From the IMG/VR virus record IMGVR_UViG_3300008050_000079, positions 1 to 46,761 of that record: a stretch of DNA of 46,761 bases. The stretch is one strand, 5' to 3'. The position numbers and the translations under genes were made by a program. Source of the DNA: a virus. Below are positions 1-46,761 of this stretch, piece after piece (the stretch's first letter is position 1; each line of letters begins with the position of its first letter). The notes beneath the pieces are model-generated. The model did not search any database and was not told the origin of the DNA. It worked only from the letters and a program-made list of their open reading frames with translations.

Positions 1-708
1 GATGCCTCTCAACTCACAAATCTACCAAGCGCGAGCGCGGCTTCAACATCAAGCGCAGGAATCATCGAGATCGCGACAAATACCGAAGCGGGCGCGGGTA
101 GTGCGAGTGATAAAGCACTTGTACCTTCAAATGTAGCATCACTCTCGATTGCTAACACTCAGGTGACTGGACTTGGGACCGCTTCAACCGCGAGTACAGG
201 CACTTCAGCGGGTAATGTAGTCGTACTGGATGGATCAGCAAAACTACCTGCAATTGATGGTTCACAACTCACGAATCTACCAAGCGGAAGCGCGGCTTCA
301 GCTACGAGCGCAGGTATTATTGAGATCGCGACAAATACCGAAGCGGGCGCGGGTAGTGCGAGTGATAAAGCACTTGTACCTTCAAATGTAGCATCACTCT
401 CTATTGCTAACACTCAGGTGACTGGACTTGGGACCGCTTCAACCGCTTCAACAGGTACTTCAGCGGGAAATGTAGTTGTACTTGATGGATCAGCGCGATT
501 ACCTGCGGTGGATGCTAGTCAACTCACGAATCTACCAAGCGCAAGCGCGGCCTCAACATCAGCCGCAGGTATTATTGAGATAGCGACAAATACCGAGGCG
601 GGCGCGGGTAGTGCGAGTGATAAAGCGCTTGTACCGTCAAATGTAGCCTCACTCTCTATTGCAAACACTCAGGTGACTGGACTTGGTACCGCTTCAACCG
701 CCGCGTCA
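1..708 (+). repeat. Three tandem copies of a 255-bp in-frame repeat
   Basis: Units begin at 1, 256 and 511, each with GATG followed by a CAACTCAC-type segment, so the period is exactly 255 bp (85 codons). The third unit diverges after about base 708. Copies are highly similar at DNA level, for example the shared block around TGATAAAGC and CAGGTGACTGGACTTG. More copies may lie left of the window. Such repeats set shaft length and can expand or contract by recombination. Confidence 0.93.
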
Positions 709-1347
709 ACCGACTTTCTCAGCGGTACAGGGACAGACACCCTAGGTGGTGATCTTGATGTCGGTACATCTGACATCATCAGCGCATCGAATAACCCTAT
801 CGAGTTAGCACCTCACGGTACTGGAGTCGTGACGGTTAAGGGGAACGCGACAGGGGGAAGCGGTCAGATCAAGCTTAACTGTGAGCAGAACTCTCACGGC
901 GTGACGATCAAGGGACCTCCTCACAGCGCGAGCGCTACATACACACTCACTCTACCAAACGATGACGGTGGAACCAATCAGGTACTAAAAAGTGATGGTT
1001 CCGGCGTATTGTCATGGACTGATCAGGCAAGTGGGGGAAGCGCTCCAGTAGTCGCGGAGCAGAACTCCACAGCAACATTAAGCAACCCGAGTTCCGGAGT
1101 AATTGAGCAGGTTTACACAGTATCAAGCTCAAGCGCTGTGACGTTGACTTTAGCGCTGAGTGCGACAGTAGGCGAAGGTTTTAAATACCAGATTAAACGA
1201 TTAGGTACAGGTGCAGTTACATTAACCTGCGGTGGTTCTGAATATATTGATCATTCAGGGCAAACATCTTTTGCGATCCCTAACCAGTACGACTCGATCA
1301 CATTGGTGGCGAATGGGACAAGCCCTGCATCGTGGTTGATTGTGTAG
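1..1347 (+). CDS. Tail fibre protein, 5' end missing, with 85-residue tandem repeats
   Basis: The reading frame is already open at base 1, so the gene begins left of the window; 448 codons are visible. The first part is three tandem copies of an 85-residue repeat rich in Ala, Ser, Thr and Gly, with recurring DGSxLPAxDxSQLTNLPS and SDKALVPSNVASLSI elements. Next comes a segment with IKLNCEQNSHGVTIKGP and YTLTLPNDDGGTNQVLKSDG, a pattern I know from fibre and structural proteins of marine phages. The last 100 residues look like a beta-rich tip. Its likely role is host recognition at the end of the tail. The three small genes that follow resemble fibre accessory proteins. Fibre identity is inferred from repeats and context. 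Confidence 0.75.
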   Translation, partial: DASQLTNLPSASAASTSSAGIIEIATNTEAGAGSASDKALVPSNVASLSIANTQVTGLGTASTASTGTSAGNVVVLDGSAKLPAIDGSQLTNLPSGSAASATSAGIIEIATNTEAGAGSASDKALVPSNVASLSIANTQVTGLGTASTASTGTSAGNVVVLDGSARLPAVDASQLTNLPSASAASTSAAGIIEIATNTEAGAGSASDKALVPSNVASLSIANTQVTGLGTASTAASTDFLSGTGTDTLGGDLDVGTSDIISASNNPIELAPHGTGVVTVKGNATGGSGQIKLNCEQNSHGVTIKGPPHSASATYTLTLPNDDGGTNQVLKSDGSGVLSWTDQASGGSAPVVAEQNSTATLSNPSSGVIEQVYTVSSSSAVTLTLALSATVGEGFKYQIKRLGTGAVTLTCGGSEYIDHSGQTSFAIPNQYDSITLVANGTSPASWLIV

Positions 1348-1359
1348 AAAGGTGATAGT

Positions 1360-1782
1360 ATGAGTTACATTCAACGAAGCGCAACGAACGCGAACACCAC
1401 ACCTTTCGATGTAGGTAAAATGAGCGGAAATACAGCTGTTTCAGGGCGTCAGATCTTTGATACTTTTAACGCGCCTTGGCTTTCTGTAAATACATCAACG
1501 GGAGTCATTTCAGCAGATACTGCTTTTTTTACAGAGGCTTGTTTTTCACCAAATTCAAACACTTATGGGAATTCAAGAGTAGGTAATTCTACGGGCTCAA
1601 CACTACACACAGCAGGTCAGATTATGCCGGAGTCGAGCACGTCAAGCGCAGGGGGCTCAGGTAGGGGCGATGATATAGCGTACTATTACAGCGCGTCGCA
1701 CTACCCTACATGGCTTTACGCAGGGAACACTGCAACGGCCCCTGATACTGATTTAAGCCACATCAAAGTGATGAGGTTATAA
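1360..1782 (+). CDS. Small fibre-associated protein, M(S/T)YI family, copy 1
   Basis: This 140-residue protein begins MSYIQRSATNANTTPFDVGKM and ends LSHIKVMRL. An AAAGGTG sequence upstream of the ATG is a reasonable ribosome site. Two more genes of similar size follow directly, starting MTYI and MSYI and also ending in a short hydrophobic/basic strand, so I see the three as distant paralogs. Composition is Ser/Thr/Asn/Gly rich with alternating beta strands and no cysteine or membrane segment. The position after the tail fibre suggests a fibre tip, decoration or receptor-binding subunit. I do not recognise a named family. Confidence 0.7.
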   Translation: MSYIQRSATNANTTPFDVGKMSGNTAVSGRQIFDTFNAPWLSVNTSTGVISADTAFFTEACFSPNSNTYGNSRVGNSTGSTLHTAGQIMPESSTSSAGGSGRGDDIAYYYSASHYPTWLYAGNTATAPDTDLSHIKVMRL

Positions 1783-1785
1783 AAA

Positions 1786-2286
1786 ATGACTTATATAAAA
1801 TCAGGATTACCTCAAAAATTAGACGCTCAATTCAATCTATATCACAACGCGAGCGCCACAATCGCGAATGACGAGGCAATCACTTACGCAGATGAAGATA
1901 CTAGTTTCGGTAAAAGTTTTAGTTTATCAAGATCAGGTGCTCAATTTACATTACCCGTTAACGGCTCAACATATTACCTAGAGGCGAGTATTGTATATTG
2001 GCATACAAGTTACCCTACAGTTAATTATAATTATGCGGTCACTTGTTGGTACGATGTAACAAACTCTGCTTATGTAGGCATTCAATCAAATATATGTTCT
2101 GGGTTTAATATAAGTGAAGGTCGTTCCGGTAATATTGTAGCAGATGAAACGGCGAAGTTTGCAACATCTGGAGGCGTGTATGAGTTAAGACTTAAAACAA
2201 CATCAGGGATGTTGACCGCCGTTGATACCCCTTCGGGTTCCGGCTATGGTTATGTAAACGCGCGGTGTTTGATCTGGAGGTTTTAA
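1786..2286 (+). CDS. Small fibre-associated protein, M(S/T)YI family, copy 2
   Basis: This protein has 166 residues and begins MTYIKSGLPQKLDAQF three bases after the previous stop. The body alternates hydrophobic and polar residues (YYLEASIVYW, YELRLKTTSG, ARCLIWRF), as in a small beta-sandwich or C1q-like jelly roll; that fold is inferred. The DNA is much more AT-rich than the structural genes to the right and poor in GATC, as is common for exchangeable host-range genes. The likely role is receptor binding or fibre decoration. Confidence 0.7.
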   Translation: MTYIKSGLPQKLDAQFNLYHNASATIANDEAITYADEDTSFGKSFSLSRSGAQFTLPVNGSTYYLEASIVYWHTSYPTVNYNYAVTCWYDVTNSAYVGIQSNICSGFNISEGRSGNIVADETAKFATSGGVYELRLKTTSGMLTAVDTPSGSGYGYVNARCLIWRF

Positions 2287-2287
2287 G

Positions 2288-2722
2288 ATGAGTTATATAA
2301 ATGGAGCTGTTCCCGCTCCTGCAAAACTATTATTATTAAAAACAAGTAACGGATCGGGTTCATTATCTGTAAGTGATATTATAGATCTAAACACTACTGC
2401 TATATATAATAATACAACGGCCACTATAAACTCTAATAATATTGTTTTAGGCGCGGGTAATTATATGATTGATGCGGGTTTAGGAGTTAACAACTCATCA
2501 AACCCAATATCAAACTATATTGATTATAATATTACTGTAGATGATGTAGAGCAAGATTCACCTGCTACAAGCACTCAGGATAATAAAGTGGGCGTTGATT
2601 CAAGCGTTTGTGCGTTATCGATAGAGAGCGGGACTAAGACGATCAAGATTAAGGTCATAGCGCTCGGGGGGTCATGCAGTGTAGAGGACGATTACTCGTG
2701 GATCAGAATACTATCAACATAA
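2288..2722 (+). CDS. Small fibre-associated protein, M(S/T)YI family, copy 3
   Basis: This protein has 144 residues and begins MSYINGAVPAPAKLLLLKTS one base after the previous stop region. It has the same layout as its two neighbours: short MSYI start, beta-rich Ser/Asn body (GAGNYMIDAGLGV, KTIKIKVIAL) and hydrophobic end WIRILST. The middle is very AT-rich. The next gene starts inside its last codons, so translation is probably coupled. It is interpreted as a fibre accessory or receptor-binding subunit; function is not proven by sequence. Confidence 0.7.
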   Translation: MSYINGAVPAPAKLLLLKTSNGSGSLSVSDIIDLNTTAIYNNTTATINSNNIVLGAGNYMIDAGLGVNNSSNPISNYIDYNITVDDVEQDSPATSTQDNKVGVDSSVCALSIESGTKTIKIKVIALGGSCSVEDDYSWIRILST

Positions 2723-2973
2723 AAAGCATAGGCGCGGTGATCATAGCACTCATCACCCTCTACCTGATCGCAGGACCAGAGACCGCAGGGGCGGGAGCGG
2801 TACTCGGCGCGATGGGTGCGAGTGTTCAAGAGCGGCGCAAGCGTCAACGAGAACGAGAGCAGGCACATGAAGCGCGAGAGGTTCAAGAGGATCAGGAGCG
2901 AGAGACTGAGATCGATCAAGCGCGTAAGATTGCAGAAAAGAGAGCAGAGACATGGTTAGACTCGGACTTTTAA
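2698..2973 (+). CDS. Small membrane protein with charged helical tail (lysis region)
   Basis: I prefer the GTG at 2698 because AGAGGA at 2683-2688 lies nine bases upstream; an ATG at 2674 in the same frame is the alternative. The product of about 91 residues has one amino-terminal membrane segment (AVIIALITLYLIAG), a Gly/Ala stretch, then a highly charged helix full of Arg, Glu and Gln. It overlaps the fibre gene before it and the secreted coiled-coil gene after it. A single amino-terminal anchor followed by a charged helix fits an inner-membrane spanin or small holin-type protein, but I cannot assign one. Confidence 0.6.
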   Translation: MDQNTINIKSIGAVIIALITLYLIAGPETAGAGAVLGAMGASVQERRKRQREREQAHEAREVQEDQERETEIDQARKIAEKRAETWLDSDF

Positions 2974-3398
2974 GCACGCTCTTGATCTTGACCCCTACCC
3001 CGTCAACAGGTCTCTGGACTACGGTCGAGGGTGAAGTGATCGAGGCACCTTGTCCTAAATTGTTAGAAGATAAGGCTAGACTACCGAAGGGATGCCGCGC
3101 CCCCCGCGCGGGAGTCCTGACCTCACGTACTGAGTACGTGAACACTCAAGGCGAGCTTGCATCTCTTAACGCTGAAGTTGAGGCGCTCCAGAGCCAGATC
3201 GACACAGAGCGAGAGGCGCGGAGAGCAGCGGAAGCGGACCTCAAGAGTGCGCTCGCGGAATATGAGCTTGGAATCAAGATCTTGAGGAGTACATGCACTT
3301 CTGTAGATTGCCCCCAAATCAAACCTGCCGCGATAGGTGGCGCTTTCGCGTTGACGTTATGCGGTGCGGTGTACGCGACACATCAAATCATGAAATGA
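2952..3398 (+). CDS. Secreted coiled-coil protein with C-terminal membrane segment
   Basis: This 148-residue protein begins MVRLGLLSTLLILTPTPSTG, a likely signal peptide or anchor. Next come a Cys-containing segment (C34, C48), a coiled coil of about 50 residues (ELASLNAEVEALQSQIDTER and on), two more cysteines (STCTSVDC) and a carboxy-terminal hydrophobic segment (IGGAFALTLCGAVYA). It starts 22 bases inside the previous gene and its TGA overlaps the endolysin ATG as ATGA. Membrane ends around a periplasmic coiled coil, next to an endolysin, suggest a lysis role such as a spanin-like protein. This is inference from layout. Confidence 0.6.
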   Translation: MVRLGLLSTLLILTPTPSTGLWTTVEGEVIEAPCPKLLEDKARLPKGCRAPRAGVLTSRTEYVNTQGELASLNAEVEALQSQIDTEREARRAAEADLKSALAEYELGIKILRSTCTSVDCPQIKPAAIGGAFALTLCGAVYATHQIMK

Positions 3399-4024
3399 GC
3401 GAGAACATGGATCACGACCAACGACGAGAAGAGCGGGCGAAACTGCTCAAAGAATTAGACAAGAGCAGGGACGCGGCGCGCCCTAGCGATCACGCGAGCG
3501 CTGAAGCAGGACAAGAGGCGCTTGACCGCGCGCTTGAGCAGTGGCGAGAGGAGATCATTGAACCGATCGGAGCGGTGACCGAGGGGCCGATCCTTGAGCG
3601 TTATATTCAACAGGGTTCAGGATGGACGTGGATCAAGAGCTATCAGAACAGAAAAACCGCGTGGTGTGGACACTTCGCGGCGTACTGTTGGGCGTCTCTA
3701 CTTCCAAAGATTCGTAAATCAAGCACACCTTCAACTTATCGATTATGGGAATGGGGAAGAGGAACACCGCGACATATTAAAAAGGTAGAGCACGCGCGAG
3801 CAGGCGACATCATGATCATCACGACAGCGAGCGGGAAACGATGGGGCGACCATATCACGATCATTGACCGCGTTGAGGATGACCTCTCAGGGGTCTGGAC
3901 TGTTGAGGGGAACGCATTCGGAGAGACCCCGTCTAGCGAGCGTAAAGAGGGTGTGGTAAGATGCTTTAGACCAGTTGAAAAAATCAAGTTCATTTATCGG
4001 CCCTTGGAGGTCGATCTGATGTAG
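3395..4024 (+). CDS. CHAP-type peptidase/amidase, probable endolysin
   Basis: The start at 3395 is chosen because it makes an ATGA overlap with the previous gene; the frame is open further upstream. The 209-residue product has a helical charged amino end and then a CHAP/NlpC-like domain. Visible are C91 in AWCGHFAAYCW, H153 in WGDHITIID and N173 in TVEGNAFGE, in the order expected for a Cys-His-Asn/Glu active site. Such enzymes cut peptide or amide bonds of the cell wall. There is no signal peptide, so release would need a holin or the neighbouring membrane proteins. A virion-associated wall hydrolase is possible given the portal gene next door. Confidence 0.8.
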   Translation: MSENMDHDQRREERAKLLKELDKSRDAARPSDHASAEAGQEALDRALEQWREEIIEPIGAVTEGPILERYIQQGSGWTWIKSYQNRKTAWCGHFAAYCWASLLPKIRKSSTPSTYRLWEWGRGTPRHIKKVEHARAGDIMIITTASGKRWGDHITIIDRVEDDLSGVWTVEGNAFGETPSSERKEGVVRCFRPVEKIKFIYRPLEVDLM

Positions 4025-4036
4025 TAGCGAGGGTTT

Positions 4037-5512
4037 ATGAGCGACATACAGTCAACGATCGAGGAGATGACCGATCTCGTCAAGGGGAAATCGGGCGAGT
4101 CTCAGGCGTATGAGCTTAACCCTTACTCGACAGAGTACAGCGCGCATCATCAGAGCGGGTTACTCGGTGACCAACATCAGGGAACAATAGGCGCGCTCAG
4201 TTACGCGACACTCAGAGCGCTCGCGAGAGTACCTCTGATCTCAGGTATCATTCAGACGCGCGTCTCTCAAGTGGCAGAGTTCGCGAGACCTCAACCAGAC
4301 CGACACAGCGCGGGTTTTGTGATCCGGTTGAGGGATCAGGCGACAGAGACGACGGACGAGCACCGAGAAGAGATCAAGGCGCTTACTGAGTGGTTGGTGA
4401 AATGTGGTGATTCAAGGGTCGTGGGCCACTTAACTTTTGAGGGGTTCCTGCGATCGATCACGCGCGATTCATTGACCCTTGATCAGTGCTGTTTTGAGAT
4501 CATTCATAAAGGGGGGCGCCCGATCGCGTTCAAGCCCGTGGACGCCACGACGATCAGAGTGAGCGCCCCTTCAGATGACGAGATCAAGCGAGGGCGCAGA
4601 GATCCCAAGAAAACAGCATTTGTACAGGTGATAGAGAATCGGATCGTGGCAGAGTTTGACGCGGATCAGATGGCGTTCGGGATCAGGCGCCCACGATCAG
4701 AGATCAGCTCTAACGGGTACGGGTATCCAGAGATTGAAGAGGCGGCGCCTACGATCATTGATATGGTGAGGGCGAAGGCATACAACTCAGCGAACTTCAC
4801 TCACGGCTTACATCTATCAGGGATCTTAGCGATTAAAAGTAAAATGAGCCCTGCACTCTTTCGGGCGTTCCGGCGCGAGTTCTACGCGATGCTTCAGGGG
4901 GGGAACGGCGCGAAGAAGACCCCAATCATTCAACTCGATCCAGAGGCGAAGGAGGAGGTTCAGAGCGTGAACATGACCAACAGCAACTCTGACATGGAGT
5001 ATAGTTCATGGCTCAACTTCTTGATCAAGGAAGTGTGCGCGCTGTACCAGATGGACCCCGCCGAACTTGGGTATGTGTTTGGTAACGAGGGTCAAAGCTC
5101 CGCGCTCAATCAAGGGGGGCCTGCACAGCGTATCGAGTACAGTAAAGAGAAGGGCCTAAGACCGCTATTAAGAGCGCTTGAATCGTGGATCAATAGATGG
5201 ATCATAGGACCGATCGCGCCCCATCTTGAGCTCTCTTTTGTAGGTCTGGATACAGAGAGCGAGTCACAGCGCCTTGATGCGATCTCAAAGAAGGTCAATA
5301 GCTACATGACCGTGAACGAGGCGCGCGCAGCGTTTGACCTTGAACCGATTGATAACCCGATCGCTGATATGTTGCTTAATGCGAGTTACATCAACGCGGC
5401 TCAAATGGCAGGACAAGAGGGCGCTGAAGACGATCAGGATGATGCTGATCTTTTACCCGTAAATGATAATGATAATGATGACGATGATCTTGAGATCAAT
5501 GAGGAGTTTTGA
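4037..5512 (+). CDS. Phage portal protein
   Basis: This 491-residue protein has the length and pattern of a portal subunit, which forms the dodecameric ring at one capsid vertex through which DNA enters and leaves. The stretch NSDMEYSSWLNFLIKEVCAL, then YQMDPAELGY and SALNQGGPAQRIEYSKEKGL, is characteristic of portal proteins near the wing/stem region. The carboxy end is very acidic (DNDNDDDDLEINEEF). A GAGGG site precedes the ATG. The next gene starts in the stop codon (TGATG), so helicase and portal are translationally coupled. The usual neighbour, MuF, lies 15.7 kb downstream. Confidence 0.92.
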   Translation: MSDIQSTIEEMTDLVKGKSGESQAYELNPYSTEYSAHHQSGLLGDQHQGTIGALSYATLRALARVPLISGIIQTRVSQVAEFARPQPDRHSAGFVIRLRDQATETTDEHREEIKALTEWLVKCGDSRVVGHLTFEGFLRSITRDSLTLDQCCFEIIHKGGRPIAFKPVDATTIRVSAPSDDEIKRGRRDPKKTAFVQVIENRIVAEFDADQMAFGIRRPRSEISSNGYGYPEIEEAAPTIIDMVRAKAYNSANFTHGLHLSGILAIKSKMSPALFRAFRREFYAMLQGGNGAKKTPIIQLDPEAKEEVQSVNMTNSNSDMEYSSWLNFLIKEVCALYQMDPAELGYVFGNEGQSSALNQGGPAQRIEYSKEKGLRPLLRALESWINRWIIGPIAPHLELSFVGLDTESESQRLDAISKKVNSYMTVNEARAAFDLEPIDNPIADMLLNASYINAAQMAGQEGAEDDQDDADLLPVNDNDNDDDDLEINEEF

Positions 5513-8500
5513 TGCACTATTTCAGCTATCTTATAACGTTACTCAAAGGCAGAAATCACAAATATGTAAGAAGAGTCCCTTACAGAGACAACAAAGGGCG
5601 GCGCAGATATCGTTATTTTTACAGAAACCAGACATTAAGAGGTCAGGGGTTCGGGTCGATCTCTGAGATTGCAGACGGGGCGTCTTATGAGTACATAGGT
5701 GACGACGGAGAGAGGGGGCATCTTTCCGTAAAGATTGATAAAAAAACAGGGAGAGCAGTAGCGACTCACGATGAAACGGGAAAAGTACACACTTTCCGCA
5801 ACGTTGAGCAATTTCAGATATTCATCAGAGAACATCACGCAGAAGAGATTAGCGAGGATAAAAAGCGCTTCTTTGATAGGCTGAGGATGGAGAGGTCAAG
5901 GGGAAGTATTAGAACCAAACTCACGGAGAGGCGCGCAGAATTCCTCGGCCTTAGTGTGCCACTATGGGAGGGGAAGGCCCCTCAAGGCATGATTGCAGAC
6001 ATTAACGACTTTTCACACCTGCGTTATAAAATAAGGCTAGAGGACAAGAGGGGGAGACTCTTATCGAAATGGGTTACAGAGGCCACAGCTCAGGAAATTG
6101 TAGAGAACGGAAGACAGGCATGGAGAGATGGAAAAGGGGAGAAGAAAAAACGACAGAGAGAAGAGATCCAAGAGCCTCTGACAATATATGATGCAGTACG
6201 AGAAAATCACAAAAAACATGCAGATGTATTTGAGTACGATTTTGAGACTTCCCCTCAAATGGTCCACCCTCGCGACCTTGACCCTGACATGTTAGGAGGA
6301 TCTGTCCGATTATGGGTGCGCCCAAAGGGAACAGATAAATGGCTCAAGCATGGACATGATTCAGGACACTCAATCAGCCCCGCGACTCGTCCTGACGGGG
6401 ATCATGTGTTTTGGGCGGGAAATGACTTCTTTGGTACAAGGGAACTCACAAGGGCCCTTCGCCACTCTGCTTTCAGAGATGATACGACGATAAAAGACAC
6501 CGTAGGGGCGGGAGGGTTACCTGTTTGGAAAACGCTTTTTTTACAAGCTGAGGAGCATGGATACGAAGCCGTTTTTGCCTTACCTGACACCAAGATCATG
6601 AACGCTACAAGAGGTCGTCGCGAATCTATCTCACTGAGCGCCGGAGTCCCTCCTAACTTTATGGGCCTTAATATTGAAGCTTTTAAATTTAAGATTTCGG
6701 AGAAAAAAGGCAAGTATAAAACATTTAGGAACTACACTCTTGAGGGAGACGATACACTTGAGAAGCTTGGTTTTTTTGAGGCTTTAGGGACTGGAAATTG
6801 GGGAAATATCATCTTTGGTAATCTGGTGGAGGCTACTCGTGGCATATCTCTGTCTGAGCGGCAAAGATCGATAATATCTCAGTCAGTATCTAGGCTCTCG
6901 GTGTGGTGGAGCGGTTTAAACGACCAAGAGAGAGAGGAATTTTATCACACATATCTAGACCCTGAGCTACAGACACAAGGGGTCTTGAGGCACCCCCTCC
7001 ACGAGAACGCAGACCTTGAAATCCCATCAGGAATGGAAAAGATGAGAAAACGAGGATGGTCTTTTCATGAGTATCAAAAGAAGGCAATTAATTTCGCCAT
7101 CGACCAGAAGCGCGTTGTGTGGGCGATGGAAATGGGCCTTGGTAAGACGCTCTCAGCACTAGGGGCATATCATCACATGAGGGAGCGAGGAGATATATCA
7201 AAAATGTTTATCACTGCCCCTCTTAGTGCTCACGGGAGTTGGATCGAGCATCTGGGAGGTTTAAGCAATGTAAGATATGAAGTATTGAGTGGAGTAAGTA
7301 AAAAAAAGAGATTGGAGGCCTACGAACGTTTTAAAAAGGGCGAGATTGATGTGTTAGTCACAAGCCCTGAAGCTATCAGAAAACCGAAAAGTTCAAAAGG
7401 TGCAGGGGATTATGAGCACATTGAAGAGTTCCTCAATGAGGATGTGCTATATGTTGCAGATGAGGTTCATAAATTCAAAGGAGGGGAATCAAGTCAAGGG
7501 CTCGCGTTTCAGGAACTGAGCCCGAAAGCGGGGGCCTGTATCGGTATGACAGGGACGCCTAAACCGAACAAACCAGAGGATTTCTACTATATCATGAAGC
7601 GAGTCAACCCTGACTGGGAGGTAAGCCATGATGAATTTAAGGAGCGCTATTGTCTCAGCGACGAGGAAGGGAACCCTGTCACATTTGACCCGAGCAAGCT
7701 TTGGGAGTTCCACGAAATCAATGCAGAACAGCTTTTTATCAGGAGCACTAACGACCCTGACGCTCGATTAAATCTTCCAGACAGAAAAGACCTTAGCCCT
7801 GCTTTACAACTCGATGAGACACAGAGAAAATTCATAGAAGGCCTCGCTTTAACAGCAGAGGTTAAAGCGGCGGCTGTTCGCGCGATGAACAAACCAGACG
7901 AAGAGAAATCAGGCAATGAGTGGGCTCTTATATCATGGTATGAGCAATCTCTTAACTTGCTAGGTAGCTTAGAAAGCGGCTCTGTGAGCGCAGATGAGAT
8001 CTCCTCTCAAGAGTTCCTAGAGCTTGCTCAGTTTGAGGCGGCTCCAATGGGACTTAAGCCAATGCTCACAAGAATAGATCAATTGACAACAGATCCAAAA
8101 TCCGCCGCCCCCTTAACTTGGGAGAGATACGCGAAACTTCAAGGGCATATGGGAGTGTATGAGACGCCTAAGATGCGACTTATCACAGACTCAGTGATTG
8201 ACCACTTAGAGACACACCCTGAGACGGGGGCTGTTGTCTTTTGCGAGTATGTGCAGGCACTAGAGACGACAAAAGAAGCACTCGTCAGGCGCGGTATTCC
8301 ACCTGATCAAATAGCTGTGTACTATGGAGCGGTCACGCCGAAAAGAAGACGCGAGATTGAGAGGCAACTAAACGAGGGAGAGATTAAGGTAATTTTGGGT
8401 CAAACAAAAGCACTGGAGACGGGGGCAAACTTACAAAAAAGAGCTAATTTTGTAGCTCATTTAAACACTCCCTTTGCACCCGACACGCTTACACAATCCA

Positions 8501-9093
8501 CAGCCCGTGTATATAGACAAGGCCAGAGGAGGCCTACGACGATCTTAAGGCCCACAGGTAGCCCGATTGATGAGATCAAGGATAGACTAGTCACGCGCAA
8601 AATCAGCCAAACAGGGCAAGCCACAGGCGCGGTTATGGTAGCCGATGAGGGGGCGATCAGAACAACCGCCGATAAGCGTAAGCAGTCCCTCGACGCAGAA
8701 ACGATCGCGAGGGTTTTAAATATCCCGCAGCTTGCAAAACTCACTGACAGTGAACCAGACATAGAAACAGTCCCCACCCCTCCACCTTTAGGGACAACAC
8801 CTGCACGCACGCTGACAGCTAACAGCACAACGGAAGAAATTATAACCCTTCAATACACTACAGCGGCGCAACAGAAAAAGATCAAAAAGGGGGAAGGATG
8901 GGCGCAGAGCGCTATCTCCCGCGACAAAAAGACAGGGCAGAACCTCAAAGACTTTTTAAACATGGCAATCTTTAAAGGGAAGCTACACACTGACGAGGCG
9001 GGACACGTCACAGGTTCAGACGACACCAAAACAAACTCCTCCTTTTGGGCAGGCGTTTATGTTCAAACCCTCCGAACGCTTATGGAGCAATGA
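5512..9093 (+). CDS. Polyvalent protein with tag domain and SNF2-type helicase
   Basis: The ATG at 5512 overlaps the portal stop by one base. The 1193-residue product starts with the tag shared with two other proteins (NHKYVRRV..GRRRYRYFY, residues 15-110). An unrecognised region of about 350 residues follows, then an SNF2-type ATPase: MGLGKT (about 541-547), DEVH at 650-653, TGTPKPN and ARVYRQGQRRP near 1000. SNF2 proteins use ATP to move along or remodel duplex DNA. The last 120 residues hold a Pro/Thr linker and a small domain. In the phage head it could be injected to counter restriction, like P1 DarB; that is inferred. GATC is about 1 in 220 bases here, against about 1 in 60 in the second helicase gene, suggesting recent acquisition. 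Confidence 0.85.
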   Translation: MHYFSYLITLLKGRNHKYVRRVPYRDNKGRRRYRYFYRNQTLRGQGFGSISEIADGASYEYIGDDGERGHLSVKIDKKTGRAVATHDETGKVHTFRNVEQFQIFIREHHAEEISEDKKRFFDRLRMERSRGSIRTKLTERRAEFLGLSVPLWEGKAPQGMIADINDFSHLRYKIRLEDKRGRLLSKWVTEATAQEIVENGRQAWRDGKGEKKKRQREEIQEPLTIYDAVRENHKKHADVFEYDFETSPQMVHPRDLDPDMLGGSVRLWVRPKGTDKWLKHGHDSGHSISPATRPDGDHVFWAGNDFFGTRELTRALRHSAFRDDTTIKDTVGAGGLPVWKTLFLQAEEHGYEAVFALPDTKIMNATRGRRESISLSAGVPPNFMGLNIEAFKFKISEKKGKYKTFRNYTLEGDDTLEKLGFFEALGTGNWGNIIFGNLVEATRGISLSERQRSIISQSVSRLSVWWSGLNDQEREEFYHTYLDPELQTQGVLRHPLHENADLEIPSGMEKMRKRGWSFHEYQKKAINFAIDQKRVVWAMEMGLGKTLSALGAYHHMRERGDISKMFITAPLSAHGSWIEHLGGLSNVRYEVLSGVSKKKRLEAYERFKKGEIDVLVTSPEAIRKPKSSKGAGDYEHIEEFLNEDVLYVADEVHKFKGGESSQGLAFQELSPKAGACIGMTGTPKPNKPEDFYYIMKRVNPDWEVSHDEFKERYCLSDEEGNPVTFDPSKLWEFHEINAEQLFIRSTNDPDARLNLPDRKDLSPALQLDETQRKFIEGLALTAEVKAAAVRAMNKPDEEKSGNEWALISWYEQSLNLLGSLESGSVSADEISSQEFLELAQFEAAPMGLKPMLTRIDQLTTDPKSAAPLTWERYAKLQGHMGVYETPKMRLITDSVIDHLETHPETGAVVFCEYVQALETTKEALVRRGIPPDQIAVYYGAVTPKRRREIERQLNEGEIKVILGQTKALETGANLQKRANFVAHLNTPFAPDTLTQSTARVYRQGQRRPTTILRPTGSPIDEIKDRLVTRKISQTGQATGAVMVADEGAIRTTADKRKQSLDAETIARVLNIPQLAKLTDSEPDIETVPTPPPLGTTPARTLTANSTTEEIITLQYTTAAQQKKIKKGEGWAQSAISRDKKTGQNLKDFLNMAIFKGKLHTDEAGHVTGSDDTKTNSSFWAGVYVQTLRTLMEQ

Positions 9094-12000
9094 TGATCTA
9101 TTTGTACACACCCGCACCGTCAAGATCTAGAGACCTTGAAAACAGAAAGCGCGCGCTAAAAGAAGCTTTAAAATCAACCACTCCTCTCCCTAAATGGGCC
9201 GCGTCTGAAGCCTTAGACCTAAATATAGAAGGACAACTTCACCTTAACTCTTCGCAGTTGAACAGGATAGCACAAGCATTAAAATCGAGAGAAGCAGGAG
9301 ATCTGATCACTAAAGGCGGGTATCAAGATGTACCTATGAGCAGGCGCAGAGCACAACTTCTCGCAGAGTACGCGGAACGCCTCGCGACGATGCTTGAGAA
9401 CGCTCCAGATGACAAGGATCTAGCTGAATGGGTACAGAGCAAGATTGACCGCGCGGCTTCTTCGATCCAGAGCGCTTATCATTATCTTGATCAAGAGGAT
9501 GATCTTGAGAAGGGTGCAGGTCACAGATACACGCACCGTAAACTAGTAGGACGTGATCCAAAGACAGGACGGGCGCGATATCGTTACTATTATCAAGAGC
9601 ACCACGGAGGAGGGATCACACGCGCGAAACTTGAAGAGGGTAGTGCGTTCAAGCTCACGTTCAAGGGTAGACGTGGACACTTCCATATAGAGAGCGTACA
9701 GGGCGATATCGTGACCGTTAAGCATGACGGGCGCGCAAACTCCAAACCTGTACAGATGAGCAAGGCCGAGTTTAGAGCGTTGATCAAGCGCCAACACGGT
9801 CAAGCGCTCGCGAGTCACACTGAGAAGCTACGGCGTCAGGTGGACAGGCTCAAGCGCAATCCAACGCGCAAGCGCTCCTCGCTAGGTCTCGCGCTCCATC
9901 GACTGAGACAGGCCGCAGAGAAAGCGGGTGTGACGTTACCTGAAGAGTATCAGAGAAAACCTAAGAAGAAGACCCGTGTGAAGCGTCCTAAAACGGCGGT
10001 ACAGGGTCAGGATAACTTTGATACGATGCCAGAGGTTGAGGATCTAGCGAACAAAAAAACATCTAGGGAGCGATCTCTTGCGCTGAGAGGTTACAAGCCC
10101 GAGAATCTGATAGAGATCGCGGCTCATGCATTTTTACAAGACAAGGCAGTAAATGAAGAGGTTGACGCTAAAGTAAGAGAGCTAGAGCGTGAGTATAAGG
10201 ACTTAGCAAACACGGAGGCGCGTTTAGGGAGCGAAGAAGAACTCGCAAAAGAAGGAGGATTTTATAGGTACCAAGACGCGGAGCAAGCCACGCGGGAAAA
10301 GCGCGAAGAAATACAGAATCTACTTCAAGCAAGAATCGATATTTATAACAAAGTTTACAGATCTGTTGTTTTACACTTAAGGGATCAAAAGACAAATTAT
10401 GTAGAGCGGCGTAAAGCTATACAGAGCCGTATAAAAGAACTCACTGTAAGTGTAGACACTTCCGAGACAATGCCCACAGCACGCGATCAGCTCACATCAA
10501 CAGCGCAGGAGATCATCACTGAGGCCGATCAAGATCATGATGAGCGTCATGATGAGCACCAGAGCATAGAGCAGTTTGAGCTTGGGGAGCACACGCACAC
10601 GAGAACGGGCGTGAAGCTGTTCACAGCGAAGCAGAAGGGGCGCACAGACCGAGACGAGTATAGGCGCCGTGTAGAGATCGCGAAGAAGCACAACGGGCGC
10701 TATGAGCGGCGATATGTGAAGGGGTTCCTCTTCAAGACCGCTGAAGATGCGCGTAACTTCGCACTTGAGGTTGAAGGAGGTCAGGTAGAGGAGAGCGCGG
10801 AGACCGTGACACCTCACGAGGATCACCCGCAGGCTGACAATTTTGAGACTATGGTTGAGGTTGAGAGCGCACCTGTACAGACAACAGACATTAGAACCCC
10901 CATATTGAGAGCGGTAGAACAGGCAACACCCGCACATCCTACAGGGTACTCATCAGACACAAGAGGAGCACTCACAATTGGAGGATTTAACGCTGAGGTG
11001 TACGGCTATCCAACCAAAAAGGAAGCAGTCGCAGACGCAAGGGCAAAAGGACATAAAGTGGGCGACGTTGTACCCGTGAGTAATCGCTTTTGGACAGGAT
11101 ACGCGATTTCCAGAATAGACCCTACAACAAAAGAGAGAGTGTTTTTTGACAAGACGAGCGCAGAGTCAAAGGCCATAAAAGTACCCCTCGCAGACAAAGC
11201 CACACACCAAAAAAGAGGACACTTATTTCATGAGGGTGGCGATATCCGAACGATCCGACGGGTACAGGGCGCCGATAACCTTGAGACGATGCCAGAACCT
11301 GATCCATCCCCCGCGCGTCAGGCGTTAACGGAGACCGCTGACGAGATCATGTCATCGAGCACAAGCGCGTTGAATATTGATCAAGCGAACGCTCAGGACA
11401 CCTTGACCGAGAACCGCACGAGGAATCCAGAGAGCAAGGCCACGGATAAGGGGCTTATTGAGAGCGCGCGTGAGCTTGCGAAGACCTCAGAGCGCGGAGA
11501 TGAGATCAGAGCCGCAGTGCTCGACCTCATGAACGCTCAGCAGCTCAAGCGTTACAAGCGCGCGACAGGTGAGACAGGACTCCGAGCAGAGGACATGATC
11601 GAGAAGCGGAGAGCGGCGCGTGAACGCTTAAGGGGCGCGACTTCAGGCGCAACGGTTCAGGGTGAAGATCGCTTTGATACTATGCCAGAGGTTGAGAAGT
11701 ACGCGGGGGGTGAGACGAACAAGCAAAGGGTACCGCGTGCCTCGTGGCGCTCTCGCATGGTCTCATATAACAAAGTCGATTCGATCATGGAGGGTAAAAC
11801 ACCCTCTCGCCTACCGTTAAAGACACAGGCTCAGTTTAAGAAAATAGAGAACCTGATAATAGAGCTTGAGCAGATGGAGCAACAGCGCACCAAGAGTGGG
11901 CGCCTTAAAGACTGGCAAGGTATCAAAGCGAAGCGTGAGGAGATCTTAAACGCTCGCCGCGTCCTACTTCAAAAATACGCATCTGAGCGAACGCGAACAC

Positions 12001-13601
12001 AGCACAGTGCCTTACAGGATCACACATTCTTATCTTACTACAAGCCCGCAAAGAGCACAGCGACCCCTGAAGACGTAAGAGATAAGCATGGAGACCGTCG
12101 CTCAGATCTAAGAACACTTAGGCGCTACTTTGAGACCCATGAGCCAGATCAACAGGGGCAGTTAACCGAAGCCGCAGAAACCCTAGACACGCGATCCACC
12201 CAACAAAAGACATTCACGCCAGAGATCCAGACGGCTATTGAGAGCCTTAAATCAAGGCATTTCACAACAAGAGGTAAAAGCTATCCACTTGAGACCTATC
12301 TTAAGACGCGCAAAGACGGAGGCATATATAGAACCACGGAGACACCCACAGAACTTGCGGATAAGATAGCTGAAAACCTGCCTGAGAACATCGCGTCAGA
12401 AGATTACAATATCTACGACTTCAGAGAGGACACACTAAGAGCGCTAATTGCTAGAGCGATCAATGAGGGAGTAGAGGCGCGTGAGACACCCGCAGAGCTC
12501 AAAGACCGTATAGGCTCAGTGATCACACAACGCGCGCAAGATAACGCGGCGAGCCAAAAGGCGCAGATCACAGGAGAAGGACAAAGAAAAGCACTTCGTG
12601 AGATGAGACGCAATATCAGCACACTCACAGGAGATGGATATTTTGACGAATACCGAAGAGGAGGAGAGCGTTCTTATATGGGCCTCGGTGCGATTGAGAA
12701 GACACTCAATATGTCAGAGAGACTAAACAACTTATATGTAGACGCGATCTTTAGAGAAACACTTCCTCCAGAGCTTGAGCGTTTCAAAATGCCCCTAACT
12801 AGATTCAGCTCAAGGGGAGCAGATGAGGTGAGCGGCGCCTTTGCAAATAAATATGAGACGGTAGGAGAGATTAGAGACAACATCTCAACAATCCGAGAGC
12901 AGATGAGAGAGACCATCAAAAGCGCTGTTAATCAAACATCAAAAGCTTTAGCGGGGAACCCCTACACATTGAGACTGATCAATCAATCTTATGAGAAAGC
13001 AACAGAGAGGCTCAATACAGATAGACAAAAGAACATTGAGAACGCGCGCGCCCTCGCTCAATACACAGATGATCCACAAGCCCACCTTGCAGAGATCCAA
13101 GAGCTTGAGCGCCAGAGTGATCAGGCCATAGCGGAGCAGGTGGAGATCAATCGTGAGTTTGCAAATGCATATATCCACGAAGCCTCAGATCTTGTAGAGC
13201 GCGCTCTTGAGAGCACAAAGGGTGAAGTGATTGATAGTGTGATGAGTGTTAAGACACCTAAAAACGCAGGACAGTTTACCGCGAAGGAGCAAGGTAAAGC
13301 GAACCGCAAGCTTATGGCGAGGATCTTTAACGAGGTATTTGAGCAGGTGAGGCGAGAGATCGGAGATGAGCCGATTGAGCGAGGAGAAAAACACCCGCGC
13401 AATATTGCAGACACTGTAAAGAAGCCATCGAAGACACCCGCTCAATTCAGAGAGGACATCAAGCGCGCAGACGAAGATAAGAGGATGCGCGCAAGAGCGA
13501 AGCGTGAAGCCAGACGAGCACGACGCACCCAAAAGAGCGCCCTCCACCTGACCAATTACCGATCTGATCTATATCGAACGATCGAGCGTCTAGCTTCATG
13601 A
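9090..13601 (+). CDS. Giant multidomain polyvalent protein with repeated DNFxTMPE linkers
   Basis: The ATG at 9090 makes an ATGA overlap with the helicase stop, giving 1503 residues. A helical amino part of about 140 residues leads to the tag domain (HRYTHRKLVGRDPKTGR..., about 144-245). Then blocks are separated by the linker near residues 308, 458, 583, 729 and 860. The block at about 495-580 (HTRTGVKLF...AKKHNGRYERRYVKGFLF) resembles small domains seen in other phage polyvalent proteins. The last 500 residues are mainly charged helix. I see no signal peptide, membrane segment or enzyme motif. Base composition alternates from block to block. Likely a head-carried protein; function unknown. 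Confidence 0.8.
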   Translation: MMIYLYTPAPSRSRDLENRKRALKEALKSTTPLPKWAASEALDLNIEGQLHLNSSQLNRIAQALKSREAGDLITKGGYQDVPMSRRRAQLLAEYAERLATMLENAPDDKDLAEWVQSKIDRAASSIQSAYHYLDQEDDLEKGAGHRYTHRKLVGRDPKTGRARYRYYYQEHHGGGITRAKLEEGSAFKLTFKGRRGHFHIESVQGDIVTVKHDGRANSKPVQMSKAEFRALIKRQHGQALASHTEKLRRQVDRLKRNPTRKRSSLGLALHRLRQAAEKAGVTLPEEYQRKPKKKTRVKRPKTAVQGQDNFDTMPEVEDLANKKTSRERSLALRGYKPENLIEIAAHAFLQDKAVNEEVDAKVRELEREYKDLANTEARLGSEEELAKEGGFYRYQDAEQATREKREEIQNLLQARIDIYNKVYRSVVLHLRDQKTNYVERRKAIQSRIKELTVSVDTSETMPTARDQLTSTAQEIITEADQDHDERHDEHQSIEQFELGEHTHTRTGVKLFTAKQKGRTDRDEYRRRVEIAKKHNGRYERRYVKGFLFKTAEDARNFALEVEGGQVEESAETVTPHEDHPQADNFETMVEVESAPVQTTDIRTPILRAVEQATPAHPTGYSSDTRGALTIGGFNAEVYGYPTKKEAVADARAKGHKVGDVVPVSNRFWTGYAISRIDPTTKERVFFDKTSAESKAIKVPLADKATHQKRGHLFHEGGDIRTIRRVQGADNLETMPEPDPSPARQALTETADEIMSSSTSALNIDQANAQDTLTENRTRNPESKATDKGLIESARELAKTSERGDEIRAAVLDLMNAQQLKRYKRATGETGLRAEDMIEKRRAARERLRGATSGATVQGEDRFDTMPEVEKYAGGETNKQRVPRASWRSRMVSYNKVDSIMEGKTPSRLPLKTQAQFKKIENLIIELEQMEQQRTKSGRLKDWQGIKAKREEILNARRVLLQKYASERTRTQHSALQDHTFLSYYKPAKSTATPEDVRDKHGDRRSDLRTLRRYFETHEPDQQGQLTEAAETLDTRSTQQKTFTPEIQTAIESLKSRHFTTRGKSYPLETYLKTRKDGGIYRTTETPTELADKIAENLPENIASEDYNIYDFREDTLRALIARAINEGVEARETPAELKDRIGSVITQRAQDNAASQKAQITGEGQRKALREMRRNISTLTGDGYFDEYRRGGERSYMGLGAIEKTLNMSERLNNLYVDAIFRETLPPELERFKMPLTRFSSRGADEVSGAFANKYETVGEIRDNISTIREQMRETIKSAVNQTSKALAGNPYTLRLINQSYEKATERLNTDRQKNIENARALAQYTDDPQAHLAEIQELERQSDQAIAEQVEINREFANAYIHEASDLVERALESTKGEVIDSVMSVKTPKNAGQFTAKEQGKANRKLMARIFNEVFEQVRREIGDEPIERGEKHPRNIADTVKKPSKTPAQFREDIKRADEDKRMRARAKREARRARRTQKSALHLTNYRSDLYRTIERLAS
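9526..9797 (+). repeat. Dispersed direct repeat, copy 1 (encodes the tag domain)
   Basis: This stretch aligns without any indel to 17986-18257, at a constant offset of 8460 bases. In the 60 bases I compared by eye (9541-9600), 50 match. The encoded peptides agree at about 84 percent over 88 residues. It is the tag domain of the giant protein and is a gene-segment duplication, not a mobile element. Confidence 0.9.
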
Positions 13602-13673
13602 GATAACGCTTGAGCCTTGATCCTGATATCCCTTATTCTGATCTCTCACCCCACGATCAAGAGAGGATGAGAG

Positions 13674-15653
13674 ATGATAGGGGATTTTGTATTTAAGCTT
13701 AAATATGCACGTTACAATGAAGAGAAACAGAGGCGTGAAACGTGGTCTGAGGCTGTGGATCGGTACTTGGACACGCACCGCGCGTGGTACGGTGACGAGG
13801 TTGAGGATCTACTCACAGATGTGAGAGAGGCGCTGATCAATAAACAGATTCTTCCATCCATGCGAGGCTTACAGTTTGGCGGTGATGGGATCTTAAACAA
13901 GCAAATGAGACTGTATAACTGCACCTGTAGTTATGCAGACAGGACGCGATTCTTCGCAGAGGCGTTATGGTTGCTCTTATGTGGTTCAGGGGTCGGTTTT
14001 AGCGTTCAGCGTCACCACGTCGCGCGATTGCCAGAGGTACGCGAACCAGAGACAGAGAGAGCGTTCACTATTGATGATTCAATAGAAGGTTGGGCGTGCG
14101 CTGTAGATGCGCTCGTGAAGGCATATCTAAACGGACACCCTCAACCGATCTTTGATTTTTCAGCGATCCGCGAGAAGGGTTCGCCGTTGAGTGTAGGTGG
14201 TGTAGCTCCTGGATTTGAACCTCTAAAAGAGGCGCTTGAAGGGGTCCATGACATCTTAAAAGGCGCGGTAGGTCGGAAGCTAAAACCGATCGAGGTCTTT
14301 GACATGACCATGTATCTCGCGGATTCAACGAGGACCGCAGGAACACGAAGGAGCGCGACGATCGCGATCTTCTCACCTGATGATCATGAGATGATGACCG
14401 CGAAGACGGGCGAGTGGTATATCACGCACCCGAAGCGAGCACGCGCGAACATCTCAGCGGTCATCACACCAGATACACCTCAAGAGATCTTCAGTAATCT
14501 GATCAAGAGTACGCGCGAGTTTGGGGAGCCTGCTTTCCTATTCCTGCCGAGTACAGAGCACGCGGTGAACCCATGTGTTGAGATCATCATGGCCCCGATC
14601 CTGATCAGAGACCGTAAAGGGCGCGCGGTGGAGCGCTACACGCTCGATCTACTGGACCCGAAGAGGCGCGAGTATTGGAGAGATCAGGGGTACACGTATC
14701 AATCAGGTTGGCAGGCGTGCAACCTGACCACGGTTAACGTGAGCGCGTGTGAGACTTCTGATGATCTTGTAGAGGCGGCGCGTCAAGCTTCGATCCTCGG
14801 AACATTACAGGCAGGTTATACAGACACGGGATATTTAGGGAGGATCAGTCAAAAGATCATGGAGAGAGAGGCGCTCTTAGGTGTCTCACTCTGCGGAATC
14901 ATGGACAAGCCCAAGATCACAAAAAAGGACGACCTTCAGCGCGCATCCATCAGCGCAGTGAAGGCGAACCAAGACACCGCGAACCTGATCAATATCAATA
15001 GCGCGTCACGGGTGACCTGTGTAAAACCTGAAGGAACAGCGAGCCTTGTACTTGGTGCATCTAGCGGTATCCATCCGGCGCACAGTAAGAGATATTTGAG
15101 GCGTATACAGTGCAATGATCTTGAGCCAGTGTTCCAGCACTTCCGAGCGGTGAACCCTCAAGCGGTAGAGCCGAGCGTATGGGGATCAGATCACTGTGTC
15201 ATATTCCCGATCGAGGCGCCTGAGAACGCGATCACAAAAGAGGATCTCACAGCGCTTGAACTCTTGGACCACGCGAGGCGCGTTAAACGGTACTATGTGG
15301 ACTCAGGAACAGCGATTGATCGCCTTGAAGGGGCAACGCACAACGTGAGCTTGACTGTGACTGTGAACGCGAACGAGTGGGAGAGCGTGGAGCGGTACTT
15401 GTGGGAGAACCGGCAAGATTTCACGGGCGTCTCTCTTCTCGCGTCATCTGGTGACTATGACTATCAACAAGCGCCCTTACAAGCGGTCTCGCCTGATATG
15501 GAAGGGGAACAACAGAGACACGCTTGGGGATTGTGGGAGATGTTAAACAAGACGATGACCCCCGTAGAGTACGATGATCTTGATGAGAGTACAGACAACA
15601 CCGCGCCCCTTGAGACCGTTGTGTGTGCAGGTGGACAGTGTGAGTTAACATGA
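13674..15653 (+). CDS. nrdJ: Adenosylcobalamin-dependent (class II) ribonucleotide reductase
   Basis: This 659-residue enzyme resembles monomeric B12-dependent ribonucleoside-triphosphate reductases, which make deoxynucleotides without oxygen or a second subunit. Visible are SMRGLQFGG, NCTCSY (C83, C85), GSGVGFSV, NPCVEI with C301 as the expected thiyl-radical cysteine and the following Glu, CNLTTVNVS with C349 as likely redox partner, KPEGTASLVLGASSGIHP, and a terminal CAGGQC pair for reduction. It is somewhat shorter than the 739-residue Lactobacillus enzyme. GAGAGGA six bases upstream supports the start. It follows the longest gap in the island (72 bases) and overlaps the next gene as ATGA. 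A reductase inside a late head-gene operon is unusual. It lacks the tag. Confidence 0.9.
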   Translation: MIGDFVFKLKYARYNEEKQRRETWSEAVDRYLDTHRAWYGDEVEDLLTDVREALINKQILPSMRGLQFGGDGILNKQMRLYNCTCSYADRTRFFAEALWLLLCGSGVGFSVQRHHVARLPEVREPETERAFTIDDSIEGWACAVDALVKAYLNGHPQPIFDFSAIREKGSPLSVGGVAPGFEPLKEALEGVHDILKGAVGRKLKPIEVFDMTMYLADSTRTAGTRRSATIAIFSPDDHEMMTAKTGEWYITHPKRARANISAVITPDTPQEIFSNLIKSTREFGEPAFLFLPSTEHAVNPCVEIIMAPILIRDRKGRAVERYTLDLLDPKRREYWRDQGYTYQSGWQACNLTTVNVSACETSDDLVEAARQASILGTLQAGYTDTGYLGRISQKIMEREALLGVSLCGIMDKPKITKKDDLQRASISAVKANQDTANLININSASRVTCVKPEGTASLVLGASSGIHPAHSKRYLRRIQCNDLEPVFQHFRAVNPQAVEPSVWGSDHCVIFPIEAPENAITKEDLTALELLDHARRVKRYYVDSGTAIDRLEGATHNVSLTVTVNANEWESVERYLWENRQDFTGVSLLASSGDYDYQQAPLQAVSPDMEGEQQRHAWGLWEMLNKTMTPVEYDDLDESTDNTAPLETVVCAGGQCELT

Positions 15654-17617
15654 ACAAAGATCGCTTGAGCGTAGATCGTCCACCCCTCTTCACAGCGCGC
15701 AATCGTAGCGCGTGGACAACGGGCGGTGAGGCGTTGAAGCGCTTAGGTGTCACGCGCGCTCTTGGTTACACGTCCAGTTCATTGATCTACACGATGAACA
15801 AGGCCGATGATCTTGAGCATCTAACAGCAGATGAAGAGGCGCAACTATCAAACGCGATAGGGCGCTTAAGCGATCTTTGGGCGAGGTGGACGGAACACGA
15901 GCGAGAAGAGTTCTATTACACGTTCCTGAACGTAGAGAGACAACCTCTGTTCAAGCGACCGTATGAGGAGCCTGAAATCTATATTCCAGATCACCCGCGC
16001 GGTATGGAAGAGATGAAGAGGCGAGGATGGACACCGCACCCTTATCAAGCGCGCGCTGTACAGTTTGCCCTTGAGCGTGCTCGTAGTGTTCTCGCGCTTG
16101 AAATGGGCCTAGGTAAAACTCTCATAGGGATCATGACCTATCACCTGCTCAAAGATCGAGGAGATCTCAGGCGCGTGATCATCGCGGCACCTAAGAGCGC
16201 TCATGCATCATGGAGAGAGCACCTCGAACTATCTAACGCTCAGATTCATGTACTGACCTCACAAACACCAGACAAGCGAGAGAAGGTCTACACAGCGCTG
16301 TATCATGGAGAGATTGAAGGTGTCTTGATCACACCTCAGACGCTCGCGATAGATCGAAACTACTTTAAGAAGCTCATGAGTCTTGAACCTCATTTACTGA
16401 TCGCTGACGAGGTTCATAAGTTCAAAGCACCTCAAGGGATCAATGGACTGTGTTTTCAAGAGTTGAGTAAATGCGCCTCAAGGGTGATCGGGCTCACTGG
16501 TACGCCTAAACCTAACGCCGTTGAAGACTTTTATCATGTGCTTGATCGGGTTAATCCTGATGAGCTTGGAGACATTCAAGAGTTTACATCACGGTACACA
16601 TACAGGAGACTCGCTCAATTTGACTCGATAAGGGGGCCGCAGTACGAGATGGGCGCTTTAAGAGGGGATATGCTCGGAGAACTCTATGAACGTCTCTCTG
16701 ATACCCTTTTCACGCGCAATACAAGCGACCCTGACGCCCAACTTGATCTCCCTCCACGTCAAGACCTCGCGCCATACATCGCACCAGATGAGAATCAGAG
16801 AGCCTTGATGAAGGCGCTTGTTCACATGCAAGCGGCGCGTGAGCTGAACGCGAGCACTTACTATGAAGCGTTAGAGGGTCATGCAGGCTTTACGGAACAG
16901 ATCGCGGCAGAAGGTGCACCGAAGACCGCACAGGCGCTAGGGATGAGACTTGAACAGTTAACGATCTCACCTGCGATCTTCAGCGAAACATTCTCTCTCA
17001 AGGCGCCAGATTATGAGAGCCCTAAACTGAGATGGATCATCGACACTGTGATGAGTTATCTCTCGGAGGACTCGGCACACGCGGCGGTGATCTTTTGTGA
17101 GTACATCATAGGGTTAACCGAAGCTAGAAAAGCACTGATCAGGCGAGGGATCAAGAGCGCTGAGATTGATCTCTATACTGGAGAGAGTTCAGAGACTCAG
17201 CGAGCAGAGATGACACAGAGGCTCAACGAAGGTGGATCAAGGGTTCTACTTGGACAGACAAGAGCGCTTGAAACAGGAGCGAACCTCCAACACCGCGCGG
17301 CGATGGTCGCGCACCTCTCAACACCGTGGGCGCCTGACACATTGACCCAGAGCACCGCGCGAGTATATAGACAAGGACAGAAGCGCCCTGTGATCGTACT
17401 GAGACCTTCAGGATCGAGACTCGAAGAGGCTAAAAATAAAGCGCTCACGAGAAAGATCATGCAGAGCGCGAGTCTTACAGGTTCATTGACAGACGCAGAC
17501 CGCGCAGTGATTGAGACAAGTGCAGATGAGCGAGTAAGACGCGCCCACTCAAGATTATTAGAGCGTGGAGCGTATGATCTTGATACAATACGGACGCTGA
17601 TCAACTTAGAGAGGTGA
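15650..17617 (+). CDS. SNF2-type helicase, second paralog
   Basis: This 655-residue protein is homologous to the middle and later part of the 5512-9093 protein, starting with EREEFYYTFL and GMEEMKRRGWTPHPYQARA. Motifs are MGLGKT, DEVHKFK, TGTPKPN, a QTRALETGANLQ region and STARVYRQGQKRP. It lacks the tag domain and the carboxy-terminal extension. The ATG overlaps the reductase stop (ATGA). Codon use and GATC density (about 31 sites in 1957 bases by hand count) match the rest of the genome, unlike the first helicase. It may act on phage DNA in the host cell, or with the tagged protein; function is not shown by sequence. Confidence 0.87.
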   Translation: MNKDRLSVDRPPLFTARNRSAWTTGGEALKRLGVTRALGYTSSSLIYTMNKADDLEHLTADEEAQLSNAIGRLSDLWARWTEHEREEFYYTFLNVERQPLFKRPYEEPEIYIPDHPRGMEEMKRRGWTPHPYQARAVQFALERARSVLALEMGLGKTLIGIMTYHLLKDRGDLRRVIIAAPKSAHASWREHLELSNAQIHVLTSQTPDKREKVYTALYHGEIEGVLITPQTLAIDRNYFKKLMSLEPHLLIADEVHKFKAPQGINGLCFQELSKCASRVIGLTGTPKPNAVEDFYHVLDRVNPDELGDIQEFTSRYTYRRLAQFDSIRGPQYEMGALRGDMLGELYERLSDTLFTRNTSDPDAQLDLPPRQDLAPYIAPDENQRALMKALVHMQAARELNASTYYEALEGHAGFTEQIAAEGAPKTAQALGMRLEQLTISPAIFSETFSLKAPDYESPKLRWIIDTVMSYLSEDSAHAAVIFCEYIIGLTEARKALIRRGIKSAEIDLYTGESSETQRAEMTQRLNEGGSRVLLGQTRALETGANLQHRAAMVAHLSTPWAPDTLTQSTARVYRQGQKRPVIVLRPSGSRLEEAKNKALTRKIMQSASLTGSLTDADRAVIETSADERVRRAHSRLLERGAYDLDTIRTLINLER

Positions 17618-17619
17618 AC

Positions 17620-17937
17620 ATGAGCAGGCTCAAACTCAAGGGAAATCATAAAGCGCTCGCGCGTCCTGAGATCCAGTTTCAGATCTGGCAACAGCTCACT
17701 CTACAAAAAGGACTGAGAAGGCGTTTCAACGTCCGAGGTGCTCAAGGTGAGGTGATCTTAGATCCTCGCGACACACCCTCTCAAGTGATCACGCTCATCA
17801 AGGCGCGCGTAGAGGAGAGCCTGCCACAGTACAGAGGCGAGGTTGATGTGGTCAAAGAGCTTGCAGGGGAAATGAGCACGCTCCACAAGACGCGAATAAA
17901 CAAACTCATGGACGATATCGAGGATATATTAAAATGA
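17620..17937 (+). CDS. Small basic protein of unknown function
   Basis: The ATG at 17620 follows AGAGAGGTG with good spacing; a GTG at 17614 overlapping the previous stop is the alternative. The product of about 105 residues has a basic amino half (MSRLKLKGNHKALARPEIQF, GLRRRFNVRG) and a helical end (KTRINKLMDDIEDILK). I do not recognise a family. Its TGA overlaps the ATG of the next giant gene, so it is translated in the same coupled series. It could be an adaptor or chaperone for the large protein; that is only a guess from position. Confidence 0.65.
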   Translation: MSRLKLKGNHKALARPEIQFQIWQQLTLQKGLRRRFNVRGAQGEVILDPRDTPSQVITLIKARVEESLPQYRGEVDVVKELAGEMSTLHKTRINKLMDDIEDILK

Positions 17938-20900
17938 CATTCTCTCTACTCAAGGCGCAGGTGCTCTTAAAAGCGGCACAGCACAAGTACACACACCGTA
18001 AACTAGTAGGACGTGACCCGAAGACAGGCCGTAAGCGATACCGTTACTATTACGCAGAGCATCACGGAGGCGGGATCACAAGCGCAGAGATTGAGGCAGG
18101 AAGCGCGTTTAAACTAACCTTTAAGGGTAGGCGTGGACACTTCCATGTACAGAGCGTTGAGGGCGATACAGTGACCGTTAAACATGACGGGCGCCCTAAC
18201 TCTAAACCTGTTGAGATGACCAAGGCTGAGTTTAGAGCACTATTAAAGCGCCAACATGAGACGGTAGAGAACAAGAAGCGTGAGAAGGCTCAAGAGAACC
18301 GTAGGCGAGGACGTAAGAAGCGTAAGGGGAGCAAGCGAACCAAGCGCAAGACCGCACCTCAGACACAGGCGCCAGAGCAGACTCCACAGGTTCAAGATCG
18401 CCCTTCAGCTTTAAGAGATCAAGCGATCAAACGCGATGCTCTGGAAGCGGTTACTCAAGACTCTTTAAATAACCTTGAGACTCAACCTTTCGCGGATCTC
18501 TCTGATGTGGGTCAAAAGGCGCTTGATCTTGAAGCGGGGGCCAACGCGCTTGAAACAGAAATGAAAGAGGCCTCTGAAGCGGAGAAGAAACAGATCAGGA
18601 AACAGATCAAAAGAGCGCGTAAACTCGCTGATCAGATGTTCCACTATGACAGAGCGCATGAAATGGTGAGAAATACATTGATTCAGAGGGCGAAGGGCGA
18701 GCAGGTAGAAATTCCAAGAGGAAATAAAAAGCTACAAAGCGCAATTGATCAAGTTGTCTCTGATTTAAAAGAGCGAGGATCTTCGTGGATGTTTTCAGAG
18801 CAGACTCCACAGGTCCAAGACCCAGAACAGGGAGCCGATAACTTTGAGACGATGCCAGAACCTGATCCATCACCTGCACGCGAACAGCTCACCGAGACCG
18901 CGCGGGAGGTTGTGCAGAGTAAACCTAAAAGAAAGCCCCGAAAGAAAAAGAGGACTGTTCGTGTAACAGCACTCGCAGAAAAGGCAAGTAAGGAGATCTC
19001 AGAGGACATTGGATCTGTGGGGAAGATCCACGCAAATACAGACAGCGAGGGTATAATCCAAAGTGTTGACCGAGGCCAGAGCAACGCTCATTATGAAGCG
19101 GCGGGCGCTGTAAAAAGGGCGCTTCTTAACGCTACAGATGGTCTTATCGATTACTATACGATTATAGGTTGGGAGGAGGACTCGCTAAAAAACAGTATTG
19201 TTCAAGCGGTGCTAGACGTATATCAACCAAACAAAACGGAAGAACAAGCACAGTTAGAATTAAAGCGCGCGATCGCTGAAAGAGTAATAGAGAGATTACC
19301 ACGAGGGATTGAGTCACTGAGAGACACGCCCGATTATATGAAGGGCGCCATACGAGGAAAGAACCGACAGATAAAAGAGCGTGTGAAGGTACTTGAGGCG
19401 ATCGTTGAAGACACAAACAGCGCTTTGGAAGAACTAAAAAAAAAAGGACCCGTTGAGGTAACAGCGCCAGAGCCTACAGCATCAGAGTTAAGTGACGATG
19501 ATCTGAGGCGTGAACTGTTACGAGCGAGAGCGGCGCTTGATGACCAAGGTACTTTGATCGATGAAGCACGACGAAAGCGCCAACGTATTAGCGATCTACG
19601 AAAAAAAGAGAGAGCTCTAGCAGAACGGGTGAACACGTTAGAGAACGAGTCACAGAGACGTACTCCTGAACCTCAAGGGCGAGGTGCAAAGGTTCCCTCT
19701 CAAAGTGAGCTTGATCGAGCGATTGAACAGGTGAGAGCACTTGTAGAGCAGAACCCTGCACTGGCTAACCGTCCAGAGGTCGCGGTGCTTCTTGGTTCAC
19801 CTGACAAGCAAGAGGTAGTCGCAAAAGGGTTACCTGATAGTGAGATGGTGATCACACTAAACGGTAAGACTCAAAACGTAGCTGTTAAATACAAGATCAT
19901 AGAGGCAGGTGACGCGATCCCTAGTCATGACGCGAGCGCGTTTTTTCAGCGTAAAGACTACCCTTCAGATGTACAAGAGCGTGAATATCACAACGCGAGG
20001 AGCGGGGAACAAGAGAAGGTCATCCTTCAGGCAAAGAACCTTAACCCGCTCTTATTGGTCAACACGAACCCTGACGCGATGAATGGCCCTCCGATCCTTG
20101 ATCAAAACGGTATCGCGTTAGGTGGTAACTCTCGCGTGATGTCTGTACAGAGAGCTTATCTCGCACACCCTGAAAAGGCGCAAGCGTACAAAGATTATCT
20201 TAAAAAGAAAGCCTCTACATTCGGACTCTCTCAAAGTGACGTGGATGGGTTCACTTCACCGCTTCTTGTGAGAGAGTATGTCGTTGAGGATCAAGGTAAA
20301 GAGAACCTATCAAAGATCGTGAGAGCGATGAACGAGGGACTGACACAAGAGTTTGACCTTCTCGCGGAAGGTAGGAACAACGCCACCAAACTTCTAGGCG
20401 ATAATAACACGCTGAGATCTTTAAGCGTGGCCCTAAGAGATGCGCCAGATGATACGACGTTAAACACGATGCTCAAAACAAAGGGAGAGCGCTTTGAGCG
20501 TGTTAAACGAGCCCTCTTCGCTGACGGGATATTGACAAAGCGCAACGCTTCAAAATACCTCAGTCAAGCAACGGGTACGATGAATGATGTAGGTGTAGCG
20601 ATGTTAAAATCAACGCTTCTTGGGTATGTTGTGCGCGATGATCGCTTAATGAGAGCGATGAGTCCAACTACAGTAGACACGCTCACAAACGCTTTCGGTA
20701 GACTTGCTGTTGTAGGGCTCGATAGAGATCAGGCTGAAGCGTTACAAGATGCTGTATATGTGTACAATCAAGTGACGAATAAGTCTAAGGACACAGGCGG
20801 GATCACTACAAAGATGACACCAAAACAGCGAGATGCGAGGGTGAATGAGTCTATGATGAGAGATCAAGGATTCACGTTCAAAGAGGCAAGCGGTGAGGAC

Positions 20901-21215
20901 GTTGCAGACGAGAGCATTAACTTTGAAAAGATCAAAGATCGAGTAAAAGACAACCCTTTAAGCTCTGCATTTCTTAAGATCTTAGCGCTTAACCCCACAT
21001 CAGGAACATTAAACAGATCGATGAAGGAGTTTGTAACGCTTGTAGACGAAGATCAGGGAGGTACGGACCTTTTCGGATCAGCGACGGTAGATTTTACCAC
21101 AGCGGCGAAACAGATCGCGTCAAAGCTCGCTAACAAACACGGAGCGCAAGACGGACTCTATAAATCCCTGATCGGTCTCAACCTACTAGATCTCTATAAG
21201 GCGCTGAGATGCTAG
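17934..21215 (+). CDS. Polyvalent protein with tag and DdrB-like ParB domain
   Basis: This 1093-residue protein starts by ATGA overlap. It begins with a short hydrophobic stretch, then the tag domain (HKYTHRKLVGRDPKTGRKRY, residues 17-110) and a Lys/Arg-rich tract (about 112-145). A DNFETMPE linker lies at about residue 302, with helical segments after it. Residues about 635-860 look like the DdrB-like ParB domain known from phage P1 DdrB and other polyvalent proteins: VQEREYHN, LNPLLLVNTNPDA, GPPILDQNGIALGGNSRVMS (near 730). DdrB belongs to the P1 system that protects injected DNA from restriction. The gene is joined to MuF by an overlap, supporting packaging in the head. The ParB fold call is from pattern recognition. 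Confidence 0.83.
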   Translation: MTFSLLKAQVLLKAAQHKYTHRKLVGRDPKTGRKRYRYYYAEHHGGGITSAEIEAGSAFKLTFKGRRGHFHVQSVEGDTVTVKHDGRPNSKPVEMTKAEFRALLKRQHETVENKKREKAQENRRRGRKKRKGSKRTKRKTAPQTQAPEQTPQVQDRPSALRDQAIKRDALEAVTQDSLNNLETQPFADLSDVGQKALDLEAGANALETEMKEASEAEKKQIRKQIKRARKLADQMFHYDRAHEMVRNTLIQRAKGEQVEIPRGNKKLQSAIDQVVSDLKERGSSWMFSEQTPQVQDPEQGADNFETMPEPDPSPAREQLTETAREVVQSKPKRKPRKKKRTVRVTALAEKASKEISEDIGSVGKIHANTDSEGIIQSVDRGQSNAHYEAAGAVKRALLNATDGLIDYYTIIGWEEDSLKNSIVQAVLDVYQPNKTEEQAQLELKRAIAERVIERLPRGIESLRDTPDYMKGAIRGKNRQIKERVKVLEAIVEDTNSALEELKKKGPVEVTAPEPTASELSDDDLRRELLRARAALDDQGTLIDEARRKRQRISDLRKKERALAERVNTLENESQRRTPEPQGRGAKVPSQSELDRAIEQVRALVEQNPALANRPEVAVLLGSPDKQEVVAKGLPDSEMVITLNGKTQNVAVKYKIIEAGDAIPSHDASAFFQRKDYPSDVQEREYHNARSGEQEKVILQAKNLNPLLLVNTNPDAMNGPPILDQNGIALGGNSRVMSVQRAYLAHPEKAQAYKDYLKKKASTFGLSQSDVDGFTSPLLVREYVVEDQGKENLSKIVRAMNEGLTQEFDLLAEGRNNATKLLGDNNTLRSLSVALRDAPDDTTLNTMLKTKGERFERVKRALFADGILTKRNASKYLSQATGTMNDVGVAMLKSTLLGYVVRDDRLMRAMSPTTVDTLTNAFGRLAVVGLDRDQAEALQDAVYVYNQVTNKSKDTGGITTKMTPKQRDARVNESMMRDQGFTFKEASGEDVADESINFEKIKDRVKDNPLSSAFLKILALNPTSGTLNRSMKEFVTLVDEDQGGTDLFGSATVDFTTAAKQIASKLANKHGAQDGLYKSLIGLNLLDLYKALRC
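17986..18257 (+). repeat. Dispersed direct repeat, copy 2 (encodes the tag domain)
   Basis: This is the partner of 9526-9797, aligned without gaps. It begins around ACACACCGTAAACTAGTAGG and runs through the AAGCGCCAACA segment at its end. It marks a duplication of a complete domain into two different proteins; the helicase at 5512 carries a far more diverged version with no obvious DNA similarity. Confidence 0.9.
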
Positions 21216-22234
21216 TATTAGACGCTGAGAGGCGCACTCGTCAGAGTATCATTGATCACTATGAGGCGTTGAGCGTGGAGCTGTTAGGTGTACGCGCTTC
21301 AGGTCTCCCTAGGGATCGTGTAGAGGCGCTCGTGCGCTCAGGTCATCTTGACCCTGAACAGTTAACGGGATTTGATGCAGGTACTCTTGATGAGCCTGTA
21401 AACCCGATCCTCTTCATTAGATTGATCGGTTCGCCTTATGCACGCGCGAACCCTGAAGAGAGAGCGCAGATGAGGACATGGAGCCTCAACCAGTGGCGTG
21501 ATCGTCTCACTGGAGTTGATCAGAGGTCAACGCGCCTGATTCCTTCACCAGTGATCAGGATGGATCGAGAGCCGAGCACTTTCGCCCCGTCGATGACACC
21601 TCACCCACGCTCGATCCCTGATCATTTCACATCAGCAGAGCGCGCGGGAGTGGTGAGCGCGTTTGAGGTCGCGGGATCATACATCAGAGGTTTAGGTGCG
21701 AGGTTCGCAGATGAAGCAAGCGCAGAGATCTTTGAAGAGTGGGACGGTGACCGGCTATTGAGCACGCCAGACCCTGAACGCCGCGCACAGATGCTTGACG
21801 TGATCAGAGAAGAGGTTGGGGTCGCGACACTGACCAAAGATCAAGCGCGAGCTGTGGCGCGTAGGATCAGACAGAGATCAGGAGACCTCGCGCGGAACTT
21901 TGAGCGCATCGCTGAGACAGAGATCCAAGCAGCGCATAACGAGGGGCAGATCGCACAAGCGGTTGAACTCGATGGAGAGGACGCGAGAGTCGCGCGAATC
22001 CCTGAGAGTGGCGCGTGTCAATATTGCATTGACGCTTATATTGATCCAGAGACTCAGCGCCCGTATATTTTCCAAGTGAGCTCGATCATCGAGAACGGAA
22101 CAAACCAAGGGAGAGCGCGCCGAAATTGGAAGCCTACACTCTATCCTATGCACCCTAACTGCAGATGTGATATAATCCCCGTGAGCCCGTCCCAGACAGT
22201 GAGCAGATCGGGACGCTTGGAGGTAGCACAATGA
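21209..22234 (+). CDS. MuF-like minor head protein
   Basis: This 341-residue protein carries the Mu gpF-type head morphogenesis domain in its last 130 residues: ARNFERIAETEIQAAHNEGQ, CQYCIDAYIDPETQRPYIF, and the closing YPMHPNCRCDIIP with its Cys/His pattern. MuF proteins sit inside the head near the portal, and a few copies are packaged. The first 200 residues are less conserved. The ATG overlaps the stop of the ParB-domain protein, and its own TGA overlaps the protease ATG. In many phages this gene directly follows the portal; here the cargo island lies between. Confidence 0.9.
   Translation: MLVLDAERRTRQSIIDHYEALSVELLGVRASGLPRDRVEALVRSGHLDPEQLTGFDAGTLDEPVNPILFIRLIGSPYARANPEERAQMRTWSLNQWRDRLTGVDQRSTRLIPSPVIRMDREPSTFAPSMTPHPRSIPDHFTSAERAGVVSAFEVAGSYIRGLGARFADEASAEIFEEWDGDRLLSTPDPERRAQMLDVIREEVGVATLTKDQARAVARRIRQRSGDLARNFERIAETEIQAAHNEGQIAQAVELDGEDARVARIPESGACQYCIDAYIDPETQRPYIFQVSSIIENGTNQGRARRNWKPTLYPMHPNCRCDIIPVSPSQTVSRSGRLEVAQ
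22168..22176 (+). promoter_or_regulatory. Possible extended -10 promoter before protease gene
   Basis: TGATATAAT at 22168-22176 is a perfect extended -10 element (TG-N-TATAAT) inside the end of the MuF gene, 55 bases before the protease ATG. I see no good -35 hexamer at the usual distance. It could drive protease, scaffold and capsid genes. It lies in coding sequence, so chance is possible. Confidence 0.35.
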
Positions 22235-22929
22235 GAATTGATCTGATTAAAGCGGAGAGAGACCCTGATCAGCCTAACACAGCCAAGATCACAGGCGTGA
22301 TCAGTACTGATGAGGTAGATCTTCAGGGTGAACGGGTACTCCAAAAGGGCCTTGATTTCAGTTACTTTCTCAGAAAAGGCACGTTTAACTATGAGCATCA
22401 AGCAGGCGCTCAGAACATGTTGGGCTACCCTACCAAGGTCACTCAGCGTAAAGGGTACACGGAGGTTGAGGGGGTCTTGCTCCTCGACAAGCCCAAGGCG
22501 CGTGATATTTTTGAGACCGCTAGTGCTATGAGAAAAGCAGGGGGTCACCGTACTCTAGGCTTCTCTGTAGAAGGTCAGGTACTAGAGCGTGACCCTATGG
22601 ACCCTAAAATTGTCACGAAAGCTAAGGTGATCAACTGCGCGATCACCTCTAACCCGATCAACCCAGACACGACACTAGAACTCATGAAAAGCGTCAGAGC
22701 GCTACTCTCAAAGGGCTCTGTAGGGTATCAGACACCGAGTGACGTAAACGGGCAATCTATCGCGGGTCTCGTACCTCAACAGCTAGAGAGTACGAGTAAC
22801 GCGACATACAATGCGTTGAATGATGAGCGTTTAAGCGCTATAATACGCAAACTAACTTCACTTTATCCTAATGTTGAATCAGGCGCGCTAGCCCGCGCCG
22901 CCGCTGAATTATCAGGAGTAATTAAATGA
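22231..22929 (+). CDS. Capsid maturation (prohead) protease
   Basis: This 232-residue protein has the pattern of herpesvirus-fold prohead serine proteases: GVISTDEVDLQGERVLQKGL near the start, H56 in FNYEHQ and S112 in LGFSVEG, followed by VINCAITSNPINPDT. It trims scaffold and capsid proteins during head maturation. Residues about 161-185 carry KGSVGYQTP and LVPQQL, which recur near the amino end of the major capsid protein (residues 19-48). The last 45 residues are helical and may act as a scaffold-like extension. It overlaps both MuF and the scaffold gene by ATGA. Confidence 0.85.
   Translation: MRIDLIKAERDPDQPNTAKITGVISTDEVDLQGERVLQKGLDFSYFLRKGTFNYEHQAGAQNMLGYPTKVTQRKGYTEVEGVLLLDKPKARDIFETASAMRKAGGHRTLGFSVEGQVLERDPMDPKIVTKAKVINCAITSNPINPDTTLELMKSVRALLSKGSVGYQTPSDVNGQSIAGLVPQQLESTSNATYNALNDERLSAIIRKLTSLYPNVESGALARAAAELSGVIK
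22816..22844 (+). promoter_or_regulatory. Putative sigma70-type promoter before scaffold and capsid genes
   Basis: TTGAAT at 22816-22821 and TATAAT at 22839-22844 are separated by exactly 17 bases. The -10 is perfect and the -35 matches four of six positions. It lies inside the end of the protease gene, 82 bases before the scaffold ATG. Extra transcription of scaffold and major capsid protein, needed in hundreds of copies, would make sense. Not tested. Confidence 0.5.
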
Positions 22930-23498
22930 GAGCAAATGACCTCATTACTATGATGAAGGGCGCGGGAGTATCTGAGGAGGTCGCTGAACAGCGAGCTAAC
23001 CAGTACCTACGCGACCAAGACGACTCTGAGCGCTTTGAGAAGACGCTCACCGCGCTTGACGGTGTAGCCGAAGCACAGCGCGAGGCTGAGGAAGCTCAGT
23101 ACGAGCGCATGAGCAAGGCTTTTAATGATGGTCAAGAGACCGTCGCGGAAGCTCTCGCGCCTGCACTTGACACGCTCTTGACTGAGCAACGCGCACAAAA
23201 CGAGGCGCTTTGTAAAGGTCTTCAAGGCGCGCTTGAACTGATCAAGAGTCTCCAGACCGAGGTCAAAGGCCTCCGTAACGTACAAGTGGACGAGCCTGCT
23301 CCTATGGCGAAATCTGTCTCTTATATCCCCGCACCCGCAGAGGTTAACAGCGCCGATACGTCACGAGATGAGCTATTCAAAGCGCTCTCTACGATGACCA
23401 CGAGCGATCCTAGCCGCGCGAGTGAGATGTTGCAGGCGGCGGCGCTTCTTGAGAGTGGCGCGAACCCTAACGACATCAAGCAACGATTCAACATCTAA
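22926..23498 (+). CDS. Capsid scaffold protein
   Basis: This 190-residue protein is almost entirely predicted helix and coiled coil (DDSERFEKTLTALDGVAEAQ, AEEAQYERMSK, LLTEQRAQNEALCKGLQGAL), followed by a Pro/Ala linker (PAPMAKSVSYIPAPAE) and a short helical end that finishes IKQRFNI. It lies between protease and major capsid protein, where tailed phages often place the scaffold. Scaffolds fill the procapsid and are cut or expelled before DNA packaging. There is no clear sequence family, so the call rests on position, size and helicity. Confidence 0.72.
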   Translation: MRANDLITMMKGAGVSEEVAEQRANQYLRDQDDSERFEKTLTALDGVAEAQREAEEAQYERMSKAFNDGQETVAEALAPALDTLLTEQRAQNEALCKGLQGALELIKSLQTEVKGLRNVQVDEPAPMAKSVSYIPAPAEVNSADTSRDELFKALSTMTTSDPSRASEMLQAAALLESGANPNDIKQRFNI

Positions 23499-23509
23499 GG
23501 AGTTTTAAT

Positions 23510-24970
23510 ATGCAAGGCATCCCTTCAAGCGCTGAAATGGCGGGTCTTATGGGCTCACTTCAAAAAGGTACTGTAGGCTACCAAACGCCACTCGTACCCG
23601 CAGGTGGATCACAGACCGCCGCGAACATCTCACCTCTCGTGCCTCAACAGCTCGCGCAGACCTTGAGCATTGCTACCAGTAGCATGAACGATCTCAAGAT
23701 CTGGCCTATGCTCGCCAAGGTCCAAGCACAGAATACCGTCGTTGAGTACAACCGTGTACTCTCTCACGGTGGTCAACACTCACCCTTTATCTCAGAAGGT
23801 GGAAACGGTATCCTTAACCGTAGCACCTATGAGAAGGTCGCTACTAAGATTCGTTACCTCGCAGAGCGCCGAGAGGTCACTGATCAAGCGTCAATGGTCA
23901 ATATCATTGGACCAAGCGCAGACGCGATCGCAGAGGAGACCCGACGCGGTACTGAGAGCCTGCTTCAGCGCCTTGAGTTGAACCTGTTCCACGCTGACGA
24001 GACCAAGGACTCAAACGCATTTAACGGGATCATCAAGCAGGTCGTTGACGGCGGTAATACTTCAGATCTTCGCGGTAAAGCGCCAACAGCGCTTTATCTC
24101 TCTGAGATCTTAGGCCACCTCTACTCTGCGCCTCTTTACGGCATGGTCACTCACATTATGGTGACCCCTCGCATTCTCTCTGAACTGATCAAGCAGACCG
24201 TACACCACGGACGCCACGATCAGATTCAAGTGAACTCTGGACAGATCACCTTTGGCGCGTCTAGCCTCTCGATCACTGGCCCTTATGGTCCTGTTCAGGT
24301 GGTCTCGGCTCCATTCCTTGAGCGTCATGATCGCATCGCTCCTGCACTCGGCTCAAGCTCAGTGTTTGAGGGTACGCTTGATACTCCTACTGGAACAGGT
24401 GCAAACGGTAGTATCACTATTCAAGCACAAGTTAACGCGGCCTCTAAGTTCGTTGCGGCTGATACAGGCGAGTATATCTATCGCGTGGTTGCTGTAGGTG
24501 ACAACGGTGTGAGCGCTCCTGTAGACACTGGCGCGGTCGATGTAGACGCCGCAGGTAAGCAGGTGACCTTCACAATCCGTGTTGCTGATCACACGAAGGT
24601 AAAATACCTCCGCATCTACCGAAGCGCGAAGGACGCCGCTGACGCAAACGGCGCGCTCTTGATTGACGAGGTCGCGGTAAGTGGCCAAGATACTGTAATC
24701 ACTGACAATAACGTCAATATTCCCGGATCTTCGGACATCTTGTTCCTCAACTTCTCACCTGATTATATGTGCTATTATCAGATGTTGAGCCTCGTTCGTC
24801 GTCCTCTCGCGCAGATCTCTACGACCTTTCCGTTCCTGCTCATGATGTTCGGCGCTCCTGCCGTTAAGCTGCCTACGAAAATGTTCGTAGCGCGTAACGC
24901 AGGCGTGAACACAAGTGCAGGTCTCGACAGCGTGAGTGATCCTGTATTGCTCGGCCTTCACAACGTCTAA
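23510..24970 (+). CDS. Major capsid protein with inserted Ig/FnIII-like domain
   Basis: AAGGAGTTTTAAT before the ATG is a strong ribosome site. The 486-residue product resembles HK97-fold capsid proteins: MNDLKIWPMLAKVQAQNTVV, a central RRGTESLLQRLELNLFHAD region, and a late LVRRPLAQISTTFPFLLMMF. Residues about 288-410 look like an inserted beta-sandwich: GEYIYRVVAVGDNGVSAPVD, TFTIRVADHTKVKYLRIYRS. That is the pattern of a fibronectin/Ig-like domain, likely displayed on the capsid surface. Residues 19-48 share KGTVGYQTP and LVPQQL with the protease. The identity follows from position, size and pattern. Confidence 0.87.
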   Translation: MQGIPSSAEMAGLMGSLQKGTVGYQTPLVPAGGSQTAANISPLVPQQLAQTLSIATSSMNDLKIWPMLAKVQAQNTVVEYNRVLSHGGQHSPFISEGGNGILNRSTYEKVATKIRYLAERREVTDQASMVNIIGPSADAIAEETRRGTESLLQRLELNLFHADETKDSNAFNGIIKQVVDGGNTSDLRGKAPTALYLSEILGHLYSAPLYGMVTHIMVTPRILSELIKQTVHHGRHDQIQVNSGQITFGASSLSITGPYGPVQVVSAPFLERHDRIAPALGSSSVFEGTLDTPTGTGANGSITIQAQVNAASKFVAADTGEYIYRVVAVGDNGVSAPVDTGAVDVDAAGKQVTFTIRVADHTKVKYLRIYRSAKDAADANGALLIDEVAVSGQDTVITDNNVNIPGSSDILFLNFSPDYMCYYQMLSLVRRPLAQISTTFPFLLMMFGAPAVKLPTKMFVARNAGVNTSAGLDSVSDPVLLGLHNV

Positions 24971-24989
24971 GAGATAAGGACAGAGCCCA

Positions 24990-25214
24990 ATGAGCATCAA
25001 AGTTAAACATCCTGTACTCAGAAACATTACGCTCTCACTGGTTGACGGTGAGGTGTACATTGACGAGGACGGTATCTTTGAGAGTGATCTCTCCGATGCT
25101 CAGAGGGCGCGGATCTCCGAGCGAGGATGGGAGATCATCAGCGAAGAGGCGCCAAAGCCAAAGCGCAGGCGCACAGCGCGAAAAAAGACCGCTAAAAGCG
25201 ATCAAGAAGGGTAA
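24990..25214 (+). CDS. Small basic protein next to capsid gene
   Basis: This 74-residue protein follows the capsid gene by 19 bases. Its first 55 residues (VKHPVLRNITLSLVDGEVYI, ARISERGWEII) resemble short head proteins with one small domain. The end is strongly basic (KPKRRRTARKKTAKSDQEG). It could be a head decoration or connector peptide that contacts DNA; no family is recognised. An AAGGAC sequence precedes the ATG. Confidence 0.65.
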   Translation: MSIKVKHPVLRNITLSLVDGEVYIDEDGIFESDLSDAQRARISERGWEIISEEAPKPKRRRTARKKTAKSDQEG

Positions 25215-25226
25215 GGTTTCTTCCTT

Positions 25227-26171
25227 ATGGCTACGATTCAAGAGCGCGGATATGACACAACGTATCTCAAAAACACTTATCTTTTAGGTGTAGATTTAAC
25301 TCTTGATGATGGTAGCGCTTACCCTGACACAATTTTTACAACGTCTATTGAGCAAGCGAGTCGCGCGGTGAGCGATGAATTAGGTCTGGTCTTTGACCCT
25401 CAGACCTTCTCAGAGCGCCACGATAAAGAACCTGATGCTTCCCCTTCATGGTTCCCGATTCGCTCCAGATATAGACCGTTGATCAGCGTTGAGAGTCTGA
25501 ACATCATTTACGGTCAAAGCTCAACACGCGCTGAACTGCCCCCTAAATGGGCGCAGATCACTGAGCCTATGGCGGGACAGGTTCACATCATCCCGACCAC
25601 TGAGGGCGCTTCTAGCTACATGATCGCGGGCGGTATGCCTGTGGTCCTCGGTCTGGGAGGGCTACACGCTCAATATTACATACCCGCATATTTTGAGATG
25701 GACTATCTCGCTGGATTCCCATACTACACAGGGACCGCGACGGTTTTACAAGGTCAGACCTCTGTAGAGGTACCTACTCCTCAAAAGTTCGTTGATCGGT
25801 ATGATATCAAATGCACAGGCGCCACAATCAGCGCTAAGAGGCACGATAAATTTACGCTCAACCTGAGCGCGCCCGCCGCCGTTGACACCGATCTATCATG
25901 GGTCATTGACACGCTACCCGCTGACATAGCGCGCGCGGTCATGCTCAAAAGTTCACTGCTCGCTTTAGATGTAGCGGGTGACCTGATCGCGGGAGCAGGT
26001 CTCGCGATGGTCTCAACTTCAATGGACGGGCTCTCACAGAACATTAACACCACAGCGAGCGCCACAAACTCAGGATATGGGGCGCGTGTGCTCCAGTTCA
26101 CTAAAGAGTACAAGGAACTACTCGCGACACTCAAGGCCACCTATCGCGCGATGAATATCATGGCGCTGTGA
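25227..26171 (+). CDS. Head-tail adaptor / neck protein (probable)
   Basis: This 314-residue protein lies directly after the capsid genes. Its start (YDTTYLKNTYLLGVDLTLDD, IFTTSIEQASRAVSDELGLV) resembles adaptor proteins that bind under the portal, and the middle is beta-rich. Residues about 230-310 are helical (DIARAVMLKSSLLALDVAGD ... EYKELLATLKATY). The gene order of capsid, then adaptor, then stopper and terminator, supports the call. No diagnostic motif was found, so this is moderate inference. Confidence 0.6.
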   Translation: MATIQERGYDTTYLKNTYLLGVDLTLDDGSAYPDTIFTTSIEQASRAVSDELGLVFDPQTFSERHDKEPDASPSWFPIRSRYRPLISVESLNIIYGQSSTRAELPPKWAQITEPMAGQVHIIPTTEGASSYMIAGGMPVVLGLGGLHAQYYIPAYFEMDYLAGFPYYTGTATVLQGQTSVEVPTPQKFVDRYDIKCTGATISAKRHDKFTLNLSAPAAVDTDLSWVIDTLPADIARAVMLKSSLLALDVAGDLIAGAGLAMVSTSMDGLSQNINTTASATNSGYGARVLQFTKEYKELLATLKATYRAMNIMAL

Positions 26172-26180
26172 GGTGAAACC

Positions 26181-26984
26181 ATGATCCTAGGCTCTCGTAT
26201 ACCGCCAAAGCTCAACCCGCGCGCTGATTTCAAACCTGAACAGTTTCGTAAGGTCATCATCTCACACGGGATGAACTGCACATGGGAACAGGCGGCAGAG
26301 TGTCCATGTAGTCAGACAAGCGCGAGTCATGGATTCAGCCTCACAGGATCATCAGGGAGCGCGGAACAAGCGCGTGTTGACTGTCCAGTGTGCCACGGTA
26401 AAGGGTATCTATATCACAGTTCACAGACGATCAAGGCAGTGGTCACGGGCGCGCGAAAAGAGGAGCAGAGATTTGGGCCTCTTGGCGCGACTGAGTATGG
26501 AAAAGGGAACATCGGCCTCACGCTCTTACCTGAACACCTGCCGATGATGGGGGATCGCTTCACGATCACAGATAGCGCGATCGTATATCGTGAGACGCTG
26601 ATCAGAGGAGCGGGACCAACAGACACGCCTAGATACAAGATCGCGACACGCGCTCATGATCTCGCAGGAGGCGCGGTGTCTTTTGGCGTGCGTCACTTGA
26701 TCCCTGCTGACGTTCAAGGGGTCGTTGACGCAAACGGCGCGCTCACTGAAGGTGTAGATTTTACAGTGGTGAATGGGTCTATCCAGTGGATCAACGCACC
26801 CGCTCAAGGTCTACGATTCAGTCTCACATACTACGCTCACCCTGTGTACATCGTCATGAATCACCCTCACGCGATCAGAGATACATATATCAATCGCAAG
26901 GCGCCTGCGCCGTATCATCAAGAGTTGCCTGTCTATGCAGAGGCACAGCTTGAGTTTTACGGGGCTCCAGAGGGCTCGACATGA
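26181..26984 (+). CDS. Neck/structural protein with Cys4 zinc-knuckle-like motif
   Basis: This 267-residue protein has C41-x-C43 (AECPCSQ) and C68-x-x-C71 (DCPVCHGKGYLYH) about 25 residues apart. The CPC ... CPxCxGxG pattern is one I know from small phage neck or tail proteins of myoviruses, and it probably binds zinc. The rest is beta-rich, with GDRFTITDSAIVYRETLIRG and a later LRFSLTYYAHPVYIV segment. It sits between the adaptor and the tail completion genes and overlaps the next gene by ATGA. Role in head-tail joining is inferred. Confidence 0.62.
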   Translation: MILGSRIPPKLNPRADFKPEQFRKVIISHGMNCTWEQAAECPCSQTSASHGFSLTGSSGSAEQARVDCPVCHGKGYLYHSSQTIKAVVTGARKEEQRFGPLGATEYGKGNIGLTLLPEHLPMMGDRFTITDSAIVYRETLIRGAGPTDTPRYKIATRAHDLAGGAVSFGVRHLIPADVQGVVDANGALTEGVDFTVVNGSIQWINAPAQGLRFSLTYYAHPVYIVMNHPHAIRDTYINRKAPAPYHQELPVYAEAQLEFYGAPEGST

Positions 26985-27691
26985 TTGATCTGAGAGAGTA
27001 CGGGCTCGATGAAAAGAGTAGGGAAGCGCGCGCCAAACGCTTCGCGGTAGCGATCGCGGCGGCGTGGAAGGCCACAGCTCACGAAGCGGGAGATGATCTC
27101 GGATCAGTGCTCCGTGACTACAAGCGCGGAATCGTGATCACTCAAGCGACCTCTAACATGGTCATCGTCACGCTCCAAGGGATTGTTCCGAATCTCCTTG
27201 AACAAGGCCAACCTCCCCATGACATGAGAGATTATCTCTTGCGTACTGTGAGAGTGGGCGCGTCACCGATCAGGCGAGATAAAAAGGGGCGCCCTTATCG
27301 CTTCATCATGTTCAGGCGAAAGGTTGCAGAGATCAGGCGCATGGGTATGAAAGGCGCGTATGACGGGGCGAAGAGTCTTGAGGCGACCATGAGCGGATCT
27401 GGTGGACGTTTATTGTACGGTTCACGTATGCCGAGCGGAAGAGCGAAACACTATATCAGCAGAGGGGGCGTGAGATCTGTATCAGACGCGCTCTCAGGTA
27501 TGGTGAAGCTCGTAGGGGTCACGACCGCAGAAGGCGCACAGCGCGGAGGTACAAACACCACCTACGCGACATGGAGAACGGTCTCTTACAAGCGCCCTGA
27601 AGCATGGCAACACTCAGGACGCCCCGCGCTGAATCTCGCGCATCAGGTGATCGATAACATTAATCAGATCGCGGAGGATGCAGGGATATGA
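26981..27691 (+). CDS. Tail completion / neck protein (gp10-like, probable)
   Basis: This 236-residue protein starts by ATGA overlap. The sequence VTLQGIVPNLLEQGQPPHDM, then YLLRTV, KKGRPYRFIMFRRK and TYATWRTVSYKRPEAWQHSG, resembles small virion morphogenesis proteins found between adaptor and tail genes. It ends in a helix (LNLAHQVIDNINQIAEDAGI). It overlaps the next gene by ATGA. Expected role is closing or joining the head-tail connector; the family name is uncertain. Confidence 0.6.
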   Translation: MIDLREYGLDEKSREARAKRFAVAIAAAWKATAHEAGDDLGSVLRDYKRGIVITQATSNMVIVTLQGIVPNLLEQGQPPHDMRDYLLRTVRVGASPIRRDKKGRPYRFIMFRRKVAEIRRMGMKGAYDGAKSLEATMSGSGGRLLYGSRMPSGRAKHYISRGGVRSVSDALSGMVKLVGVTTAEGAQRGGTNTTYATWRTVSYKRPEAWQHSGRPALNLAHQVIDNINQIAEDAGI

Positions 27692-28287
27692 TCCACCATC
27701 ACCTGACAACGGCGCTGAGAACATCACTCGCATACTACCTCGATCAAGCGAATCAACAAGCGCTCCTCGATCACCTGTACAACACCGCGCACGATGACGC
27801 GACATTGATCAAGATCCTTCAAGAGTTACGCGAGAAGGCGCCTAAAATCATACCGCACGCGACCGCAGGCGCTCAAGCGCTCCCGCTCGTTGTATGTCAA
27901 CAGATGAGCCGTACTGTGGTACATAGACCGCTTGGAGGATCAGCGCTCGGAGTCGAGCAAACGATCTCAACCCAGAGCGCGCGAATCGAGGTCATGACCG
28001 CAGGCGCGGAGACTGCGGAGGTACTCTCACAGATCGTGATTACCGCACTTCACGCGCTCAGGAAAGATTTTATCGCTAACGGATATCTCACATTTCAGTT
28101 TGAGAATATCGCTGAACTTGCACCTCAGGAGCTTTTAGCAGCTGAAGAGTTAGGGGTATTTGTTCGGCGCATGAACATGACCGCGATGATGCACGACAGC
28201 GCAGGCGCTGATCTCTTCACCCCTGATCAGATCGTAGGTACACTGAGCCTAGGTCTATCACCTCAAGGTCGCGTGACACCTCTTTAA
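27688..28287 (+). CDS. Tail terminator-like protein (probable)
   Basis: This 199-residue protein is placed directly before the sheath gene, where tail terminator proteins commonly lie. It has helical amino and beta-rich carboxy parts (LVVCQQMSRTVVHRPLGGSA, ARIEVMTAGAETAEVLSQIV, HALRKDFIANGYLTFQFEN). The terminator caps the tail tube and sets its length with the tape measure. No diagnostic motif is visible; the call rests mainly on position and size. Its coding end carries the -35 element of the promoter at 28273-28301. Confidence 0.5.
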   Translation: MIHHHLTTALRTSLAYYLDQANQQALLDHLYNTAHDDATLIKILQELREKAPKIIPHATAGAQALPLVVCQQMSRTVVHRPLGGSALGVEQTISTQSARIEVMTAGAETAEVLSQIVITALHALRKDFIANGYLTFQFENIAELAPQELLAAEELGVFVRRMNMTAMMHDSAGADLFTPDQIVGTLSLGLSPQGRVTPL

Positions 28288-28301
28288 ATATCGGCTATAA
28301 T
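28273..28301 (+). promoter_or_regulatory. Putative strong promoter before tail sheath gene
   Basis: GTGACA at 28273-28278 and TATAAT at 28296-28301 are spaced by exactly 17 bases; the -35 matches five of six positions and the -10 is perfect. It sits in one of the few intergenic gaps, 32 bases before the sheath ATG. The -10 is embedded in a perfect palindrome GGCTA-TAA-TAGCC (28293-28305), which might be an operator. This would give extra mRNA for sheath and tube, two high-copy proteins. Confidence 0.68.
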
Positions 28302-28333
28302 AGCCCCCTAACCGAGACAGAAGGAGCGCTGAA

Positions 28334-29983
28334 ATGCCTAGTATTCTCAATTCTTCAGGGTTTCCCCGCACAGCGCGCCCCGCGATTTATACGCGGATTG
28401 ATGCGAGCGCACTAGCAGGTGGAGACGTAGCCAGTGGAAATATCGCGATCGTTGGTGATTTTCCAAGTTTTCAAACATCTACCCCTACACTGTTCAGCTC
28501 ACGACGTGCCTTGAGCGCGTATGATGCGAGTGATCTTGATCTTGAGTTGATCTCTCAACTGGCATTCAGTCCGAGCGACGATCCCGCGACAAGCGGTGGT
28601 GCGTCAAGCGTGCGGATGGTAAACGCGCGAGAGAACTCCGCTCAAGCGTCAATGACCATCGGACCCCTCTCTCTAAAGAGTCGGATCTGGGGCCAGAAGG
28701 GGAACCGATTACAGGGAACTTTGACCCTCGTTAACACTACATACACTCTCGCGCTGTCTCGTAACGGGCTCACTGAGTCTTTTAATGTAGATAATGAGAA
28801 CCTGTTCAGCGTGACAAACGGAGACGCTAACAACGCGCTCACGGTCAAGATTGAGGGCGGTGTACTCACACTCATACGCGATGGAGCAACGCTCCTCACA
28901 GCGACCACAGCAGAGGCGCCAGACCTCGCGAGCGCTGTACAGCTCATGAACGCTGTAGCAGATGTCACCGCGACACTCATTGAGCCTCGTCAGATCGCGC
29001 TTGATAAGGTTGACTCGATCGATCAAAACATCGCCGCGACCGCGACTTATCAATTCACCGCGCCGAGTTTCTTGATCCTTGAGGCGCTCTCTTCAAGCGC
29101 GCTTGTCTCAAGCGTGACCATCGATACAAACGCAGGCGCCACCACGCTCGCTACAGGTTCATTCTCTGCCTCTGGTGGTGGGATGGGTAACGGGTTTGTG
29201 TATCAAAACGCGCTCGCGAGCCTTGAAAATCAGAACGTTCAAATCGTTGTACTCTTCACTGAAGACGCGACATCTCAGAGCTTCTTACCTGCACACCTAA
29301 CAGCGAGCGCGATCGCAGGATATGAGCGTCAAGCTTACTGCGCGATCGCTTCTACAGAGAGCCTCGTCAATGTTAAGACGCGCGCTGTGAGTCTTAATAA
29401 CGCAGGGATCGCGCTCGCGTCACAGAGCATTAAACTGATCACACCGCGAGGTAAAACCGAGACCAAGAGCGCGAAATATACCGCGCTCATGTTGGCGGCG
29501 ATGCAAGCGGGATCAGATACAGGCGAACCGCTGACACGTAAGCGCCCACGGATCATCGAGACTTCTCAGACATGGGACAGCTACGCAGATATTGAGCAAG
29601 CGCTTAAGAGCGGTACACTCATGATCAGTACCGATAATCTAGGGCCACGGGTCGAGCGCTCGATCACGACCTATCTCACCGACAACAATCCTGTATACTG
29701 CGAGATCAGCGCGTATGAGAGCATCTTGGTCTCTCTTCGCTCGCTTCGTTCTTCTCTCGCTGATCAGATCGGTAAACCTACACGCGCGAGTCAGGTTCCA
29801 TTGATCACTTCCCGCGTACAGAGCTCTCTTACTGCTCAGGTACGAGATGGGGTGATCAAAGCCTTTCAAAATATCCAGTTAGAAGACCTCGGTGACCAGA
29901 TCGCGATCAGTTACGAAGTCGCGCCCGTTGAGCCCCTCAACTTTATCACGATCACCGCCGTCGCGGTACGCATCACAGCATAA
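28334..29983 (+). CDS. Contractile tail sheath protein
   Basis: This 549-residue protein has the layout of myovirus sheath subunits: a beta-rich amino domain (SGNIAIVGDFPSFQTSTPTL, then SRRALSAYD), a long variable middle, and a conserved carboxy domain (SLTAQVRDGVIKAFQNIQLE, GDQIAISYEVAPVEPLNFIT). Next to it is a tube gene of the expected size, and a strong promoter lies upstream. AGAAGGAGCG before the ATG is a good ribosome site. The sheath contracts to drive the tube through the cell envelope. This gene is the main evidence for a myovirus. Confidence 0.88.
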   Translation: MPSILNSSGFPRTARPAIYTRIDASALAGGDVASGNIAIVGDFPSFQTSTPTLFSSRRALSAYDASDLDLELISQLAFSPSDDPATSGGASSVRMVNARENSAQASMTIGPLSLKSRIWGQKGNRLQGTLTLVNTTYTLALSRNGLTESFNVDNENLFSVTNGDANNALTVKIEGGVLTLIRDGATLLTATTAEAPDLASAVQLMNAVADVTATLIEPRQIALDKVDSIDQNIAATATYQFTAPSFLILEALSSSALVSSVTIDTNAGATTLATGSFSASGGGMGNGFVYQNALASLENQNVQIVVLFTEDATSQSFLPAHLTASAIAGYERQAYCAIASTESLVNVKTRAVSLNNAGIALASQSIKLITPRGKTETKSAKYTALMLAAMQAGSDTGEPLTRKRPRIIETSQTWDSYADIEQALKSGTLMISTDNLGPRVERSITTYLTDNNPVYCEISAYESILVSLRSLRSSLADQIGKPTRASQVPLITSRVQSSLTAQVRDGVIKAFQNIQLEDLGDQIAISYEVAPVEPLNFITITAVAVRITA

Positions 29984-29995
29984 GGAGCCTAAATC

Positions 29996-30424
29996 ATGCC
30001 TGCATATAGAGGAATAAGTGGCGCGAGCTGTAAAGTATTTTTAAGTTCGACAGGTCAGGAGATCGGGTGGGCTACAGGTGTCAACGTCTCTGAGAATATC
30101 CAGACTCAGCGCGTGGACGTGATCGGAGAGATTGACTCTCAAGAGATCATCCCTGTACGCCGCACCGCTACCATGAGCGTTGATGCGATCCGTATCTCTC
30201 GACAAGCGATGGAGGACAACGGCGCTTGGCAGAAGGGGAGCACGAGCGATATCCTCGACGCGGGTGGTATTGACATGAGCGTGATCGATCAAAACTCAGG
30301 TGACACGCTCCTGACCCTTGAAGGGTGCCGACCCACTACGAGAAACTTTCGACTGGACTCTTCAAGCTTATTCAGCGAGAATCTGAGCTTTGAAGTGAGA
30401 AAAATCGTCTATCCGAACGAGTGA
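29996..30424 (+). CDS. Tail tube protein
   Basis: This 142-residue protein directly follows the sheath and has the typical size and beta-rich pattern of myovirus tube subunits: GWATGVNVSENIQTQRVDVI, EIDSQEIIPVRRTATMSVDA, LEGCRPTTRNFRLDSSSLFS. Hexameric rings stack to form the tube. AAGGAGCCTAAATC before the ATG is a strong ribosome site, in keeping with high expression. Confidence 0.85.
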   Translation: MPAYRGISGASCKVFLSSTGQEIGWATGVNVSENIQTQRVDVIGEIDSQEIIPVRRTATMSVDAIRISRQAMEDNGAWQKGSTSDILDAGGIDMSVIDQNSGDTLLTLEGCRPTTRNFRLDSSSLFSENLSFEVRKIVYPNE

Positions 30425-30431
30425 GTGAATC

Positions 30432-30878
30432 ATGAGCTTATCTGAGATCAGAGAGCGCGCAGAAGCGCGACCCCAAAACACACCTTCTCCAGAGATCACC
30501 GATCAGGAGAAGGTGCTTCATATCTCATTTGAGCTACAAGATCGTGAACTCAACGCAACGGTCACCACGCGAATCTTGACTCTTGAGCAGAGCTTGAAGC
30601 GAGACCGCGCGCTTGTACAGTTATCGGCGCCTGAGAAATATGATGATCTCCCCGCGATGGTCAAGCTCAGGATCTACGCGCTCGCGACATGCGCTCAAGC
30701 GCTCTTAGACCCTCCTGAATGGTTAGACGAATGGATCGGTAGATATGACCCGCTCTTGTTCGCTGTATTTGAGGAGGTGAGCGTCCATGAGCGCGCGTTC
30801 TTTCGATCAGACATGGGAGAGGGCGAAGATCAAGAGGACACGCCAAGGATCAAAATACAGAGCTTCTCAGCTCCCTAG
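30432..30878 (+). CDS. Tail assembly chaperone, first frame
   Basis: This 148-residue, mostly helical protein (TRILTLEQSLKRDRALVQLS, LPAMVKLRIYALATCAQALL, PPEWLDEWIGRYD) lies between tube and tape measure genes, the normal place of tail assembly chaperones such as lambda G/GT. It overlaps the next gene by 92 bases in another frame (+1 relative to this one). Near the overlap is GCG TTC TTT CGA (codons at 30795-30806): a Phe tRNA could move from TTT to TTC while CGA waits in the A site, giving a +1 shift. It helps tape measure and tube assemble and is usually not in the virion. Confidence 0.72.
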   Translation: MSLSEIRERAEARPQNTPSPEITDQEKVLHISFELQDRELNATVTTRILTLEQSLKRDRALVQLSAPEKYDDLPAMVKLRIYALATCAQALLDPPEWLDEWIGRYDPLLFAVFEEVSVHERAFFRSDMGEGEDQEDTPRIKIQSFSAP

Positions 30879-31080
30879 ACTTGACCCCTGCGCTCTTGAC
30901 CCTAACCGATCAAATCTCCATCCCGCGCTTCTCTTAGAGCGTGACCTCTTAACGCTTGAAGATCAGGCGTTTCAGGATCTAGCCCCTGCACATGCTCAGA
31001 AGCTCCATGATAACCAACCTGCTCAAACAGGAATTGACTGGATCGATGAGCTTGAGCGTAGACTCTATAAGGAGGGCTGA
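30787..31080 (+). CDS. Tail assembly chaperone, second frame
   Basis: This 97-codon frame overlaps the end of the previous gene. It could be made alone: AGGAGG at 30772-30777 lies nine bases before its ATG, a near-perfect ribosome site. It could also be joined to the first frame by +1 frameshifting. The product is helical and acidic toward its end (LLERDLLTLEDQAFQDLAPA, IDWIDELERRLYKEG), and it ends two bases before the tape measure ATG. In many tailed phages this second frame binds the tape measure. Confidence 0.65.
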   Translation: MSARSFDQTWERAKIKRTRQGSKYRASQLPRLDPCALDPNRSNLHPALLLERDLLTLEDQAFQDLAPAHAQKLHDNQPAQTGIDWIDELERRLYKEG

Positions 31081-31082
31081 TC

Positions 31083-32633
31083 ATGGCCCAAGAGACTGAA
31101 ATCAAAGTCAGAATTGACGATAACGAGGCGCTTCAGGCGCTCCGTGAAATGGCGTCGTTGGTCGGTCAAATCTCAGACGGTCTCGGTGGTCTTAAAATGT
31201 CACCTGACGCCGTACCGAGCGCGCCGAGTACGCCAAGTGGACGCAAGACCCGCGCAGAGCGACAGAGTGAAGAGTTCTGGAGAACCTTCAGGAAAGAGCA
31301 ACGAGAAGCGGATAGGGTAAGAGAGCAAAGGATAGGAACCTTTAAATCTGAGGGGTCTGCTGCATTTAATAGTATGACGAGCCCTCAGAGTATGAGTTCT
31401 CTCACTAATCGTATGGGCGAAACGATATCGAATATAGGGAGAGCTGTAGGAGGGGCACTTGGTATGGGGGGCGAGTTCGCAGGGGAAGTCATGAAGGGGT
31501 ATGCGCGATCTATCGCGGCGCGTGAGGCTCGCCTCGGTGAAATTATCAACCTCGAAGGTCTTGAAACCGAGATGACGGGGGTTCTTGATACCAATGACGC
31601 TAAAAAGTTCGGTGAGAGTAGGGCAGAAGCGCTTGAGAAGTTCGGAATGGACCCGACACAGACGCGCCAGTTCATGCTAGGGATCGCAGGCGTGGCAGGA
31701 CTACGAACGACAGAGGGAGATCTCTCACCAGAGCGTCTCGCACGTCTCGCAGGGGCAGAGAGAACGGGAGTAGGAGCGCAGAGCATCGCGAGTCTTGCAG
31801 GCGCGTTGAGTCAGAACATCGGGCAGAGCGTAGGAACCGCGCTTGATACCTCTCTCGGCTTGCGAAATCTCGCGGAAAAAGACCTAGATTTGCGAGGTGC
31901 AGGAGTGGAACGATTCCTTGGACAGCTCGGAGGATTCGTTGAAGGTCTCACCGCGCGAGGGATCAGAGCACAGCCTCAAGCAACCGCGAATGCTCTCGCA
32001 GGGATCAGAACAGTTACAGGGCAAAGAGGACAACGCCCCATGCAGATCATGAACGCACTCTCAGGAGTGGGTCAAGGTGCTTTTAGTCAGATCTCCGCTC
32101 CCCTTCAAGAGATCGCGCAGATGTCAGTATTTGCCGACATTATGAGTCGATCAGGCGATCTTTTGGGAGCAATGCAAGAGGCTGAAGCGCTACAGGCAGA
32201 CCCTAGCGCTATTCCCCAGATTATCTCTCAGACATTAGGAGGGGGGCGTGTCTCGCAGGCGGCGATCGGGGCGATTTCAGGGATAGGTACACGAGACGCA
32301 GGAAAACTCGTCGGGGGGATAAGCGGAACAGCGTCTACAGGAGACCGTCTCTCCCCTGAACAGATCAGCGCAAATTTACAGCTTTCAAAAGCCCAAGCGG
32401 AGCAAACTGGAAAAACGATCAGATCTCTGAGAGATGATCCATCAGATACGGCGACCTTTAAACAGATCATCAAAGTGAGCGGTGAAATGGAGCGCTCAAC
32501 CCTGAAAATGACTGAGAATGTCGATTTATTGACAAAGGTTACAGATCTACAAGTAAAGCTCTCTCAAACGACGACCGACGCGGTGAACGGAGTCGCTAAA
32601 GTCATTGATAAAATCATAGATCTGATCCCATAA
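31083..32633 (+). CDS. Tail tape measure protein (short)
   Basis: This 516-residue protein is helical, rich in Ala, Gly, Gln and Ser, and begins with a coiled amino end (EIKVRIDDNEALQALREMAS). It has Gly-rich hydrophobic stretches in the middle (IGRAVGGALGMGGEFAGEVM) and ends in a helix (DAVNGVAKVIDKIIDLIP). It lies between the chaperones and baseplate genes, as expected. At about 1.5 angstrom per residue, tail length would be near 75 nm, a short contractile tail. GGAGGGC precedes the ATG, and its stop overlaps the next start (TAATG). Confidence 0.75.
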   Translation: MAQETEIKVRIDDNEALQALREMASLVGQISDGLGGLKMSPDAVPSAPSTPSGRKTRAERQSEEFWRTFRKEQREADRVREQRIGTFKSEGSAAFNSMTSPQSMSSLTNRMGETISNIGRAVGGALGMGGEFAGEVMKGYARSIAAREARLGEIINLEGLETEMTGVLDTNDAKKFGESRAEALEKFGMDPTQTRQFMLGIAGVAGLRTTEGDLSPERLARLAGAERTGVGAQSIASLAGALSQNIGQSVGTALDTSLGLRNLAEKDLDLRGAGVERFLGQLGGFVEGLTARGIRAQPQATANALAGIRTVTGQRGQRPMQIMNALSGVGQGAFSQISAPLQEIAQMSVFADIMSRSGDLLGAMQEAEALQADPSAIPQIISQTLGGGRVSQAAIGAISGIGTRDAGKLVGGISGTASTGDRLSPEQISANLQLSKAQAEQTGKTIRSLRDDPSDTATFKQIIKVSGEMERSTLKMTENVDLLTKVTDLQVKLSQTTTDAVNGVAKVIDKIIDLIP

Positions 32634-34054
32634 TGAATATTAAATTATACACTGACAAAGAGACCTTTGATATCACGGAATATTGTACCTCTGTACAAGT
32701 CCAGATCGGGCTTTATGCGCCCTATCAAAACGCCTCTGTAGATGTAAAAATCCCCCTTGAGTTGATCCGTGACGCGCTCCCGCACTATGAAGACACCGCT
32801 ACGATTGATATCGATACATGGATGGTGATCTCTGATCATATTGAATACGAGGGAGTGCAGCGCGCGATCTTCCTCGGACGTATGACCGCGATCAGCTACG
32901 GCGTTGAGGCGCTGACCGAGAAGGAGAGCGCAGGGATCATCTCAACGCCCTTGATCTCGATCACCGCGCAGAGCTTTATCGCGCCACTGGTAGAGAGTCA
33001 GCTGTACCTATCAGCGAAACAGCACCTAAAAGGCCATATTTACGAGGTTAACAGTTATGGAAGACTGCTCAAGAACGCGATATCAAGCGCCTTCAGTAAT
33101 AAACGCAACGTAGGCAGAGTACTGCACACGCTCTATAACACGCTCTCTAAACCGTATCGACTCCCTGACACCCTCGCGGGGGGTAGGTCTCTGGACGCGG
33201 TCCCTGTGATCTTCTCACGAAAGAGAGCGGATCAATTCGCCCCTCAAAGATCAGAGCTCTATCGTCATGTGTTCGGGTTAGCGCTCAACGCTTCACATGT
33301 TCGGCCTACAGGCGCGCCGTGGTCAGCGCTCACAGCGCTCTTTGACGCCGATCCGAGTATCATTGAAATGTTCCCCTCACTTGAGCCTAGTAGTTCTAAA
33401 GGAGACATCTCAAAAGCGCTCGGATCAACACCTGTGATCATGTATCGCCTTAAACCGTTTATTTTTAATCGTCCGAGAGGGCAGGACGTGGACCCTGACT
33501 CGTCACAGGTCCAAGAGCACGCGCGCAACGTCAAGACCCTGATCTCTTCAAGCGAGATCATCAGGGTAGGGTACAGCGTCAAGAGCGCAGATCGGATCAA
33601 TGGTGTCTATGTAGACACACCGCTCAACGCCTCACGGGGCGTTGACCCGTTCGGGATACTAGGACGCCCTACGATTGACCGTGAGGACGTTTCAAAGTCA
33701 GGTTTAAGGCTCTACAGGGGTCAATGGCCCTTCTTCCCTGTAGGGCGCAATACTAAGCCTCAATCTCTCACTAATGAACTACAGTACATTATCGGCCTCA
33801 TTGATCAGATCGCTAGAGATCAACACAGGTATGTCAACGGTACAGCGACAACGCGCCAGAGGCTCGATATTAACGCGGGTCAATGGATCAAGCTTGAGAT
33901 CACAGGACCGCGCACTCACGAGTATCTGATCTGTTATGTTGAGACCATAACTCACTCGACGTTTATGAACCCTAACAGCATCACAGAGAAGCGCTCCTCG
34001 ATCTCATTCACGCGCGGATTCTACCAAACAGGAGAGCCGAAAAATGACCACTAA
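32633..34054 (+). CDS. Baseplate hub-type tail protein (probable)
   Basis: This 473-residue, beta-rich protein starts right after the tape measure. The amino part (LYTDKETFDITEYCTSVQVQ, ASVDVKIPLELIRDALPHYE) resembles hub proteins of the T4 gp27 / P2 gpD group, which cap the tube end and hold the spike. The late section (NAGQWIKLEITGPRTHEYLI, YVETITHSTF) is consistent with such a fold. The following gene looks like a spike, which supports the call. No diagnostic motif was seen. Confidence 0.6.
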   Translation: MNIKLYTDKETFDITEYCTSVQVQIGLYAPYQNASVDVKIPLELIRDALPHYEDTATIDIDTWMVISDHIEYEGVQRAIFLGRMTAISYGVEALTEKESAGIISTPLISITAQSFIAPLVESQLYLSAKQHLKGHIYEVNSYGRLLKNAISSAFSNKRNVGRVLHTLYNTLSKPYRLPDTLAGGRSLDAVPVIFSRKRADQFAPQRSELYRHVFGLALNASHVRPTGAPWSALTALFDADPSIIEMFPSLEPSSSKGDISKALGSTPVIMYRLKPFIFNRPRGQDVDPDSSQVQEHARNVKTLISSSEIIRVGYSVKSADRINGVYVDTPLNASRGVDPFGILGRPTIDREDVSKSGLRLYRGQWPFFPVGRNTKPQSLTNELQYIIGLIDQIARDQHRYVNGTATTRQRLDINAGQWIKLEITGPRTHEYLICYVETITHSTFMNPNSITEKRSSISFTRGFYQTGEPKNDH

Positions 34055-34733
34055 ACTTTTTATCAATCGATCGCGCGTCTATCTCAAAGTGATGCAGGTG
34101 ATTGATCGCTATATCGTCAACGGTACGCCTGAATGTGATCTAGTGGATGGATCAGGCGTCGTGTATTCAGGGTGTACGATTATCTCTCTTGGAGGCGCTG
34201 ATACAGATCGCATGAGCACGCCCCCGATCGATGCAGAGGTCCTGACGTGTACACAAGGAGCGGGCGCGCCGTACATCATCGGGGTACTTGCTGAGAATCA
34301 GAGTTATGTTGAAGAGATCACGCTTGATAACGCGGGCGAGTACCCGCTCAATCAGATCGGGATCGATCACAGCGAGTTGAAAAGTAAGGGCGCGCGGATC
34401 GTCGCAGGGGATGAGAGCTTGTATCTGACCCCTAAAACGCGCATACAAGGAACTCTTGAGATTAGTTCAGGCGCGACACCTGAGCAGCATCTCGCGATCG
34501 CAGAGCCTACCATCGACACCCTGACACAGTATCAAGCGCGGATCATAGAGCTGACAACAGCTGTACAGAGTCTCCAGACTGCGCTCTCGGACATGAAAGA
34601 TGCGCTAGTCCTTGATATTCCCGCAGGTACACCCTCGCTTTTAGGTGATGTAATAATGCCGAGTGATCCAATATCGCCAACACCCGCGCCTAATGATACA
34701 ATATCCTCAGATCTAGCAACCATAGAGAGGTGA
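34044..34733 (+). CDS. Baseplate spike / gpV-like protein (probable)
   Basis: This 229-residue protein overlaps the hub gene by 11 bases, with AGGAG in front of its ATG. The first 110 residues (PECDLVDGSGVVYSGCTIIS, EVLTCTQGAGAPYIIGVLAE) look like a small OB-fold domain as in gp5/gpV spikes. A helical stretch and a Pro/Asp/Thr-rich tail (LVLDIPAGTPSLLGDVIMPS) follow. A canonical beta-helix spike tip with a His-x-His metal site is not visible, so it may be only the spike base. Confidence 0.55.
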   Translation: MTTKLFINRSRVYLKVMQVIDRYIVNGTPECDLVDGSGVVYSGCTIISLGGADTDRMSTPPIDAEVLTCTQGAGAPYIIGVLAENQSYVEEITLDNAGEYPLNQIGIDHSELKSKGARIVAGDESLYLTPKTRIQGTLEISSGATPEQHLAIAEPTIDTLTQYQARIIELTTAVQSLQTALSDMKDALVLDIPAGTPSLLGDVIMPSDPISPTPAPNDTISSDLATIER

Positions 34734-34737
34734 TGAT

Positions 34738-36357
34738 ATGTCTGTCAATTCAGGGGTCAGTCTCTCCGGCGCCTTTGCGAGCCTCGCGAGGATCAATACA
34801 CGTTACCTGATCGAATGGCACCGCTCAGGTGTACTCTATCGATCAATGGCTTTACCTCTTCCACCGAGCGCGCTGACGATCGAGCAAGGCGCGCCTAGTC
34901 AGGTGATTTACACGTTAGGTGATAACCCGATTAGAGAGATCGGGCGATATAAGAGCAGGTCTATTGAGCTGTCAGGAAGCGCGGGATATGACGCGCGCCC
35001 TTCATTGACTGCTAAAGGTGAAGTGATCAGCGCGTTCGGTCCTGCGATCTTGATCGCGTTTAGAGAGTTTCTAGAGGACTATCAGAGAACAGCATCAGAA
35101 GAGGGACCTGATACGATTAAAAAGAAGAAGCGCGTGAACCTTCATCAGCTCATATTCAGAGCGCTTGATGAGGAGATACATTTAAAAGTAGAGGTGGACG
35201 CGCTCACGATTCAGCGATCCGCAGACGGTGACAACCTCGCGCCCGCGTGGACCTTACAACTGAGCGCGTATGATAGCGCAGATGAGCCTCCAAAAGACGC
35301 GAACCTCTTTGATATTGAGGGTGCCTTGAGTGGGGTCACGAACGCGATACAAAGCGCGGCGAACGTAACAGCCGCGATACAACTCCAGATGGAAGGAACG
35401 AACGCTTATCTGAGACGGTCTCTTGAACCGCTCCTCTTATCGCTAGATCAACTGACCAACGCGGCACGCGGAACCGTGGAAGCGATCACAGAGATCGCAG
35501 ATATACCCAATGACATCATACGTCAGATGAGTAAGACGTTCGGGCGCATCGGAGCATTAATCAGAAGCGTGATGGATGAGGCGGTCAGTTACGACGATGA
35601 GATGAGCGCTGAGTGGGATCTATTACTCACGGCTCTTGGACTCGCTGAAGAAGGACAGATACAGGCAGACAGTACCGCGACAACTGCGCCGTATCTACTC
35701 TCTGATCTCGCGCGCGCGATCGACCCTCCACTCCTACCAAACATTCAACAGACACAGTTCGCACCGCGTCCACCTCGTGAGCAGGTGACCACCTACCGTC
35801 TCAGGCTCGGTGAGAATCTACAGGTACTCGCACAGCGCCTCTTTAGAGCGCCTGAGAGATACCCTGAACTTCAAACTCTAAATGGATGGTTAAGCGATCG
35901 ACATAATCAGAGAGGGTTACCCGCGCGAGAGGGTGACTTGATCCTGATCCCTGCGATTGCGCCACAGCCCACGAACCCTACGCGCAACCAGAGATCTCCC
36001 TACGGTCAAGATCTGATGATCGATCCTAAAACGGGTGACCTTGAGATGAAAGGTCGTGATTTTACACTGATCAGAGGATCACGAAACATCGAACAGGCCG
36101 CGCGTCATCGTCTCACGACTACGCAGAGCGAGACACCGGTCCTCGATGGGTACGGACTCCCTCAGAGGATCGGGGAACGGGTCACGATAGAGAGCGCGGG
36201 ATATCTCAGCGCGCATATCCGAGAGCAGCTCACACATGATCCGCGACTTGAGAGCGTGAATGTGATAGAATTACAGGATAAGGGTGACCATCTCAGCGCC
36301 TCTGTCGAGTTTAGAGCGATCGCAGGCGCGATTTTTAGTGAGAGGATATCGATCTAA
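34738..36357 (+). CDS. Baseplate protein: hub-like domain, LysM and gp25-like domain fused
   Basis: This 539-residue protein appears to join three parts. Residues 1-190 resemble tail proteins with SALTIEQGAPSQVIYTLGDN and a polar strand pattern. Residues about 350-405 form a LysM-like domain (TTYRLRLGENLQVLAQRLFR, PELQTLNGW, GDLILIP). From about 425 on there is a gp25/GpW-type baseplate wedge domain (DLMIDPKTGDLEMKGRDFTL, NIEQAARHRLTTTQSE, LTHDPRLESVNVIELQ). LysM binds wall polymers or other baseplate parts, and gp25 stabilises the sheath-baseplate junction. In many phages gp25 and the LysM protein are separate genes. Its stop overlaps the next start. Confidence 0.75.
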   Translation: MSVNSGVSLSGAFASLARINTRYLIEWHRSGVLYRSMALPLPPSALTIEQGAPSQVIYTLGDNPIREIGRYKSRSIELSGSAGYDARPSLTAKGEVISAFGPAILIAFREFLEDYQRTASEEGPDTIKKKKRVNLHQLIFRALDEEIHLKVEVDALTIQRSADGDNLAPAWTLQLSAYDSADEPPKDANLFDIEGALSGVTNAIQSAANVTAAIQLQMEGTNAYLRRSLEPLLLSLDQLTNAARGTVEAITEIADIPNDIIRQMSKTFGRIGALIRSVMDEAVSYDDEMSAEWDLLLTALGLAEEGQIQADSTATTAPYLLSDLARAIDPPLLPNIQQTQFAPRPPREQVTTYRLRLGENLQVLAQRLFRAPERYPELQTLNGWLSDRHNQRGLPAREGDLILIPAIAPQPTNPTRNQRSPYGQDLMIDPKTGDLEMKGRDFTLIRGSRNIEQAARHRLTTTQSETPVLDGYGLPQRIGERVTIESAGYLSAHIREQLTHDPRLESVNVIELQDKGDHLSASVEFRAIAGAIFSERISI

Positions 36358-37757
36358 TGGCCTATGTACCCAGAGAACGAGATGAACTTGCTCGAATCTT
36401 TCTAGGTTCCCTGATCACTCGATCAGAGCTAGACGACACAGCTCAAGGGAGCGTGATCGATGTCATCGCTCAGAGTCAAGCCGCCCTCGCGTCATCTACC
36501 GAGCGCCGGATCAAGGGTGTTCGTGATGCTTTCGATTTCCGTAACGCTTCAGGCGCCGAATTGGATGAGCGTTTAGGTGAGTTTCCTCCGAACACGATCA
36601 CGCGCTTACCCGCGACCACAGCCACAGGAACCATCACTGTCACTCTCACCGCGCAAGCGTCAGATCTGGAGATCTCACAAGGCGCGAGTTTTAGCGCGTC
36701 GAGTGATCCTGATGTTCTCTATTCAGTGATCACCGCGACCACGATCAGCGCGGGTGTTATCTCGAAAGATCTCACAGTAGAGGCGAGCGAAGACGGGCGA
36801 GCGGGAAACATTGGAGCGGAGAAGATTGACACGGTCATTGACGCCCCTGTACAGCTCACGAGCGTGACTAACAGCGCCGCGATCACGAACGGTCAAGAGG
36901 AGGAGAGCGATAGTGAGCTTAAACGGCGCGCGCTCCTCTACCTGCAAAGTCTCGCCAGATCACAGCCCCCCGCGCTTGAGTTCGCCGCGCTGAACTACTC
37001 AGGAACCGAGCGGATCACGCTCGCGAGCCTCTATGAAGATCCTAGTGTTGCGGGTATGAGTTATCTGTATGTTGATGATGGATCAGGTACACTCGGAACA
37101 CGCACCACTACAGGTCACAGGTACACAGGCACAGCGACCGCGCAAGGCCCGACGGTGATCTATCATGATGGGCCTGCGGTGAACACGCTCACGATCTCTT
37201 ATGTTGACCCCTCAACGAGCCTCACGCGCACAGTGAGCCCACTCAAATATGTAAGTATTCCAGAGCGCGGAGTGATTTATTTAGACGCTGACGCGATCCC
37301 TGATACAGCGGTCTGGACTCTTGGCGCTTATGAAGTTTTCACGGGTCCTATTGCAGAGATACAGAGAACCATTGAAGGCGACCCCGCGCGCCCTAACGAG
37401 TACGCAGGATGGAGGGCGGCAGGTACTCGCGTGAGGGTCTATCCTCCAAGTATCGCGCCCCTGAACGCTGATATTCACCTGACCCCAGAGAACGGTTTTG
37501 AGCTAAACACACTCAGTCAGAGTGTGGAGGCTCGATTGATCGATGAGTTGAGCGTGTATCGCATCGGTGAACCTTTATTCACTGCACGACTCACAGAGAT
37601 TATCATGAGAGTTGAAGGAGTCCGAAATATAGCGCTCTATGTTTACCAAACAGGAGACGACGCGACCCCTCAAGATCTTGAAGATTTATATCCTCAGTCA
37701 AATAGCGTTGTGCGCCTCGGTACGTTGCAAATTATCCCTTCACCAGAGGAGACCTGA
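36357..37757 (+). CDS. Baseplate J-like protein
   Basis: This 466-residue protein shows the gpJ/gp6 pattern: ATGTITVTLTAQASDLEISQ, GASFSASSDPDVLYSVITAT, AGNIGAEKIDTVIDAPVQLT, NGQEEESDSELKRRALLYLQ and a late ARLTEIIMRVEGVRNIALYV. These proteins form the ring of wedge subunits linking hub and fibres. It starts in the stop codon of the gp25-fusion gene and is followed three bases later by the fibre/baseplate gene at 37761. Confidence 0.88.
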   Translation: MAYVPRERDELARIFLGSLITRSELDDTAQGSVIDVIAQSQAALASSTERRIKGVRDAFDFRNASGAELDERLGEFPPNTITRLPATTATGTITVTLTAQASDLEISQGASFSASSDPDVLYSVITATTISAGVISKDLTVEASEDGRAGNIGAEKIDTVIDAPVQLTSVTNSAAITNGQEEESDSELKRRALLYLQSLARSQPPALEFAALNYSGTERITLASLYEDPSVAGMSYLYVDDGSGTLGTRTTTGHRYTGTATAQGPTVIYHDGPAVNTLTISYVDPSTSLTRTVSPLKYVSIPERGVIYLDADAIPDTAVWTLGAYEVFTGPIAEIQRTIEGDPARPNEYAGWRAAGTRVRVYPPSIAPLNADIHLTPENGFELNTLSQSVEARLIDELSVYRIGEPLFTARLTEIIMRVEGVRNIALYVYQTGDDATPQDLEDLYPQSNSVVRLGTLQIIPSPEET

Positions 37758-37760
37758 TCG

Positions 37761-39191
37761 ATGGACAGAGTAAAGTTTGAAGCGCTTGAGCGCGCAGATC
37801 TTGAGGACGTTAAAGCGCTCACAGATCTAGCCTACGAATATGACCAGAGAGCACTAGGCGCGCTCCTCGGTGCATCTGATCTGAGCACCTATGATGGAGG
37901 ACTGTTAAGCGGTCCAGAGGTCACTTATGATCATGTCAATCATCAAGTCACACTCTCATCATTCACGTTCGTTGAGTTTACCGCAGGCGGCGCCCCTGTA
38001 GATAGTAATGGTAACAGTCTCTCACCAGAGGCGAGGGTGATCAGGTTTGATAGCTCTGTATCAGGACATAACAATCACCCTGTAGATGTGAGCACTGCGC
38101 GTACAGCCGGCACAACCTACACGCTCTATGCTCGATCTGTTCAGGTGGCGAGTGATACAAGCGCGCGCAGGCGATGGGATGTTAGCTCACAATCAGAGGT
38201 CAGTTATTCTCCTACTACTCGATTCAGAGAGCGTGTAGATTTCGCTGTAGGTACATCAAGACCTACAGAGAGCACGACCGCAGGTGATGGACAATGGGCG
38301 CCTCTGTTGACGTACTCTGTGAGCAGTGCAAACGCGCTCACATATACTGCGATCAGTGTATTTGATAATATTGACGCTCAAACGGTTCAGGTTTTAGATT
38401 CAACGGTCTCTTTAAACGCTCTTAAAACAAGTCTCTTTTTACACCAAGGCACAGGAGGTACAGAGAGCTTTAGTTGGGGCGTGCTTGGGATGCTGAGCAC
38501 GATCAAGTATATTATCCACAAAATGAAGAATAACGGCACTCATGACACGTTATATTCAGGGGCTGACGTGCCTTGGTATTCAGCCCCTAATATTTCACTG
38601 AATGAGGCAAAACTCAGGATTGAACAACTAGAGACAAATACATCGGCCTTGAGTCAAGTTACGTCTCCCGTTGTATGTATTGCGACTGAAACAATCAGGC
38701 TTCAACGAACCGCCACAGGTGGTAACCATGACTTTATCGTAACGTCAACTTATGGTCACGGTGTCAGCGCGGTGAGAGCATCTACTACACGGTCTAATCG
38801 CGTATGTGTTGAACTCTCATCCTCTCTGCTCCTCCAACCTTGGCATATCTCCCATGTTTCATGTACTCAACACATGGTGAGAACAAGTCAGGGAAACAAT
38901 AACTATGATTATAATCGCGCGGTGTTCCTACCTGATCTCAGTCACTCAAACTCTTCCCTAACTCAAACATATTTGAATGATGCAAACGCCTACCATTTAG
39001 ATGATTATTCTACGACGAGCGGGCGAGGGGTAAACATTGAAGTTTTACCTCTCCATGTAGCCAGTGAGGAGAGCATTAATGATCAACAGGGTGGAGTCAA
39101 CACCGTAGGGAGTGACACTACAAACGATAATCTTTTCATTGATTTTAGTATCGCGATCTATGCAATCCATCAATCACAGGTGACCTCATGA
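37761..39191 (+). CDS. Baseplate-attached tail fibre protein
   Basis: This 476-residue protein begins MDRVKFEALERADLEDVKAL and continues TDLAYEYDQRALGALLG, an amino-terminal pattern I know from fibre or baseplate proteins of marine-type myophages. The middle is beta-rich. The carboxy part (about 300-476) is coded by clearly more AT-rich, GATC-poor DNA (around 38600-39000), as expected for an exchangeable receptor-binding end. It overlaps the next gene by ATGA. The role of binding the host is inferred. Confidence 0.65.
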   Translation: MDRVKFEALERADLEDVKALTDLAYEYDQRALGALLGASDLSTYDGGLLSGPEVTYDHVNHQVTLSSFTFVEFTAGGAPVDSNGNSLSPEARVIRFDSSVSGHNNHPVDVSTARTAGTTYTLYARSVQVASDTSARRRWDVSSQSEVSYSPTTRFRERVDFAVGTSRPTESTTAGDGQWAPLLTYSVSSANALTYTAISVFDNIDAQTVQVLDSTVSLNALKTSLFLHQGTGGTESFSWGVLGMLSTIKYIIHKMKNNGTHDTLYSGADVPWYSAPNISLNEAKLRIEQLETNTSALSQVTSPVVCIATETIRLQRTATGGNHDFIVTSTYGHGVSAVRASTTRSNRVCVELSSSLLLQPWHISHVSCTQHMVRTSQGNNNYDYNRAVFLPDLSHSNSSLTQTYLNDANAYHLDDYSTTSGRGVNIEVLPLHVASEESINDQQGGVNTVGSDTTNDNLFIDFSIAIYAIHQSQVTS

Positions 39192-40228
39192 CGATTACAG
39201 CTCACGCGGGATGGACCCTCAACCCTGTATCTACTCCCAACGCGACGATCACGCACAGTTTACCGCTCGCGTCTCAGACCTATAACGTGTTTGGTGGCGC
39301 TGTAGACTCTGCGAGCCCTAGCGCGAGTTTCACATTTGCTTGGTCAATCCTATTACCAAGAACAGGTCAAACCGCGAGTCTATCAAGCTCGACAGCACAG
39401 AATCCAACGCTCCAGAACGTGAATGATATCTGGGGTGATCTGAGACTGTTTCTCGTAGCCACGAACCCCGCCACGGGTGAGACTTCTGTCACAGATCCAA
39501 AGATCGCGCCCGCGAGCGCCTTTTGTACGCTCCAGATCGAGAGCGCGGCGCGTTCTCTGCGTCTCCCTGCGATCGGCTCAAGAGATTGGTATACAGCGCT
39601 AGACACGATCACCCACACTCTCGACACGCTTACGATCAATAACGGGATCACGTCAGCGACCGTTAACGGTGCGGGTGAGTTGATCATCACACTCAGTGAT
39701 GGAAACACGATCAACGCGGGAGTGGTAAAGGGTGCCGATGGAACGAACGGGGCCAACGGAACGAACGGAACGAACGGCGCGACAGGTCCACAAGGTCCCG
39801 CAGGACCATCACAGAGGATCTTGACCTACACAGCGCATGTCACGCACTGGTATGATTTAGATAGTACCACATTACAGGCAGGGTTAAACCCTGCGAAACC
39901 TGAGCCGATCGCGGGTCCTTGGTACGCTCCTCTAAATATGACGATTCAACAGATCAGTGTGAGCGTGAGAAACTCAGGGGCTCAGAACAATAGCGCGACA
40001 TTTAATCTGTTCACGACCTCTCAAGCAGACTGGAAGACTGATCAGCTCACGAGCGACTCAAACAGCGCCACGATCACGAGCACCGCGAACAATTCCCCTC
40101 AATCACACAAGATCACACCTTCTAATTTAACTCTGACAGCGGGTGACCTTTTCGGTATCGAGATGACCGCACCATCAAGCGGTGTCATGCACGGGATCGC
40201 GATCGCGATTGTAGCGCAGGAGACATAA
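39188..40228 (+). CDS. Tail fibre protein with collagen-like Gly-X-Y stretch
   Basis: This 346-residue protein has beta-rich domains (ASFTFAWSILLPRTGQTASL) before a Gly-X-Y run from about residue 182 to 208 (GADGTNGANGTNGTNG ... GPQGPAGP). Such collagen-like segments trimerise fibres and are common in tail-fibre proteins. The last 130 residues resemble a beta-sandwich tip (TFNLFTTSQADWKTDQL, LTAGDLFGIEMTAPSSGVMH). It starts by ATGA overlap and is probably a second host-range protein beside the 37761 product. Confidence 0.72.
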   Translation: MTITAHAGWTLNPVSTPNATITHSLPLASQTYNVFGGAVDSASPSASFTFAWSILLPRTGQTASLSSSTAQNPTLQNVNDIWGDLRLFLVATNPATGETSVTDPKIAPASAFCTLQIESAARSLRLPAIGSRDWYTALDTITHTLDTLTINNGITSATVNGAGELIITLSDGNTINAGVVKGADGTNGANGTNGTNGATGPQGPAGPSQRILTYTAHVTHWYDLDSTTLQAGLNPAKPEPIAGPWYAPLNMTIQQISVSVRNSGAQNNSATFNLFTTSQADWKTDQLTSDSNSATITSTANNSPQSHKITPSNLTLTAGDLFGIEMTAPSSGVMHGIAIAIVAQET

Positions 40229-40229
40229 T

Positions 40230-41018
40230 ATGAGAGGTTACGGAGACCCAGAGAGCGGAGGGCTTGGATTCGGTGACCCAGAATCCCTCGCAGGCGTCGC
40301 GCTTGAGCGCGGTTATGGATCTCCTAATCAAGAGGCGCTCCTCTACCTTGAGCTGAGATCGTCAAAAGTTCACCATCGAGGGGGGGCGAAAGTACAGGTT
40401 ACAGGCTCTTTGAGCGATAACCTCTCACCCTTCAGGCTCTCAATACAGGTTGAGGGTGTATTGACCTATCTCTACTCAGGGATCGCGGGTCAGGGTCCTA
40501 ATCTCATTAAAAGACGCGGTGATCTTGAGGCGTATACACCTCCTGCACCTGCGGGAAGTTACACGATCACGCTTCACTGTGGGCCTAACTTCGCGCAGAC
40601 GTACACGATCGGAACCGCGCTCAAGATCGAGGCTGATAATCGAGGCGGTGAGCGGTATCTGGCGCGGCGATTGCCTCCAAGTTTCTATGAGACAGGCGCC
40701 CGATTCAACGGTCTTGAGCCTGTAGATTTTGCAGTATCTAAACCTGTACGCCCTCCCTATTTACATCAGATCCTTGATATCTTCGGGCGCATCTCACAAG
40801 AACATGTAGGTTCACCGCAGACTGTACTCTCTCGTGATCATGCGAGGGGTGAGACTGATCTCTCTACAGAGAGTACACTCTCTTTTCCTGATAGCGGAGT
40901 GGTGAGCGTTGGCGGTAGACGGTACGATTACACTCACTCAGGATCTCAGCTCGTCTTAAGTGGTGGTCTTAAACGCTGCTTACCCAAGCTCTCAGAGGTG
41001 GTGTTCTATGCTCCGTGA
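40230..41018 (+). CDS. Baseplate/fibre-region protein of unknown function
   Basis: This 262-residue protein begins MRGYGDPESGGLGFGDPESL with repeated GYGDPES and GFGDPES units. A beta-rich domain follows (PFRLSIQVEGVLTYLYSGIA, GSYTITLHCGPNFAQTY), then a segment with PRPPYLHQ-like residues and a beta end (LVLSGGLKRCLPKLSEVVF). I do not recognise a family. The short aromatic Gly repeats at the start could be a docking peptide. It overlaps the next gene by 11 bases. Confidence 0.6.
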   Translation: MRGYGDPESGGLGFGDPESLAGVALERGYGSPNQEALLYLELRSSKVHHRGGAKVQVTGSLSDNLSPFRLSIQVEGVLTYLYSGIAGQGPNLIKRRGDLEAYTPPAPAGSYTITLHCGPNFAQTYTIGTALKIEADNRGGERYLARRLPPSFYETGARFNGLEPVDFAVSKPVRPPYLHQILDIFGRISQEHVGSPQTVLSRDHARGETDLSTESTLSFPDSGVVSVGGRRYDYTHSGSQLVLSGGLKRCLPKLSEVVFYAP

Positions 41019-41817
41019 TCAGTCGCACGTCAGAGAAGCGCGCTCAGACACGCTTATTCATCGCTCGCCGAGAGATTACCTTGAAACCCTAGCCACACTC
41101 TACGGTTTACCTCTACAGGCTACAGAGACCCCGTATGCGTCTCAATCTGCTTTTATTCATCAAGCGCTCTATAGTGTGAGGGGATCATATACAAGCCTCA
41201 TCACTCAGTTAGCCGCGCTCTTTCAAGAGCATATTACGACCGTTACAGGCGCGACCTTGACCCCTGCTCCCGCGCCGTATCTCACATCATCGAGCATCAC
41301 CGCCGCGTGGGGAGAGGAGCGCTTGATCAGGGTATCAGGCGCGCTCTATCATTCAACTCATTATGATAACAGTACATCACGCCTCTATCTCTCTCCTGCT
41401 CAGTCGCTCGCGATCTCTGGAGCGCCTACAAGCGGGAGCGCTCAGACCCTCGACCTTGAGCTGCTACCCTTCACGATTCGCGAACCTCAACCAAGCCAGA
41501 TCAAAGCACAGCGCGGAAGGGTTCAGGAGGCTCAATGTGTCGTGATCATTGATATGATTACACCTGACGCGATGATCACACCTCCGAGCTACTGGAGAGA
41601 GAACGCAGACGCGCGCACAAATGACCCGTTAGGCGCGCATATTCTTGACCTGTTTAGCTCGACAGAGAGCGAGAGAAACGGTAACCAAGACACGGGTCCC
41701 TACCCTCTATATTTCACGGGTCAGGATTACGGACCTTCTATCAGATCCCTCTTCTCTGATCTCCTCGCTTCAGGCGTTGAGCTGAGAATGAGACTTAAGC
41801 GAACATTTTACCCGTAA
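41008..41817 (+). CDS. Baseplate-region protein of unknown function
   Basis: I choose ATG 41008 because GAGGTG at 40995-41000 is seven bases upstream; the frame is open further back. The 269-residue product has a helical amino part (RDYLETLATLYGLPLQATET, SLITQLAALFQEHITT) and ends RSLFSDLLASGVELRMRLKR. Size and place at the end of the baseplate genes resemble P2 gpI-type proteins, but I see no decisive motif. It closes the structural block before the membrane proteins. Confidence 0.55.
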   Translation: MLRDQSHVREARSDTLIHRSPRDYLETLATLYGLPLQATETPYASQSAFIHQALYSVRGSYTSLITQLAALFQEHITTVTGATLTPAPAPYLTSSSITAAWGEERLIRVSGALYHSTHYDNSTSRLYLSPAQSLAISGAPTSGSAQTLDLELLPFTIREPQPSQIKAQRGRVQEAQCVVIIDMITPDAMITPPSYWRENADARTNDPLGAHILDLFSSTESERNGNQDTGPYPLYFTGQDYGPSIRSLFSDLLASGVELRMRLKRTFYP

Positions 41818-41829
41818 AGCGAGCATGAT

Positions 41830-42159
41830 ATGGAAATCAATCCCGCACTTCTACCCCTTGAGACGCTCGCATGGACCGCGATCAGCGCGTGGGCGCTCGT
41901 TGAGTGGTGTAGGCCACTTCTCACGATGTTTGACATACAAGGGCCTCAAAGAGTTCTCGCGCTTCGCTCTATGGCGCTTGTGGTCGGCGCGCTTGTCGGT
42001 GCGCTGATTCACCCTGAAGTGACCGAGGATGAGAGTCTAGTGCTGTATGGCGCGGTGATCGGACTCGGTGCAGGCGCGATGAATAGTGTGATTGTAAGCA
42101 TCCTCAAGAAAAAGGTACGGCGCGCGATCGGTGAGGAGTCAGATAATGAGTCGAATTGA
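41830..42159 (+). CDS. Holin-like membrane protein
   Basis: This 109-residue protein has two or three hydrophobic segments (TLAWTAISAWALVEWC, LALRSMALVVGALVGALI, LVLYGAVIGLGAGAMNSVIV) and a charged end (KKKVRRAIGEESDNESN). This is the layout of small phage holins, which make membrane holes to time lysis. Another ATG lies five bases upstream in a different frame. It overlaps the next gene by 14 bases. Two further lysis-type genes follow, while the endolysin sits near 3.4 kb. Confidence 0.65.
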   Translation: MEINPALLPLETLAWTAISAWALVEWCRPLLTMFDIQGPQRVLALRSMALVVGALVGALIHPEVTEDESLVLYGAVIGLGAGAMNSVIVSILKKKVRRAIGEESDNESN

Positions 42160-42427
42160 TCAACCAACGGCGCTTGAGTGGGTCTGGAGAGCGCTCTCTC
42201 TTCTCGCGATCCCCGCGCTTGCTTGGGTACTCAAACTCTCAAGTGATCTTACACGCGCTGATGTGGAGCGCGCTAGCTATGAGCGCAGGATCACTCAACT
42301 AGAGACAGACGGTCGCAAGGGTACAGAGACCCTGACCGAGATCAAGGGATTGATCATCGAGCTGAAGACTCAAAACGTGTCAATGGCTGAGGATATCACG
42401 GAACTCAAACGGAGACTGAGACAATGA
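42146..42427 (+). CDS. Small anchored coiled-coil protein (spanin- or Bdr-like)
   Basis: ATG 42146 has GAGGAG eight bases upstream, better than a GTG at 42131. The product of 93 residues has one amino-terminal membrane segment (ALEWVWRALSLLAIPALAWV) and then a coiled coil (RITQLETDGRKGTETLTEIK, IIELKTQNVSMAEDITELKR). It fits an inner-membrane spanin or a holin partner. The next gene encodes a putative lipoprotein and overlaps it by ATGA, as expected for an inner/outer spanin pair. Confidence 0.62.
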   Translation: MSRIDQPTALEWVWRALSLLAIPALAWVLKLSSDLTRADVERASYERRITQLETDGRKGTETLTEIKGLIIELKTQNVSMAEDITELKRRLRQ

Positions 42428-42861
42428 CCGGCGCGCTCAGGATCATTACCGCGAGCCTGCTCTTGATCTTGATCTCTCTCTCTCTGCGCGCGTGTAGCGC
42501 TCCCCCCCCACCCCGCGCTATACCTGAGCCGGAAGCAGAAGAGGAGGAAGAGGAAGAGGACCCCGCGCGAGAGATTTTAAAAGATCTTCGAACTTTAAAA
42601 TCTCAATCGATTTCATCTCAAAGAGACATGCGCTTAATTCTGGATGAGATGCCGCCCGTCAGGATCTCGCGCTTCGTCAAGGCTCTTCGTCCAGATACGA
42701 GAACACCACGCCTCTACCTCAATCGGCAGATCAGGCAAAAAGGGCTTGATCCCCTGAATCATGAGCCGAGCGAGTTCATCAGCCGCGACACTCGCGCGCC
42801 CCTCTGGTGCCTCGATAATGATCTCGTCATGGATAAACAGAACAGGACGAGATCCAAATAG
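42424..42861 (+). CDS. Putative lipoprotein (outer spanin-like), overlaps DNA polymerase gene
   Basis: This 145-residue protein has a signal peptide and lipobox-like LRAC (C24), a proline patch (PPPPRAIPEPEAEEE), an acidic run and a short helix (REILKDLRTLKSQSISSQRD). Such small lipoproteins serve as outer-membrane spanins. The Arg at -2 of the lipobox is unusual. From base 42634 on, 228 bases (about 75 residues) are antisense to the end of the polymerase gene, including its catalytic HDE motif. That part is probably passive sequence, so the functional part may be the first 70 residues. Confidence 0.6.
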   Translation: MTGALRIITASLLLILISLSLRACSAPPPPRAIPEPEAEEEEEEEDPAREILKDLRTLKSQSISSQRDMRLILDEMPPVRISRFVKALRPDTRTPRLYLNRQIRQKGLDPLNHEPSEFISRDTRAPLWCLDNDLVMDKQNRTRSK

Positions 42862-44496
42862 AGCGCTCTCGGGTTCCATCCAACACGCCCTGACAACGTC
42901 ATAGAGCGCGCACTTTGCACCATCAGCAACGAGTCCTTGGAAATAGCTATTAGCCCCATCAGTGAACCCGACCCCCCCGCGTCTTCTCCCGCTGTAGTGA
43001 TGGGTCATGTATCCCTGTTTGACATCGCGCTGTACCTGCTCAAAATACAAGCGCATTTCAGGCCAACGAGAGAACCACGCATCTTTTAACAGTTGTGCTT
43101 TCTCTTTTGTGATATCGAGCCCGTATCCTTTCGCGAACCCCACCAAACCAGAGACCCCTAACCCCCCACTAAGACCAAAGTTTGGGATCTTTGCGAGTTT
43201 ACGAAGGTTTAAGATCTGAGGGTCTTTTTCTGATCTCAGTTTGAGCGCTTGTTCATACGACACACCCGCGAGATCAGCTGCTAGAGATAAATGTAAATCA
43301 CGCCCCGCGCTGATCGCTTGGGCCATGTTCGATCGATAACCGAGGTTCAAGCACACCTGAGCGAGCGCGACAAGCTCGGCGGTTGAGTAATCAGCGCCAA
43401 CGTACACATACCCGTCACGAGGTCGGAAACATTCCCTGATCCCTCCTGATTGGGGTAATTGTTGGAGATTAGGTTTTGTACAACTTGTACGCCCTGATCT
43501 CACCAGTACATTCCAGCGCGCGTTAATCGGGCGCTCTGTACCGAGATCGACAGTAGGTCCGAAGGTCCCTGTCATTTTATCGAGCTTGAGCCACTCAGCG
43601 AGCTTGATCAAGATCGGCTCGTTGCTGTCTTCTAACACCTCACCAGATACCTGAACCGCGCCTTTTTCGGTGCGCGGTGTCGCTTCTCCGTAGCTCGCCT
43701 CTACGATTGCCTTGATCGCTTTCATATTGCGCCTGAGCTTGTTATTGAGCAAGCCGAAATCAATCAATTCACGCTCAAGGATCGCGCGCTTATTGAGGGT
43801 CTCTGCTCTCCATTGATCAACGCTCTCTTGAGAGGTCCGAAGGCCCCACATTTCGAGGTGATGGAGCGCCCACGCCGCGCGTGTTTGTAGATCAAAGCTC
43901 GGCATGTAGCGGTACTGATCGCGCGTGACGTGCTTGACCTGTTGTATGCGCTCTTGTTGTAGATCAAAGATCTGGTGAGTAATCCTCGCGTCCTCTAAAG
44001 CGTACTCGCGCGCCTCTCTTGACCACTGATCAAGAGGGGTGTCTAATAATTTACCGTACTGATACCGAGGGCTCTTAGGGTCAAGTTTCTGTTCTGTGAT
44101 ATTGAGACCGAGGAGCCCGCGCGTGAGCTGTGCTAGACTGACCCCTTGAGAGATGATCGGGCGGGCGATCTCTGGATGAGTAGCCCACCCTTGGTGTAAA
44201 GCGAACAAGCGCTCATGAATCCCTGTATCCCACACTCTACCCTGATCATATAGCCTCCAGATATGGGGCGCGAGTGTCGGGCGCTGTTTCAATACTACAG
44301 CGAGGTCAAACGCGATATTATGACCGATCAGCCACCCTTCACCGCGCGTCAACCATCGCTCTATTAAATCACAACCCTCATCAGGTGAGAGTAGCTGTGT
44401 AGATTTACCATCACAGGCGCTAAGGCATGCCATAAGAGGAGCTTTGCGCCCCTGTCCTATGAGTTCGGTCTCACAGTCTATTGTTAAATTTTTCAT
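42634..44496 (-). CDS. Family A DNA polymerase with 3'-5' exonuclease domain
   Basis: This 620-residue replicative polymerase shows exonuclease motifs D7/E9 (IDCETE), D64 (GHNIAFDLAVV) and Y165/D169 (YALEDARITHQ). Polymerase motifs are A D369 (VGADYSTAEL), B R432/K436/F440 (RKLAKIPNFG) and C H556-D557-E558 (FIHDEIIIEAP). The usual Tyr four residues after F440 (Tyr766 in E. coli Pol I) is Gly444 (NFGLSGGLG), as in one phage subgroup. F440 favours ribonucleotide/dideoxy discrimination of the Pol I type. There is no 5'-3' exonuclease. It lies downstream of a putative SSB and a nuclease on the same strand, a replication block. Confidence 0.93.
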   Translation of the reverse strand: MKNLTIDCETELIGQGRKAPLMACLSACDGKSTQLLSPDEGCDLIERWLTRGEGWLIGHNIAFDLAVVLKQRPTLAPHIWRLYDQGRVWDTGIHERLFALHQGWATHPEIARPIISQGVSLAQLTRGLLGLNITEQKLDPKSPRYQYGKLLDTPLDQWSREAREYALEDARITHQIFDLQQERIQQVKHVTRDQYRYMPSFDLQTRAAWALHHLEMWGLRTSQESVDQWRAETLNKRAILERELIDFGLLNNKLRRNMKAIKAIVEASYGEATPRTEKGAVQVSGEVLEDSNEPILIKLAEWLKLDKMTGTFGPTVDLGTERPINARWNVLVRSGRTSCTKPNLQQLPQSGGIRECFRPRDGYVYVGADYSTAELVALAQVCLNLGYRSNMAQAISAGRDLHLSLAADLAGVSYEQALKLRSEKDPQILNLRKLAKIPNFGLSGGLGVSGLVGFAKGYGLDITKEKAQLLKDAWFSRWPEMRLYFEQVQRDVKQGYMTHHYSGRRRGGVGFTDGANSYFQGLVADGAKCALYDVVRACWMEPESALFGSRPVLFIHDEIIIEAPEGRASVAADELARLMIQGIKPFLPDLPIEVEAWCSRIWTKSLDEARDPDGRHLIQN

Positions 44497-44547
44497 AGGT
44501 CACCATCGACGTTCAAGGCGTCTTAAAGGGTGAAGAGTTTTAGATTT

Positions 44548-45069
44548 TTATCGAGCGGGTGACCAGTGACATTTTGTGAACTCGTTCCCGTTGCGCGTCA
44601 TGATCTGCTCTGAGCGTAGGTGGATGATCTTGCCTCGTGCGGGTTGATCTGGTCCTGTGATCGCTTCCATCAGTTCACGGCCAAATGAGCGCGGGTCTCC
44701 TTGAGGGTTCATCGCACAAACAAGCGCCTTGATGTTCTGGAGATAAGGGCGCTCATCAGCTTTCGCGACCCAATCAAAGCGCTGAGTAAACTGTCCCTCG
44801 TCAGGTGATCCTTGAGTCTCGATCGTCGCGACAAACACAGGACGGTTATTGTTTTTGATGCTGTGAATGGTCTTCAGTTCAATGATCTTCACGTTGCAGT
44901 CAAGGTTCGGTGGTACGTACCCGTTTCGCTGTGGCGAGGTCTCCACGGTCTCGAAATTTTCCCAAATCGAGGCGCCTTGATTCTGTACAGGTGCTTGATT
45001 CTGGCCTTGATTCCACGCCGCGTCAGAGGCCTGATTCCATGTCTCTGTTTTGTTATTGTCCCAAGTCAT
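44548..45069 (-). CDS. Putative single-stranded DNA-binding or replication accessory protein
   Basis: This 173-residue protein begins with a Gln/Asn/Trp-rich segment (WDNNKTETWNQASDAAWNQG) and then a beta-rich domain (CNVKIIELKTIHSIKNNNRP, VFVATIETQG, QRFDWVAKADERPYLQNIKA), like phage SSB-type proteins that share the layout of a charged beta domain before a small tail. It lies between nuclease and polymerase on the minus strand, supporting a replication role. The leader is A-rich with a GAAAAGAGA sequence as possible ribosome site. Direct OB-fold proof is lacking. Confidence 0.55.
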   Translation of the reverse strand: MTWDNNKTETWNQASDAAWNQGQNQAPVQNQGASIWENFETVETSPQRNGYVPPNLDCNVKIIELKTIHSIKNNNRPVFVATIETQGSPDEGQFTQRFDWVAKADERPYLQNIKALVCAMNPQGDPRSFGRELMEAITGPDQPARGKIIHLRSEQIMTRNGNEFTKCHWSPAR

Positions 45070-45088
45070 TTTTTTCTCTTTTCGTTTT

Positions 45089-46761
45089 TTATTTCGTTGT
45101 TCTGATTACAATATCAGCGAGCTTCACGAGGACGTGTGAGCAGTGCCTATACAACGGGTGAGAGCTATCTACCGTTACATATTTTTTTGAGAATAACCAT
45201 GTATTTTGTGCGCTCAATCTTGCTCCTAACTGCTTCCATCCTTCATCGTATGCGATTAAAGAGATCGGGCGATTTGCTTGAGTCTCAATGTCATCGATCC
45301 ACGGCGCAAGCTCACTAATGAGGTCAACGCTCTCTCCCCCTGTCGCGATCGCGTCAATCAGTAGTACTTTAGGTAGTTCTAGGATTGGTAAAACCTCAGT
45401 AAACGGGTGATCTGTATCATCTGGCTGTGCAGGGTCCTCAGATACCCACTCTTGAGCGCTTAAAGGCGCTTGTTGAGGTACAGGTTGAGGTTCAGGTTGA
45501 GGTTCGGGTTGAGGTTCGGGTTGAGGTTCGGGTTGAGGTACAGGTTGAGGTTCGGGTTGAGGTTCGGGTTGAGGTTCTGGTTGAGGCTCTGGTTGGGGTG
45601 CTTGCTTCTTATTAAACGCGGCGAAGAAATCATCTTGATTCATAGTTCTCGTTCCTGTTGTGTTGTCCTGTGTCGCGAGCACGCCGAAGTTAATCTTATG
45701 GATCACTTCAAGGCGCTCCTTGTTCGTTTTCATCGTCTCTTTTTTAATGTGCTCCGTGTGCTTCTCGTAGACCTCGCGCGCTTGAGGGCTCATGATCGCG
45801 GTCATCTCCTGCACAGCTTGAACGAGATCAGGTGCTTTCATCTGACTCAAGCTCTTATCGTTCCATCTAAAGCGCGGTAAACGGCGCGAGGGTTGTTGAT
45901 CTTCAGGGAGCGGGTCTCGATCAGGTAAACCGTCAGGCGGGTTAGGGTTGAGGTACGCGCTACCTGCATGATCGAGCCCGTCTGAGACATGAGACAGTGT
46001 ATCTGATGTCGGGTAGAGTTCAGATGATTGAGACCCTGATTGAGTGAGCGTGTTCATAAAACTGTTTACGCTATCTCGTGAAGGCTCTCTGATCTGTATT
46101 AGCGTTTTCTGATGCGCTGTACACTCATCTGAGAACACGCACCTTCCGTATTTATCACAGCTCTGATAATTAGGCTCGACCTCGGACCATTTCAAGGCCT
46201 TCGATGTCGTCAACTGTTCCGAGACCTCACCACCGATCAGGTGAAGAGGCTCCTCTAACTCAGCGCGGGTGAACGTCCGTGAGACAATCGCGGTTCTCGT
46301 CGCGCCTTTAGTCGTGCCATAGTTCAGAGTAAATCTCAGAGGCTCATTAAACTCATGATTTAGCGCACCAGAGAGCGCGACCGCGCTATAGATCACTGCT
46401 TGGGTATCTGTACCCAGATCCTCCTCAGTTTTCATGTATTTAAATGAGCCTGTCGTTTTATGATCAATGATCTGATTAGTAGCAGGATCAATTAAATCAA
46501 TACGTCCACGAACACGCGCCACCCACCCTTCAGGGGTCAGGTCAAAGCTCTGCTCAACGAGATCAGGTGAGACGCTCCCCCCTTTTGGGAGAGCGCGCAT
46601 CATCGCGCGCGCTGTCCCATCAGTAGGCGCTACCCCGTTCATTAACCATTGTTCTAACTGTTCATGTACGCGCGTTCCTCGCTCGGCGGCAGCTGTGCTC
46701 GGAGGGCGCTCACCTAACACGCTCACCCTGTACCATTTGCGCCGACAGTCGCGGAATGTGC
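45089..46761 (-). CDS. RecB/Cas4-like PD-(D/E)XK nuclease with PQPE linker, 5' end missing
   Basis: The frame stays open through the right edge: upstream of the first GTG codon it reads TFRDCRRKWYRVSVLGERPP, so the start is outside. That adds a Cys to SCDKYGRCVFSDEC, giving four cysteines as in Fe-S RecB-type nucleases (Cas4, AddB). Other motifs are GTRVHEQLEQW, GRIDLI and IIDHKTT (D-x-K). A helical region, a linker of about eleven PQPE/PQPV units and a carboxy domain (VLLIDAIATGGESVDLISEL, HVLVKLADIVIRTTK) that I cannot name follow. An internal ATG at 45643 (MNQDDFFAAFNKK) might give a separate product. Probably acts in recombination, DNA end processing or host DNA breakdown. Confidence 0.8.
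   Translation of the reverse strand, partial: TFRDCRRKWYRVSVLGERPPSTAAAERGTRVHEQLEQWLMNGVAPTDGTARAMMRALPKGGSVSPDLVEQSFDLTPEGWVARVRGRIDLIDPATNQIIDHKTTGSFKYMKTEEDLGTDTQAVIYSAVALSGALNHEFNEPLRFTLNYGTTKGATRTAIVSRTFTRAELEEPLHLIGGEVSEQLTTSKALKWSEVEPNYQSCDKYGRCVFSDECTAHQKTLIQIREPSRDSVNSFMNTLTQSGSQSSELYPTSDTLSHVSDGLDHAGSAYLNPNPPDGLPDRDPLPEDQQPSRRLPRFRWNDKSLSQMKAPDLVQAVQEMTAIMSPQAREVYEKHTEHIKKETMKTNKERLEVIHKINFGVLATQDNTTGTRTMNQDDFFAAFNKKQAPQPEPQPEPQPEPQPEPQPVPQPEPQPEPQPEPQPEPQPVPQQAPLSAQEWVSEDPAQPDDTDHPFTEVLPILELPKVLLIDAIATGGESVDLISELAPWIDDIETQANRPISLIAYDEGWKQLGARLSAQNTWLFSKKYVTVDSSHPLYRHCSHVLVKLADIVIRTTK
45472..45603 (-). repeat. Twelve-bp tandem repeat encoding a PQPE/PQPV linker
   Basis: GTTGAGG recurs every 12 bases at 45472, 45484, 45496 and so on to 45580, with a degenerate unit at 45592: about eleven units. 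Read on the minus strand each unit encodes Pro-Gln-Pro-Glu/Val. This is a slippage-prone minisatellite in the nuclease gene and likely varies between relatives. Confidence 0.92.

Follow-up and report, generated by a model that had tools for sequence, protein, structure and literature searches.

What are six genes, three of which encode giant proteins, doing between the portal gene and the gene for a MuF-like minor head protein? The window, i.e. the whole stretch of DNA that we analysed, is a linear virus record of 46.8 kb that carries the structural gene module of a phage with a contractile tail; its features are on the plus strand unless stated otherwise. A sequence-only reading had described a cargo island between the portal gene (4037-5512; PF04860, 1e-21; phrog_12, 1e-50) and the MuF-like gene (21209-22234; phrog_115, 4e-12), and this was confirmed: portal ends at 5512, MuF starts at 21209, and six same-strand genes lie between them. 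They encode p2 (5512-9093; 1193 aa), p3 (about 9093-13601; 1502 aa), a ribonucleotide reductase that is probably adenosylcobalamin-dependent (class II, RTPR-like) (RNR; 13674-15653; phrog_367, 1e-100), the SNF2 ATPase p5 (15650-17617), p6 (17614-17937; 107 aa) and p7 (17934-21215). A TTG start of p3 at 9045, proposed by the list of open reading frames, was rejected as unlikely in favour of 9090/9093. Downstream of MuF come the head maturation protease (22231-22929), a probable scaffold in the position of SPO1 gp3.3 (22926-23498) and the major capsid protein (MCP; 23510-24970), followed by tail genes.

The reading that we favour, and consider probable, is that p2, p3 and p7 form a modular head-cargo cassette, the proteins of which would be tagged, loaded into the prohead, trimmed and injected, with payloads that can be exchanged. 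The phage is uncultivated, and it is from the features described below that we infer how these giants would enter the prohead, be cleaved, dock, be injected and function. As had been claimed, the island genes are mostly joined by overlaps (six of the seven junctions: portal/p2, TGATG; p2/p3, ATGA or TGATGA; RNR/p5, ATGA; p5/p6, GTGA; p6/p7, ATGA; p7/MuF, 7 nt), the sole gap being one of 72 nt located 5' of RNR. Promoter-like or terminator-like sites were not in excess in the island when compared with shuffles. The idea that the island is co-expressed with the head genes is supported, and p2, p3 and p7 would be made together with head proteins. A screen of relatives, which the sequence-only reading had suggested, found the same gene order again, so the island is not an assembly artefact. 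The inventory of two giants and two SNF2 proteins needed correction: there are indeed two SNF2 proteins, but three giants, since p2 is itself one of the SNF2 proteins, while p5 is smaller. The possibility that the island is a phage-borne defence system was rejected because PADLOC matched generic SNF2 only, with no match for p3, p6 or p7.

The three giants are otherwise different and have in common a very basic region of about 100 residues, here called TAG. It consists of a hairpin (HKYxxR...YRYYY), a small barrel and a helix, and is preceded in each protein by a hydrophobic leader and an invariant Lys-[Ala/Gly]. In p2, the leader MHYFSYLITLLK (5512-5547) ends at a predicted K↓G cleavage site (the arrow marks the putative cut) and is followed by the hairpin and barrel of TAG (5548-5856) and by the SNF2 ATPase (SNF2+Helicase_C). 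In p7, the leader MTFSLLKAQVLLK (17934-17972) ends at a predicted K↓A site, and TAG (17973-18287), with its beta-hairpin HKYTHRK..YRYYY and SH3/Tudor-like barrel, is followed by a linker, a DdrB-like ParB domain (ddrB-ParB, 19866-20279) and a C-terminal region. In p3, TAG (9510-9827) begins at DLEK↓GAGHRY (K codon 9510-9512); it lies behind an N-terminal helical region and ahead of linkers that carry a motif described below and of a conserved C-terminal part. The TAGs of p3 and p7 are 82% identical. Known domains are thus TAG plus SNF2 in p2, TAG plus ParB in p7 and TAG without any known domain in p3. One near-identical contig and some distant relatives have p2, other relatives being devoid of it.

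Among the proteins fetched for this analysis, the hairpin pattern was matched 93 times, compared with 1.85 in shuffles, and K13 was conserved in at least 90% of 45 TAGs. A K[AGS] was present at most 18 aa upstream in 67 of 69 unique hairpins, as against 32% of random windows, though the hairpins are related by descent, so that their number is not one of independent events. The spacing between K[AGS] and the hairpin ranged from 3 to 13, a variation that makes K-[AGS] more similar to a linear signal than to an element of a fold. A tblastn search for TAG in isolates returned nothing except one chance match (E = 2), and neither the tag nor the linker motif was found in the head regions of eight isolates. 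Like the capsid targeting sequence of T4 (IPI-III, Alt), the leader is short and N-terminal, and its removal by the prohead protease is predicted; it would direct p2, p3 and p7 into the prohead. The T4 prohead protease cleaves in the context L-x-E, whereas the island leaders end in K-[AG] and are then followed by a conserved tag domain.

Tagged proteins of other kinds were seen elsewhere. In L126 (6501-11816), L133 (1606-8616) and L129 (7024-9909), there are giants in which K[AG] precedes both of two hairpins (e.g. at residues 183 and 989); from their sequence, they are candidates for polyproteins cut at each tag. A tagged protein of L030 (4507-7344) has 55 C-terminal residues that match the C-termini of phage primases (phrog_19458, E 2e-16), and could possibly be a replication-linked cargo.

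Sites of the same type were found in the head proteins of the window. The N-arm of MCP contains SLQK↓GTVGYQTP (K codon 23564-23566), where K↓[GAS] is conserved in 19 of 22 sequences within a variable segment, and the C-tail of the protease contains LLSK↓GSVGYQTP, with a conserved K↓[GAS] in a segment shared with the MCP N-arm. The N-tail of the portal protein has a candidate site, DLVK↓GKSG (K codon 4082-4084), again conserved in a variable segment, and the scaffold has several conserved sites. No conserved K↓[GAS] site was found in MuF, a tail protein or a lysozyme-like protein; in RNR and p5, K↓[GAS] was conserved only inside conserved folds, and in no variable segment. A Herelleviridae-type capsid chain in the PDB (9row_B, 439 aa) starts directly after the VVK of the full-length protein (5lii_P, 463 aa), and this start aligns with LNK↓ALEAG of SPO1. 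It is presumably a cut by the head-maturation protease, although the start of the deposited chain may reflect the model rather than a sequenced N-terminus. Lys↓[Ser/Ala/Gly] is therefore the predicted cleavage site of this protease, which would cut the giants after Lys↓[Ala/Gly] in the prohead, so that the mature cargo would begin with TAG.

The protease C-tail (22681-22854) and the capsid N-arm (23537-23722) have about 60 residues in common (KGxVGYQTP...LVPQQL). This segment is also present in relatives and, in a diverged form, in SPO1, and appears to be used by both proteins for assembly and cleavage.

Portal, RNR, p5, MuF, protease and MCP of the sister contig L015 (3300030330_004812) have 95-97% identity to their counterparts in the window. 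The two p7 proteins agree at 80-100% over their first 160 residues (leader and TAG), residues ~161-1050 are unrelated (~890 residues replaced) and the last 30 residues match again; at the DNA level, homology ends at 18397 and resumes at 21177, which delimits the swapped payload. Within this zone, only 18796-18865 and 18870-18917, which are motif linkers, still match L015. The same patchwork was observed for p3, and L015 is devoid of p2. Some motif linkers match across genes between the two phages. Evolution here is tag-constant and payload-variable, as judged from this comparison, and the payloads behind TAG (SNF2 ATPase, DdrB-like ParB, unknown domains) would be exchanged between phages with joints at the motif linkers.

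The linker motif is [D/N]NF[E/D]TMP[E/D]. In p3 we found DNFDTMP (10011-10031), a degenerate copy DNFETMV (10836-10856), DNLETMP (11274-11294) and DRFDTMP (11667-11687), and in p7 DNFETMP (18837-18857). Giants from about 35 uncultivated phage lineages contain 1-5 copies, and tandem pairs spaced by exactly 12 residues recur. A codon-pattern scan of viral contigs found 60 stretches, often several per protein, whereas a scrambled control gave 12 matches, all of them single; in another comparison, there were 77 matches versus 0 for the reversed pattern. Chance was ruled out by these two controls and by shuffles. The Thr and Pro codons vary freely in 99 copies from across the lineages, indicating that it is the peptide that is under selection, and this also ruled out that the motif is only a DNA repeat. 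A motif protein of 300 aa or more was present in 39 contig groups; the fetched DNA showed a head gene in 35 of them and a TAG or hairpin in 33, in a sample that is not fully unbiased, some groups having been found by portal or TAG searches. The distance from motif to capsid gene was 3-18 kb in contigs of 78-110 kb. Because the motif is also found in giants with no detectable hairpin, it and TAG are separable signals. Matches in bacterial genomes were judged to be due to chance, these genomes having no TAG, and the host was therefore not found.

Most likely, to judge from these sequences, the motif would serve to dock the cargo proteins onto a head component that they share. The main rival explanation, to which we give a minor but substantial chance, is that it is a second protease site, at which the giants are cut into domains. 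Its location in linkers, its multiple copies and the tandem spacing would suit such a role, and P1 DdrB is processed (PMC5512222). Yet MCP, the protease and the scaffold have no copy of the motif and carry K↓[GAS] instead, which disfavours a site for the prohead protease, and the strict conservation of six residues and the exact spacing of tandem pairs fit binding better. We thus retain docking.

A structure model of TAG was of moderate confidence (pLDDT 75, pTM 0.50). The fold searches that the sequence-only reading had called for gave no significant match for TAG, its SH3/Tudor-like matches being weak, nor for the C-terminal half of p7. The basic character of TAG and its SH3/Tudor-like barrel could mean that it is a DNA-binding or structural domain with K-[AG] as part of its fold, the giants being scaffold or inner-core proteins that are not injected, and their genes do sit among scaffold and capsid genes. 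This appears rather unlikely to us: K-[AG] is kept in L079, L081 and L038 although its distance from the hairpin differs there, it lies in a low-confidence leader helix of the model, and payloads including a SNF2 ATPase and DdrB are swapped wholesale, unlike what is seen with a structural protein.

The kinship with P1 that had been noticed held up, p7 being homologous to P1 DdrB (hhalign probability 98.6%, E 1e-15, 238 columns; ddrB-ParB PF18763, 3e-18) over a region that extends beyond the ParB domain. The P1 Dar system (DarA, DarB, DdrA, DdrB, Hdf, Ulx) comprises large head-packaged proteins, and SNF2 and DdrB-ParB domains are found in the island as well. The N-terminal 30 aa of DarB target it to the capsid (PMC9024508), and DarA is trimmed by the prohead protease (PMC12810830). 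In contrast with P1, three proteins of the window bear one and the same tag, their leader has K↓[AG], the linker motif is present and the cargo genes are inserted between portal and MuF. A DarB-type N6-adenine methylase was found neither on p2 nor on p5 (SNF2+Helicase_C only), and the island proteins gave no Pfam or PHROG match to DarA, Hdf, Ulx or DdrA. The polyvalent proteins (Iyer et al. 2017, PMC5512222) are likewise large and encoded in the late region, with SNF2, DdrB-ParB and MuF neighbours; the passages of that article consulted here describe neither a loading tag common to them nor a linker motif, unlike what is seen in the island, where in addition no known domain was recognised in p3 and many payloads. 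By analogy with the P1 Dar proteins, the cargo would accompany the DNA into the cell at infection and would protect or manage this DNA. Since P1 shows such proteins to be packaged in the head, targeted and trimmed, protection of injected DNA is the most likely role of the tagged giants, and kinship with DdrB and SNF2 suggests that this may include anti-restriction activity.

The claim of an injected arsenal stood in part: p2, p3 and p7 have features for entry into the head, while RNR and p5 have none. RNR (659 aa) resembles the class II enzyme of L. leichmannii (RTPR; PDB 1l1l, E 2e-25) and matches TIGR02505 (E 1.7e-57, below the family cut-off), NPCVEI and a C-terminal CAGGQC being recognised by eye; it differs from RTPR in being shorter and sited in a late head operon. 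Its inclusion in the arsenal was not upheld. In SPO1 and vB_EalM-132, RNR is about 1-3 kb upstream of portal without any island, so its position needs no cargo explanation, and it is probably not cargo. The window shares with SPO1 and Herelleviridae the order portal-protease-scaffold-capsid and the K↓[SAG] capsid site (portal 33-38% and MCP about 25% identical to SPO1-like Herelleviridae), and has MuF and the island in addition. In SPO1, only 77 bp separate portal from protease, with no MuF and no cargo island; as portal and protease are ~77 bp apart in SPO1 and vB_EalM-132, with RNR upstream of portal, the island is an insertion relative to these phages.

The SNF2 protein p5 is a paralog of the SNF2 part of p2 (38% over 683 aa). 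The relatives of p6 have 217-387 aa, with a C-terminal domain (GLELRR...AWLLWGGDAG, phrog_2859) behind a K↓[GAS] that is conserved (17/17) in an otherwise variable linker; p6 of the window stops near the start of this linker and has lost both. RNR, p5 and p6 would be co-expressed partners of the cargo. In L009 (17645-21478) and L021 (3465-7487), the RNR and SNF2 genes are each split into three overlapping frames, probably as a result of sequencing frameshifts rather than introns.

The layouts of SPO1 and vB_EalM-132, and the absence of tags on RNR and p5, could also suggest that the late region simply happens to contain these genes, which would be replication or nucleotide-metabolism genes of an ordinary kind, with cytosolic helicases and RNR. 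This is likely correct for RNR; as an account of the island, we hold it to be improbable, as it leaves unexplained the tag shared by p2, p3 and p7, the DdrB homology and the swapping of payloads. Weakest of all, and largely refuted as a sole explanation by the freedom of the Thr and Pro codons, is the proposal that the motif is nothing but a DNA recombination joint enabling payload exchange, which the linkers still matching inside swapped zones and across genes had suggested; the roles of joint and conserved peptide can coexist.

To our knowledge, the loading of large polyvalent proteins into phage heads is detailed for very few phages (T4, P1), and a literature search found neither the motif nor the common tag described. 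Sequence alone points here to a shared loading tag, a protease-matched cut site and an undescribed linker peptide. The tag with its matched protease site, the payload exchange and the peptide make up a finding more specific and more testable than that of an arsenal. If the cassette reading is right, any gene behind the tag in environmental viruses could be predicted to encode injected cargo, and the tag could carry chosen proteins into bacteria. More tentatively, and with somewhat less than even confidence, we propose that dozens of uncultivated phage lineages use the leader-K↓[AG]-hairpin tag as a portable address for loading into the head, that multi-tag giants are polyproteins cut at each tag in the head, and that the motif docks to the capsid interior in the manner of an encapsulin docking peptide; together these would form a general swappable system for protein delivery.

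Two observations concern the ends of the window. On the minus strand, 42634-46726 carries DNA polymerase (phrog_17) and exonuclease genes that point toward the structural genes and form the edge of a replication module. At the left end, in a tail-fibre-like gene (163-1347), positions 12-1046 match one stretch of L015 repeatedly, which suggests a repeat array of about 255 bp.
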